64,000 bases of DNA from Allacma fusca. Lineage: Eukaryota; Arthropoda; Collembola; Symphypleona; Sminthuridae. The notes under the pieces were generated by a model. That model saw only the letters and a list, made by a program, of their open reading frames with translations. It had not been told where the DNA came from and did no database searches. The position numbers and the translations under genes are program-made. The stretch lies in NCBI GenBank assembly GCA_947179485.1, contig OX359245.1:34273067-34337066 (forward strand). The letters are read 5' to 3'. Below are positions 1-64,000 of this stretch, in pieces; positions within the stretch are counted from its first letter, which is position 1; each line of letters opens with the position of its first letter.

Positions 1-708
1 GCGGCTCATTTTACTATATAGCAAGTCGATTCATGTACTATGTTATTTCACTATATAGCCAAGCAAGTCGGTGGTATACACAGCAATACGAAAAGCACAG
101 CGGGCTGAAACTCTGTCGCAGATTAGAGCTTTTTCAGCTCGCTCCGCTCGCTGTGCTTCTCGTGTATATACCAACTCCTTGCAGCATCCTGGAAGCTCGC
201 AATATTACGCAATCTTAGGTTATCACTTAAAAGCGCTAAGCATAATTATTATAAACGTTCGATATAAATCATCAAATTTGGATTAAATTAAGACTGGTAG
301 TGAGAAAAACAACTTCAGGTTCCAGCAATGAAGAATTTGATAATATGAGCATTTTAATGACTGAACCTGGTACACATTAGTGTGGGATTCTTATTTGGAA
401 AAAGAAAATGAAAGTACTTATTGCAACAGTTTTTATATATAACGTCAGCTATATTCTCAGAATTTGCATTGCTAAAGTTATTTGCTCACTATTTTTATAA
501 TCACAAGCCTTAACATCCATACATTTGATATTTATATCCCCTGAAAATATCCTTCGGAAGTAAGGATTAATTTGTGGGCACAATGGACTTCAGTAACTAT
601 AGCAAGTGAAAAGTGTTGCGCTATTATGAATTCCTTTCATTTTTCCTATTTTAAATAATCAGTGCGGCCAGTGTCTGAGGCTTCAGTTACACGGTACAAC
701 TGAGCTAT
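1..708. repeat. R repeat, copy A1 (5' truncated by window)
   Basis: Part of a roughly 955-base repeat seen five times here. It is non-coding as far as I can tell: the short ORFs in it are conserved only because the DNA is. It contains a hairpin (73-172) and ends in the 13-base sequence ACAACTGAGCTAT, which is the LINE target site. Function unknown. Confidence 0.8.
73..172. other. Imperfect inverted repeat (hairpin) in R repeat
   Basis: Left arm begins GGTATACACAG and ends GGGCTGAAA (about 73-110). The right arm begins near TTTTCAGCTCGC and ends TATATACC (about 130-172). The arms pair imperfectly over about 38-40 bases around a roughly 20-base loop. The same structure occurs at 7384-7483, 31363-31462, 40272-40371 and 47583-47682. 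It could fold in RNA, but no function is shown. Confidence 0.55.
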
Positions 709-819
709 TCAATTCAATTTAATTCAATTCAATTTATTAAGGATTCTCTTCGGGCGGCGCCCATATCATCCGTACATTAATCAAAGATTTTAAAAATAAT
801 AAGATAAAAAAAATGTGAG
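709..819 (-). mobile_element. LINE 3' end fragment (copy A)
   Basis: These 111 bases match the 3' terminus of the full LINE (8020-8130), including the AATTG-type tail that reads as TCAATTCAATTTAATTC on the plus strand. The match stops exactly where the BEL/Pao LTR begins (820). It follows the same ACAACTGAGCTAT target sequence as the full LINE, so it is a remnant of a LINE copy cut off by the BEL element or by later recombination. Confidence 0.8.
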
Positions 820-1300
820 TGTTCCAATTGGGAACGGGTTCTATATTATAAGAAAACAGGAAAACCAAATAAACCCTTGATTCACCAAATACTAAATTCT
901 CAAGTCGCCTTGAATTTATTTAAGAGCAAAACAAATTACAAACCGATACACAAAAGGCGAGAAGGGCGAATAATCACTCAGATTTTCTTGTCCCATAATA
1001 ATCCTAGGTACAATTTTCTTAGCCAATAAATTTAGGTCGCTAGGACGCTACGAGAACATTACACATACCGATTACCAATCAATCACAATAAGCACTATCA
1101 CATGATGAACTTGATGACTCAACAATATTAACAGAATTAATAACTTACTGAGCTATATGGTAATACTAAGACAAAAAATTAGAAACTATAGTAACACAAT
1201 ACAATTCAATCACCGCTCACAATCATACGATTCAAATTCTCCACGATGTGAAGAGTCACGTCGACGTGAGTATAGGTGGCTACTTTCTACAGTTCTAACA
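820..1300 (-). repeat. BEL/Pao 3' LTR, copy A
   Basis: 481-base LTR at the 3' end of the minus-strand element. It is identical to 6538-7018 except at two adjacent bases. Its short ORFs are incidental. Confidence 0.9.
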
Positions 1301-1378
1301 TACTCCCACCATTTGATTTTAATTATTACAAATCAAATATTATAATTAATTACAAATATATTAATGACACTAAACGAA

Positions 1379-4300
1379 TCAATGACTTCTTTCTTCCACT
1401 GGAACCTCCAAAGGAAATAGTCGTTGCACCGGACGGATTATTTCTCCCGATGCCGTTCTAAGCCTGACAACTCGAACTATTCCGTCTTTACCAGGAAACA
1501 GTTCGATTACTCGTGCCAAGGGCCAGTTGATTCGCTTCTTATTGTCTTGCTCCAACAAAACAATGTCGCCAATCTTCATAGATCCACGGAATCTTTTCGC
1601 TTCGAAGCGATGCACCAAAGTACTTAAGTACTCTGACCGAAATCTACCTCTGAAATGGTCCCGCAATCTTGATTGATACTTCAGTCTTCTGTTCAGCGAC
1701 TTCGAATCCACCTCGTCCAACTCGGGAAGACCTGATTCACGGACCTCACGAAGTAGCATCGCTGGAGTTAAGGGAATCAAATCATCACTGTCTTCGGATA
1801 CATAGATCAAAGGTCTAGAATTAAGAACAGATTCACAATCACAAAGAACAGTTAGCAATTCTTCATAGTTGAGACACGCCCGCCCCAACACTCGCTTCAA
1901 AATGTTTTTGATGAGCCCGATCAGACGCTCCCACCATCCACCCCACCACGGAGCACTTGGAGGATTAAATCTCCAATCGATTAGATGAATGGAGTGGCTC
2001 TTCCCCAAACTTGATTCACAGACTTTCTCCCAATCCACAGTCTTAAACAGGTTCTTCGATCCTTGGAAACCGAGACCATTATCTGTATAGATTATCTTCG
2101 GTCGTCCCCTCCTTGCTACAAAACGTCTAAGAGACTGGAGAAACGACTCCGTGGAAAGAGACTGAACAAGTTCGAGATGAAGAGCACGATAGACAGCACA
2201 AGTAAACACCACAATCCAAGACTTCTCACCCTTCCGCAAGTAAAGTGGGCCAGCCATGTCGATCCCGGTAACTTCGAACGCAGCAGCAGAACGAATCCTT
2301 TCGACAGGAAGAGGAGCTGGGGCGGTCTTGATCTTAGTGCAATCAAATCTTCGACACTTCGTACAGTTAACTACAACCTTACGAATGGTTCTTCTAGCTT
2401 GAGGAATCCAGAATCTTTCCCTCAGGTTGCTTATCACCATTTGAACTCCAGCATGCGATAATTCTTCGTGTACTTTCTTAATCAACAATACAACAGCTGG
2501 ATGATCCCCAGGTAACAACACGGGGAGCCTAAAGTTCTTTTTATCCCGTCGTCGTAACAACTTCGTGACGACACGATATAGTCCATCATCAAATAACTGT
2601 ACATTTAGCTGCTTGAATATTTGTGATTTGTCACAATACGTTTCTGCTTGAATCAACTTAAACAAGCTCATCTCAGCAGTACGCAGTTCTTTATCATTCA
2701 AATGTTTCAATAAATTATTTCCATGTCTACAGTTAGCAACAAATCTAAGAACCCAAGCAATTCTTCTTACAACCTTCCAGTAGCTTGTCAGTCCACTGTA
2801 ATACCAGTCAGCTGGTCCAGTCGACTGGACAGTATTTGTCACCACTGACTTCATTACCTCGCTTCTGATGATTTCTTCATCTGGGACTGGATCAGAATTT
2901 GGCCACGTATCTGGATCTAATTTAAGCCAGTTTGGACCACACCACCAACTACTTCGAAGTAGACGAGAAGATGAGCATCCTCTGGAAGGAAGGTCAGCTG
3001 GGTTCATTTCACCTGGAACGTGATTCCACGATGAGGGAATTGTCAACTCTCTGATCTCCTTCACACGATTCTTCACAAAAACTCCCCACTGGTTCTGCTT
3101 TTTGATCCAACAAAGGGCATTACTTGAGTCTGACCAGTAAGTAAAAGGAATGTCCGAACAATTTATTGCAGTCTTAACAGATTCAGCTAGTCTGGCACCA
3201 ATACAACAAGCCATCAACTCTAATCTAGGAATGGTAATTTTCTTCATTGGAGCCACACGCACCTTAGCAGATACCAACTGTACTGACACCGTATTCATCG
3301 TGTGGACACGAAGGAAAACCACTGCAGCGTAAGCATAGGAACTTGCATCCACAAATACATGAAATGAGAGTTTACAATCAGAAACAGTACCGACTAACCA
3401 CCTTGGTATCTTGATTTTCTTCAACTCCGCAACCTGTTCTGACCATCGATGAAACTCATTAGTGATCTCTTCAGGTAGCTCGTCGTCCCATCCCAACTTG
3501 AGTGACCAAGATTTTTGAAGTAGTAACTTCGGAACTACAGTGACTGGGCACGTGAAACCAATGGGATCGAAGACACGGTGAGCGCACGACAAAATTACTC
3601 TTTTCGTCACCTTTGTGCCGACGCAAACTACATTGTCCACAGCAACAGTAAGAGTATCAGCCACAGTACACCAAGACAACCCCAACACCGATACATCGGA
3701 ATTAGTAGTGGAGTTTGCTAAATCGTCTTGGTTCCACCTCCAATCTCTAAGGTTAAAATGTCCTTTCGAAAGGAGTCTCACAGATTCACAAATGAATGCA
3801 TTTAGTTCATCTTTATTATTCACGCTGGTCACACAGTTGTCAACATAAAGAGAGTCTAAGAGTTTGTTAGCAATAGTTTTTTCATTTTCACTAACCTCAC
3901 GTAAGTGTTTGTTCAGTGTAGCTGCCAGAAGAAACGGACTTGAAGACACGCCAAATACAACTCGACGATGACGATACTTTCTTATCCTCTCAAAGCCAGG
4001 CTCCCACCATAGGAATCTGAGAAAATTCCTGTCGACAGGAGCAACGGATAGCTGCAAGAACGCCTTTTCAATATCTGAAATAACCCCAAATCTTCTTAAC
4101 CTGAACCTCAAAAAAATGGTAGGGATTAACTCCAACATATTTACACCCTTCTCCAGGCAGTCATTTAGGGAAGGCTTGTTCTTCAACTTGGCCGAAGCAT
4201 CAAACACAGGGCGGATCTTCGTGGTTGCACTACTCTCCTTGATGACGGGTCGGTGAGGCAGGTAGTGCCCAAAATCATCCAATTCTTTGGTCGGCACTTC

Positions 4301-6481
4301 CTCAATAATTCCTCTTTCTACCCAGTCCATAAACACGTCTTGATAGGCTTCCAACTTCCCCATGCCTTTTAACTTCTTTGTTGTAGAATACAACCGTCGT
4401 GTAGCTAGTTCTTCGTTAGACGGAAGATCAACTTGATCGGTGAGCCAAGGAAGACCAACAACATACCTTCCATCCTTTTCTCTTCGAAGAGAATCTTCAA
4501 ATCTCTTCAGGATGAATTCTTGCTCTTCACCTTTGGTTTTCACTTCACATGGATCAGTAATCCCAAGAACATCCAGCTTCCACATATTCAACACGGTAGT
4601 ATCTAAATTACAAAGTGAGGAAACTAAGATAGTCGACGTCTTCTCTCGTGTCGACACGAACTGTTCCCCCATTATAACCCAACCCAGCTTTGTCTCAAAA
4701 GCGACCGGACCCGACTTCGTTGCATGGAGTTTTCCAGTAAACAACTTGCCCACAACATCCGCGCCCAATAACAGCTGGATCTTGGTGTCCTTGGATTCGG
4801 CATCTAATATCCGAATACCTTTCTGATTCAATTCTTGAACAACCCTTGTGTTCGAAAGTTTCGGAATCTTACCGCAAATTTCTTGATGATCCAAGGCACT
4901 AATCTCGCAAGAAAAAGAATCATCTTTACTTACTAGTTCAAAATTGTAAAGTGAATGTTCGATAGGTCCCGTTTCCGACCCTCCAAATAAAGAATGATTC
5001 AATTCCAGACGACTGGAAGACTTCAGACCCAATTCCTTTGCCAGCTCAGACAGTATATGGGACCGTTGAGAACCTTGATCGATCAATGCACGAATCAACC
5101 TCTCCTTTGTCCCAATTCTGACCTTAATAATCAATGTCTGCAAAAGAACCTCAGGATCACAGGAAGCACTCATACTGACTTCACTCTTGTTCTCAGAACT
5201 AGCTGTATCTTCTTTGGACTTCAAAAGTTCAGGACACATGATCACAAAATGCTTCTTCGAACATATCTGACACCGATGTTTCGACTTACAATTTGCTGAT
5301 GTATGACCTGATTTTAAGCAAACGAAGCAGAGTTTTTTCTCTTTGATTACCTTATTCTTGTCGTCAAGAGTCATCTTGGCTGCCTTGAAACATTCTTGAC
5401 TGGAATGACCTTTATCACAGAAACCGCATTTCTTGACTTCAGGCTTCATGCTCCCAGTAAATAAACCTGCAGCAGTAGGAGTTTCTTCTTGACTTTGTTT
5501 TTTCGACTTCGGCTTGTTTGTCTTCGGTTCTTCTAAACCAAGACCAACCTTAGCCATTGAAATTCGTGTTTCACCATCAACTTCACTCTTCAGGAACTTC
5601 ATGAGACCCTCTAAGCGACCTTCATTATTCGCATCGATGCGACGATTGCGCTCCCACGTACGGAGTACTTCCTCCGGAAGGCACGACTCGACCAACGGAT
5701 ACAACATAGCTGCATACTTGTCTGGAGTTACTCCAAGGGATTCTAACGCACGAAGCTGAGTCTCCAACTTGTCATAAAGGGAAGAGATGGATATTACATC
5801 ACTTGAATTCTGAGCGGTTTTAAGCACTAACCTTAAGAGTTCACGAACGTAAACTTCCAGTAGAATGTCGTCACGACCAAAACGCTCCTTGAGGTAATCA
5901 ATTACTTTCGGGTAATTACTACCGCTCAACGGGAAACTGTCGACGACTTCTCTAGCCTTAGAACCTTCTCTCATAGATTGGATGAGGTATTGAAACTTGT
6001 CCTCCGGAGCCATCTTGACATCAGAGTGAATCTTCTTAAACTGACTCCAGAACCCCAACCACTCCTTGGCGTCTCCAGAAAACTTCGTTAGTTCAAGCTT
6101 GGGTAGGCGCAATTGAATAGAACTGGCACTTTCACGTACAGTCTGGTACACACTACCACTACTCGCGTCGACGCGATCCACATCGTGTCGAAAGCAGTTC
6201 TTGTAGCGAACTTCAAGTTCCAGAAAACGATCCTGATAATCCGATTGGACTTCATATTCTTGACTAGCTTCTTCATCGGTTAAATCATCTGCTTCCAACA
6301 TGACTCCTTGAATTCTAGCATCAAAATCCAAGAGTCTGGATCGATGATTTTCCAGTTTGGCTAGGATCTGTTGGAGAAGGATTAAGTCGGGAGCTTCCTT
6401 CCCTAATTCTTCCTCCAATTCTTGCGATGCCCGAGTAAAAGCTGCTCGAACGGGTGCACGAGTTTTCCGTAGGTTTTCCAT
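1379..6481 (-). CDS. gag-pol: BEL/Pao Gag-Pol polyprotein, copy A
   Basis: Uninterrupted frame of 1735 codons from 6586. I place the start at codon 36 (6481), where the sequence resembles BEL Gag N-termini and lies outside the LTR. Residues below are numbered from 6586. Gag region about 36-380; three CCHC-like knuckles at about 387-399, 420-433 and 439-451; retropepsin-like site D503-Q-G-S; reverse transcriptase about 730-960 with D838 and YVDN (914-917); RNase H about 1075-1160 with D1080, E1123 and D1152; integrase with H1373, H1378, C1408, C1411 and D1443, D1502, E1553; C-terminal DUF5641-type segment. The second Asp of the usual YxDD is Asn. No env follows. It supplies all enzymes for reverse transcription and integration. 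Confidence 0.9.
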   Translation of the reverse strand: MENLRKTRAPVRAAFTRASQELEEELGKEAPDLILLQQILAKLENHRSRLLDFDARIQGVMLEADDLTDEEASQEYEVQSDYQDRFLELEVRYKNCFRHDVDRVDASSGSVYQTVRESASSIQLRLPKLELTKFSGDAKEWLGFWSQFKKIHSDVKMAPEDKFQYLIQSMREGSKAREVVDSFPLSGSNYPKVIDYLKERFGRDDILLEVYVRELLRLVLKTAQNSSDVISISSLYDKLETQLRALESLGVTPDKYAAMLYPLVESCLPEEVLRTWERNRRIDANNEGRLEGLMKFLKSEVDGETRISMAKVGLGLEEPKTNKPKSKKQSQEETPTAAGLFTGSMKPEVKKCGFCDKGHSSQECFKAAKMTLDDKNKVIKEKKLCFVCLKSGHTSANCKSKHRCQICSKKHFVIMCPELLKSKEDTASSENKSEVSMSASCDPEVLLQTLIIKVRIGTKERLIRALIDQGSQRSHILSELAKELGLKSSSRLELNHSLFGGSETGPIEHSLYNFELVSKDDSFSCEISALDHQEICGKIPKLSNTRVVQELNQKGIRILDAESKDTKIQLLLGADVVGKLFTGKLHATKSGPVAFETKLGWVIMGEQFVSTREKTSTILVSSLCNLDTTVLNMWKLDVLGITDPCEVKTKGEEQEFILKRFEDSLRREKDGRYVVGLPWLTDQVDLPSNEELATRRLYSTTKKLKGMGKLEAYQDVFMDWVERGIIEEVPTKELDDFGHYLPHRPVIKESSATTKIRPVFDASAKLKNKPSLNDCLEKGVNMLELIPTIFLRFRLRRFGVISDIEKAFLQLSVAPVDRNFLRFLWWEPGFERIRKYRHRRVVFGVSSSPFLLAATLNKHLREVSENEKTIANKLLDSLYVDNCVTSVNNKDELNAFICESVRLLSKGHFNLRDWRWNQDDLANSTTNSDVSVLGLSWCTVADTLTVAVDNVVCVGTKVTKRVILSCAHRVFDPIGFTCPVTVVPKLLLQKSWSLKLGWDDELPEEITNEFHRWSEQVAELKKIKIPRWLVGTVSDCKLSFHVFVDASSYAYAAVVFLRVHTMNTVSVQLVSAKVRVAPMKKITIPRLELMACCIGARLAESVKTAINCSDIPFTYWSDSSNALCWIKKQNQWGVFVKNRVKEIRELTIPSSWNHVPGEMNPADLPSRGCSSSRLLRSSWWCGPNWLKLDPDTWPNSDPVPDEEIIRSEVMKSVVTNTVQSTGPADWYYSGLTSYWKVVRRIAWVLRFVANCRHGNNLLKHLNDKELRTAEMSLFKLIQAETYCDKSQIFKQLNVQLFDDGLYRVVTKLLRRRDKKNFRLPVLLPGDHPAVVLLIKKVHEELSHAGVQMVISNLRERFWIPQARRTIRKVVVNCTKCRRFDCTKIKTAPAPLPVERIRSAAAFEVTGIDMAGPLYLRKGEKSWIVVFTCAVYRALHLELVQSLSTESFLQSLRRFVARRGRPKIIYTDNGLGFQGSKNLFKTVDWEKVCESSLGKSHSIHLIDWRFNPPSAPWWGGWWERLIGLIKNILKRVLGRACLNYEELLTVLCDCESVLNSRPLIYVSEDSDDLIPLTPAMLLREVRESGLPELDEVDSKSLNRRLKYQSRLRDHFRGRFRSEYLSTLVHRFEAKRFRGSMKIGDIVLLEQDNKKRINWPLARVIELFPGKDGIVRVVRLRTASGEIIRPVQRLFPLEVPVEERSH

Positions 6482-6514
6482 GATTTTCAAACAAAAAGTG
6501 TTCAAATTAACACT

Positions 6515-6532
6515 ATCCTGCAGGCTGCGCCA
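6515..6532 (-). promoter_or_regulatory. BEL/Pao primer-binding-site candidate
   Basis: On the minus strand, TGGCGCAGCC follows a few bases after the 5' LTR end. TGG pairs with a tRNA 3' CCA end, and GGCGCAG resembles the site complementary to serine-type tRNAs used by several insect LTR elements. The tRNA assignment is an inference. The same site is at 46714-46731 in copy C. Confidence 0.5.
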
Positions 6533-6537
6533 ATAAA

Positions 6538-7018
6538 TGTTCCAATTGGGAACGGGTTCTATATTATAAGAAAACAGGAAAACCAAATAAACCCTTGATT
6601 CACCAAATACTAAATTCTCAAGTCGCCTTGAATTTATTTAAGAGCAAAACAAATTACAAACCGATACACAAAAGGCGAGAAGGGCGAATAATCACTCAGA
6701 TTTTCTTGTCCCATAATAATCCTAGGTACAATTTTCTTAGCCAATAAATTTAGGTCGCTAGGACGCTACGAGAACATTACACATACCGATTACCAATCAA
6801 TCACAATAAGCACTATCACATGATGAACTTGATGACTCAACAATATTAACAGAATTAATAACTTACTGAGCTATATGGTAATACTAAGACAAAAAATTAG
6901 AAACTATAGTAACACAATACAATTCAATCACCGCTCACAATCATACGATTCAAATTCTCCACGATGTGAAGAGTCACGTCGACGTGAGTATAGGTGGCTA
7001 CACTCTACAGTTCTAACA
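6538..7018 (-). repeat. BEL/Pao 5' LTR, copy A
   Basis: 481-base LTR at the 5' end of the minus-strand element. Its first terminal bases on the minus strand are TGTTAGAAC. The gag-pol frame is open into the edge of this LTR, but the likely start codon lies outside it. Confidence 0.9.
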
Positions 7019-7064
7019 TATGGTTAGAACGTTGACCTGCATAGCTCCATAGACAGACATAGGT
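7019..7064. other. 46-base spacer between BEL/Pao and R repeat
   Basis: Unplaced sequence beginning TATGGTTAG, found only here and at 47218-47263 (one difference). It is neither LINE nor R sequence, so the right flank of BEL does not match its left flank. Confidence 0.6.
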
Positions 7065-8019
7065 TGGTAAATCAACAGGCTAGCTGTACCACTGCAAGTA
7101 ATTCGTAATGTTTGCACAAAATATTTTAATTATATTGGAACTGTGGCCAATTGATTGAAATCCGAATTATACGAGGCAAATACTCTTGGCTACGGATCCA
7201 ATTTATTTTTGCAAAATATTTGGGTGGTTTAATAAATCCTATATTATTTTTGACCACTTCCTGTCCGTTGTTTTAAACTTTCGCGGCATTGGCTTGACAA
7301 TTGAAACCTTCGCGGCTCATTTTACTATATAGCTAGTCGATTCATGTACTATGTTATTTCACTATATAGCCAAGCAAGTCGGTGGTATACACAGCAATAC
7401 GAAAAGCAAAGCGGGCTGAAACTCTGTCGCAGATTAGAGCTTTTTCAGCTCGCTCCGCTCGCTGTGCTTCTCGTGTATATACCAACTCCTTGCAGCATCC
7501 TGGAAGCTCGCAATATTACGCAATCTTAGGTTATCACTTAAAAGCGCTAAGCATAATTATTATAAACGTTCGATATAAATCATCAAATTTGGATTAAATT
7601 AAGACTGGTAGTGAGAAAAACAACTTCAGGTTCCAGCAATGAAGAATTTGATAATATGAGCATTTTAATGACTGAACCTGGTACACATTAGTGTGGGATT
7701 CTTATTTGGAAAAAGAAAATGAAAGTACTTATTGCAACAGTTTTTATATATAACGTCAGCTATATTCTCAGAATTTGCATTGCTAAAGTTATTTGCTCAC
7801 TATTTTTATAATCACAAGCCTTAACATCCATACATTTGATATTTATATCCCCTGAAAATATCCTTCGGAAGTAAGGATTAATTTGTGGGCACAATGGACT
7901 TCAGTAACTATAGCAAGTGAAAAGTGTTGCGCTATTATGAATTCCTTTCATTTTTCCTATTTTAAATAATCAGTGCGGCCAGTGTCTGAGGCTTCAGTTA
8001 CACGGTACAACTGAGCTAT
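7065..8019. repeat. R repeat, copy A2
   Basis: Second R copy in unit A, offset 7311 from the first. It lies between the BEL/Pao element with its 46-base spacer and the full LINE. It ends in the LINE target-site duplication (8007-8019). Confidence 0.85.
8007..8019. repeat. LINE target-site duplication, left (copy A)
   Basis: ACAACTGAGCTAT, repeated exactly at 12979-12991 and present once, with one change, in the empty unit B site. In unit C the pair is 48206-48218 and 53178-53190. Confidence 0.9.
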
Positions 8020-8145
8020 TCAATTCAATTTAATTCAATTCAATTTATTAAGGATTCTCTTCGGGCGGCGCCCATATCATCCGTACATTAATCAAAGATT
8101 TTAAAAATAATAAGATAAAGTAAATGTGAGTATACTACGAAGAAT

Positions 8146-8161
8146 GCCAACCTTGGTTGGC
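8146..8161. other. Perfect inverted repeat in LINE 3' UTR
   Basis: GCCAACCTTGGTTGGC, 7-base arms, 12 bases past the ORF2 stop on the minus strand. 3' stem-loops are recognised by the RT in some CR1/L2-type LINEs; that role here is inference. The same site is at 48345-48360. Confidence 0.5.
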
Positions 8162-8172
8162 TTGTTTTGAGG

Positions 8173-11100
8173 TTAAAGACAGTTAAGAAAATTATTTCTT
8201 AAGCAGCAACTATGAATAAACTTAAACACATCGAAGATGAACTCCTTAGGAGGGTCCTTAAAGAGAGCGAGTGGTGAGCTTTCAGATTTGTAATTAATTA
8301 CATTATATTTACCTAGATACATTTGCCTTTCTTGGCCGTATATACTGCACCTGGTTATAATATGGAGTATATCATTTTGTTCTTGGAGGTTACACTCTAC
8401 GCAAAGGTCGGGGTGTGTTATTTTAAGTTTAACTCTGGAAGCATACAGGGTGGAGGAATTGAGCCTAATATTCGCAATTAGTCTTATATATTTAAGAGGA
8501 ATATTGTGTAGTAGGTACCCAGATGTGGAAAAAAAGGTTTTAATTTGCCTATAAAGAGGGAGTGAGGATGAGGAGGTAATACGATCTAGGTCCTCCTGTA
8601 TAAAAGATTCATGAATCCTTGAGCTGAGGTATGGGAAGAAGCCTTCAAGGTATTCAGCGGACTGGAACTCCCACACCGCCGCGCACCCATGTCTGTACAG
8701 AACGCTGCGGATAAATACTGGCCATACCATTTTATTTCCCTGGAGGGTGTCCCTGCGGCTAAGAAGGCGTAAGCGTTCGTAGCAGATTTTAGGCAGTCTT
8801 GTTTGGGGCATTAGTTGTAATTTGAACCAAAATCTAAGGGCCCATATGATCACCCTGTAAAAGACCTTGACGCTGCCTGTTTCTATTCTAAGAGCGTAAG
8901 ATGGAGTGCTTTGAGGCAACCAGAGCAAATTTCTTAAAAACTGATTTTGTACTATCTCCAATTCAGAGGCTACATTTAGCGCCCAGATCTCTGATGCATA
9001 CGTCATTGTCGGAATGACTATTGAATTTAAGAGTTTTATTCTGGATTCCCACGAGTCTGTTCTAGATGCACTAAGGGTTTTTAACACTGGACCTACTGTA
9101 GCTAGGGACTTGCGCTTCATTTCCTTTGCCGCTGAGCGGAAGGCCCCAAAAGCAGTAAATTTTGCTCCCAGATAAATGTATTCTGCGACAACTTCAATAA
9201 GGTTTCCTTTTAGGTTCCATTTCGATTGTTGGAGCAATTTACCTCCATTACGAAAAATAATAATCTTAGTTTTGGATAAGTTGATTGATAGGTAATTCAT
9301 ATCACAGTAATTATCCAGTGCATCTATTTTTGATTGGAGGCTCAGCCTTGAGTCCGCAAGAGTGACATTGTCGTCGGCCAGGAGGAGATGGTTGACCGAG
9401 TTTGAGTCACCTAGCCCCACTGCTGAGGCACCCTTCAGAACCAAGAATCTATCCAGATCCGAGATGTATAAGGCGAAGAGCAGGGGCTGAGAATGTCTCC
9501 TTGCAGGACGCCCTGGGAAACATCGAAGGCTTGGGTATGGGTGTTGCCTACCCTGATCATTATGCCTGCGTTTTCATAGAGACACTTAATTACACCAATA
9601 AATTTACTACTGACCCCCAGACTATCAAGCTTCATCCATAGCAGGGAGTGGTTAAGGGAATCGAAAGCTCTGGCCAGGTCAACAAATAACGCAAATAATT
9701 TGCCCCCAGGCATTCTTAGCCTTATCTGGATAATGGTTAGTAGGGTAAAAATTTGGTCGGCACAACTCCGGTGTTTTCTAAACCCTGCCTGCGTTTTCGG
9801 CAAGATATTGTTAAGTTCGGACCAAGCATACAGCCTGTTGTAAAGTATCCTGGTGAATACTTTCGTAATCGTATTGATAAGGGCGATTCCTCGGTAATTA
9901 CTTGGTAGATGTTTATCGCCCTTCTTGTGTAACATAAAGATTTTCGTGGGGTAGTGCCGTGAGTTAGAATTGTGTTGAAAGGGGTTAAGAGCTTGTGTGT
10001 TAGCTCAGGGGTGGAATGTTTCCAGAATTCGTTTGGAATGTTGTCTAAGCCTGGGGACTTATTATTTTTCAGGGCCGTAAGGGCTTCTTGTAGTTCCTCC
10101 AGAGTAATATTCGAGTCTAGCGTATCATTTTGCCTGAAAAATATTTGCTGTGGGCATTCAATCGGCGGTTTTGGGGGCATTACTTCTGAGTAAAATATCT
10201 GCCATTCGTTCAGTGAGATTGGGCTATAATTACTTGGGCGGGATTTAAGTGAGTTAAATGTTTTCCAAAATACCGATATTGACTTTGTATTCCGCATCCT
10301 AATTTTTATACGCTCTGCATGGTCTTTTTTCTTTGATTTGAGTAAACATTCATAGAGTTTTCTCGCCTCGTGGTACTCCCTTAATAGGACCACAGAATAA
10401 AGGCCTTGTCTTAGGGATTTTAATTTCTTGGTGACACCTCGGTGCAATTTTCGGCATTCTTGGTCATACCATGGTTTGTCCCTACCCTGATTACCACCCA
10501 TCAAGATTCTACGTTGCATTCCGCAGCTCTGTGCCGTCATCACTACAGCCTCAATTATGGCACTGTTAAACGTGTCAGGGTCCTCCCCATCGGAGATAGT
10601 ACATAAGTTTTCATTCAGCATGACCCTATATTCTTCTGAGAGGCCTTGCCACCTAATTACCTTCTTTAAACAAACCGAGATTGACATAACTAGGTGCCCT
10701 GATTTAATCAAGTCTAAACATATAGGTGAGTGTGGAGATAGACAAATATTTAGGGTTTTTAGATCGTGTATTATCGGAAGACAGACGGAGTTTGCCCAGC
10801 ATAAATCAATTACGCTGTTCCCGAAGGGGGATGAGAACGTAAACTCTGCTGGGTTATCGCTCGGGCAGCGACCATTTAGTAGAATAAAATTTCTGTCGGA
10901 TAAGTAATTAAACAAAGTGGCCCCCCTATTGTTTACGATGCCGTCCAAACTCCGTCTTTCCTTCTGTATACTTGGGTGTGAGTGATCCGGGAAAAAATTA
11001 CGTCCCCCAACTCTTGCGTTTGAGTCTCCAAAAACAATTATATTTTCCCCTGGGAATTCCATTGCAATATCGTCCACTATATCTGTTAATTTCAGAATAA

Positions 11101-11470
11101 TGTAATTATTTTCAACTCCTGGTTTAGCATATATGAATAATACAATAATATTCTCACGAGTGATCGCATGTTCTAAGACAAAAGTTGATAAAAAGTCATA
11201 TGTGTGAACGAATTTGATTACTTTAAAGATTTTACTGACAAATGTAATTATGCCCCCTCTCGGTCTCCCTAGTTTGTGCCTCCTGCACGCTGGATTATTA
11301 AAAATAGTAAAATTGTCAAAATTATTAAGATGTAAATTAAAATCTAAATCCTCATACCAGGTCTCTGTTAGACAAAATATCTCAGCATTTACAAATATAT
11401 TTTTTTCCGTCGCGCTTAAATTATAAAAGTTTGAGATACCGTTGCAATTCCAGTAAATTATTTTGTTCAA
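8173..11470 (-). pseudogene. LINE ORF2 (endonuclease-reverse transcriptase), two frameshifts, copy A
   Basis: Three overlapping frames together form one ORF2: 11470 to about 9950, about 9940 to 9480, and about 9475 to 8173. The first holds an AP-endonuclease domain (YWNCNG near residue 6, LTETW, FGDSNARVG, then SPHSPI where the family usually has SDH) and the start of the RT. The second holds RT motifs including AFDSLNH and QGVLQGDILSP. The third holds the catalytic LADD motif and a Cys/His-containing C-terminus. Single-base shifts near 9945 and 9480 break the frame. Both are present in copy C, so they predate the A/C duplication. Confidence 0.8.
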
Positions 11471-11503
11471 GTTGATTTGTCGTGAAATGGGGCCGCCTGT
11501 GTC

Positions 11504-12439
11504 CTATGTGATTAACATTTGACTTTCCTGCGTTCTATTTAGTTGACTGTGCACATCAGGTGAAGTGTAGTTATCCGTTCGTCGACTCATTCGAGGGGTT
11601 GACTCCGTAACAATACCGTTAATAGCTTCGTAAAATTTAGATCCAATTTGTATTTTCCTCCCAATCCATTTCGGGTTGTCTCCATTGCTACGGGCTTGCT
11701 TAAATAAGTTTCGCAGTGCGAACTGATTTGTGGCTTCGGTTTTGGTGAGGTCTTCCCTGATTTTGAGGCCTTCGTTACTAAGCTCCTTAAACCTTCTAAC
11801 CAGTTCCCTGGCCTTGGATACTGTAGTGAGTTTGACCGTGATTGGACGCTTATTTTGTCCTCCTTGGTTTGACCGTTTTACCATTCTGTGGACGATGTGA
11901 AAGTCTTCGCTTTTTATTTGGATATTTTGGTTTCCTAGTTTTGTCTTCAGGCAGTATATGATGTTATCGTTCGTTTCTCCATTCTTTTCTTCCAGGCCTG
12001 TGATGACTACATTTTTCTGTCTCAGAAGCAGGTGGAGTGTCTGATTGTCCGTCTGGAGTTGCTCGATTACTTTCTCCTGGTATTCTAATTGAGACTGCAT
12101 TACCGAGCACCTGGATTCCAGTTCCTACACTTTCTTGTCTATGTTTGCTGTGATGTCCTCTTTTGCCTCTCTGATTTCCTTGGAGATCTCCTTGTTCGTC
12201 TCTTCTGTGTTCGTTTTTAGCTCCTGTTTAAAGGCCTGCAATAATTGAGCCATATCCATTGTCTCGAGGCCACCGGTGTTCTCTAAAGCTGAGCTAGGTG
12301 TAGTATCTTGGCGAGGATTTTTTGTTGGTGTGGGGGACTCCTCGTTGGAATCTTCTACGTTTATTTTTCTTTTGACCGGGAATGATGAAAACTCCGTGAT
12401 TTTTAATTGTTTAGACTTTGGGGAGTGTTCTATTGGCAT
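11504..12439 (-). pseudogene. LINE ORF1 with internal stop, copy A
   Basis: One reading frame of 312 codons interrupted by an in-frame TAG at 12125-12127. The N-terminal 104 residues end in a charged, Glu/Lys-rich stretch, and the 198-residue piece after the stop starts in what looks like the same coiled coil. Next comes an RRM-like segment of the kind found in LINE ORF1 RNA-binding chaperones (VVITGLEE, then basic and Asn/Gln-rich). I see no CCHC knuckle. The same stop is in copy C (52324-52326). Known ORF1 proteins bind element RNA as trimers; that role is inferred here. Confidence 0.7.
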
Positions 12440-12978
12440 CTCCGGAAAGCGCTCCTTTAGTGTCCCGAGTCAAGGTTGAGGTCTCGTTCTAGGGAATAGA
12501 AGCAGAATCGCGTGCCAGTAACTCTGAGATTTCCAAGAGAACAGACCTGGGAACGGAGATTGTGTATTTACATTTTATTAAATAAGAAAAAGAAAAACTC
12601 GCCTGTGTGAGGGCCCGGTGAACACCTGCAGCGTTTGCTATTAATTGCCAAAAATGAATTGCTACTGAATAGCCTGGTGTTACCGGGCAAGGTCTGGTAA
12701 TTGAACACTCGTCATGCAAGGTTTCAGGCTTATGTCATTGGTGTGAGTTGGGCTTCCGTATGTACCTCCACTTACTCGGGTGCTTAGGCTTGGGTAGATG
12801 TTGTTCAGATTTAGCAAAATCGGGAAATAGTGCAAACTACTAATCTTCTGAGAAATTCCCTCCCAGGGGGAAATATTTGAGTTGTTTACAGTGGTTTTCG
12901 TATGCCGAGCATTCACTTTTTTGAAATTTTAAAGTCGAAAAGTTTAAAGAAAGAAGAAAATGTATGTGTTCGAGTCTC
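12440..12978 (-). other. LINE 5' UTR, copy A
   Basis: 540 bases upstream of ORF1 with no convincing coding sequence. LINE 5' regions carry the internal promoter, but I see no motif that pins it down. Confidence 0.5.
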
Positions 12979-12991
12979 ACAACTGAGCTAT
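12979..12991. repeat. LINE target-site duplication, right (copy A)
   Basis: Right copy of the 13-base duplication; the sequence after it continues as in unit B. Confidence 0.9.
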
Positions 12992-13183
12992 ACACAAATT
13001 ATAATAACATAAAAAATCATTTAATCAGCATGTTGTGCTGATCCACTAAGGGTTGAAGCACCATACAGCGTTGCAACAATAAGATTTAATAACAATGTTG
13101 GTATTAAATTGATCAAGCGATTAGTTAAATTCCACGTGTATAGCCAAATATTGAGTTTGGGAGAGAACTTTAGTGGGCTGGAG
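12992..13183. other. Unit sequence between LINE site and MITE
   Basis: Non-coding unit sequence common to all three units (32000-32191 in B, 53191-53382 in C). Nothing recognised. Confidence 0.5.
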
Positions 13184-13692
13184 CAGAGATGCGCAAAGGA
13201 AATGGCCTTCCTTCAAACCTTCGAAGGCGAAAATACAGTAAAAAGTTCCCCTTCAGCATGTCCTACTGTAGAATGAAGCCCTCTAAAAAATCTGCCTTCC
13301 TTCACCCTTCCAAAATATATACACTCATTTTTGCCTTCAGCCTTCTTCTAAAAATAGCCTTCCTTCAATTTTACAACTACAACCCGCTTAAAAACGTTTG
13401 GCACCAGCAGGATTCAGTGCCGTGAAGAGAGCGGGCAAAACGTCATTGCATATGCTATGCTTTCACGTTATAGATATTTCGTGTACCTGGAAGGCTTCAC
13501 AGCCTGAGAGGGCTAATATTTAGGAAGCCTTCCTTCACAATCCTTCCTTGCAAGTTTTTGTGAAGGCTTCCTTCAGCCTTCAGAAAAAAGTATCCCCATC
13601 TTTCCATTTCTTCTGCAACGGTAAGAAAGTTACCTTTCCGCCTTCAATGAAGCCTTCTTGGAAGGCTAGCCTTCTAAGGCTGCGCATCTCTG
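13184..13692. mobile_element. hAT-like MITE type 1 (CCTTC-rich), copy A
   Basis: 509-base non-autonomous element with 12-base terminal inverted repeats CAGAGATGCGCA...TGCGCATCTCTG. It is flanked by the 8-base direct repeat GGCTGGAG (13176-13183 and 13693-13700). The interior is full of CCTTC/GAAGG motifs. An 8-base target duplication and CAG ends are hallmarks of hAT transposons. There is no transposase. Confidence 0.85.
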
Positions 13693-13820
13693 GGCTGGAG
13701 CGTTGTACCATAATTTTTTGATGATGAATTGCCAACGAGCTATATGAAACGAATTGCCCCTGTGAAGCGCAGGGCTTTTACTAATTAGTATTTATGGTCC
13801 TGTGGAACTTCAGTTTGTTT

Positions 13821-14819
13821 TAGGGCTACTCACAACTCAAGTTATTTGAACTTGAAGTTGTAATTGAAATTGAATTTTCTACTCAATTTCAGCCTAGTAG
13901 TTGTATTTCACCATTTGCAAATCAATTTTTTAATTGACAGTCAATTACCAGAAACCAACTTATAGCTTCAATATTTGAAGTTGACAATTACAAGTTGTAA
14001 TATTTGTACAAATTGAAGTTGAATTGAAATTGACTTATAGTTGATTTAAATTGAGTCGGACAATTTAACGTGCCATTAAATACTTCTACTTAATATCAAA
14101 ATAAAATTAAAAAAATTGTATATAACATGCTACTTTAGTCCTTTTCACACGTAAAATTACAGGAATCTGCACTTAATATCACTAAACTAAAACTAAGTTT
14201 CCCCGAGAAGCTCTTTAGAAATAGCCATTGTTTTTTTGCTTCAAAAACACCAAAATGGTTTTCAAACTTCAGACAAATCTAAACTCCGTCGGTGAATGCC
14301 TAATGCTTGTTTATGTCAAAGGATTTCTTTTTCGTTTTTAGTTGACTGCTTGAACCATCTTCTGAGTCTCCAGTACCAACTAAATCAACGATTTTCTCCC
14401 TTTTCTCGCTCATATTATTAACGTTGATTAAACCCATGCATTATTTTAACGTCATTGTAGATTATGTGTGAACGAGATTTCTGGAGGTTTGAGTTGCCAA
14501 CAGAGTGGCGTAGTATTTATTTTTCATTAAAAATACCGATGGATTCGCAAAATTGACGACAAATTTCTCCAACGTGCATATTTAATTTGTTCAGAAATTG
14601 CCAATTACTCAACTTCAACTGTCAACTATTTGTACTGTAGCAACTTGAAGTTGAATTGACTATGCTTCTCAAATGAAAAGCTTTATTCAACTAATATTTT
14701 GTTTCAAATTGAAGTTGACTTCAATTTACAATTTAATTTTTTAAGTAATATGAAGTTGACTTGAAGTTTTAATTGAAATTGCAACTTGCAACTACTACTT
14801 GAAGTTATGAGGAGCCCTA
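13821..14819. mobile_element. hAT-like MITE type 2 (AAGTTGA-rich), copy A
   Basis: 999-base non-autonomous element. The ends are imperfect inverted repeats starting TAGGGCT(A/C)CTCA, flanked by the 8-base direct repeat GTTTGTTT (13813-13820 and 14820-14827). Both subterminal regions are dense in CAACTT/AAGTTGA/AATTGA motifs in both orientations, as in hAT subterminal repeats. No transposase is encoded. Confidence 0.82.
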
Positions 14820-15116
14820 GTTTGTTTGCACGAGTTTGTTTGGAAAAGAATTCGATTTAAGCGCATCATTATCTGGAACAAGTCCTGGTCTCTTTTGTAG
14901 TGGTAATTATATCGAATAGTACATACGGGATTTACAACCCTACTAAAACATAGATAAGTCAAATTAAATTCAACTTTTATTTGTTGTTAGTAGGTCTGCG
15001 AAATAAATTTCAAATGTTTAAGTAACACAAAATGTATTGTCCAGGGAAATTTGTTTACTGTTTAGTTCAACGTATGGTTGATCCAAGCTAGGATATTAAT
15101 TACGAACTAAATATAC

Positions 15117-15586
15117 TGTAGGAACCCAATCCCAATATAGTTACGCCGCGCTCACTCTGGTGAGGCGCGACGTGACCATTTCCCCTTCCAATTTCCATCC
15201 CCGTCGACCCACGTCATCCCCAACTCCTTCCCAACCTGACCCAATGTTATGTAAGGAAGAGCCATGCTCTTCCTTACCAACTCACACCATCTCTACCATT
15301 CGCGTTTTTTTTGTTCCCGAGACCAGACCCTCTCTCCCCGCGCTCCACTCTCTTGAACGGATTTCCGGAGTGGAATTAGTTTTTTTTAACGAGGTTTGAA
15401 TCCTCAGCTTCCTTTTTTTGTTGGCCTTAAGGTCCCCATATTTGTATTCTTGTATTTGTTATTATTATTCTTATTATTATAATAAAAGAGCGCTTGTGGC
15501 TCACTATTAAAACCACAACTCGGCCGTTGATTCCTGTGGCTCACATGCAATCTCTCCGTCACCTCCCGCATCTCTCACATCCGTAA
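15117..15586 (+). repeat. Gypsy 5' LTR
   Basis: 470 bases from TGTAGGAACCC to CCGTAA. It contains a perfect 12-base inverted repeat (15251-15277) and an AATAAA polyadenylation-like signal near 15480. The short ORF in it is incidental. Confidence 0.93.
15251..15277. other. Perfect 12-base hairpin in gypsy LTR
   Basis: Arms GTAAGGAAGAGC and GCTCTTCCTTAC around a 3-base CAT loop. The same hairpin is at 23363-23389 in the 3' LTR. It could be an RNA stem in the leader or near the 3' end; the role is unknown. Confidence 0.7.
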
Positions 15587-16941
15587 AGGCGCCGGGTATC
15601 ATCCTTGCAATTTCAAAGGTAAAGTGAGTTTTTTTTCTTTATTAGGGATTATCATGGTAAAGTTCAATCCATTTTAGAATTTTCCCCTCGGATTTGCTGT
15701 GTATATAAACAAAAAAATCCCATTACATAATCGCATGGTACGACGCCATTTTCCTACACCCACGCCGTTTTTCTCTCCACAAGTATCACCTTGCCCCAGA
15801 CGCTACCAAAATTCCCTATTGAGTTTCCCCAACTTCGTCCCTCAAAAATAAAATCCGTCATTAATTGCTTTGATCAAGAATCCCCATTTGTACTTGAAAA
15901 CTGTCCCCGGTTTATGTAAGAACAGGAATTCCATTTAATCACATATTAATAACTAAGGTGTACAATATTTCATGATCTCCCAATAAGAGGTGTTCAGCTG
16001 GAAAATCCGTAGATCTAGAGAATTATTATTGGTTTGGGTTTCAGTTTTAACATTATTATAGAATTGTATCGTGTGGTGTAACTAATACAGGAAACTGTCT
16101 TATTATAAAGTATCTAACTTTGTCAATTTTTTTTGGTAAGAAGGTTCAATCCTCGAGCCAAATTCCTGACTACTACATTTCCAACTCAATTGTTTTGAGG
16201 ACTCTTCATTTGGTCCGGTTACATAACTCGAATCGGTCTGGTGAGTACACAACTAGAAGATTAATTGATTTCCACTAATTCTAAGTAAGATGTAAACTCT
16301 GATCTCTCACCCCTCCAATCTGTACTTCAATCCAATTTTGGTATCCCTTACAAATTTAACCGGAACTTACAAAAGTGCCCTGAGTAATCTCCCGTCTGAA
16401 ATAACACGACGAAATTAATAATTATTTTAAGTTACCGTCTAGGAGTGTATTATCACTCACTTGATCCAGAACTCGACCCTCACTTGATCTGATTTGCCCA
16501 ATTAAATATAGGATTAAAGATCACTCCGAGGCGGAGGTATTGGTTACGATTTCGGAATATTGATATTTAAACCAACCTTATAAAGTATTAGCTAACTGGA
16601 AATTTTAATTCATCCCATTCATATACCCATACGTGAACGTGTCTAAGAACATCAGTTTTATAGCGGTTCGAGGACTAAATTAATAATTATTACCAAATCA
16701 TTAGGCGATCCGCAATAAGATTCACACGTGAATTATAAATCATGCTGTAATAAAAGGTAACTCCCAATAAGTTCACGTAGTCACTAACAATAAGGTGGTA
16801 GTCACTGGAAATCGGGGCTCTCACAGCAAAGCGAACGTTTTTTTTTATCATACAAATTGAAACATAGTAGTCAGTTGCAAATAGCAACAACTACTCACAC
16901 TACACCCAATCACAATTAATCAGCCCTTTATTACTCCAAAC
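15587..16941 (+). other. Gypsy 5' leader
   Basis: 1355 bases between LTR and gag with no substantial ORF. Such leaders carry primer binding and packaging signals; only the primer site at its start is suggested by sequence. Confidence 0.6.
15588..15604 (+). promoter_or_regulatory. Gypsy primer-binding-site candidate
   Basis: GGCGCCGGGTATC begins one base after the 5' LTR. Its complement ends in ATACCCGGCGCC, plausible for the T-arm and acceptor of a tRNA, but the usual TGG is not in place and I cannot name the tRNA. Confidence 0.35.
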
Positions 16942-17913
16942 ATGTCCCATATCCCTCTCTCCCAAATATTTTCGGATTTACCCACCTTTGATGGGAAATC
17001 CTCAGCCAACGAGTGGCTGAAAGCTTTTGAAGAGACAGCCCTTCACTACAGATTAGATGAGTTTTGGCGTATGAGGAACATGCACAAGGTTCTAGTGGGA
17101 ACTGCCCAGAGTTGGTGGACTTTTAATGCCTCACATCTCACAGCAGCGCTGAGCTCCCAGTCTTCAAAAGCGTTATACAGTAGATTTAAAGTAGATTTAA
17201 AGGAGTATTTCCCTGAAACTGATTATGCTCGTAATGCGAAGGATAAAAACAAAAACCGAGTTTTTCGGATTGGGTGTGAGGATCCAATTGATTATGTGAC
17301 GGATAAATTGAGCCTCTTTAGTAAAATGGATCGTAACATGTCCGAGGAGGACAAGCTCCGATATCTTCTTAAAGGTTTACCAACTAACCTTTCCCACACT
17401 ATCCGCTCCACTATCACCTCCCAAGGAACAATCACAGATTTCACTCGGGAGTTGAAATACCACTGTCGGGATCCCAATTTTGCCCTATTCTCAGTCCCTC
17501 CTAACCCCATACCCTCTCCTGAGTCAGTTTCACACTCAGAACTGTATAACCCTTTTCATCAATCAAGGCCTCAACCAAATCCATTCACTTCCCCAGAACC
17601 CCCTAAATCACTATGCAACTATTGCTCAAAGGAAGGGCACATGCTGCGTAACTGCCGAACTATGCAACGTGATTTCATGCTGAGAAATCAAGCTGATAAC
17701 TTTGTTCAGCGTAATGAGATAGATCAGCTCGTGACGAATGCCCGACCTCCACCTCAAAACGTACGCTATAGTAATCCCAGACCTCAGCATAACCCTCCTA
17801 ATTTCCCAAACAACCCAAGGATCCCGAGCCTCATGAGCCAACAATTTCCCCCTCCACCTCAGAACAATCGTAACTCTTACTCCCACCCTAACTCGACCCC
17901 GTTAAACCCTTAG
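16942..17913 (+). CDS. gag: Gypsy Gag
   Basis: 323 codons. The N-terminal two-thirds resembles a Ty3/gypsy capsid (retrotransposon gag family, WWTFNA near residue 58, LKGLP near 143). This is followed by a Pro-rich stretch and one CCHC zinc knuckle with C225, C228, H233 and C238, then a Pro/Asn-rich tail. It packages element RNA. The slippery heptamer GTTAAAC (17901-17907) sits in the correct phase two codons before the TAG stop, so a fraction of ribosomes should pass into the protease frame. The ATG at 16942 starts the only long frame. Confidence 0.9.
   Translation: MSHIPLSQIFSDLPTFDGKSSANEWLKAFEETALHYRLDEFWRMRNMHKVLVGTAQSWWTFNASHLTAALSSQSSKALYSRFKVDLKEYFPETDYARNAKDKNKNRVFRIGCEDPIDYVTDKLSLFSKMDRNMSEEDKLRYLLKGLPTNLSHTIRSTITSQGTITDFTRELKYHCRDPNFALFSVPPNPIPSPESVSHSELYNPFHQSRPQPNPFTSPEPPKSLCNYCSKEGHMLRNCRTMQRDFMLRNQADNFVQRNEIDQLVTNARPPPQNVRYSNPRPQHNPPNFPNNPRIPSLMSQQFPPPPQNNRNSYSHPNSTPLNP
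17901..17907 (+). promoter_or_regulatory. Programmed -1 frameshift site (gag to protease)
   Basis: G TTA AAC read in the gag frame, followed by CCT TAG. It fits the X XXY YYZ rule apart from the first base; this exact heptamer is the functional slip site of an arterivirus. A -1 slip enters the protease frame. The downstream pairing element was not worked out. Confidence 0.7.
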
Positions 17914-18389
17914 GCCTGGTGTACTGGGCAGACCAGGCTGAACATCATTCAGGTTTAGAAAATTCTGAGCTTCCAGAAGACCCAGACTTTAACAGTAGCT
18001 TAGAGGTTTCTAATAATTATTTAGAAATAGAATTAGGATCAATATATTCTTCATTATGTATTCTAGGAGAGATGAATCATGTGTCTCCCACTACTACTAA
18101 TAATAAGCTATTATTCCTACCAATTTACATTAGTTTCCTACAAACTACAGCACTAATTGATAGTGGAGCTGCTGTCTCCGTTATCAGTGAAGATTTCTTC
18201 CAATCCTTGCCGCTGTATTTACATGGTACTGTCAAACCACTTGATCTACCTATTATGCTAAAACTAGCTGTAAAATCTCCAACGAGAATTGTAATTACAC
18301 ATCAAATCGAGTTACCAGTAAGTGTTGAAGATTACAGTACTTTTTGGAACTTTCTTATAGTCCCAAACTCCTCCTATGAGGTAATATAA
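17907..18389 (+). pseudogene. Gypsy protease, premature stop
   Basis: Frame -1 to gag. The retropepsin active site ALIDSGAA is present (D at 18159-18161). A TAA at 18387-18389 interrupts it exactly at the conserved C-terminal hydrophobic-Gly-x-Asp motif: the matching GYDF residues follow directly in the same frame. Beyond the stop the frame stays open to a TGA at 18606-18608, overlapping pol from 18458. The lesion would leave the protease without its C-terminal strand, so this copy is probably defective. Confidence 0.8.
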
Positions 18390-18457
18390 GGTTATGATTT
18401 TCTTTCGTTTACTAAGGCTAACCTGTCATTTGCTGACAATAAGTTAACTTTCCCTGA

Positions 18458-21400
18458 ATCCCAACAAGCTACCCAAACCCTTCCACCAGGAATCCCTCCT
18501 CACTTCAAGAATATGAAACCGTCCTCAAATTCCCGGAGTTCTATCACAAGTACCGAAATCCCAACCCCAGTCACCTCCAAAACTACTTCAAACGAAGCCC
18601 CCCTTTGAATACAGTCCCAATTAGTTATGTCAGAACCAAATATCCGACCGAGATACCCCCATGTACCACTTTAGTAGTCCCTGTTTATTCCTCCAATCTA
18701 TCCTCAGCCACAGCAGTATTTTATCCCTTCAAACGGATTCAGTATGGTAAAAATATAGTTATTCCTAAATGTATTTTATCATTTGAATATGACCTAAGTT
18801 ACATTACTATTTCAAACCCATCAGAATGGTATGTCTTCCTACCCTCTAAAACCTTGTTAGGGCGTTTGGACCTTCAAGCTGAAATTTGCGGTGAATTGAA
18901 TGCGGATCACTTAGAGCTGCCCGTTTCTTCTCTCCAATTCGATCCCGAAAATACTCCCTTTCCCCCACAGGAAATCCCCATAGACCCAGACATTAATACA
19001 CTAGCGTTTGCTGAGCATTTATCCCCTGATCAAGTTTCTAAGCTTAAACAACTCCTTTCATTCTATCGCCAAGCCTTTGCCTTCAATGATGACGAATTTG
19101 GTTGTACCACTCTGTTAGAACATGACTTCGAATTAATAGATAATACCCCTGTGAAATCCCGCCCTTATAGAGTATCTCCCCTTGAGCGTGCAGAGTTCGA
19201 TAGGCAAGTCAAAAAATTGATAGAACAAGGGGTAGTGGAAGAGAGCGATTCCCCCTGGAGTAGTCCAGCTCTTTTGGTCAAAAAATCTGATGGCACTTAT
19301 AGAATGTGTGTAGATTTCCGTAAATTGAACGAGAAAACGAAAAAGTCTGTATTTATCCTCGACCGTAGTGATACAATTTTTGAAGCTTTATCGGGGTTTC
19401 AGTTCATTTCTAAATTAGATTTCGTTTCTGCGTTCCACCAGATAAAAAATTCCAAGAGAGTTAAGGAATATTCTAGCTCCGTAACCCCAAACGGCCAATT
19501 TACTTTTAACCGAATGCCTTTTGGTCAGAGCTCAGCGCCCCAAACCTTTCAAAGACTCATGGATAAAATGTTAGGATCCCTTAAATGGCAAATAGCTGTC
19601 TGTTTCATAGATGACGTAGCGATATACTCCAAATCCTTTGACCAACATCTCGTAGATCTAGGAAGAGTGCTAGAAAAAGTTATTGATGGAGGACTTACTC
19701 TCAAGCCATCCAAATGTGAATTTGCCATGAAGAGAGTAAAGTATTTAGGTCATTACATTTCTTGTGATGGAATGGAAGTAGACACTGAAAAAGTAAAAGC
19801 CATCGAAAATTTCCCTGTTCCCAAGAGTATAAAAACCGCAAAGTCCTTTCATTGCATCTGTTCCTATTACCGACAGTTCGTACTTAATTTCAGTAAAATT
19901 TCAGCCCCTATTAGAGCCTTATTCAAAAAGAATTGTAAATTCGTTTGGTCAGAAGACTGTCAAAAGTCTTTTGAGGAGTTGAAGCGTAAGTTAGTCGAGG
20001 CCCCCATATTAACCCATTTCATAGACGAATGTCCCACCATTCTAGCCACAGATGCATGCCAAGATGGTATTGCAGGAATTCTTAGTCAAATTCAAGACGG
20101 CAAGGAAAAAGTTGTCGCTTACTACTCTCGGTCCCTAAATGAACATGAGAAAAAATACCATGTATCAGAATTAGAGGGGTTAGCGGTAGTAGAGTCAGTC
20201 AAACATTTCCGCCCGTTTCTGTACGGCCGTCAGTTTGAAATTCAGACAGATCATAATTCCCTTACGTACTTAATGACTTGTAAAGATTTAAAAGGTAGGC
20301 TATCCCGGTGGAGTATGGCGTTGATGGAATATCAATTTAACATAAAATACAAGAAAGGAATCCTAAATTCTAATGTAGATACTCTCTCCAGAAATCCCGT
20401 CAATCCCGCCCCAATTTCCGAAACCGACTACCCCGAATTATCCACCAGTCTAAATAACTTTCTCCCAGATCCCGATCATCTAGAAGAGCTTATCACCAAC
20501 CAGAGAACTGATCCCTTCATTTCTCCTATAATTACCCATAAGCTACGCCTTGACGATGCAAAGCTAGACAAATACCCAGAATTTACTCTACAAAATGAAT
20601 TATTATACCGTGCAGAAAGTAATGTTGGTGATAGGCTTTGGAAACTGTGTATCCCAACAAATGCTCGCAAAAAGTTAATCAAATTAGTACACACCCACCC
20701 TACCGGTGGTCACTTCGGCGTAAGCAAAACCCTACATACAATTCAATCTAGATATTACTGGCCTCACTTAAAAAAAGATGTTCAAAAATTTATTGCCGCT
20801 TGTAACATTTGTCAAAGACATAATCGCAGGAATACTCCCACCTCTGGACCCATGATTCCCTTTCCCTCCCCACAAAATCCATTTGAAACGGTGGCTATTG
20901 ACTTTGCCGGCCCTTTCCCTGAATCCCCCGGAGGAAATACATCATTTCTAATATCGGTGGACCATCTCACCCGATATGCTGAAGTATATCCAATCTCGGC
21001 TCAAAATTCTACGGAGGCCATAAAAGGGATCCTCCAGACAATTATCTATCGACATGGTATCCCCAACCTTATTATCACCGACCCAGGAAGCCCCTTCACT
21101 TCGAAAGCTTTCCAAAAGTTTTGTGAAGACTTCCAGATCAACCATCATTTAACACCTCCCCAGGCTCATCATGTGAACGGTTTGGTAGAACGTCACATTG
21201 GTACGGTAAAACGAGTAATATCGAAATTTTTATCAAACAAACACGATCAGTGGGAAACGTGGTTATTTTCTTCAATATTTGCCCATAACGCAACGTTACA
21301 CTCCATTTCAAAATTTTCCCCGTATTATCTACTCTATGGGCGCGACCCTATACTTCCGTGCGACAAAGTTTTCCCTACAATTGACTGGCGAGGCGATGAC

Positions 21401-23233
21401 AAATATCCCGATAAGATTCCTAAACGAGTTACCATTGCATGTGACCAAGCCCGTGCCAATACAAATCTCACTCGAAAATTAGTGAAGGATATATATAATT
21501 CCAGGCACCCTCCCGTAGAATATCAACCGAAACAATTGGTATTAATAGCTGAGTTTAAACGTAAGGCCGGTTTCGTTGACAAATTTATGCCCGCGTTTAA
21601 AGGACCATTCGAAGTAGTAGAAAAGTTGAATCCAGTCACATACCTCTTACACGATCTCCGACCTGATTTCCCCAGACAAAAGTATCGTAAAGCCCATGTA
21701 CAGCATATGAAACCCTTCGTTCCCTCCGACGAATTCGACGACTCCTCGATTTCTTCCTCGGGATCCCAGAAAAATACCCCCAACGCTCCCCAAGATTTTC
21801 CTCCCCATTTACCAACACAAACCCCTGATTATTCAGAGGCTATGACCCGACTTTTTCAATCCCCCGACTTTCAAAAAAACGAATGTCCCGAATTTACTAC
21901 TCCGAGACGGAGTGTCCGCATACCTAAACGAAGAATAAATATCGTTTCGTTTTCTGATTTAGATATGGATGCTGAACTCACTCTCTTGGAGGAGATGGCG
22001 GACCAAAATATAGATCCGGTTTCCTCTATTCTTACCCCGGAGGAGGAGGAGATCGTTCGTGGCTTCAGTCTCAGTCGCCTGGGTTCTCCAGCTCGAGCTG
22101 AAGAAGCGGAGTCCTTAGACCATGCAAGCTCAAAAGAAATACCACAAGTGCCATCCCCCAATGCCCACCAACCATCTGCAATCCCAATTGTTGTTTCCCC
22201 AGAAAAGGTCCCTGCTATCACCCGCAAAATCGAAACCATGACCCTAGACTCCCCACCCAAGCCTCTGCCCTTAATGGATATTACCATTAACAACCCCCTC
22301 CCCAAGAGACGAGTTACGTTTTCCCCCAATCCCACCATCCATATTATTCACCCCATTGAACCAGAGGAGATCGAAATCCTTCCCGAGAAAAACCCTGCTG
22401 AAATCCCTACTATGGTAACCACCCCGGATCCCAAACCATCTTCTGAAGATCAGGTTAAGTCAGTTACCCCGAATACCGAAATGACCACTGAAGAACCCGT
22501 CGACCCATCCATCCCGATCCCCGATTTTACCCACGAAGTTCTGGTCACGACAACCGAAAACTCCGAAATCACTCCCAACGAACCCTCTGTCCCACATTTC
22601 ACAGACCCAAAAACTATTCCCCTCATTCCCGACTTCGTCACTCTAATTCCCGAAGCTAATCCGATCTTTCCCGATCTGGATTCCCTTATCCCTGAAATTA
22701 CTCCCGAAGTTTCTACCGAAATTCCCCATACATCCACTGATACTCCCATGATGGTAGCTATTTTGACCCCTGCTGAAACCCTACCTCATATTGTTTCATT
22801 GATTCCGGAGATAACCACAAATCCCTTCGCTGTCGTCCGTCCCCAAGAAACTCCAACCGTTCAAGTTCCAACCACAACCCCGAGTTACTTTCCGTTCGAT
22901 CCCTCCACCAGCCCACAGATTGTTCCACTTATGTCGATAATTTTCGACCGACCACCTACCCCACCCCGAAGAAGGCGTCCCATCGAATCCCTTATGTCTA
23001 TAAACATAGACACTCCTTCTCCAAATACCCACCATCATGAATTACACCCTGATTTTGTACCCCATCACCTCCGATTTCACCCTTACCACCCCCGTCCTGT
23101 TCCAACGCTACCAGGTTCCCAACTGAACCGAGACTTCCGAGTCCGTCGCCCCCCGCGAGATCTCCCGCCACCAGGCCCTCCACGAGACCCTTCGACTGGT
23201 CGGGACGACCAGACCCCAGAGGGGGGCATGTAG
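18458..23233 (+). CDS. pol: Gypsy Pol with long proline-rich tail
   Basis: Open from 18458 and -1 to the protease frame, so it is probably reached by a second frameshift in the 18458-18608 overlap. Residues are numbered from TTG 18605. RT about 185-400 with D272 and FIDD (334-337); RNase H about 475-595 with D483, E522 and D549; integrase zinc site H698, H703, C733 and C736; catalytic D766, D826 and E862 with 35 residues between the last two; GPF-type module about 975-1035. Residues about 1044-1542 form an extra Ser/Thr/Pro/Glu-rich tail ending in Pro/Arg-rich sequence, with no membrane segment. Catalytic residues all look intact. Confidence 0.9.
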   Translation: MPTSYPNPSTRNPSSLQEYETVLKFPEFYHKYRNPNPSHLQNYFKRSPPLNTVPISYVRTKYPTEIPPCTTLVVPVYSSNLSSATAVFYPFKRIQYGKNIVIPKCILSFEYDLSYITISNPSEWYVFLPSKTLLGRLDLQAEICGELNADHLELPVSSLQFDPENTPFPPQEIPIDPDINTLAFAEHLSPDQVSKLKQLLSFYRQAFAFNDDEFGCTTLLEHDFELIDNTPVKSRPYRVSPLERAEFDRQVKKLIEQGVVEESDSPWSSPALLVKKSDGTYRMCVDFRKLNEKTKKSVFILDRSDTIFEALSGFQFISKLDFVSAFHQIKNSKRVKEYSSSVTPNGQFTFNRMPFGQSSAPQTFQRLMDKMLGSLKWQIAVCFIDDVAIYSKSFDQHLVDLGRVLEKVIDGGLTLKPSKCEFAMKRVKYLGHYISCDGMEVDTEKVKAIENFPVPKSIKTAKSFHCICSYYRQFVLNFSKISAPIRALFKKNCKFVWSEDCQKSFEELKRKLVEAPILTHFIDECPTILATDACQDGIAGILSQIQDGKEKVVAYYSRSLNEHEKKYHVSELEGLAVVESVKHFRPFLYGRQFEIQTDHNSLTYLMTCKDLKGRLSRWSMALMEYQFNIKYKKGILNSNVDTLSRNPVNPAPISETDYPELSTSLNNFLPDPDHLEELITNQRTDPFISPIITHKLRLDDAKLDKYPEFTLQNELLYRAESNVGDRLWKLCIPTNARKKLIKLVHTHPTGGHFGVSKTLHTIQSRYYWPHLKKDVQKFIAACNICQRHNRRNTPTSGPMIPFPSPQNPFETVAIDFAGPFPESPGGNTSFLISVDHLTRYAEVYPISAQNSTEAIKGILQTIIYRHGIPNLIITDPGSPFTSKAFQKFCEDFQINHHLTPPQAHHVNGLVERHIGTVKRVISKFLSNKHDQWETWLFSSIFAHNATLHSISKFSPYYLLYGRDPILPCDKVFPTIDWRGDDKYPDKIPKRVTIACDQARANTNLTRKLVKDIYNSRHPPVEYQPKQLVLIAEFKRKAGFVDKFMPAFKGPFEVVEKLNPVTYLLHDLRPDFPRQKYRKAHVQHMKPFVPSDEFDDSSISSSGSQKNTPNAPQDFPPHLPTQTPDYSEAMTRLFQSPDFQKNECPEFTTPRRSVRIPKRRINIVSFSDLDMDAELTLLEEMADQNIDPVSSILTPEEEEIVRGFSLSRLGSPARAEEAESLDHASSKEIPQVPSPNAHQPSAIPIVVSPEKVPAITRKIETMTLDSPPKPLPLMDITINNPLPKRRVTFSPNPTIHIIHPIEPEEIEILPEKNPAEIPTMVTTPDPKPSSEDQVKSVTPNTEMTTEEPVDPSIPIPDFTHEVLVTTTENSEITPNEPSVPHFTDPKTIPLIPDFVTLIPEANPIFPDLDSLIPEITPEVSTEIPHTSTDTPMMVAILTPAETLPHIVSLIPEITTNPFAVVRPQETPTVQVPTTTPSYFPFDPSTSPQIVPLMSIIFDRPPTPPRRRRPIESLMSINIDTPSPNTHHHELHPDFVPHHLRFHPYHPRPVPTLPGSQLNRDFRVRRPPRDLPPPGPPRDPSTGRDDQTPEGGM
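23218..23228 (+). promoter_or_regulatory. Gypsy polypurine tract
   Basis: AGAGGGGGGCA directly before the 3' LTR; primes plus-strand DNA in this family. It also encodes the last residues of Pol. Confidence 0.8.
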
Positions 23234-23697
23234 GAACCCAATCCCAATATAGTTACGCCGCGCTCACTCTGGTGAGGCGCGACGTGACCATTTCCCCTTC
23301 CAATTTCCATCCCCGTCGACCCACGTCATCCCCAACTCCTTCCCAACCTGACCCAATGTTATGTAAGGAAGAGCCATGCTCTTCCTTACCAACTCACACC
23401 ATCTCTACCATTCGCGTTTTTTTTGTTCCCGAGACCAGACCCTCTCTCCCCGCGCTCCACTCTCTTGAACGGATTTCCGGAGTGGAATTAGTTTTTTTAA
23501 CGAGGTTTGAATCCTCAGCTTCCTTTTTTTGTTGGCCTTAAGGTCCCCATATTTGTATTCTTGTATTTGTTATTATTATTCTTATTATTATAATAAAAGA
23601 GCGCTTGTGGCTCACTATTAAAACCACAACTCGGCCGTTGATTCCTGTGGCTCACATGCAATCTCTCCGTCACCTCCCGCATCTCTCACATCCGTAA
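23229..23697 (+). repeat. Gypsy 3' LTR
   Basis: 469 bases, identical to the 5' LTR except for one fewer T in a T run. The pol stop codon (23231-23233) falls in its first five bases. Confidence 0.93.
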
Positions 23698-23701
23698 ATA
23701 C

Positions 23702-25023
23702 GTAGATATGATTTGATGGATACATATAAAATATCCAACTGCAACTAGTTAAAACGTTGACCAAGTTTGTACTAAAATATGTACAGCGAACTTCCTTTTT
23801 AGTGGTTCCTTTGGGATGACAAAATGCCTGCCAATATACGAGGACGCCATTATATCCTACAACTATATAATGTAAATGTAATAGGGAATATTTAAACATG
23901 CCAATATAAAGGGAATGATGTCTAAGCGGAAACCGCTGGATAGGAAATTCCCTGTAAGCAATTTAATCTTAAAAAACACACCCCTGCGATAATAAAATAA
24001 AATAATGAAATCAATGGAATTTCACTCAATTCTCTAAATATCTCTCCTTATAGGTTTTTTATTACGTGTAAACAAATTCCTCTGATTTCTACTTTTCCGA
24101 TTTTTTGGTGTCTAAAATTTGCCTAACATGCACTAAAATTTAACTCAGCTAGGACAAAATGAAGCGACAAATGCCATTGTAAAAAGGTCCAAAGATGCTT
24201 GAATGAATTAAACGGTCTTCTTCGACATAAATGGGGTTCTGACGGGGATCAGATGTTTGTGGGAAGATTTTTCACAGGTAATAAATATTTTTTGCAAGGA
24301 AAAGCAACTGAAGTAACCTCTCTGAGTAACATTACTCAGATCTATTGCTAAGAAATCCTGACAAAGTTATCTTTCTCCAATACGAAACAACTAACATTGA
24401 AGTAAAAACAACAAAAACATCAGCTAAAACCCGAATATCATTTCCGTTCTTTCATAATTACGAAATCGAATGACCTTCAAACCATGGAATTTGTAAAGTG
24501 TAAGGAATCGTAAGGAATCGTAGTGTAAGAAAGTCGGCAAAGTTCCTGCACCCAGAAATTGAAATTTTGGTATTTATATTATTTATTTATTTTAATATAA
24601 TTGTAAGTAGTCACCATCGACCGAACCACGAACTTCCTGGCGTTCCTGGCCATGAGACGTTTCGGGTGTTTTGGGTACGGAAAGGTGAAATTAGCAACAG
24701 AGATGGCGCTTGTATTTCAGCTATCATAATCCGGCTCGGATATTTATGACAAGAGATTTCTGTCAGAAAATAGATACCTCAATAAATATATTATATTCGT
24801 TGTCAGTACGAAACCCTTTAACAACACACATTTCTTTGCAACAATTGATTACAAAAACTGCCAGATTCAAAAGTTTCACTTTCCCCCAACTGCAAAGGCG
24901 GTTTGCGTATAAATTCGTGCAGCGGAAGGACTTTTAAATTATATTAGAATGGATTCCATGCAAACAATTTAAATTTGAAAAATAATTGAGCATAAGTATA
25001 TTATAAGTAGCATTTCAGACTTC
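23702..25023 (+). other. Upstream flank of Gr-like gene, unit A
   Basis: About 1.3 kb without a convincing gene, continuous with 14828-15112 before the gypsy insertion. It contains a short tandem repeat TAAGGAATCG (two units near 24501, three in unit B near 34923) and a GAGTAACATTACTC inverted repeat. It probably includes the ancestral promoter, but no element can be assigned. Equivalent regions are 33839-35452 (B) and 55030-56640 (C). Confidence 0.5.
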
Positions 25024-26976
25024 CCTGAGCTTTCGATATCAAAATTTCGAGTTGTAACATTTCGGTTGTACATATTAATGTCCGTCATTCACGTCACAGC
25101 CTTAGGATACCATTTATTTCTACTTGTTTTAAGTTCAAATAAACTGAAAAACCACGAGATATTTTACTTGTCATATATTTCCGTAAGTGCATGCTTCTGC
25201 GCGACTCTGGGGCTACATTTGACGTATATTTACCAGGTTGTTCCAACATTTTACAGACAAGTGATTGATTTCACCCAGCGATTTCATTGTAAGTAAATTT
25301 AAGGACTACGTGTAATTTTTTGTTGGGTTAGTTGGCTCCAGCTATTTTTTGTATATTCGATATATTGGAATATTCGGTCAATAAGTTTTGAAGCATTAAC
25401 CCTTAAAAACATTCACATTTTGTAATTTATGGTTTTTAAAACTTGAAGCCCAACCTGCTAGTTTGACCAAAGAAAAGACATCATTCAATTTTGTGGAAAA
25501 GCTTTATTATTTTCGACTAATTGTACGAAATATTGATTATGCTCTAATAATCTCTATATTTCTCTTGAATAAATTAATCAGATCTGTCTTTATTCTGAAA
25601 GTCACAGGTTCTTAAATAACATTAACTAGTCCAAGTTTACATTTGAAATATCATTTGTATCTAAATAACAAGAGGAAGTTTCATCAGTCATTTGTGTGTT
25701 ACAAATTTTATAGACCTTAAAACTATAGACTTTGAGCTGGTCTTGAGTCTTGAGTCAGTCCCGAGTTTTATTGCTGTCATGAAACTAGCTATGTGCTGTG
25801 TCAGCGAAGTCCAATGGGTTGCCTCGGTCAAGTTTCCTCTCTCTCTCTTGAAACTCTTGCTGCAAGTGTGTTAACGCTGAATAGACACATTTAGTTCCTC
25901 TTTTTACTTCTTGACATTCATACATGAATACTTTATACATTTGCTCATGATAAATTTCTTACAATTAGTCATTTCCTTAATTCCTAAATGATTTCCTAAA
26001 TAATTTCAACACTTATTATCGATTATCTTAACTTCCCCCGAGAGATATTGCATACGTGTTCACAAAAACGAAGTGATGTGATTACAGGCATGTTATATTT
26101 TATATATTTCAGCTTTGTACGAATCAGAAAAGGTGGAACGGATTTTAAAAAATATGAACAGTATTTTATTTCCTGTTTTTACCTTGCGATCCCAACGTTA
26201 GCGTCAGCTCCTTGTATGTCTTTCATATCTTATTTACCTCCAAACCTGTTTCTGGTGGAAAAACCAATCCAGGACGTGGTTCAAATTTTAAAGGTTTGCA
26301 CTTCAATTCTCCTGAATTTCATGGTAGTCATAACTGCTTACTTATTTATGATGATGCTTGCATTTGGAGTAGCCCTTCCGTCGTTCATGTTTACAAATGG
26401 AGTACTGAACGTTATTGGGTATGTCACTTCACCCTTACTGCGCTAACCCATACAAAACGAATGTGGGGCATATATTTACCACATCTAGATTTAATTTTAT
26501 CATTAAAGAGGATCTTAGTCATATTTTTATTTTGTAGGGCCAGTGAAAACTTCAATTTGAAAGAATTTCATGCGGTTCACATGGCATTGCAAGTATTATT
26601 TACTCGAATCAACGGATTGTTTTCCAGAATCACTTTTCCTTGTCAAGTTTCCCTTATTGTGGTTTCTATAATCTCGTTATTTGGTTTTACTAAATTCGGT
26701 ACTATTCCAGCTAAAATTGTAATGTTTCTATTCGCATGGTCGAATCTAAACTCAGTGATCATTTTCAATGGATTGGCCGGAGGTATAAATGAGAAATCCC
26801 ATCAGGCCATCATATATTGGAGGATTAGAAATAAAAGCCAGTTGTGGAAACGGAGACTAGCAGCACTACAACCACTAAGACTGCGGTGTGGTTCTGCGTT
26901 TTACTACGACAAACTGGTGGCGGTGACCGTTTTGAGAGTCATTATGGAGAACTATATTGATTTGCTGCTTACGTGA
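25024..26976 (+). pseudogene. Gr-like 7-TM chemoreceptor pseudogene, unit A
   Basis: Three exons recognisable by comparison with unit B: 25024-25288, 26113-26418 and 26538-26976, with GTAAGT/CAG and GTATGT/TAG junctions. It lacks the N-terminal part through a deletion of about 612 bases ending at 25023 (relative to unit B). One A is missing in an A run early in exon 2, giving a frameshift. Exon 3 is intact and encodes the last transmembrane segments and the C-terminus. Intron 1 holds a copia solo LTR. Assignment to the insect Gr/Or superfamily rests on length, topology and exon pattern, not on a diagnostic motif. Confidence 0.7.
25522..26011 (-). mobile_element. Copia solo LTR in Gr intron 1, unit A
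   Basis: 490 bases matching the left LTR of the unit C copia element (57139-57626) in the same orientation and with the same left flank (TTTTCGACTAAT). Flanks CTAAT and CTTAT are a near-match 5-base duplication. Removing the LTR and one 5-mer gives exactly the length of the unit B intron at this point (near 36556). It is what remains after recombination between the two LTRs of a full element. Confidence 0.85.
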
Positions 26977-27536
26977 TGCTTGCAACTTTGTTCTTAGAGA
27001 ATTGTAATTTTACGGATAGGTAAAAATTGCAGTATTTGTTAATTGGCATTTTAAATACCGTTCAACTATGTGTTCAGTTTAATACAAATATTAAAAATAT
27101 TAACTATAATATGTGATTTTTCCGGGGGTTCTCACGTTTAAACAAATTTACAAAGTTTACATAATTAATAGGGGTATTAGTTTCTCATGCCTTAGAGTGA
27201 ATGTGGATATAAAGTTAAATTACGACCAGTGTTTGAGTAGTGCATACGAGACACGATAGCTTTTATGTGTCTGTTTATCTATAAGCATAAAATGCTTTGT
27301 ATATATCAACAATAAAATACTAGTTAATATGTATTCTTCGCCAAATTAACTCTCATTCCTTGCTTAAACTACATATCTAGCAATTGCAACCATAAAAATT
27401 GTCTCGATAATTTATTATTCCGGGATACTCATTGTATTGGAATCACGACATTTCAAATAACTGCAGCTGTGACATAAATGCTTCCTAAACATGCATCAAC
27501 TAGTTACGTAGTCATTCTATCACAATTTGTAAATAT
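26977..27536 (+). other. 3' flank of Gr-like gene, unit A
   Basis: Non-coding; AATAAAATAC near 27309 may serve as polyadenylation signal. Equivalent regions follow the gene in B (37516-38075) and the partial copy (29943-30497). Confidence 0.5.
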
Positions 27537-27544
27537 GTTAAATG

Positions 27545-27910
27545 CATGGGTCGGATTTTTGTAAATCTCCCTGGAAGATCATTTCAGAATTTCCGTGCTC
27601 ACTATTATCTCCCTGCTGGTAGGTCCTCAACGATTTCAAAAATCCCTGCTGAAAAAAAGGTCAACGATTTTCGGAACACCTGTTGGCAAAAAAATCCCTT
27701 ACAAGACGTGAAATCCCGTCTAAATTAGGCAAATCAAGCCAAAAATCTCTGTTTGCTTAACAAATTCCCCGTAAACACGTCAACAAATTTGAAAATCCCT
27801 AAAAAAACGTCAACGATTTTAAAAATCCCTTCCTTTTGAGATTTTCCCTGCCAGAAATATGGTTTCCCTGGGAAGAATCTTCCCGTCTTCCTTCAAAAAT
27901 CCGACCCCTG
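27545..27910. mobile_element. hAT-like MITE type 3 (GGTCGG ends), unit A
   Basis: 366 bases with ends CATGGGTCGGATTTTTG and CAAAAATCCGACCCCTG, flanked by degenerate 8-base repeats GTTAAATG (27537-27544) and GTAGAATG (27911-27918). The interior repeats AAAATCCCT and CAACGATTT motifs. The partial copy at 30498-30505 has GTAGAATG once with no insert, a clean empty site. Confidence 0.88.
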
Positions 27911-28199
27911 GTAGAATGTACAAGGATTTTAAATTTTCCTGTGAAATTAATCGTAAATTCCATTGACTTGATTTTCAATGCAAACTTAACAAATGACTAG
28001 TTCTAAAACGTTGCAGTGATTCTGCATTTGTACGCCAACGACAGCAAATTCGATTGGAAAATACTGAATGATGTTATATAAATATAATATTATAAGATTC
28101 ACTATAGACATTCACGAATTCCTACTAAAGTGTATTGCATTACACTGTCTATTTCAATAAAGCAAGATATGTAATTTGCAGATTTAAACTTGCTGTTAT

Positions 28200-28976
28200 T
28201 AGAGTATTTCGATTCAAAATGGGCTTCAGTATTTGCCCGCGCAGCTGAAAATGCCCAAAATACCTGCCCGCATGCCCAAATTGGGCAAGCAGGCAGCTTT
28301 TGAATTGCCCTTCATGAAGCTGAATTTTATACTCAGTTTATTCTACATCACTATTGTCTGCAGTTTGCAACGATCAGCCAAAAATTGCTCGGGCAAAAAC
28401 CAATGTACATCCCCCATACAGGTCCCCCAAACGTTGTTTGCAGTTTTATGATGTATAAAACAATTACTGTATGGGTTCAAATTTTAACCGAAAAGACACT
28501 TCTGATAGCAGTGATATAATTACGCAGATGTATGGGGGTATGTTCCCAGGTGGTGGAAGTTCATTTTACATCATCTGCAGTTTGAAAAAATGGTTCCTGG
28601 AATAATTTAATTTATAGCCGTATCGTGTACAGGTGTTTCACAATTTGTAATGTTCAATATGACCTATGGTATCCAAACGTAGTTCATCACCGGTTGAATA
28701 CACTTCGTCAACATAATGGCATAAATCTAATAAAATTTTAAAGTTAATTTCGAACGCTTTCAATCCAAACTCACAAAGAAATCTTCAAATCCATTGTCAA
28801 TTTGTATAGATTGTGCAATTTTATTCCACGATTCTGCCCAAAATGCCCAATTTGTCCTCGATGAAAATGCCCAAAACGCCCTTGCCAAAATGCCCTATTA
28901 TGCAATGAAAATGCCCTGGCGTTTTGGACGGGCAAGTGGCCCAAAATGCGAGGCATTTTCAAATCGACATTCCCTA
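28200..28976. mobile_element. hAT-like MITE type 4 (AAATGCCC-rich), unit A
   Basis: 777 bases. The right end reads, in reverse complement, TAGGGAATGTCGATTTGAAA; the left end is TAGAGTATTTCGATTC. The flanks are GCTGTTAT (28192-28199) and GCTGTCAT (28977-28984), an 8-base duplication with one mismatch. AAAATGCCC/GGGCA motifs cluster within about 100 bases of both ends. No transposase. Confidence 0.8.
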
Positions 28977-28984
28977 GCTGTCAT

Positions 28985-29411
28985 TATAATAATTTTCCCC
29001 ATTAAATAATATTCGCTGCAAAAATAGCTGTAGAAATGTTAATTGTTATATAATCAAATAAATTCGAATCAATATTTCGTAACATGTTTATATTCCAACG
29101 ATTTCAAGTGGAAACTAGTTTATGGTAGAACAAATAAATTTTACATAATTTTTGGTACAAGTTTAGGATATTTTTATATTGTTACTGCAATTGATCAATT
29201 CTACCTCAGCCAATTTTCTGCCCCTCAGCCATTTCTATTCGTACCAGAACATTGGATTATCTGATACCCTGTTGCTTGTGGAAAATATTTGTACACAAGT
29301 ACAAAAAAATGTCGTACTTCAATACATGTAATCGAAAAACTTAAAATAAAAAACAAAGTACTACCAAAAATAAATGTTAAGAAATGATGGGACTTATAAA
29401 AGAAATAAGTA
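28985..29411. other. Distal 3' flank, unit A
   Basis: Non-coding unit sequence, equivalent to 39511-39952 in B. At about 29409 it breaks off and jumps into Gr intron 2 sequence, the start of the partial second copy. Confidence 0.6.
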
Positions 29412-29942
29412 ACCCATACAAAACGAATGTGGGGCATATATTTACCACATCTAGATTTAATTTTATCATTAAAAAGGATCTTAATCATATTTTTATTTTG
29501 TAGGGCCAGTGAACATTTGAATGTGAAAGAATTTCATGCGGTTCACATGGCATTGCAAGTATTATTTACTCGAATGAACGAAATCTTTTCCAGAATCACG
29601 TTTCCTTGTCAAGCTTCCCTTATTGTGGTTTCTATAATCTCGTTATTTGGTTTTACTAAATTCGGTACTATTCCAGCTAAAATTGTAATGTTTCTATTCG
29701 CATGGTCGAATCTAAACTCAGTGATCATTTTCAATGGATTGGCCGGATGTATAAATGAGAAATCCCAGCAGGCCATCATATATTGGAGGATTAGAAATAA
29801 AAGCCAGTTGTGGAAAAGGAGACTAGCAGCACTACAACCACTAAGACTGCGGTGTGGTTCTGCGTTTTACTACGACAAACTGGTGGCGGTGACCGTTTTG
29901 AGAGTCATTATGGAGAACTATATTGATTTGCTGCTTACGTGA
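29412..29942 (+). pseudogene. Gr-like gene fragment (intron 2 end plus exon 3)
   Basis: Duplicate of 26447-26976. It starts inside intron 2, retains the TTTTGTAG acceptor and the complete exon 3 (29504-29942, stop TGA), and has no exons 1 or 2. The exon 3 protein is nearly that of the unit A gene (for example AKIVMFLFAWSNLN rather than the unit B form), so it derives from an A-like copy. Without a start it should not produce a receptor unless spliced from elsewhere. Confidence 0.85.
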
Positions 29943-31039
29943 TGCTTGCAACTTCGTTCTTAGAGAATTTTAATTTTACGGATAGGTAAAAATTACAGTA
30001 TTTGTTATTTGTCATTGGAAATTCCATTCAACTATGTGTTAAGCTTAATACCAATATTAAAAATAATACCTGTATAATGCGATTTTTCACATTTAAACAA
30101 ATTTACAATGTTTAAATAATAAATAGGGATTGTAGTTTCACATGCCTTAGAGTTAATTTGAATGTAAAGTTGAATTACGACCAGTGTTTGAGTAGTACGT
30201 AAGGAACATCATAGCTTTTATGTGCGTGTTTATCTATAAGCATAAAATGCTTTGTATATATCAACAATAAAATACTAGTTAATATGTATTCTTCGCCAAA
30301 TTAACTCTCTTTCCTTGCTTAAACTACATATCTAGCAATTTATTGCAACCATAAAAATTGTCTCGATAATTTATTATTCCGGGATACTCATTGTATTGGA
30401 ATCACGACATTTCAAATAACTGCAGCTGTGACATAAATGCTTCCTAAACATGCATCAACTAGTTACGTAGTCATTCTATCACAATTCTTACATATATGTA
30501 GAATGTACAAGGATTTTAAGTTTTCCTGTGAAAGTCTTCGTAAATTCTGTGGACTTGATTTTCTATGTTAACTTAACAAACGACTAGTTCTAAAACGTCG
30601 CAGTAATTCTGGTTTCGAATTTGTACACCAACGACAGCAAATTCGATTGGAAAATAATGAATGATGTTATATAAATATAATATAATGAGATTCACTATAG
30701 ACATTCACGAATTCCCTCTAAAGTTTATTGCATTACACTGTCTATTTCAAGAAAGCAAGATATGTAATTTGAAGATTTAAACTTGCTGTAATTAGGGTAT
30801 GTCAATTGAAAATGCCCTGGAGTATTTGCCCGCCCAACTGAAAATGCCCAAAATGACTGCCCACATGCCCAAATTGGGGCGCCTGTTGCTTGTTGAAAAT
30901 ATTTGTAAAAAAGTACAAAAAAATGTCGTACTTCAATATATGTAATCATAAAATTTAAAATGCATTGAAAGTACTCTCAAAAATATATGTTAAGAAATGA
31001 TGGAACTTATAAAAGAAATAAGTTCACAATTACATTTAA
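29943..31039. other. 3' flank of partial Gr copy
   Basis: Non-coding. It has the empty type 3 MITE site (30498-30505) and the truncated type 4 MITE (30793-30878), and ends at the junction with the R repeat of unit B. Confidence 0.6.
30793..30878. mobile_element. hAT-like MITE type 4, truncated
   Basis: The first about 86 bases of the element (TAGGGTATGTC start, after GCTGTAAT) are present. The sequence then jumps to the unit's 3' flank (GCCTGTTGCTTG), deleting about 985 bases relative to 28286-29268. It preserves the best left terminus (TAGGG) of the family. Confidence 0.75.
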
Positions 31040-31999
31040 TGGTAAATCAACAGGCTAGCTGTAATTACCACTGCAAGTAATTCGTAATGTTTGCACAAAA
31101 TATTTTAATTATATTGGAACTGTGGCCAATTGATTGAAATCCGAATTATACGAGGCAAATACTCTTGGCTACGGATCCAATTAATTTTTGCAAAATATTT
31201 GGGTGGTTTAATAAATCCTATATTATTTTTGACCACTTCCTGTCCGTTGATTTAAACTTTCGCGGCATTGGCTTTACAATTGAAACCTTCGCGGCTCATT
31301 TCACTATATAGCAAGTCGATTCATGTACTATGTTATTTCACTATATAGCCAAGCAAGTCGGTGGTATACACAGCAATACGAAAAGCACAGCGGGCTGAAA
31401 CTCTGTCGCAGATTAGAGCTTTTTCAGCTCGCTCCGCTCGCTGTCCTTCTCGTGTATATACCAATTCCGTGCAGCATACTGGAAGCTCGCAATATTACGC
31501 AATTTTAGGTTATCACTTAAAAGCGCTAAGCATAATTATTATAAACGTTCGATATAAATCATCAAATTTGGATTAAATTAAGACTGGTAGTGAGAAAAAC
31601 TACTTTAGGTTCCAGCAATGAAGAATTTGATAATATGAGCATTTTAATGACTGAACCTGGTACACATTAGTGTGGGATTCTTATTTGGAAAAAGGAAAGA
31701 GAAAGTCCTTATTGCAACAGTTTTTATATATAACGTCAGATATATTCTCAGAATTTGCATTGCTAAAGTTATTTGCTCACTATTTTTATAATCACAAGCC
31801 TTAACATCCATACATTTGATATTTATATCCCCTGAAAATATCCTTCGGAAGTAAGGATTAATTTGTGGGCACAATGGACTTCAGTAACTATAGCAAGTGA
31901 AAAGTGTTGCGCTATTATGAATTCCTTTCATTTTTCCTATTTTAAATAATCAGTGCGGCCAGTGTCTGAGGCTTCAGTTACACGGTACAACTAAGCTAT
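31040..31999. repeat. R repeat, copy B (uninterrupted)
   Basis: Only R copy that continues directly into the downstream unit sequence without a LINE. It ends in ACAACTAAGCTAT (31987-31999), the unoccupied LINE target with one substitution, followed by TACACAAATTATAATAAC as found to the right of the LINE in A and C. It carries a 4-base insertion near its start relative to the other copies. Confidence 0.85.
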
Positions 32000-32191
32000 A
32001 CACAAATTATAATAACATAAAAAATCATTTAATCAGCATGTTGTGCTGATCCACTAAGGGTTGAAGCACCATACAGCGTTGCAACAATAAGATTTAATAA
32101 CAATGTTGGTATTAAATTGATCAAGCGATTAGTTAAATTCCACGTGTATAGCCAAATATTGAGTTTGGGAGAGAACTTTAGTGGGCTGGAG

Positions 32192-32704
32192 CAGAGATGC
32201 GCAAAGGAAATAGCCTTCCTTCAAACCTTCGAAGGCGAAAATACAGTAAAAGGTTCCCCTTCAGCAAGTCCTACTGTAGAATGAAGCCCTCTAAAAAATC
32301 TGCCTTCCTTCACCCTTCCTTCCAAAATATATACATTCATTTTTGCCTTCAGCCTTCTTCTAAAAATAGCCTTCCTTCAATTTTACAACTACAACCCGCT
32401 TAAAAACGTTTGGCACCAGCAGGATTCAGTGCCGTGAAGAGAGCGGGCAAAACGTCATTGCATATGCTATGCTTTCACGTTATAGATATTTCGTGTACCT
32501 GGAAGGCTTCACAGCCTGAGAGGGCTAATATTTAGGAAGCCTTCCTTCACAATCCTTCCTTGCAAGTTTTTGTGAAGGCTTCCTTCAGCCTTCAGAAAAA
32601 AGTATCCCCATCTTTCCATTTCTTCTGCAACGGTAAGAAAGTTACCTTTCCGCCTTCAATGAAGCCTTCTTGGAAGGCTAGCCTTCTAAGGCTGCGCATC
32701 TCTG
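32192..32704. mobile_element. hAT-like MITE type 1 (CCTTC-rich), copy B
   Basis: 513-base copy of the element at 13184-13692, with the same GGCTGGAG duplication (32184-32191 and 32705-32712). It therefore inserted before the units multiplied. Confidence 0.85.
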
Positions 32705-32832
32705 GGCTGGAGCGTTGTACCATAATTTTTTGATGATGAATTGCCAACGAGCTATATGAAACGAATTGCCCCTGTGAAGCACAGGGCTTTTAATAGTTAG
32801 TACTTATGGTCCTGTGGAACTTCAGTTTGTTT

Positions 32833-33830
32833 TAGGGCTACTCACAACTCAAGTTATTTGAACTTGAAGTTGTAATTGAAATTGAATTTTCTACTCAATT
32901 TCAGCCTAGTAGTTGTATTTGGCCATTTGTAAATCAATTTTTTAATTGACAGTCAATTACCAGAAACCAACTTATAGCTTCAATATTTGAAGTTGACAAT
33001 TACAAGTTGTAATATTTGTACAAATTGAAGTTGAATTGAAATTGACTTGAACTTGATTTAAATTGAGTCGGACAATTTAACGTGCCATTAAATACGTCTA
33101 CTTAATATCAAAATAAAATAAAAAAATTGTATATAACATGCTACTTTAGTCCTTTTCACACGTAAAATTACAGGAATCTGCACTTAATATCACTAAACTA
33201 AAACTAAGTTTCCCCGAGAAGCTCTTTAGAAATAGCCATTGTTTTTTTGCTTCAAAAACACCAAAATGGTTTTCAAACTTCAGACAAATCTAAACTCCGT
33301 CGGTGAATGCCTAATGCTTGTTTATGTCAAAGGATTTCTTTTTCGTTTTTAGTTGACTGCTTGAACCATCTTCTGAGTCTCCAGTACCAACTAAATCAAC
33401 GATTTTCTCCCTTTTCTCGCTCATATTATTAACGTTGATTAAACCCATGCATTATTTTAACGTCATTGTAGATTATGTGTGAACGAGATTTCTGGAGGTT
33501 TGAGTTGCCAACAGAGTGGCGTAGTATTTATTTTTCATTAAAAATACCGATGGATTCGCAAAATTGACGACAAATTTCTCCAACGTGCATATTTAATTTG
33601 TTCAGAAATTGCCAATTACTCAACTTCAACTGTCAACTATTTGTACTGTAGCAACTTGAAGTTGAATTGACTATGCTTCTCAAATGAAAAGCTTTATTCA
33701 ACTAATATTTTGTTTCAAATTGAAGTTGACTTCAATTTACAATTTAATTTTTTAAGTAATATGAAGTTGACTTGAAGTTTTAATTGAAATTGCAACTTGC
33801 AACTACTACTTGAAGTTATGAGGAGCCCTA
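32833..33830. mobile_element. hAT-like MITE type 2 (AAGTTGA-rich), copy B
   Basis: 998-base copy with the same ends and GTTTGTTT duplication (32825-32832 and 33831-33838). Confidence 0.82.
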
Positions 33831-35452
33831 GTTTGTTTGCACGAGTTTGTTTGGAAAAGAATTCGATTTAAGCGCATCATTATCTGGAACAAGTCCTGGT
33901 CTCTTTTGTAGTGGTAATTATATCGAATAGTACATACGGGATTTACAACCCTACTAAAACATAGATAAGTCAAATTAAATTCAACTTTTATTTGTTGTTA
34001 GTAGGTCTGCGAAATAATTTTCAAATGTTTAAGTAACACAAAATGTATTGTCCAGGGAAATTTGTTTACTGTTTAGTTCAACGTATGGTTGATCCAAGCT
34101 AGGATATTAATTACGAACTAAATATACGTAGATATGATTTGATGGATACATATAAAATATCCAACTGCAACTAGTTAAAACGTTGACCAAGTTTGTACTA
34201 AAATATGTACAGCGAACTTCCTTTTTAGTGGTTCCTTTGGGATGACAAAATGCCTGCCAATATACGAGGACGCCATTATATCCTACAACTATATAATGTA
34301 AATGTAATAGGGAATATTTAAACATGCCAATATAAAGGGAATGATGTCTAAGCGGAAACCGCTGGATAGGAAATTCCCTGTAAGCAATTTAATCTTAAAA
34401 AACAAAACCCGGCGATAATAAAATAAAATAATGAAATCAATGGAATTTCACTCAATTCTCTAAATATCTCTCCTTATAGGTTTTTTATTACGTGTAAACA
34501 AATTCCTCTGGTTTCTACTTTTCCGATTTCGTGGTGTCTTAATTTTATCTAACATGCACTAAAATTCAAACCTCATCTAGGGCAAAATGAAGCGACAAAT
34601 GGCATTGTAAAAAGGTCCATAAATGCTTGAATGAATTAAACGGTCTTCTTCGACATAAATGGGGTTCTGACGGGGATCGGATGTTTGTGGGAAGATTTTT
34701 CACAGGTAATAAATATTTTTTGCAAGGAAAAGCAACTGAAGTAACCTCTCTGAGTAACATTACTCAGATCTATTGCTAGGAAATCCTGACAAAGTTATCT
34801 TTCTCCAATACGAAACAACTAACATTGAAGTAAAAGCAACAAAAACATCAGCTAAAACCCGAATATCATTTCCGTTCTTTCATAATTTCGAATGACCTTC
34901 AAACCATGGAATTTGTAAAGTTTAAGGAATCGTAAGGAATCGTAAGGAATCGTAGTGTAAGAAAGTCGGCAAAGTTCCTGCACCCTGAAATTGAAATTTT
35001 GGTATTTATATTATTTATATATTTGAATATAATTGTAAGTAGTCACCATCGACCGAACCACGAACTTCCAGGCGTTCCTGGCCATTAGACGTTTCGGGTG
35101 TTTTGGGTACGGAAAGGTGAAATTAGCAACAGAGATGGCGCTTGTATTTCAGCTATCATAATCCGGCTCGGATAATTATCACAAGAGATATCTGTCAGAA
35201 AATACCTCAATAAATATATTATATTCGTTGTCAGTACGAAACCCTTTAACAATGCACATTTTCTCGCAAGAATTGATTACAAAAACTGCCAGATACGAAA
35301 GTTTCACTTTCCCCCACCTGCAAAGGCGGTTTGCGTATAAATTCATGCTCCGCAAGGATTTTTAAATTATATTAGAATGGATTCCAAACAAACAAACAAT
35401 TTAAATTTGAAAAATAATTGAGTATAAGTATATTATAAGTATCATTTCAGAC

Positions 35453-35828
35453 TCACATAAATAAATTTTAGAACCTCAACGTGGGTCAAAGAGAATTAGC
35501 ATATGATTGCAGTCTTCAACATGTCATAACATCTACTTGAAGATAAAATAAACTGGAAGTTTTTACCAATTAATTTGGTTTATTTAATGCCCCTAATGCT
35601 ATGGACTAACGAAATTGAACGCAAACATAAATTTTAAGTAATATAATCTTTAAACTGGAAATGAAGTGATCCATTATTACGTTTTATATAATCCCACTAT
35701 GAGAAATACTACAACTGCTATTTAGGGCTATGCTGGAGCATCATTGATTAGGTCAAACAAAATTTAGAAAGAAATTATTAGGCACAGAAGAACTCACTCG
35801 TTCAAGAGTATTCTACCGTCGCGACAAG
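35453..35828. other. Unit B-only sequence upstream of Gr start
   Basis: Start of a stretch of about 612 bases absent from units A and C. The Gr frame is open upstream to 35748. Its translation around 35750-35880 contains HHLRNC-type Cys/His residues reminiscent of the BED/transposase part of hAT proteins, so exon 1 may be fused to old transposon sequence. This is a weak resemblance only. Confidence 0.35.
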
Positions 35829-37515
35829 ATGCTACACCATTTAAGGAATTGTCCTGCCTCCAAACAAATTTCAAAAAATATGATTCAGCACTGGAACGCT
35901 CTAAAGTCGTTCTTTTATAAAGACTCCAGAGTACCTAGGGGTAAATCCACTGCTGCTGCAACCACAAACGCAAAACAAAGATTAATTCGGTATTTTGGAA
36001 AGGTTTTCAAATTACCTCAATATACAAAAATTTTGCCAATCGATTGGAACGACGAGCTAAACTACCCTGAGCTTTCGATATCAAAATTTCGAGTTGTAAC
36101 ATTTCGGTTGTACATATTAATGGGCGTCATTCACGTCACAGCCTTAGGATACCATTTATTTCTACTTGTTTTAAGTTCAAATAAACTGAAAAACCACGAG
36201 ATATTTTACTTGTCATATATTTCTGTAAGTGCATGCTTCTGCGTGACTCTGGGGCTACATTTGACGTATATTTACCAGGATGTTCCAACATTTTACAGAC
36301 AAGTGATTGAATTCACCCAGCGATTTCATTGTAAGTAAATTTAAGGACTACGTGTAATTTTTTGTTGGGTTAGTTGGCTCCAGCTACTTTTTGTATATTC
36401 GATATATTGGACTATTCGGTCAATAAATTTTTAAGAATTTATCCCTTAAAAATATTCACATTTTGTAATTTATGTTTTCTAAAACTTGAAGCCCAACCTG
36501 CTAGTTTGACCAAAAAAAAGACTTCATTCAATTTTGTGGAACAACTTCATTATTTTCGATATCTTATCGATTATCTTAACTTTCCCCGAGAGATATTGCA
36601 TGTTCAAAACAATGAAGTGATGTGATTACAGGCATGTTATATTTTATATATTTCAGCTTTGTACGAATCAGAAAAGGTGGAACGAATTTTAAAAAAATAT
36701 GAAGAATATTTTGTTTCCTGTAATTACCTTGCGATCCCAACGTTAGCGTCAGCTCCTTGTATGTCTTATATATCTTATTTGCCTCCAAACCTGTTTCTGG
36801 TGGAAAAACCAATCCAGGACGTGGTTCAAATTTTAAAGGTTTGCACTTCATTTTTCCTGAATTTCATGGTGGTCATAACTGCTTACGTAGTTATGATGCT
36901 GCTTGCATTTGGAGTAGCCTTTCCATCGTTGGTGTTTACAAATGGAGTACTGAACGTTATTGGGTATGTCATTTCACCCTTACTGCGCTAACCCATACAA
37001 AACGAATGTGGGGCATATATTTACCACATCTAGATTTATCATTAAAAGGGATCTTAATCATATTTTTATTTTGTAGGGCCAGTGAATATTTGAATTTGAA
37101 AGAATTTCATGCGGTTCACATGGCATTGCAAGTATTATTTACTCGAATCAACGGAATGTTTTCCAGGATCACTTTTCCCTGTCAAGCTTCCCTTATTGTG
37201 GTTTCTATAATCTCGTTATTTGGTTTTACTAAATTCGGTAATATTCCGGCTAAAATTGTAATGTTTATATTCGCATGGTGTAATCTAAACTCAGTGATTA
37301 TTTTCAATGGGGTGGCCGGAGGTATAAATGAGAAATCTCATCAGGCCATCATATATTGGAGGATTAGAAATAAAAGCCAGTTGTGGAAAAGGAGACTAGC
37401 AGCGTTACAACCACTAAAACTGCGGTGTCGTTCTGCGTTTTACTACGACAAACTGGTGGTGGTGACCGTTTTGAGAGTCATTATGGAGAACTATATTGAT
37501 TTGCTGCTTACGTGA
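35829..37515 (+). CDS. Gr-like 7-TM chemoreceptor, complete copy, unit B
   Basis: Model: exon 1 35829-36330, intron with GTAAGT...TTTCAG, exon 2 36657-36963, intron with GTATGT...TTGTAG, exon 3 37077-37515. The phases join cleanly to 415 codons plus stop. The N-terminus is polar with a KLPQY...LPIDWNDEL stretch. Hydrophobic segments lie near FRLYILMGVIHVTALGYHL, FYLSYISVSACFCVTLGL, in exon 2 (two to three) and in exon 3 (SLIVVSIISLFGF, IVMFIFAWCNLNSVIIF). It ends VLRVIMENYIDLLLT. Length and topology fit arthropod gustatory receptors (ligand-gated channels with a cytoplasmic N-terminus); the classic C-terminal TYhhhhhQF motif is not obvious. The start is uncertain: ATG 35880 is an alternative. 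Confidence 0.65.
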
Positions 37516-38075
37516 TGCTTGCAACTTCGTTCTTAGAGAATTGTAATTTTACGGATAGATAAAAATTGCAGTATTTGTTATTTGTCATTTTAAATACCAT
37601 TCAACTATGTGTTAAGTTTAATACAAATATTAAAAATATTAACTATAATATTTGATTTTTCCGGGGGTTCTCACGTTTAAACAAATTTACAAAGTTTACA
37701 TAATTAATAGGGGTATTAGTTTCACATGCCTTAGAGTGAATTTGGATATAAAGTTAAATTACGACCAGTGTTTGAGTAGTGCATACGGGACACGATAGCT
37801 TTTATGTGTCTGTTAATCTATAAGCATAAAATGCTTTGTATATATCAACAATAAAATACTAGTTAATATGTATTCTTCGCCAAATTAACTCTCATTCCTT
37901 GCTTAAACTACATATCTAGCAATTGCAACCATAAAAACTGTCTCGAAAATTTAATAATCCGGGATACTCATTGTATTGGAATCACGCCATTTCAAATAAC
38001 TGCAGCTGTGGCATAAATGCTTCTTAGACATGCATAAACAAGTTACGTATTCATTCTATCAAAATTTGTACATAT
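37516..38075 (+). other. 3' flank of Gr-like gene, unit B
   Basis: Non-coding; AATAAAATAC near 37850 is a polyadenylation candidate. Confidence 0.5.
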
Positions 38076-38083
38076 GTAGAATG

Positions 38084-38437
38084 CAGTGGTCGGATTGTTG
38101 TAAATCTCCCTGGAATATCATTTCAGAATTTCCGTGCTCACTATTATCTCCCTGCTGGTAGGTCCTCAACGATTTCAAAACATCCCTGTTGGCAAAAAAA
38201 TCCCTTACAAGACGTGAAATCCCTGCCAAATTAGGCCGATCAAGCCAAGAATCCCTGTTTACTTAACAAATTTCCCTGAAACGCGTCAACAAATTTGAAA
38301 ATCCCTGAAACAAAAACGTCAACGGTTTTAAAAATCCCTGTTCGTAAAAATAAATCCCTTCCCTTTGAGATTTTCCCTGCCAGAGATACAGTATATTGTT
38401 TCCCTGAAAGAATCTTCCTACAAAAATCCGACCCCTG
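38084..38437. mobile_element. hAT-like MITE type 3 (GGTCGG ends), unit B
   Basis: 354 bases, ends CAGTGGTCGGATTGTTG and CAAAAATCCGACCCCTG, with a perfect 8-base duplication GTAGAATG (38076-38083 and 38438-38445). Confidence 0.9.
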
Positions 38438-38725
38438 GTAGAATGTACAAGGATTTTAAATTTTCCTGTGAAATTCTTCGTAAATTCCATTGACTTGATT
38501 TTCAATGCAAACTTGACAAATGACTAGTTCTAAAACGTCGCAGTGATTCTGCATTTCTACACCAACGACAGTAAATTCGATTGGAAAAAATGAATGATGT
38601 TATATGAATACAATATAATGAGATTCACTATAGACATTCACGAATTCCTGCTAAAGTTTATTGCATTACACTGTCTATTTCAAGAAAGCAAGATATGTAA
38701 TTTGCAGATTTAAGCTTGCTGTAAT

Positions 38726-39502
38726 TAGAGTATTTCGATTGAAAATGGGCTTCAGTATTTGCCCGCCCACCTGAAAATGCCCAAAATACCTGCCTGCATG
38801 CCCAAATTGGGCAAGCAGGCAGCTTTTGAATTGCCCTTCATGAAGCTGAATTTTATACTCAGTTTATTCTACATCACTATTGTCTGCAGTTTGCAACGAT
38901 CAGCCAAAAATTGCTCGGGCAAAAACCAATGTACATACCCCATACAGGTCCCCCAAATGTTGTTTGCAGTTTTATGATGTATAAAACAATTACCGTATGG
39001 GTTCAAATTTTAGCCGAAAAGACACTTCTGATAGCAGTGATATAATTACGCAGATGTATGGGGGTATGTTCCCAGGTGGTGGAAGTTCATTTTACATCAT
39101 CTGCAGTTTGAAAAAATGGTTCCTGGAATAATTTAATTTATAGCCGTATCGTGTACAGGTGTTTCACAATTTGTAATGTTCAATATGACCTATGGTATCC
39201 AAACGTAGTTCATCACCGGTTGAATACACTTCGTCAACATAATGGCATAAATCTAATAAAATTTTAAAGTTAATTTCGAACGCTTTCAATCCAAACTCAC
39301 AAAGAAATCTTCAAATCCATTGTCAATTTGTATAGATTGTGCAATTTTATTCCACGATTCTGCCCAAAATGCCCAATTTGTCCTCGATGAAAATGCCCAA
39401 AACGCCCTTGCCAAAATGCCCTATTATGCAATGAAAATGCCCTGGCGTTTTGGACGGGCAAGTGGCCCAAAATGCGAGGCATTTTCAAATCGACATTCCC
39501 TA
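38726..39502. mobile_element. hAT-like MITE type 4 (AAATGCCC-rich), unit B
   Basis: 777-base copy with flanks GCTGTAAT (38718-38725) and GCTGTCAT (39503-39510). It is nearly identical to the unit A copy. Confidence 0.8.
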
Positions 39503-39952
39503 GCTGTCATTATAATAATTTTCCCCATTAAATAATATTCGCTGCAAAAATAGCTGTAGAAATGTTAATTGTTATATAATCAAATAAATTCGAATCAATA
39601 TTTCGTAACATGTTTATATTCCAACGATTTCAAGTGGAAACTAGTTTATGGTAGAACAAATAAATTTTACATAATTTTTGTTACAAGTTTAGGATATTTT
39701 TATATTGTTACTGCAATTGATCAATTCTACCTCAGCCAATTTTCTGCCCCTCAGCCATTTCTATTCGTACCAGAACATTGGATTATCTGATACCCTGTTG
39801 CTTGTGGAAAATATTTGTACACAAGTACAAAAAAATGTCGTACTTCAATACATGTAATCCCTAAATTTAAAATAAAAAACAAAGTACTATCAAAAATAAA
39901 TGTTAAGAAATGATGGGACTTATAAAAGAAATAAGTTCACAATTACATTTAA

Positions 39953-40907
39953 TGGTAAATCAACAGGCTAGCTGTACCACTGCAAGTAATTCGTAATGTT
40001 TGCACAAAATATTTTAATTATATTGGAACTGTGGCCAATTGATTGAAATCCGAATTATACGAGGCAAATACTCTTGGCTACGGATCCAATTTATTTTTGC
40101 AAAATATTTGGGTGGTTTAATAAATCCTATATTATTTTTGAACACTTCCTGTCCGTTGTTTTAAACTTTCGCGGCATTGGCTTGACAATTGAAACCTTCG
40201 CGGCTCATTTTACTATATAGCAAGTCGATTCATGTACTATGTTATTTCACTATATAGCCAAGCAAGTCGGTGGTATACACAGCAATACGAAAAGCACAGC
40301 GGGCTGAAACTCTGTCGCAGATTAGAGCTTTTTCAGCTCGCTCCGCTCGCTGTGCTTCTCGTGTATATACCAACTCCTTGCAGCATCCTGGAAGCTCGCA
40401 ATATTACGCAATCTTAGGTTATCACTTAAAAGCGCTAAGCATAATTATTATAAACGTTCGATATAAATCATCAAATTTGGATTAAATTAAGACTGGTAGT
40501 GAGAAAAACAACTTCAGGTTCCAGCAATGAAGAATTTGATAATATGAGCATTTTAATGACTGAACCTGGTACACATTAGTGTGGGATTCTTATTTGGAAA
40601 AAGAAAATGAAAGTACTTATTGCAACAGTTTTTATATATAACGTCAGCTATATTCTCAGAATTTGCATTGCTAAAGTTATTTGCTCACTATTTTTATAAT
40701 CACAAGCCTTAACATCCATACATTTGATATTTATATCCCCTGAAAATATCCTTCGGAAGTAAGGATTAATTTGTGGGCACAATGGACTTCAGTAACTATA
40801 GCAAGTGAAAAGTGTTGCGCTATTATGAATTCCTTTCATTTTTCCTATTTTAAATAATCAGTGCGGCCAGTGTCTGAGGCTTCAGTTACACGGTACAACT
40901 GAGCTAT
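39953..40907. repeat. R repeat, copy C1
   Basis: Complete R copy at the start of unit C, nearly identical to copy A1. It is followed by the LINE 3' fragment and BEL/Pao. Confidence 0.85.
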
Positions 40908-41018
40908 TCAATTCAATTTAATTCAATTCAATTTATTAAGGATTCTCTTCGGGCGGCGCCCATATCATCCGTACATTAATCAAAGATTTTAAAAATAATA
41001 AGATAAAGTAAATGTGAG
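40908..41018 (-). mobile_element. LINE 3' end fragment (copy C)
   Basis: Counterpart of 709-819 in unit C, ending at the BEL/Pao LTR at 41019. It matches 48219-48329 of the full LINE. Confidence 0.8.
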
Positions 41019-41499
41019 TGTTCCAATTGGGAACGGGTTCTATATTATAAGAAAACAGGAAAACCAAATAAACCCTTGATTCACCAAATACTAAATTCTC
41101 AAGTCGCCTTGAATTTATTTAAGAGCAAAACAAATTACAAACCGATACACAAAAGGCGAGAAGGGCGAATAATCACTCAGATTTTCTTGTCCCATAATAA
41201 TCCTAGGTACAATTTTCTTAGCCAATAAATTTAGGTCGCTAGGACGCTACGAGAACATTACACATACCGATTACCAATCAATCACAATAAGCACTATCAC
41301 ATGATGAACTTGATGACTCAACAATATTAACAGAATTAATAACTTACTGAGCTATATGGTAATACTAAGACAAAAAATTAGAAACTATAGTAACACAATA
41401 CAATTCAATCACCGCTCACAATCATACGATTCAAATTCTCCACGATGTGAAGAGTCACGTCGACGTGAGTATAGGTGGCTACACTCTACAGTTCTAACA
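41019..41499 (-). repeat. BEL/Pao 3' LTR, copy C
   Basis: 481 bases. It matches the right LTR at the two positions where the unit A left LTR differs. Confidence 0.9.
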
Positions 41500-41577
41500 T
41501 ACTCCCACCATTTGATTTTAATTATTACAAATCAAATATTATAATTAATTACAAATATATTAATGACACTAAACGAA

Positions 41578-44500
41578 TCAATGACTTCTTTCTTCCACTG
41601 GAACCTCCAAAGGAAATAGTCGTTGCACCGGACGGATTATTTCTCCCGATGCCGTTCTAAGCCTGACAACTCGAACTATTCCGTCTTTACCAGGAAACAG
41701 TTCGATTACTCGTGCCAAGGGCCAGTTGATTCGCTTCTTATTGTCTTGCTCCAACAAAACAATGTCGCCAATCTTCATAGATCCACGGAATCTTTTCGCT
41801 TCGAAGCGATGCACCAAAGTACTTAAGTACTCTGACCGAAATCTACCTCTGAAATGGTCCCGCAATCTTGATTGATACTTCAGTCTTCTGTTCAGCGACT
41901 TCGAATCCACCTCGTCCAACTCGGGAAGACCTGATTCACGGACCTCACGAAGTAGCATCGCTGGAGTTAAGGGAATCAAATCATCACTGTCTTCGGATAC
42001 ATAGATCAAAGGTCTAGAATTAAGAACAGATTCACAATCACAAAGAACAGTTAGCAATTCTTCATAGTTGAGACACGCCCGCCCCAACACTCGCTTCAAA
42101 ATGTTTTTGATGAGCCCGATCAGACGCTCCCACCATCCACCCCACCACGGAGCACTTGGAGGATTAAATCTCCAATCGATTAGATGAATGGAGTGGCTCT
42201 TCCCCAAACTTGATTCATAGACTTTCTCCCAATCCACAGTCTTAAACAGGTTCTTCGATCCTTGGAAACCGAGACCATTATCTGTATAGATTATCTTCGG
42301 TCGTCCCCTCCTTGCTACAAAACGTCTAAGAGACTGGAGAAACGACTCCGTGGAAAGAGACTGAACAAGTTCGAGATGAAGAGCACGATAGACATCACAA
42401 GTAAACACCACAATCCAAGACTTCTCACCCTTCCGCAAGTAAAGTGGGCCAGCCATGTCGATCCCGGTAACTTCGAACGCAGCAGCAGAACGAATCCTTT
42501 CGACAGGAAGAGGAGCTGGAGCGGTCTTGATCTTAGTGCAATCAAATCTTCGACACTTCGTACAGTTAACTACAACCTTACGAATGGTTCTTCTAGCTTG
42601 AGGAATCCAGAATCTTTCCCTCAGGTTGCTTATCACCATTTGAACTCCAGCATGCGATAATTCTTCGTGTACTTTCTTAATCAACAATACAACAGCTGGA
42701 TGATCCCCAGGTAACAACACGGGGAGCCTAAAGTTCTTTTTATCCCGTCGTCGTAACAACTTCGTGACGACACGATATAGTCCATCATCAAATAACTGTA
42801 CATTTAGCTGCTTGAATATTTGTGATTTGTCACAATACGTTTCTGCTTGAATCAACTTAAACAAACTCATCTCAGCAGTACGCAGTTCTTTATCATTCAA
42901 ATGTTTCAATAAATTATTTCCATGTCTACAGTTAGCAACAAATCTAAGAACCCAAGCAATTCTTCTTACAACCTTCCAGTAGCTTGTCAGTCCACTGTAA
43001 TACCAGTCAGCTGGTCCAGTCGACTGGACAGTATTTGTCACCACTGACTTCATTACCTCGCTTCTGATGATTTCTTCATCTGGGACTGGATCAGAATTTG
43101 GCCACGTATCTGGATCTAATTTAAGCCAGTTTGGACCACACCACCAACTACTTCGAAGTAGACGAGAAGATGAGCATCCTCTGGAAGGAAGGTCAGCTGG
43201 GTTCATTTCACCTGGAACGTGATTCCACGATGAGGGAATTGTCAACTCTCTGATCTCCTTCACACGATTCTTCACAAAAACTCCCCACTGGTTCTGCTTT
43301 TTGATCCAACAAAGGGCATTACTTGAGTCTGACCAGTAAGTAAAAGGAATGTCCGAACAATTTATTGCAGTCTTAACAGATTCAGCTAGTCTGGCACCAA
43401 TACAACAAGCCATCAACTCTAATCTAGGAATGGTAATTTTCTTCATTGGAGCCACACGCACCTTAGCAGATACCAACTGTACTGACACCGTATTCATCGT
43501 GTGGACACGAAGGAAAACCACTGCAGCGTAAGCATAGGAACTTGCATCCACAAATACATGAAATGAGAGTTTACAATCAGAAACAGTACCGACTAACCAC
43601 CTTGGTATCTTGATTTTCTTCAACTCCGCAACCTGTTCTGACCATCGATGAAACTCATTAGTGATCTCTTCAGGTAGCTCGTCGTCCCATCCCAACTTGA
43701 GTGACCAAGATTTTTGAAGTAGTAACTTCGGAACTACAGTGACTGGGCACGTGAAACCAATGGGATCGAAGACACGGTGAGCGCACGACAAAATTACTCT
43801 TTTCGTCACCTTTGTGCCGACGCAAACTACATTGTCCACAGCAACAGTAAGAGTATCAGCCACAGTACACCAAGACAACCCCAACACCGATACATCGGAA
43901 TTAGTAGTGGAGTTTGCCAAATCGTCTTGGTTCCACCTCCAATCTCTAAGGTTAAAATGTCCTTTCGAAAGGAGTCTCACAGATTCACAAATGAATGCAT
44001 TTAGTTCATCTTTATTATTCACGCTGGTCACACAGTTGTCAACATAAAGAGAGTCTAAGAGTTTGTTAGCAATAGTTTTTTCATTTTCACTAACCTCACG
44101 TAAGTGTTTGTTCAGTGTAGCTGCCAGAAGAAACGGACTTGAAGACACGCCAAATACAACTCGACGATGACGATACTTTCTTATCCTCTCAAAGCCAGGC
44201 TCCCACCATAGGAATCTGAGAAAATTCCTGTCGACAGGAGCAACGGATAGCTGCAAGAACGCCTTTTCAATATCTGAAATAACCCCAAATCTTCTTAACC
44301 TGAACCTCAAAAGGATGGTAGGGATTAACTCCAACATATTTACACCCTTCTCCAGGCAGTCATTTAGGGAAGGCTTGTTCTTCAACTTGGCCGAAGCATC
44401 AAACACAGGGCGGATCTTCGTGGTTGCACTACTCTCCTTGATGACGGGTCGGTGAGGCAGGTAGTGCCCAAAATCATCCAATTCTTTGGTCGGCACTTCC

Positions 44501-46680
44501 TCAATAATTCCTCTTTCTACCCAGTCCATAAACACGTCTTGATAGGCTTCCAACTTCCCCATGCCTTTTAACTTCTTTGTTGTAGAATACAACCGTCGTG
44601 TAGCTAGTTCTTCGTTAGACGGAAGATCAACTTGATCGGTGAGCCAAGGAAGACCAACAACATACCTTCCATCCTTTTCTCTTCGAAGAGAATCTTCAAA
44701 TCTCTTCAGGATGAATTCTTGCTCTTCACCTTTGGTTTTCACTTCACATGGATCAGTAATCCCAAGAACATCCAGCTTCCACATATTCAACACGGTAGTA
44801 TCTAAATTACAAAGTGAGGAAACTAAGATAGTCGACGTCTTCTCTCGTGTCGACACGAACTGTTCCCCCATTATAACCCAACCCAGCTTTGTCTCAAAAG
44901 CGACCGGACCCGACTTCGTTGCATGGAGTTTTCCAGTAAACAACTTGCCCACAACATCCGCGCCCAATAACAGCTGGATCTTGGTGTCCTTGGATTCGGC
45001 ATCTAATATCCGAATACCTTTCTGATTCAATTCTTGAACAACCCTTGTGTTCGAAAGTTTCGGAATCTTACCGCAAATTTCTTGATGATCCAAGGCACTA
45101 ATCTCGCAAGAAAAAGAATCATCTTTACTTACTAGTTCAAAATTGTAAAGTGAATGTTCGATAGGTCCCGTTTCCGACCCTCCAAATAAAGAATGATTCA
45201 ATTCCAGACGACTGGAAGACTTCAGACCCAATTCCTTTGCCAGCTCAGACAGTATATGGGACCGTTGAGAACCTTGATCGATCAATGCACGAATCAACCT
45301 CTCCTTTGTCCCAATTCTGACCTTAATAATCAATGTCTGCAAAAGAACCTCAGGATCACAGGAAGCACTCATACTGACTTCACTCTTGTTCTCAGAACTA
45401 GCTGTATCTTCTTTGGACTTCAAAAGTTCAGGACACATGATCACAAAATGCTTCTTCGAACATATCTGACACCGATGTTTCGACTTACAATTTGCTGATG
45501 TATGACCTGATTTTAAGCAAACGAAGCAGAGTTTTTTCTCTTTGATTACCTTATTCTTGTCGTCAAGAGTCATCTTGGCTGCCTTGAAACATTCTTGACT
45601 GGAATGACCTTTATCACAGAAACCGCATTTCTTGACTTCAGGCTTCATGCTCCCAGTAAATAAACCTGCAGCAGTAGGAGTTTCTTCTTGACTTTGTTTT
45701 TTCGACTTCGGCTTGTTTGTCTTCGGTTCTTCTAAACCAAGACCAACCTTAGCCATTGAAATTCGTGTTTCACCATCAACTTCACTCTTCAGGAACTTCA
45801 TGAGACCCTCTAAGCGACCTTCATTATTCGCATCGATGCGACGATTGCGCTCCCACGTACGGAGTACTTCCTCCGGAAGGCACGACTCGACCAACGGATA
45901 CAACATAGCTGCATACTTGTCTGGAGTTACTCCAAGGGATTCTAACGCACGAAGCTGAGTCTCCAACTTGTCATAAAGGGAAGAGATGGATATGACATCA
46001 CTTGAATTCTGAGCGGTTTTAAGCACTAACCTTAAGAGTTCACGAACGTAAACTTCCAGTAGAATGTCGTCACGACCAAAACGCTCCTTGAGGTAATCAA
46101 TTACTTTCGGGTAATTACTACCGCTCAACGGGAAACTGTCGACGACTTCTCTAGCCTTAGAACCTTCTCTCATAGATTGGATGAGGTATTGAAACTTGTC
46201 CTCCGGAGCCATCTTGACATCAGAGTGAATCTTCTTAAACTGACTCCAGAACCCCAACCACTCCTTGGCGTCTCCAGAAAACTTCGTTAGTTCAAGCTTG
46301 GGTAGGCGCAATTGAATAGAACTGGCACTTTCACGTACAGTCTGGTACACACTACCACTACTCGCGTCGACGCGATCCACATCGTGTCGAAAGCAGTTCT
46401 TGTAGCGAACTTCAAGTTCCAGAAAACGATCCTGATAATCCGATTGGACTTCATATTCTTGACTAGCTTCTTCATCGGTTAAATCATCTGCTTCCAACAT
46501 GACTCCTTGAATTCTAGCATCAAAATCCAAGAGTCTGGATCGATGATTTTCCAGTTTGGCTAGGATCTGTTGGAGAAGGATTAAGTCGGGAGCTTCCTTC
46601 CCTAATTCTTCCTCCAATTCTTGCGATGCCCGAGTAAAAGCTGCTCGAACGGGTGCACGAGTTTTCCGTAGGTTTTCCAT
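41578..46680 (-). CDS. gag-pol: BEL/Pao Gag-Pol polyprotein, copy C
   Basis: The same 1735-codon frame as in unit A, with the start placed at codon 36 (46680). Domain order and catalytic residues are the same: three CCHC-like knuckles, D503-Q-G-S, RT D838 and YVDN, RNase H, integrase D1443/D1502/E1553. I noticed three differences from copy A: residue 825 Leu for Phe, residue 1464 Asp for Ala, residue 1523 Tyr for Cys. The frame is uninterrupted, so either copy could encode a working polyprotein. Confidence 0.9.
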   Translation of the reverse strand: MENLRKTRAPVRAAFTRASQELEEELGKEAPDLILLQQILAKLENHRSRLLDFDARIQGVMLEADDLTDEEASQEYEVQSDYQDRFLELEVRYKNCFRHDVDRVDASSGSVYQTVRESASSIQLRLPKLELTKFSGDAKEWLGFWSQFKKIHSDVKMAPEDKFQYLIQSMREGSKAREVVDSFPLSGSNYPKVIDYLKERFGRDDILLEVYVRELLRLVLKTAQNSSDVISISSLYDKLETQLRALESLGVTPDKYAAMLYPLVESCLPEEVLRTWERNRRIDANNEGRLEGLMKFLKSEVDGETRISMAKVGLGLEEPKTNKPKSKKQSQEETPTAAGLFTGSMKPEVKKCGFCDKGHSSQECFKAAKMTLDDKNKVIKEKKLCFVCLKSGHTSANCKSKHRCQICSKKHFVIMCPELLKSKEDTASSENKSEVSMSASCDPEVLLQTLIIKVRIGTKERLIRALIDQGSQRSHILSELAKELGLKSSSRLELNHSLFGGSETGPIEHSLYNFELVSKDDSFSCEISALDHQEICGKIPKLSNTRVVQELNQKGIRILDAESKDTKIQLLLGADVVGKLFTGKLHATKSGPVAFETKLGWVIMGEQFVSTREKTSTILVSSLCNLDTTVLNMWKLDVLGITDPCEVKTKGEEQEFILKRFEDSLRREKDGRYVVGLPWLTDQVDLPSNEELATRRLYSTTKKLKGMGKLEAYQDVFMDWVERGIIEEVPTKELDDFGHYLPHRPVIKESSATTKIRPVFDASAKLKNKPSLNDCLEKGVNMLELIPTILLRFRLRRFGVISDIEKAFLQLSVAPVDRNFLRFLWWEPGFERIRKYRHRRVVFGVSSSPFLLAATLNKHLREVSENEKTIANKLLDSLYVDNCVTSVNNKDELNAFICESVRLLSKGHFNLRDWRWNQDDLANSTTNSDVSVLGLSWCTVADTLTVAVDNVVCVGTKVTKRVILSCAHRVFDPIGFTCPVTVVPKLLLQKSWSLKLGWDDELPEEITNEFHRWSEQVAELKKIKIPRWLVGTVSDCKLSFHVFVDASSYAYAAVVFLRVHTMNTVSVQLVSAKVRVAPMKKITIPRLELMACCIGARLAESVKTAINCSDIPFTYWSDSSNALCWIKKQNQWGVFVKNRVKEIRELTIPSSWNHVPGEMNPADLPSRGCSSSRLLRSSWWCGPNWLKLDPDTWPNSDPVPDEEIIRSEVMKSVVTNTVQSTGPADWYYSGLTSYWKVVRRIAWVLRFVANCRHGNNLLKHLNDKELRTAEMSLFKLIQAETYCDKSQIFKQLNVQLFDDGLYRVVTKLLRRRDKKNFRLPVLLPGDHPAVVLLIKKVHEELSHAGVQMVISNLRERFWIPQARRTIRKVVVNCTKCRRFDCTKIKTAPAPLPVERIRSAAAFEVTGIDMAGPLYLRKGEKSWIVVFTCDVYRALHLELVQSLSTESFLQSLRRFVARRGRPKIIYTDNGLGFQGSKNLFKTVDWEKVYESSLGKSHSIHLIDWRFNPPSAPWWGGWWERLIGLIKNILKRVLGRACLNYEELLTVLCDCESVLNSRPLIYVSEDSDDLIPLTPAMLLREVRESGLPELDEVDSKSLNRRLKYQSRLRDHFRGRFRSEYLSTLVHRFEAKRFRGSMKIGDIVLLEQDNKKRINWPLARVIELFPGKDGIVRVVRLRTASGEIIRPVQRLFPLEVPVEERSH

Positions 46681-46736
46681 GATTTTCAAACAAAAAGTGT
46701 TCAAATTAACACTATCCTGCAGGCTGCGCCAATAAA

Positions 46737-47217
46737 TGTTCCAATTGGGAACGGGTTCTATATTATAAGAAAACAGGAAAACCAAATAAACCCTTGATTC
46801 ACCAAATACTAAATTCTCAAGTCGCCTTGAATTTATTTAAGAGCAAAACAAATTACAAACCGATACACAAAAGGCGAGAAGGGCGAATAATCACTCAGAT
46901 TTTCTTGTCCCATAATAATCCTAGGTACAATTTTCTTAGGCAATAAATTTAGGTCGCTAGGACGCTACGAGAACATTACACATACCGATTACCAATCAAT
47001 CACAATAAGCACTATCACATGATGAACTTGATGACTCAACAATATTAACAGAATTAATAACTTACTGAGCTATATGGTAATACTAAGACAAAAAATTAGA
47101 AACTATAGTAACACAATACAATTCAATCACCGCTCACAATCATACGATTCAAATTCTCCACGATGTGAAGAGTCACGTCGACGTGAGTATAGGTGGCTAC
47201 ACTCTACAGTTCTAACA
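46737..47217 (-). repeat. BEL/Pao 5' LTR, copy C
   Basis: 481 bases, starting TGTTAGAAC on the minus strand. Confidence 0.9.
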
Positions 47218-47263
47218 TATGGTTAGTACGTTGACCTGCATAGCTCCATAGACAGACATAGGT
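47218..47263. other. 46-base spacer, copy C
   Basis: Same as 7019-7064 with one substitution. Confidence 0.6.
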
Positions 47264-48218
47264 TGGTAAATCAACAGGCTAGCTGTACCACTGCAAGTAA
47301 TTCGTAATGTTTGCACAAAATATTTTAATTATATTGGAACTGTGGCCAATTGATTGAAATCCGAATTATACGAGGCAAATACTCTTGGCTACGGATCCAA
47401 TTTATTTTTGCAAAATATTTGGGTGGTTTAATAAATCCTATATTATTTTTGACCACTTCCTGTCCGTTGTTTTAAACTTTCGCGGCATTGGCTTGACAAT
47501 TGAAACCTTCGCGGCTCATTTTACTATATAGCTAGTCGATTCATGTACTATGTTATTTCACTATATAGCCAAGCAAGTCGGTGGTATACACAGCAATACG
47601 AAAAGCAAAGCGGGCTGAAACTCTGTCGCAGATTAGAGCTTTTTCAGCTCGCTCCGCTCGCTGTGCTTCTCGTGTATATACCAACTCCTTGCAGCATCCT
47701 GGAAGCTCGCAATATTACGCAATCTTAGGTTATCACTTAAAAGCGCTAAGCATAATTATTATAAACGTTCGATATAAATCATCAAATTTGGATTAAATTA
47801 AGACTGGTAGTGAGAAAAACAACTTCAGGTTCCAGCAATGAAGAATTTGATAATATGAGCATTTTAATGACTGAACCTGGTACACATTAGTGTGGGATTC
47901 TTATTTGGAAAAAGAAAATGAAAGTACTTATTGCAACAGTTTTTATATATAACGTCAGCTATATTCTCAGAATTTGCATTGCTAAAGTTATTTGCTCACT
48001 ATTTTTATAATCACAAGCCTTAACATCCATACATTTGATATTTATATCCCCTGAAAATATCCTTCGGAAGTAAGGATTAATTTGTGGGCACAATGGACTT
48101 CAGTAACTATAGCAAGTGAAAAGTGTTGCGCTATTATGAATTCCTTTCATTTTTCCTATTTTAAATAATCAGTGCGGCCAGTGTCTGAGGCTTCAGTTAC
48201 ACGGTACAACTGAGCTAT
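47264..48218. repeat. R repeat, copy C2
   Basis: Second R copy in unit C, equivalent to A2 at offset 40199. It is preceded by the same 46-base spacer and followed by the full LINE. Confidence 0.85.
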
Positions 48219-48371
48219 TCAATTCAATTTAATTCAATTCAATTTATTAAGGATTCTCTTCGGGCGGCGCCCATATCATCCGTACATTAATCAAAGATTT
48301 TAAAAATAATAAGATAAAGTAAATGTGAGTATACTACGAAGAATGCCAACCTTGGTTGGCTTGTTTTGAGG

Positions 48372-51300
48372 TTAAAGACAGTTAAGAAAATTATTTCTTA
48401 AGCAGCAACTATGAATAAACTTAAACACATCGAAGATGAACTCCTTAGGAGGGTCCTTAAAGAGAGCGAGCAGTGAGCTTTCAGATTTGTAATTAATTAC
48501 ATTATATTTACCTAGATACATTTGCCTTTCTTGGCCGTATATACTGCACCTGGTTATAATATGGAGTATATCATTTTGTTCTTGGAGGTTACACTCTACG
48601 CAAAGGTCGGGGTGTGTAATTTTAAGTTTAACTCTGGAAGCATACAGGGTGGAGGAATTGAGCCTAATATTCGCAATTAGTCTTATATATTTAAGAGGAA
48701 TATTGTGTAGTAGGTACCCAGATGTGGAAAAAAAGGTTTTAATTTGCCTATAAAGAGGGAGTGAGGATGAGGAGGTAATACGATCTAGGTCCTCCTGTAT
48801 AAAAGATTCATGAATCCTTGAGCTGAGGTATGGGAAGAAGCCTTCAAGGTATTCAGCGGACTGGAACTCCCACACCGCCGCGCACCCATGTCTGTACAGA
48901 ACGCTGCGGATAAATACTGGCCATACCATTTTATTTCCCTGGAGGGTGTCCCTGCGGCTAAGAAGGCGTAAGCGTTCGTAGCAGATTTTAGGCAGTCTTG
49001 TTTGGGGCATTAGTTGTAATTTGAACCAAAATCTAAGGGCCCATATGATCACCCTGTAAAAGACCTTGACGCTGCCTGTTTCTATTCTAAGAGCGTAAGA
49101 TGGAGTGCTTTGAGGCAACCAGAGCAAATTTCTTAAAAACTGATTTTGTACTATCTCCAATTCAGAGGCTACATTTAGCGCCCAGATCTCTGATGCATAC
49201 GTCATTGTCGGAATGACTATTGAATTTAAGAGTTTTATTCTGGATTCCCACGAGTCTGTTCTAGATGCACTAAGGGTTTTTAACACTGGACCTACTGTAG
49301 CTAGGGACTTGCGCTTCATTTCCTTTGCCGCTGAGCGGAAGGCCCCAAAAGCAGTAAATTTTGCTCCCAGATAAATGTATTCTGCGACAACTTCAATAAG
49401 GTTTCCTTTTAGGTTCCATTTCGATTGTTGGAGCAATTTACCTCCATTACGAAAAATAATAATCTTAGTTTTGGATAAGTTGATTGATAGGTAATTCATA
49501 TCACAGTAATTATCCAGTGCATCTATTTTTGATTGGAGGCTCAGCCTTGAGTCCGCAAGAGTGACATTGTCGTCGGCCAGGAGGAGATGGTTGACCGAGT
49601 TTGAGTCACCTAGCCCCACTGCTGAGGCACCCTTCAGAACCAAGAATCTATCCAGATCCGAGATGTATAAGGCGAAGAGCAGGGGCTGAGAATGTCTCCT
49701 TGCAGGACGCCCTGGGAAACATCGAAGGCTTGGGTATGGGTGTTGCCTACCCTGATCATTATGCCTGCGTTTTCATAGAGACACTTAATTACACCAATAA
49801 ATTTACTACTGACCCCCAGACTATCAAGCTTCATCCATAGCAGGGAGTGGTTAAGGGAATCGAAAGCTCTGGCCAGGTCAACAAATAACGCAAATAATTT
49901 GCCCCCAGGCATTCTTAGCCTTATCTGGATAATGGTTAGTAGGGTAAAAATTTGGTCGGCACAACTCCGGTGTTTTCTAAACCCTGCCTGCGTTTTCGGC
50001 AAGATATTGTTAAGTTCGGACCAAGCATACAGCCTGTTGTAAAGTATCCTGGTGAATACTTTCGTAATCGTATTGATAAGGGCGATTCCTCGGTAATTAC
50101 TTGGTAGATGTTTATCGCCCTTCTTGTGTAACATAAAGATTTTCGTGGGGTAGTGCCGTGAGTTAGAATTGTGTTGAAAGGGGTTAAGAGCTTGTGTGTT
50201 AGCTCAGGGGTGGAATGTTTCCAGAATTCGTTTGGAATGTTGTCTAAGCCTGGGGACTTATTATTTTTCAGGGCCGTAAGGGCTTCTTGTAGTTCCTCCA
50301 GAGTAATATTCGAGTCTAGCGTATCATTTTGCCTGAAAAATATTTGCTGTGGGCATTCAATCGGCGGTTTTGGGGGCATTACTTCTGAGTAAAATATCTG
50401 CCATTCGTTCAGTGAGATTGGGCTATAATTACTTGGGCGGGATTTAAGTGAGTTAAATGTTTTCCAAAATACCGATATTGACTTTGTATTCCGCATCCTA
50501 ATTTTTATACGCTCTGCATGGTCTTTTTTCTTTGATTTGAGTAAACATTCATAGAGTTTTCTCGCCTCGTGGTACTCCCTTAATAGGACCACAGAATAAA
50601 GGCCTTGTCTTAGGGATTTTAATTTCTTGGTGACACCTCGGTGCAATTTTCGGCATTCTTGGTCATACCATGGTTTGTCCCTACCCTGATTACCACCCAT
50701 CAAGATTCTACGTTGCATTCCGCAGCTCTGTGCCGTCATCACTACAGCCTCAATTATGGCACTGTTAAACGTGTCAGGGTCCTCCCCATCGGAGATAGTA
50801 CATAAGTTTTCATTCAGCATGACCCTATATTCTTCTGAGAGGCCTTGCCACCTAATTACCTTCTTTAAACAAACCGAGTTTGACATAACTAGGTGCCCTG
50901 ATTTAATCAAGTCTAAACATATAGGTGAGTGTGGAGATAGACAAATATTTAGGGTTTTTAGATCGTGTATTATCGGAAGACAGACGGAGTTTGCCCAGCA
51001 TAAATCAATTACGCTGTTCCCGAAGGGGGATGAGAACGTAAACTCTGCTGGGTTATCGCTCGGGCAGCGACCATTTAGTAGAATAAAATTTCTGTCGGAT
51101 AAGTAATTAAACAAAGTGGCCCCCCTATTGTTTACGATGCCGTCCAAACTCCGTCTTTCCTTCTGTATACTTGGGTGTGAGTGATCCGGGAAAAAATTAC
51201 GTCCCCCAACTCTTGCGTTTGAGTCTCCAAAAACAATTATATTTTCCCCTGGGAATTCCATTGCAATATCGTCCACTATATCTGTTAATTTCAGAATAAT

Positions 51301-51669
51301 GTAATTATTTTCAACTCCTGGTTTAGCATATATGAATAATACAATAATATTCTCACGAGTGATCGCATGTTCTAAGACAAAAGTTGATAAAAAGTCATAT
51401 GTGTGAACGAATTTGATTACTTTAAAGATTTTACTGACAAATGTAATTATGCCCCCTCTCGGTCTCCCTAGTTTGTGCCTCCTGCACGCTGGATTATTAA
51501 AAATAGTAAAATTGTCAAAATTATTAAGATGTAAATTAAAATCTAAATCCTCATACCAGGTCTCTGTTAGACAAAATATCTCAGCATTTACAAATATATT
51601 TTTTTCCGTCGCGCTTAAATTATAAAAGTTTGAGATACCGTTGCAATTCCAGTAAATTATTTTGTTCAA
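48372..51669 (-). pseudogene. LINE ORF2, two frameshifts, copy C
   Basis: Same three-piece ORF2 as copy A: pieces at 49936-51669, 49634-50134 and 48372-49643. The frameshifts are at the equivalent sites (near 50144 and 49679). The endonuclease SPH in place of SDH is also shared. Differences include Asn for Ile in the endonuclease segment and Leu for Pro near the C-terminus. Confidence 0.8.
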
Positions 51670-51702
51670 GTTGATTTGTCGTGAAATGGGGCCGCCTGTG
51701 TC

Positions 51703-52638
51703 CTATGTGATTAACATTTGACTTTCCTGCGTTCTATTTAGTTGACTGTGCACATCAGGTGAAGTGTAGTTATCCGTTCGTCGACTCATTCGAGGGGTTG
51801 ACTCCGTAACAATACCGTTAATAGCTTCGTAAAATTTAGATCCAATTTGTATTTTCCTCCCAATCCATTTCGGGTTGTCTCCATTGCTACGGGCTTGCTT
51901 AAATAAGTTTCGCAGTGCGAACTGATTTGTGGCTTCGGTTTTGGTGAGGTCTTCCCTGATTTTGAGGCCTTCGTTACTAAGCTCCTTAAACCTTCTAACC
52001 AGTTCCCTGGCCTTGGATACTGTAGTGAGTTTGACCGTGATTGGACGCTTATTTTGTCCTCCTTGGTTTGACCGTTTTACCATTCTGTGGACGATGTGAA
52101 AGTCTTCGCTTTTTATTTGGATATTTTGGTTTCCTAGTTTTGTCTTCAGGCAGTATATGATGTTATCGTTCGTTTCTCCATTCTTTTCTTCCAGGCCTGT
52201 GATGACTACATTTTTCTGTCTCAGAAGCAGGTGGAGTGTCTGATTGTCCGTCTGGAGTTGCTCGATTACTTTCTCCTGGTATTCTAATTGAGACTGCATT
52301 ACCGAGCACCTGGATTCCAGTTCCTACACTTTCTTGTCTATGTTTGCTGTGATGTCCTCTTTTGCCTCTCTGATTTCCTTGGAGATCTCCTTGTTCGTCT
52401 CTTCTCTGTTCGTTTTTAGCTCCTGTTTAAAGGCCTGCAATAATTGAGCCATATCCATTGTCTCGAGGCCACCGGTGTTCTCTAAAGCTGAGCTAGGTGT
52501 AGTATCTTGGCGAGGATTTTTTGTTGGTGTGGGGGACTCCTCGTTGGAATCTTCTACGTTTATTTTTCTTTTGACCGGGAATGATGAAAACTCCGTGATT
52601 TTTAATTGTTTAGACTTTGGGGAGTGTTCTATTGGCAT
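51703..52638 (-). pseudogene. LINE ORF1 with internal stop, copy C
   Basis: Same frame and same in-frame TAG (52324-52326) as copy A, with one noted difference (Arg for Thr before the stop). Coiled-coil then RRM-like region; otherwise as copy A. Confidence 0.7.
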
Positions 52639-53382
52639 CTCCGGAAAGCGCTCCTTTAGTGTCCCGAGTCAAGGTTGAGGTCTCGTTCTAGGGAATAGAA
52701 GCAGAATCGCGTGCCAGTAACTCTGAGATTTCCAAGAGAACAGACCTGGGAACGGAGATTGTGTATTTACATTTTATTAAATAAGAAAAAGAAAAACTCG
52801 CCTGTGTGAGGGCCCGGTGAACACCTGCAGCGTTTGCTATTAATTGCCAAAAATGAATTGCTACTGAATAGCCTGGTGTTACCGGGCAAGGTCTGGTAAT
52901 TGAACACTCGTCATGCAAGGTTTCAGGCTTATGTCATTGGTGTGAGTTGGGCTTCCGTATGTACCTCCACTTACTCGGGTGCTTAGGCTTGGGTAGATGT
53001 TGTTCAGATTTAGCAAAATCGGGAAATAGTGCAAACTACTAATCTTCTGAGAAATTCCCTCCCAGGGGGAAATATTTGAGTTGTTTACAGTGGTTTTCGT
53101 ATGCCGAGCATTCACTTTTTTGAAATTTTAAAGTCGAAAAGTTTAAAGAAAGAAGAAAATGTATGTGTTCGAGTCTCACAACTGAGCTATACACAAATTA
53201 TAATAACATAAAAAATCATTTAATCAGCATGTTGTGCTGATCCACTAAGGGTTGAAGCACCATACAGCGTTGCAACAATAAGATTTAATAACAATGTTGG
53301 TATTAAATTGATCAAGCGATTAGTTAAATTCCACGTGTATAGCCAAATATTGAGTTTGGGAGAGAACTTTAGTGGGCTGGAG

Positions 53383-53895
53383 CAGAGATGCGCAAAGGAA
53401 ATGGCCTTCCTTCAAACCTTCGAAGGCGAAAATACAGTAAAAAGTTCCCCTTCAGCATGTCCTACTGTAGAATGAAGCCCTCTAAAAAATCTGCCTTCCT
53501 TCACCCTTCCTTCCAAAATATATACATTCATTTTTGCCTTCAGCCTTCTTCTAAAAATAGCCTTCCTTCAATTTTACAACTATAACCCGCTTAAAAACGT
53601 TTGGCACCAGCAGGATTCAGTGCCGTGAAGAGAGCGGGCAAAACGTCATTGCATATGCTATGCTTTCACGTTATAGATATTTCGTGTACCTGGAAGGCTT
53701 CACAGCCTGAGAGGGCTAATATTTAGGAAGCCTTCCTTCACAATCCTTCCTTGCAAGTTTTTGTGAAGGCTTCCTTCAGCCTTCAGAAAAAATTATCCCC
53801 ATCTTTCCATTTCTTCTGCAACGGTAAGAAAGTTACCTTTCCGCCTTCAATGAAGCCTTCTTGGAAGGCTAGCCTTCTAAGGCTGCGCATCTCTG
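53383..53895. mobile_element. hAT-like MITE type 1 (CCTTC-rich), copy C
   Basis: 513-base copy with the same ends and the same GGCTGGAG duplication (53375-53382 and 53896-53903). Confidence 0.85.
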
Positions 53896-54023
53896 GGCTG
53901 GAGCGTTGTACCATAATTTTTTGATGATGAATTGCCAACGAGCTATATGAAACGAATTGCCCCTGTGAAGCGCAGGGCTTTTACTAATTAGTACTTATGG
54001 TCCTGTGGAACTTCAGTTTGTTT

Positions 54024-55021
54024 TAGGGCTACTCACAACTCAAGTTATTTGAACTTGAAGTTGTAATTGAAATTGAATTTTCTACTCAATTTCAGCCTAG
54101 TAGTTGTATTTCACCATTTGCAAATCAATTTTTTAATTGACAGTCAATTACCAGAAACCAACGTATAGCTTCAATATTTGAAGTTGACAATTACAAGTTG
54201 TAATATTTGTACAAATTGAAGTTGAATTGAAATTGACTTATAGTTGATTTAAATTGAGTCGGACAATTTAACGTGCCATTAAATACTTCTACTTAATATC
54301 AAAATAAAATAAAAAAATTGTATATAACATGCTACTTTAGTCCTTTTCACACGTAAAATTACAGGAATCTGCACTTAATATCACTAAACTAAAACTAAGT
54401 TTCCCCGAGAAGCTCTTTAGAAATAGCCATTGTTTTTTTGCTTCAAAAACACCAAAATGGTTTTCAAACTTCAGACAAATCTAAACTCCGTCGGTGAATG
54501 TCTAATGCTTGTTTATGTCAAAGGATTTCTTTTTCGTTTTTAGTTGACTGCTTGAACCATCTTCTGAGTCTCCAGTACCAACTAAATCAACGATTTTCTC
54601 CCTTTTCTCGCTCATATTATTAACGTTGATTAAACCCATGCATTATTTTAACGTCATTGTAGATTATGTGTGAACGAGATTTCTGGAGGTTTGAGTTGCC
54701 AACAGAGTGGCGTAGTATTTATTTTTCATTAAAAATACCGATGGATTCGCAAAATTGACGACAAATTTCTCCAACGTGCATATTTAATTTGTTCAGAAAT
54801 TGCCAATTACTCAACTTCAACTGTCAACTATTTGTACTGTAGCAACTTGAAGTTGAATTGACTATGCTTCTCAAATGAAAAGCTTTATTCAACTAATATT
54901 TTGTTTCAAATTGAAGTTGACTTCAATTTACAATTTAATTTTTTAAGTAATATGAAGTTGACTTGAAGTTTTAATTGAAATTGCAACTTGCAACTACTAC
55001 TTGAAGTTATGAGGAGCCCTA
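54024..55021. mobile_element. hAT-like MITE type 2 (AAGTTGA-rich), copy C
   Basis: 998-base copy with the same ends and GTTTGTTT duplication (54016-54023 and 55022-55029). Confidence 0.82.
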
Positions 55022-55029
55022 GTTTGTTT

Positions 55030-56640
55030 GCACGAGTTTGTTTGGAAAAGAATTCGATTTAAGCGCATCATTATCTGGAACAAGTCCTGGTCTCTTTTGT
55101 AGTGGTAATTATATCGAATAGTACATACGGGATTTACAACCCTACTAAAACATAGATAAGTCAAATTAAATTCAACTTTTATTTGTTGTTAGTAGGTCTG
55201 CGAAATAATTTTCAAATGTTTAAGTAACACAAAATGTATTGTCCAGGGAAATTTGTTTACTGTTTAGTTCAACGTATGGTTGATCCAAGCTAGGATATTA
55301 ATTACGAACTAAATATACGTAGATATGATTTGATGGATACATATAAAATATCCAACTGCAACTAGTTAAAACGTTGACCAAGTTTGTACTAAAATATGTA
55401 CAGCGAACTTCCTTTTTAGTGGTTCCTTTGGGATGACAAAATGCCTGCCAATATACGAGGACGCCATTATATCCTACAACTATATAATGTAAATGTAATA
55501 GGGAATATTTAAACATGCCAATATAAAGGGAATGATGTCTAAGCGGAAACCGCTGGATAGGAAATTCCCTGTAAGCAATTTAATCTTAAAAAACACACCC
55601 CGGCGATAATAAAATAAAATAATGAAATCAATGGAATTTCACTCAATTCTCTAAATATCTCTCCTTATAGGTTTTTTATTACGTGTAAACAAATTCCTCT
55701 GATTTCTACTTTTCCGATTTTTTGGTGTCTAAAATTTGCCTAACATGCACTAAAATTTAACTCAGCTAGGACAAAATGAAGCGACAAATGCCATTGTAAA
55801 AAGGTCCAAAGATGCTTGAATGAATTAAACGGTCTTCTTCGACATAAATGGGGTTCTGACGGGGATCAGATGTTTGTGGGAAGATTTTTCACAGGTAATA
55901 AATATTTTTTGCAAGGAAAAGCAACTGAAGTAACCTCTCTGAGTAACATTACTCAGATCTATTGCTAAGAAATCCTGACAAAGTTATCTTTCTCCAATAC
56001 GAAACAACTAACATTGAAGTAAAAACAACAAAAACATCAGCTAAAACCCGAATATCATTTCCGTTCTTTCATAATTACGAAATCGAATGACCTTCAAACC
56101 ATGGAATTTGTAAAGTGTAAGGAATCGTAAGGAATCGTAGTGTAAGAAAGTCGGCAAAGTTCCTGCACCCAGAAATTGAAATTTTGGTATTTATATTATT
56201 TATTTATTTTAATATAATTGTAAGTAGTCACCATCGACCGAACCACGAACTTCCTGGCGTTCCTGGCCATGAGACGTTTCGGGTGTTTTGGGTACGGAAA
56301 GGTGAAATTAGCAACAGAGATGGCGCTTGTATTTCAGCTATCATAATCCGGCTCGGATATTTATGACAAGAGATTTCTGTCAGAAAATAGATACCTCAAT
56401 AAATATATTATATTCGTTGTCAGTACGAAACCCTTTAACAACACACATTTCTTTGCAACAATTGATTACAAAAACTGCCAGATTCAAAAGTTTCACTTTC
56501 CCCCAACTGCAAAGGCGGTTTGCGTATAAATTCGTGCAGCGGAAGGACTTTTAAATTATATTAGAATGGATTCCATGCAAACAATTTAAATTTGAAAAAT
56601 AATTGAGCATAAGTATATTATAAGTAGCATTTCAGACTTC
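55030..56640 (+). other. Upstream flank of Gr-like gene, unit C
   Basis: Non-coding flank, uninterrupted at the site where unit A has the gypsy insertion (near 55318). It keeps the TAAGGAATCG repeat (two units near 56118). Confidence 0.5.
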
Positions 56641-56905
56641 CCTGAGCTTTCGATATCAAAATTTCGAGTTGTAACATTTCGGTTGTACATATTAATGTCC
56701 GTCATTCACGTCACAGCCTTAGGATACCATTTATTTCTACTTGTTTTGAGTTCAAATAAACTGAAAAACCACGAGATATTTTACTTGTCATATATTTCCG
56801 TAAGTGCATGCTTCTGCGCGACTCTGGGGCTACATTTGACGTATATTTACCAGGTTGTTCCAACATTTTACAGACAAGTGATTGAATTCACCCAGCGATT
56901 TCATT
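56641..56905 (+). pseudogene. Gr-like exon 1 remnant, unit C
   Basis: 3' part of exon 1, ending at a GTAAGT donor. It has the same 5' deletion breakpoint as unit A (CAGAC|TTCCCTGAGC). Intron 1 is then occupied by the copia element. Exons 2 and 3, if present, lie beyond the window. Residue differences from A are minimal (for example Glu for Asp near the end). Confidence 0.75.
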
Positions 56906-57138
56906 GTAAGTAAATTTAAGGACTACGTGTAATTTTTTGTTGGGTTAGTTGGCTCCAGCTATTTTTTGTATATTCGATATATTGGAATATTCGGTCAATA
57001 AGTTTTGAAGCATTAACCCTTAAAAACATTCACATTTTGTAATTTATGGTTTTTAAAACTTGAAGCCCAACCTGCTAGTTTGACCAAAGAAAAGACATCA
57101 TTCAATTTTGTGGAAAAGCTTTATTATTTTCGACTAAT

Positions 57139-57626
57139 TGTACGAAATATTGATTATGCTCTAATAATCTCTATATTTCTCTTGAATAAATTAATCAGAT
57201 CTGTCTTTATTCTGACAGTCACAGGTTCTTAAATAACATTAACTAGTCCAAGTTTACATTTGAAATATCATTTGTATCTAAATAACAAGAGGAAGTTTCA
57301 TCAGTCATTTGTGTGTTACAAATTTTATAGACCTTAAAACTATAGACTTTGAGCTGGTCTTGAGTCTTGAGTCAGTCCCGAGTTTTATTGCTGTCATGAA
57401 ACTAGCTATGTGCTGTGTCAGCGAAGTCCAATGGGTTGCCTCGGTCAAGTTTCCTCTCTCTCTTGAAACTCTTGCTGCAAGTGTGTTAACGCTGAGTAGA
57501 CACATTTAGTTCCTCTTTTTACTTCATGACATTCATACATGAATACTTTATACATTTGCTCATGATAAATTTCTTACAATTAGTCATTTCCTTAATTCCT
57601 AAATGATTTCCTAAATAATTTCAACA
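57139..57626 (-). repeat. Copia 3' LTR
   Basis: 488 bases; matches 63770-64000 and the unit A solo LTR apart from a few substitutions and a 2-base difference in a CT run. Confidence 0.9.
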
Positions 57627-57634
57627 TCCTCCTT
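57627..57634 (-). promoter_or_regulatory. Copia polypurine tract
   Basis: AAGGAGGA on the minus strand immediately before the 3' LTR. Confidence 0.7.
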
Positions 57635-57661
57635 AATTTTTCAATATAACTGCTATTCAAT

Positions 57662-59365
57662 TTACATATATAAAAAATTATTTCGAATCTTTTGGTTGTA
57701 GAAATTGTTCTCCACGATGTCTTGGAGGGGAATTGCTTCTTCCTTCTTTTCTCCATCATTTGCTGCTGCATTTTGTCCTTGTCTTTGCGACTTGAACTTT
57801 TTTATGCATCTTCCAGCTGCAATCAAAAAAGCAATGCTTCCACATATGCATGCACTGATAAATAGACAAACTTCTGTTGTTGTCCATGAACTTTTGGAGT
57901 ATTGAAAAACAGACAAGTTATGCACTTCTCTTTCAATCTCAAGTTCGCTGTTTTTCCAATCTTCATCAATCTCGGCTGTGAGATTCTTCCAATTGATGTT
58001 CGGATTGAGATGGTAATTGATCTGCTCAATTAACAACGGATCTTCTTTTTCTCGGTAAATGACCTTTAGAATTGATCCTTTATATTCTACGCCATTCAGA
58101 GTGAACGTAGCCGATAGGGGCAATGTGAACACATGGAGTGGACACAAAATACTTCTCCTTCCAATTATATAGCTGCTTCCTGGACAGTGTATATAATATA
58201 GGTTGTTGAAGAGTTTAACCTGAATAAACTCCTTCTCATCTGCTTCTCTGGAGATTTTGCATCTCTCAGTTCTGTAGTAAGTTCCGTCTTCAAATATAGA
58301 ACTGTTCGTACAATTCAATGACACGTCTAGTGACAATTGTCTAATTTCCTCCTGGAATTGTGTATTGTAGACACAATCTTCCTCTGCTGATATGGTCGCT
58401 AAAATAGGACCGTTATACTTCAGTCTGCATGTAACATTATTCCTTTTCGTCATAATGTCAAATGGATCAGCTTTCACACGAACAAGGCTCCTATTAACTA
58501 TTGGAATGGTGAAGTCCAATGTTATAGCCTTTTTATTCTCGTCCATTACACAACTTTGAAAAGTCCCATATTCTGCAGGGCAGTCTTCTCCACATGGTAA
58601 TGTAATGTTAAGGTAATTGAACAACTCAGTGGACAATTCCTTTTTCCTCCAGGTTTTCGTCGTAAGTTGTAAAATTCTTTTACCCTCTAACAGTCGTCCT
58701 GTGAGGTAGGAGATTACAAACTGTAACTCGATCACCTTTTGCTTGAATGACATCAGATCAGCTTCCAATGTATTCAGTCTGGAGGTTACTTTTCGTATCT
58801 CCATTTGAAATGTCTTCATCCTTTTGTTAGCTGCAAAGACATCTCGTTCTAATTCATCTAGAGCTGCCAGTAGCTCTGATTGACGGGTCTCCAACTGGTA
58901 AGTTTTTGTCAGAGCAAAGGTTCCTATGCCCAAACCTGCGCTAGCCAGTACCGCCACAATTATGAAACCTGCAATAAATATTAATCTCTTCTCTCTTTTG
59001 TAGAGAGTTTTCTCGCAGGGACAAATCCTTTGAATGTTCCTAGAGAAAAGTTCATCATAGGTTTCTTCACACTGTTTCCTCAGTGCTTCCGCCATGTTTG
59101 CGTCCGTACCTTCTATAGGTAGGAATGTGCAAGGCGAGATGAGATTTATCTTCATAGTAAAAGCTTTGAAGCCAATTACAGCCGGGTCATACGTTTTCCT
59201 CCAAAGCAGTGTGCTTCCATTACTTGCTCCTCCGAGTGTCAGTAATGACAAAAAGAGTGATAAGGTCCAAATCAGTTTTGGCCTTTTAGGATCAACAATT
59301 ACACTGCATAAAGCTCTGCGCTTTACAGGTTCTTCTTTTACTTCGGGTGGAAATTGCATTCCCAT
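57662..59365 (-). other. env: Env-like class I fusion glycoprotein region of copia ORF
   Basis: Residues about 1078-1644 of the pol-env frame. Two Met codons (1078 and 1080) precede the signal-peptide-like segment, so a subgenomic or spliced mRNA could start here. Alternatively signal peptidase could free the glycoprotein from the polyprotein at the membrane. The layout (short N-terminal subunit, furin-like site, fusion-peptide-like segment, HR, membrane anchor) is shared by baculovirus F, errantivirus Env and other class I fusion proteins. I cannot assign it to one of these families by eye. If functional it would mediate membrane fusion. Confidence 0.75.
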
Positions 59366-62300
59366 AATTGATCTTTTCTTCAAGAAGTTGACTCTTCCTA
59401 CAGCTTTAGTCAGGATGTCCGCTGGTTGGACAATATCCGGCAAATGCTTTAGAGCAACTTGCTTGGTCTCTACCAGATCTCTGATAAAATGGTGTCGGAT
59501 GTCAATGTGTTTGGATTTTTCATGGAACTCCGGGTTGTTGGCCAACTTCATAGCACTTTGGCTATCCGTAAGTATAGAAATAGGACTGTTTGCTACTCCG
59601 AAGTCTTCGTAAATCTTCCGTATCCATACAGCATCCTTTCCTACTTGAGCTAACGACACATATTCACTTTCCGTTGAGGAGAGTGAAATACATGTCTGTC
59701 GTTTGCTCAGCCACGAAACTGGACTCCCATTAAAGGTGAATAAGTTTCCTGATTTGGACTTCCTAGAGTTCTTGTCTGAACCATAATCTGCATCAACATA
59801 AGCTTGAATGACATCATCTTCTGATTGCCAATAAAATATTCCGAGACTTTGCGTCCCTTTTAGGTATCTCAGAATTTTCTTTTCAGCTTCATAGTGTTGT
59901 CTCCCACATCCAGCAAAAAATCTCGCGAGGTAATGAACAGCATATGTGATGTCCGGCCTCGTGCATCTTGCTAGGTATAGCAGAGCACCAATGAGTTCTT
60001 GAAAATTGTAGGCAGTGTCTGATGGACTTACTGCGGCCAACTGTAGACCTTGGTCCATCGAGATGTCAACAGTTTTGCACTGTTCCATGCCAAATCTTCT
60101 CAATAGCTCTTCAACATATGATTCCTGGTGAATAAAAATTCCGTCCTCATTCTTGATAATTTCTATACCAAGAAATTTCTTCAGGGGTTGAATGGTGAGC
60201 TTAAAGCTGTCCTTCAAGTCAGCAATTATAGCCTCCAATTCCTCTTTGGACTGTCCTATAACAAGTCCGTCATCTACATATATAGTCATATATATAGGAT
60301 GTCCGTCATGATCCTTCTTAAATAAGCAAGGATCGCTGTCCATGGGATAAAATTCCATGCTGGATAACTTTTCCTGTAAAGTTTTTTTCCAGTTTCTGGG
60401 GGCCTGTTTCAATCCATATAGTCCTTTGAGGAGTTTACAGACCATTCCAGGTTCTGCATTGTAACCTTCTGGCTGCTCCATATATATTTCTTCATCTAAA
60501 GGACTGTTTAGGAATGCGGTTGCTACATCAAATTGCATGATGTGCATATTCCGAGCTGCTGCGATGGATAGTAGAATCCTGACTTTCTCATATCTGCTGA
60601 CTGGAGCAAATGTTTCTTGAAAGTCAATACCTTCTTTTTGACTATATCCTTTCGCAACGAGTCTTGCTTTAAATCTTGGTCCGTCAGGTCCATTCTTCAG
60701 TTTATAGACCCACATATTCTTTATGAGTCTTTGCTGTGGAGTTCTTTTTACAAGAGCCCACGTTTCTTGCTCTGCAAGACTACAAACTTCATCGTCCATA
60801 GCCTCCTTCCATTCGTTCTTGAATTTGGAATTAATTGCTTCTTTGTAGGTTCGTGGTTCACTGATTTGCTCAGCGAGAAAACCTGCTTGATACTTTCCCG
60901 TCTGGGTAGTTACTCTCCCTGAACGTCGTACCGTTGGTTCTGGAACTGGATCCTGTTCCATTTCTTCATCAGATTTCTCAAACATCTCTGGTTCTGTGTC
61001 GGACCATGACACAAACCGTTGTCTGGGAGTAGAACCCTCGTCGTCTGAGTTCGTTGGTGTGAATAAATCCCTTTCGGGGGAATTATCACGGCTTGAGGTA
61101 GGACTTAAGAATACCTGTTCTGTGGTATCTGACTTACTTTTGCTCGTACTAGGTAAGTTTGCCTTACTTTGTACCGGAGGACTTGATTTCTTCAATATAC
61201 TCCTGGGCAATGTGTCAATCTGTTTGGCGGGACAAATGACTTGCTCATGTACGGTAACCTCGTCCTCAGGAATAATACTCATAGAGTTATTATTAACGAT
61301 ACCCATGGTGTCTTCATCAAAAGTTACGTGCTTTGCCTGCTCTATGTACTTGTTGTTCTCTGGTACCCATAGTGTATAATTCTTGTTGAGAGAATCATAT
61401 CCTACTAGAATAGTCTCCAGGGCTGCGTCCTTCCACTTTTGGTGCCCATGCATGATTTTGGCGTACGCAGTACAACCAAACGTCCGTACATGTCTTAAGG
61501 ATGGCTTCTTCTTGAACACCTTTTCCCAAGGTGTGATCTCCGTGTTGTTGGAGTTCAAAGTCCGGTTGAGCATATAGCATGCTACTCCAACTGCATCCTC
61601 CCAAAATTTGTCACCTAACTTACTTTGCGTAAGCATAGTGCGTGCTGCGTCTTGAATTGTGCGTATATCACGCTCAATAAATCCATTTGCTTGTGGGGTG
61701 TGCGGTGCGTTGAGCCCATGTGGAATTCCTTTCTCCGAAAAGAATTGCTTCAGAGTTTGATTCAAAAACTCGGTTCCGTTATCGGAACGGAAAATCTTCA
61801 CTGTATTTCCAGTCTGGTTACTCATAAAGTTAACCATATCCATGACATTTCTTGCCGTCTCGTCCTTCGTCCTCTGAAAGTATCCGTGTCGAAAGTATGA
61901 TTCCTCATCTTTAATCAATAGACAGTATTTGCTACCGTTATTTGATGGTGTGAGTCCATATATCAAATCTCCTTGTAAAGCTTCACCAGTTTTGTATACC
62001 CCAGTCTTTGCGACTTCTGGGTAAGACTGCTTGACTGCTTTTCCAATCTTGCATATTGAACATGGTGCGTCATCATTTTGCATTTCTTCTAGGCCATACA
62101 CTGCTCCCTTGTCCTTAGTTTTCTTCAAAAAGCCGCAGTTAATATGTCCCAATCTTGAGTGCCAGTTAACTTGCTTTTTGCAAGCAAATGCATTGTTAAC
62201 TGTAGGTCTGAACCTCATAATCTGAAGTCCATTCTTCATGTAGGCTTGAATGTCCGGTACTCCATCCTTGAAGAAAATAAATTCATTTGTCCCTTCCTTT

Positions 62301-62596
62301 TCTATTCTGTACCCTTTTTTAAGGAGTGCATTTTCAGAAAGTAAGTTCGCTGCTCCAGGGATGTATAGAACGTTTCCTATCTCGATGGTCTCCCAATTGC
62401 CTCGTTTGAGAGCAAGTACCTTCACCTTTCCTATTCCAAGGGCCTGCATGTATGATTTATTCGCCAGTCCAATGTTATGTGGTTCCGAATATTTTGCATA
62501 TTCCGAGAACCATTCTAATCTTCCACAGTAGTGGGCATCCGCTCCAGTCGTTAACCCAATCATCCGAGTGGTCTCCGGCTGCATATGCAGTTCCAC
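57662..62596 (-). CDS. pol-env: Copia Pol fused in frame to Env-like glycoprotein
   Basis: 1644 uninterrupted codons. The retropepsin triad region is broken by the frameshift at the start. Integrase has H146, H151, C179, C182 and D210, D272, E308. RT has D690 and YVDD (773-776); RNase H has D935, E976 and D1011. After RNase H (about 1075) comes a signal-peptide-like segment (about 1107-1123). Then follow a short subunit, the basic cleavage site KREKR (1200-1204), a Gly/Ala-rich hydrophobic segment (1205-1229), a heptad region (about 1232-1310), an ectodomain with many Cys and sequons at 1330, 1368, 1387, 1428, 1431, 1538 and 1560, a membrane anchor (about 1576-1597) and a 47-residue tail. The codon 62596 is only the first ATG after the frameshift. 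Confidence 0.88.
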   Translation of the reverse strand: MELHMQPETTRMIGLTTGADAHYCGRLEWFSEYAKYSEPHNIGLANKSYMQALGIGKVKVLALKRGNWETIEIGNVLYIPGAANLLSENALLKKGYRIEKEGTNEFIFFKDGVPDIQAYMKNGLQIMRFRPTVNNAFACKKQVNWHSRLGHINCGFLKKTKDKGAVYGLEEMQNDDAPCSICKIGKAVKQSYPEVAKTGVYKTGEALQGDLIYGLTPSNNGSKYCLLIKDEESYFRHGYFQRTKDETARNVMDMVNFMSNQTGNTVKIFRSDNGTEFLNQTLKQFFSEKGIPHGLNAPHTPQANGFIERDIRTIQDAARTMLTQSKLGDKFWEDAVGVACYMLNRTLNSNNTEITPWEKVFKKKPSLRHVRTFGCTAYAKIMHGHQKWKDAALETILVGYDSLNKNYTLWVPENNKYIEQAKHVTFDEDTMGIVNNNSMSIIPEDEVTVHEQVICPAKQIDTLPRSILKKSSPPVQSKANLPSTSKSKSDTTEQVFLSPTSSRDNSPERDLFTPTNSDDEGSTPRQRFVSWSDTEPEMFEKSDEEMEQDPVPEPTVRRSGRVTTQTGKYQAGFLAEQISEPRTYKEAINSKFKNEWKEAMDDEVCSLAEQETWALVKRTPQQRLIKNMWVYKLKNGPDGPRFKARLVAKGYSQKEGIDFQETFAPVSRYEKVRILLSIAAARNMHIMQFDVATAFLNSPLDEEIYMEQPEGYNAEPGMVCKLLKGLYGLKQAPRNWKKTLQEKLSSMEFYPMDSDPCLFKKDHDGHPIYMTIYVDDGLVIGQSKEELEAIIADLKDSFKLTIQPLKKFLGIEIIKNEDGIFIHQESYVEELLRRFGMEQCKTVDISMDQGLQLAAVSPSDTAYNFQELIGALLYLARCTRPDITYAVHYLARFFAGCGRQHYEAEKKILRYLKGTQSLGIFYWQSEDDVIQAYVDADYGSDKNSRKSKSGNLFTFNGSPVSWLSKRQTCISLSSTESEYVSLAQVGKDAVWIRKIYEDFGVANSPISILTDSQSAMKLANNPEFHEKSKHIDIRHHFIRDLVETKQVALKHLPDIVQPADILTKAVGRVNFLKKRSIMGMQFPPEVKEEPVKRRALCSVIVDPKRPKLIWTLSLFLSLLTLGGASNGSTLLWRKTYDPAVIGFKAFTMKINLISPCTFLPIEGTDANMAEALRKQCEETYDELFSRNIQRICPCEKTLYKREKRLIFIAGFIIVAVLASAGLGIGTFALTKTYQLETRQSELLAALDELERDVFAANKRMKTFQMEIRKVTSRLNTLEADLMSFKQKVIELQFVISYLTGRLLEGKRILQLTTKTWRKKELSTELFNYLNITLPCGEDCPAEYGTFQSCVMDENKKAITLDFTIPIVNRSLVRVKADPFDIMTKRNNVTCRLKYNGPILATISAEEDCVYNTQFQEEIRQLSLDVSLNCTNSSIFEDGTYYRTERCKISREADEKEFIQVKLFNNLYYIHCPGSSYIIGRRSILCPLHVFTLPLSATFTLNGVEYKGSILKVIYREKEDPLLIEQINYHLNPNINWKNLTAEIDEDWKNSELEIEREVHNLSVFQYSKSSWTTTEVCLFISACICGSIAFLIAAGRCIKKFKSQRQGQNAAANDGEKKEEAIPLQDIVENNFYNQKIRNNFLYM

Positions 62597-63382
62597 CAGA
62601 TTTGAGTTGACTTGTGGTTGTCGTCATCTTTGACTCGTTGTTCTTTTTCTTCTTTTCTGAACATTCCCGAGCCCAATGCCCTTGCTTTGCGAAAATATGG
62701 CATTTAGTCTTTTTCTTCAATTCAGCAATTTCCTCTTTGGTCAATTTGGGTTTCTTCCCATTTTGCTTCTGTGCTGAGAAAGCTTTTCCACTTTCACTGG
62801 TTTTCGCAAGACTTCCTGACTCTTGATCCGCGAGTTCCCAGGTCTTCAGTCTTGACAATAGAAGTGCAGTAGTTTGCCTACTGACCTCCACCGATCTCCA
62901 GGTTTCTCGAAAATTCCTGAATTTCTCTGCCATGAGGCTAGAGATTACGCGTGCAACAATTGATTCGTCGTCCATCTTTGATCCTATGGAGTTCAGCTGT
63001 GCTGCGAGGTTTTGCACCTCACACATGCACTTGACTGGAGAGCTTGTTTGCTCTCTCCGGAAGTACTCTCATACATAATACGAAGTTTTTCCCAAACCTG
63101 ATTAGCAGTGGTACATCCTGACACACGATCAACTTCCGTGTCTGACATTGAGAGGTACATGCTGGTGAGAGCCTCCGAATTTCCTTGGTCCCACTTGTCT
63201 TGGGTATCTCCAGAGGTAGATGGTCTTGTCTTGGACCCATCCACTATATCCGTTATCTTGTGTGCAGTAAAAACACTTACTAACCTGGTTTTCCAAATGC
63301 GGAAGTTGTCTCCGTTGAGCTTCGTTATAGATCCAGTATCAAACCTCCGGGTCACATAATCGTTGTTCGTAGTTGTAGACAT
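62475..63382 (-). pseudogene. gag: Copia Gag, frameshifted
   Basis: Copia-type Gag (UBN2-like, KLNGDNFRIWK near the start). The likely start is MSTTTNN at 63382, leaving codons upstream to 63547 as leader. A net one-base shift near 63035 moves the frame by -1 into the second half (63026-62475). The zinc knuckle reads C-H-I-F-x4-H-x4-C, so the second Cys is Phe. The second frame ends just after the protease region begins, and pol lies +1 to it. The first gag half and pol are in the same frame, which suggests one ancestral gag-pol frame damaged by two indels. Confidence 0.75.
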
Positions 63383-63769
63383 CGTGATTGTCAACTGTAA
63401 AAACTTGAAGAAACACTGTATGAAGTACACACACTCTTCTGTTGTCACAGAAATTTTCAACTTAATCCGACGTCGGGATTTAAAGTTATGAATAAAATAA
63501 TGTTGCACTATTTCACTCGGGGTAAAGTGATTCTGAACTTTATTCACTGAAAGTTATCACTTTTAAATCTTTGTTGTACATCAACAACAAAAAATGAAAC
63601 TTGATATTCTTCTCTGTTGAAAAACTATCGCACTTGAGTTTCACTCTTGAGTTTTTGAAGAACACCTCTGTGGAGTCTTAAAATTCACTGAAATTTCCAC
63701 GTCGGGAAAAACAAAACTTCCTTTTCACTTTTGCAGTGAGTTTGGTTTCAGCTATCGTGTTGTATAACG
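63383..63769 (-). other. Copia 5' leader
   Basis: About 390 bases between the 5' LTR and the likely gag start. The frame is open from 63547 but the residues there do not look like Gag. No convincing primer-binding site was recognised beside the LTR. Confidence 0.5.
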
Positions 63770-64000
63770 TGTATGAAATATTGATTATGCTCTAATAATC
63801 TCTATATTTCTCTTGAATAAATTAATCAGATCTGTCTTTATTCTGAAAGTCACAGGTTCTTAAATAACATTAACTAGTCCAAGTTTACATTTGAAATATC
63901 ATTTGTATCTAAATAACAAGAGGAAGTTTCATCAGTCATTTGTGTGTTACAAATTTTATAGACCTTAAAACTATAGACTTTGAGCTGGTCTTGAGTCTTG
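63770..64000 (-). repeat. Copia 5' LTR (partial)
   Basis: First 231 bases on the plus strand of the second LTR, starting TGTATGAAATATTG. It differs from the other LTR at the fifth base and at one site near 63846. The remainder is outside the window. Confidence 0.88.

What the first reader, a model, noticed from the sequence alone, without database searches (positions are those of the whole stretch)
57662..62596. A Ty1/copia element whose Pol frame runs into a complete Env-like glycoprotein
One 1644-codon frame has copia integrase-RT-RNase H followed, with no stop, by a signal peptide, KREKR cleavage site, hydrophobic Gly/Ala-rich segment directly after it, heptad repeats, a glycosylated Cys-containing ectodomain, membrane anchor and tail. 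Env-like ORFs are known in plant Sireviruses (Pseudoviridae) and in gypsy-type errantiviruses. An animal copia with a class I-like Env would be a new retrovirus-like lineage. This is my best candidate for an undescribed system.
Basis: partly seen in the sequence, partly recalled or inferred. Interest (0 to 1): 0.92.

Follow-up and report, generated by a model that had tools for sequence, protein, structure and literature searches.

The report
Animal copia retrotransposons with viral envelope proteins
In a springtail genome, a large group of copia jumping genes carries, fused in one reading frame to its copying enzymes, a protein that looks like the membrane-fusion proteins of enveloped viruses, so these elements look like retroviruses that arose from copia.

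Summary
Window 57662-62596 (minus) is one open 1644-codon frame: copia integrase, RT and RNase H, then a 567-aa glycoprotein with signal-like segment, KREKR site, hydrophobic segment, long predicted helix, Cys-containing ectodomain and membrane anchor. The host is the springtail Allacma fusca, judged by assembly size and chromosome lengths. It is no chance fusion: at least 123 of 150 scored copia RT hits in this genome have such an Env downstream (1 lacks it, 26 unsettled). Of 27 read loci with Env, 26 keep the Pol frame open into it. RT and Env identities co-vary (r 0.97, 16 loci). Env dN/dS is 0.06-0.11 in eight close pairs, like RT. Seven metagenomic relatives exist; two show copia RNase H in the same frame. 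Two low-confidence AlphaFold models match paramyxo-/pneumovirus F in 50 of 50 and 49 of 50 listed Foldseek rows. Several copies have frames near 2146 aa and identical LTRs, so they moved recently. The window copy is damaged in gag/protease. Best reading: a copia lineage that captured a class I, F-type fusion protein and became retrovirus-like. Fusion and infectivity are inferred. Ten paper searches showed no animal copia with env.

The parts
57139..57626 (-). 3' LTR of the element
   Evidence: Aligns to the 5' LTR over 492 columns, 3 mismatches and 1 gap
63770..64000 (-). 5' LTR, cut by the window end; continues to window-equivalent 64261 in L029
63756..63769 (-). Probable primer binding region CGTTATACAACACG just inside the 5' LTR; similar in two other families
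   Evidence: relatives; assignment is inference
62993..63547 (-). Gag, first part of a broken reading (copia gag, PF14223 E 2.3e-13)
62475..63026 (-). Gag, second part in another frame, with a zinc knuckle that lacks its second Cys; reaches the protease region
   Evidence: PF14223 E 0.0026, below its cut-off; zinc knuckle and protease region read by eye
57662..62596 (-). Open Pol-Env frame, 1644 codons
61694..61990 (-). Integrase core (rve)
   Evidence: coordinates
60056..60766 (-). Reverse transcriptase (RVT_2)
   Evidence: E 5.2e-62; coordinates
59399..60055 (-). RNase H and end of Pol (no Pfam model matched; read by motif and by alignment to relatives)
57665..59365 (-). Env-like glycoprotein, residues 1078-1644 (P0008)
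59222..59278 (-). Hydrophobic N segment, candidate internal signal sequence
   Evidence: Hydropathy 1.41 here, 1.32-2.55 in the 16 Envs
58985..58999 (-). KREKR, furin-type cleavage site
   Evidence: Basic site in 16 of 16 Envs
58913..58984 (-). Hydrophobic Gly/Ala-rich segment after the cleavage site, candidate fusion peptide
   Evidence: Hydropathy 2.59; 2.17-2.87 in 16 Envs
58646..58855 (-). Long helix, candidate heptad repeat 1
   Evidence: AlphaFold2 helix 171-240
58079..58564 (-). Beta-rich Cys-containing ectodomain with invariant cysteines
57914..58039 (-). C-terminal helices, candidate heptad repeat 2
   Evidence: low confidence
57818..57874 (-). Membrane anchor
   Evidence: hydropathy 2.53
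25522..26011 (-). Solo LTR at the same site in the other copy of a segmental duplication; same flanks on both sides

Best explanation
A lineage of Ty1/copia (Pseudoviridae) retrotransposons in a springtail captured once, long ago, a gene for a class I fusion glycoprotein of the F type (closest in predicted shape to F of paramyxo-/pneumoviruses and to glycoproteins of arthropod mononega-like viruses) and keeps it as the C-terminal part of one Gag-Pol-Env frame. Most likely working: the full-length RNA is translated as a polyprotein (or a spliced RNA uses the same frame); the internal hydrophobic segment sends the Env part into the secretory pathway; a furin-type protease cuts at the basic site and frees a fusion peptide; the trimer sits on the cell membrane or on budding particles and fuses them with another cell, giving cell-to-cell, germ-line or horizontal passage. 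Shown here: anatomy, conservation, selection, shared history with RT, recent transposition of some copies. Inferred: polyprotein processing, trimer, fusion, particle release and infection.
For: Frame and domains. Seven relatives, 28-47% identical in A1; P0004 and P0006 show copia RNase H in the same frame, the other five are reading frames on short contigs without Pol. 27 of 28 sampled RT loci have Env downstream; 123 of 150 scored RT hits overall (70, 46, 4); these include 71 of 71 RT hits with an open frame of 1600 aa or more. Basic cleavage site, N segment, post-cleavage hydrophobic segment and anchor in 16 of 16. Cys 258, 262, 272, 331, 352, 369 and 394 invariant in 17 aligned sequences. 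dN/dS of Env 0.064-0.108 in eight close pairs (0.148 in a ninth with 3 differences), RT 0.008-0.107 in nine. RT and Env trees of 16 loci share the two deep clades and the division into families; r 0.967 over 120 non-independent pairs. Fold. Profile-sequence hits to hMPV and Nipah F with the fusion-peptide/HR1 region in register, from E 0.012. Recent activity: LTRs 100% identical in 6 of 7 chosen copies, 1 mismatch in 451 in the seventh; 27 of 150 RT hits in a frame of 2144-2148 aa. Frame open into Env in 26 of 27 loci.
Confidence: 0.8

Rival explanations
1. The C-terminal part is a membrane-anchored accessory domain (for example, tethering Gag-Pol or particles to membranes inside the cell) and does not mediate fusion or infection.
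For: It lies in the Pol frame in 26 of 27 loci with Env, which would tie Gag-Pol to a membrane; fold models are low-confidence.
Against: Basic cleavage site with a hydrophobic segment directly behind it in 16 of 16, N-glycosylation sites and conserved cysteines, F-type fold matches from two query sequences.
Confidence: 0.14
2. Env was captured several times by different copia families, so the shared arrangement is convergent.
For: Env diverges more than RT (minimum identity 23% against 39%), and two weakly supported groupings differ between the trees.
Against: The deep clades and families agree and identities co-vary (r 0.967, 120 non-independent pairs); the 17 aligned Envs share 26 invariant columns.
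Confidence: 0.05
3. A chance fusion, assembly artefact or misread frame in this one copy.
For: The window copy is damaged upstream.
Against: Many copies on several chromosomes, independent metagenomic contigs, purifying selection, solo LTR and exact flanks at the duplicated site.
Confidence: 0.01

Closest known systems
Sirevirus (Pseudoviridae, plants)
   Same: copia-type Pol with a putative envelope gene downstream (PMC8515867, whole text read)
   Different: [quoted passage not shown] here the host is an arthropod and Env is in the Pol frame. Sequences were not compared.
Errantivirus (Metaviridae, insects)
   Same: Arthropod LTR retrotransposon with a captured envelope gene; that it is class I with a furin-type site is recalled (an RxxR site in moth LTR-element env is named in a figure legend of PMC6563192)
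   Different: Here integrase precedes RT, in Metaviridae it follows RNase H (PMC12440569 passages); no Baculo_F in the Pfam listings shown. Errantivirus env is thought to come from baculovirus.
Anakin and the Pao element with chuvirus glycoprotein in mosquitoes
   Same: Capture of an RNA-virus glycoprotein by an arthropod retrotransposon (PMC10084718 passages)
   Different: Another Pol superfamily and another glycoprotein (recalled); one search reports no clear capture of Jingchuvirales glycoproteins by Gypsy or Copia.
Paramyxovirus/pneumovirus F and glycoproteins of arthropod arli-/lispiviruses
   Same: Predicted fold and order of elements: cleavage site, fusion peptide, long helix, beta domain, C-terminal helices, anchor
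   Different: About 8-14% identity in the Foldseek matches; here part of a retroelement reading frame.

Membership tests
Pseudoviridae (Ty1/copia) | copia-type RT (RVT_2) with integrase N-terminal to RT | tested here: met
   rve 203-301 before RVT_2 611-847, E 5.2e-62
Pseudoviridae (Ty1/copia) | copia-type Gag | tested here: met
   PF14223 E 2.3e-13 in 62993-63547; gag is broken in this copy
Pseudoviridae (Ty1/copia) | LTRs and target-site duplication | tested here: met
   LTR pairs in window and 7 other copies; 5-bp duplications in 6 of 7 by reading the printed flanks, two of them after a one-base shift of an LTR edge; window copy has only a 4-of-5 match CTAAT/CTTAT
Pseudoviridae (Ty1/copia) | No extracellular phase | not testable with these tools
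   Stated in PMC8515867; the present elements may depart from it
Genus Sirevirus | Plant host | tested here: not met
   Host is Allacma fusca by assembly size and chromosome lengths
[quoted passage not shown]
   Env lies in the Pol frame in 26 of 27 read loci with Env
Genus Sirevirus | Sirevirus clade in a Pol tree | not tested
   No reference sequences at hand
Errantivirus (Metaviridae) | Pol order RT-RNase H-integrase | tested here: not met
   Integrase precedes RT
Errantivirus (Metaviridae) | Baculovirus F-type Env | tested here: inconclusive
   No Baculo_F in the Pfam listings shown (25 of 61 families shown); an NPV envelope fusion protein is rank 10 in the viral fold search
Class I viral fusion glycoprotein, F type | Basic cleavage site followed by a hydrophobic segment, and a C-terminal anchor | tested here: met
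   16 of 16
Class I viral fusion glycoprotein, F type | F-type fold | tested here: met
   Foldseek 50 of 50 listed rows of 362 (E from 4.1e-8) and 49 of 50 of 250, judged by entry titles; models of low confidence, so a provisional pass
Class I viral fusion glycoprotein, F type | Trimer and membrane fusion activity | not testable with these tools
   Needs the bench

The most novel reading that the evidence does not exclude
A retrovirus-like lineage that arose within copia in animals: enveloped particles with an F-type fusion protein taken from a negative-strand RNA virus, made as one Gag-Pol-Env polyprotein with an internal signal sequence, and recently spreading in a springtail genome.
Probability: 0.45. 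Interest if true: 0.95.

Novelty: new variant of a known kind. Interest (0 to 1): 0.88.

Why it matters
The ICTV profile of Pseudoviridae says that its members have no extracellular phase and names env for the plant sireviruses only, though its table allows that virions 'might be enveloped'. A large, selected and recently active copia lineage with a fusion protein in an animal would add a further independent origin of retrovirus-like elements, in an LTR superfamily for which the papers that I searched show none in animals. Keeping Env in the Pol frame poses a direct question: how is one polyprotein split between cytosol and secretory pathway? With many young copies in a sequenced species, both are testable.

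Tried and rejected
Chance fusion or single-copy artefact: rejected. Independent captures: disfavoured by tree agreement, with two weak conflicts. Separate Env start or strong shared splice acceptor in the linker: not found in 14 loci; the linker of L023 has no Met, and the best AG sites differ between families; splicing is not excluded. Sequence search for a named origin of Env: three protein searches gave the same 7 proteins; the viral-contig scan had 122 pattern matches, none confirmed; the RT piece against PDB gave no hit at E 0.01. Baculo_F was not in the Pfam listings shown; a family not listed by VIA-align is not excluded. Half-tRNA priming: the region CGTTAT..CA.CACG behind the 5' LTR is alike in three families, without the TGG of a tRNA 3' end, while the L040 family has TGGTAGC; the genome search for a matching tRNA did not complete. 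Pol phylogeny with reference copia clades: not made, no references at hand. Literature: searches (open-licence PMC only). In listings, abstract starts and the passages opened I saw no animal copia with env; many listed papers were not opened, among them PMC5408684 (rotifer elements with extra ORFs) and PMC5248466 (Aedes). Opened: PMC8515867 whole; passages of PMC10427803, PMC12440569, PMC8672886, PMC6563192, PMC6955108, PMC10084718, PMC8220671; PMC3587641 and PMC8556966 hold no 'env' or 'envelope' as whole words.

Full report
Observation. One search gives one open frame, window 57662-62596 minus, 1644 codons. Pfam places Pol_BBD, gag_pre-integrs, rve, SH3 and RVT_2 over their cut-offs in residues 17-847. 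Residues 1078-1644 (P0008) have no Pfam match over a cut-off. The element is bounded by LTRs, 57139-57626 and 63770 to window-equivalent 64261, 98.6% identical over 492 columns. Upstream of the frame, gag lies in two overlapping frames (PF14223) and the zinc knuckle lacks a cysteine (by eye), so this copy is not intact.

Host. The window is C1:34273067-34337066 of an assembly of 392,743,791 bases in 91 contigs. C1, C8, C12 and C10 measure 81.89, 75.61, 58.81 and 66.08 Mb, as do chromosomes 1, 2, 4 and 3 of the springtail Allacma fusca (392.8 Mb in 95 scaffolds; PMC10427803, passages).

Site history. The window holds a segmental duplication (1-15121 with 40200-55322, 99.8%; 23698-26011 with 55315-57626, 99.7%). 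At the matching site of the other copy stands a solo LTR, 25522-26011, with the same flanks on both sides as the provirus. The bases next to the LTRs read CTAAT and CTTAT, a 4-of-5 match to a 5-bp duplication.

Relatives. A search of 5.8 billion proteins with P0008 gave 7 relatives (the 8000 candidates sharing most words were scored), 28-47% identical in alignment A1. P0004 (873 aa) and P0006 (592 aa) begin in copia RT/RNase H and run into the same Env; the other five are shorter frames on contigs of 1.7-3.6 kb that show no Pol, and P0006 breaks off within Env. Two further searches with alignments gave the same 7. They come from metagenome sources, organisms unknown.

The same arrangement across the genome. 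RVT_2 finds 150 scored hits (of 221 candidates) in the genome. Of 28 RT loci that I read (the 8 best, 20 chosen for variety), 27 have Env downstream by tblastn; L014 has none, nor in a further 3 kb. A search with P0008 gives 79 Env matches (77 scored of 279 candidates), 72 of them 0-3500 bp behind an RT hit on the same strand, most often 817 or 691 bp; 7 are not. So 70 of 150 RT hits are followed by such an Env. A search with the Env of L016 (81 scored of 293 candidates) adds 46, reading adds 4 and three short fetches add 3: 123 of 150. One is without Env and 26 are not settled; one of the 26, L074, gave only 24-residue matches. The 71 RT hits in open frames of 1600 aa or more are all among the 123. 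Sixteen loci with full pieces (window included) fall into nine RT clusters at 70% identity, down to 39% RT and 23% Env identity. Loci left out of these sixteen were decayed, cut short or close copies: L001-L009, L014, L015, L024, L028.

Shared history and selection. RT and Env trees of these 16 loci agree on the two deep clades and on the families in the ten-locus clade. They differ, without strong support, in the six-locus clade (L023 with L025 in RT, L025 with L026 in Env) and in the order within the window family; the tool warns of long branches. Pairwise identities correlate with r 0.967 over 120 pairs, which are not independent. Close pairs give Env dN/dS of 0.064-0.108 (eight pairs) and 0.148 (one pair, 3 differences), RT 0.008-0.107 (nine pairs). 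Listed Env pairs at dS above 2 show 0.17-0.41 and were set aside as saturated. So Env is under purifying selection of the same order as RT.

Reading frame. In 26 of 27 read loci with Env the frame runs open from RT or RNase H into Env; L009, decayed, is the exception. In one representative for each of nine clusters the linker is open over 655 codons, while 15 of 18 readings in the other two frames hold stops. There is no Met common to the linkers and no shared strong acceptor in 14 loci. Translation as Gag-Pol-Env is the simplest reading; splicing within the same frame is not excluded. In the L011/L020 families the linker is about 120 codons longer.

Anatomy of Env. In 16 of 16 Envs a hydrophobic N segment (1.32-2.55, weakest in the window family), a basic site (R-x-[KR]-R or KREKR), a hydrophobic segment behind it (2.17-2.87) and a C-terminal anchor (1.80-3.15) are present. 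In 17 aligned sequences 26 columns are invariant, seven of them Cys. AlphaFold2 of P0008 with 8 rows gives mean pLDDT 57.3 and the order strand, helix, post-cleavage helix, long helix 171-240, beta domain, C-terminal helices, anchor. With the most distant relative P0007 as query, and the same 8 rows, the order is the same, with the long helix in pieces, pLDDT 58.2.

Recent activity. In 7 copies chosen from long open frames of three families, LTR pairs are 100% identical in 6 (395-728 bp) and differ by 1 of 451 in the seventh; 5-bp target duplications can be read in 6 of 7. 27 of 150 RT hits lie in frames of 2144-2148 aa. The choice favours young copies.

Mechanism. Shown: conserved Pol-Env frame, selection, co-inheritance, anatomy, recent transposition. 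Inferred: entry into the secretory pathway at the internal hydrophobic segment, furin-type cleavage, trimer, fusion, passage between cells. The rival that Env only tethers particles inside the cell remains open.

Comparison. PMC8515867 (whole text) describes Pseudoviridae as without extracellular phase and names env for plant sireviruses. PMC12440569 (passages) names Errantivirus and Anakin as envelope captures. PMC10084718 (passages) found no clear capture of Jingchuvirales glycoproteins by Gypsy or Copia. PMC11952523 (abstract start in listings) reports fly LTR retrotransposons that infect the germ line without Env. None of the ten paper searches showed me an animal copia with env; most subscription papers are not in that library. 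I therefore file it as a new variant of a known kind: an env-carrying LTR element, in a superfamily and with a reading-frame architecture not seen in what I could search.

Noticed in passing
1-15121 / 40200-55322; 23698-26011 / 55315-57626: Segmental duplication at 99.7-99.8% identity, interrupted in the first copy by a gypsy insertion at 15117-23698.
   Followed up: partly
15117-23698: Young Ty3/gypsy element (LTRs 15117-15587 and 23229-23698, 99.8%) whose Pol frame 18605-23233 has about 500 residues, Pro/Thr-rich, after the last Pfam match at residue 1037.
   Followed up: partly
820-7020 and 41019-47219: LTR element (483-nt repeats) with one 1735-codon frame, duplicated with the segment; looks like BEL/Pao (recalled, not tested).
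   Followed up: no
26212-26976, 29427-29942, 36757-37515: Repeated hydrophobic reading frame of about 170-254 codons in a local cluster; no Pfam match for the two copies tested. It reminds me of chemoreceptors (recalled).
   Followed up: partly
L011, L013: RT pieces differ at dS 0.117 but Env pieces only at 0.005: recent recombination or conversion between copies.
   Followed up: no
L011, L012, L013, L020: Lys-rich stretch of about 120 extra residues between RNase H and Env; its relatives were not searched apart.
   Followed up: no
G000 C8:50.66-51.20 Mb, C1:22.60-23.05 Mb, C9:1.19-1.23 Mb: Of 18 Env hits of the L010 family (bits 545-550), 16 lie in these three short regions. The one copy whose flanks were read (C10:63519345, outside them) has 5' and 3' flanks alike to each other (86-88%), as in a tandem repeat. 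Possible targeting to satellite DNA.
   Followed up: no
63756-63769 and L030, L042: Region behind the 5' LTR is alike in three families and lacks TGG; perhaps half-tRNA priming, while L040 has a TGG start.
   Followed up: partly
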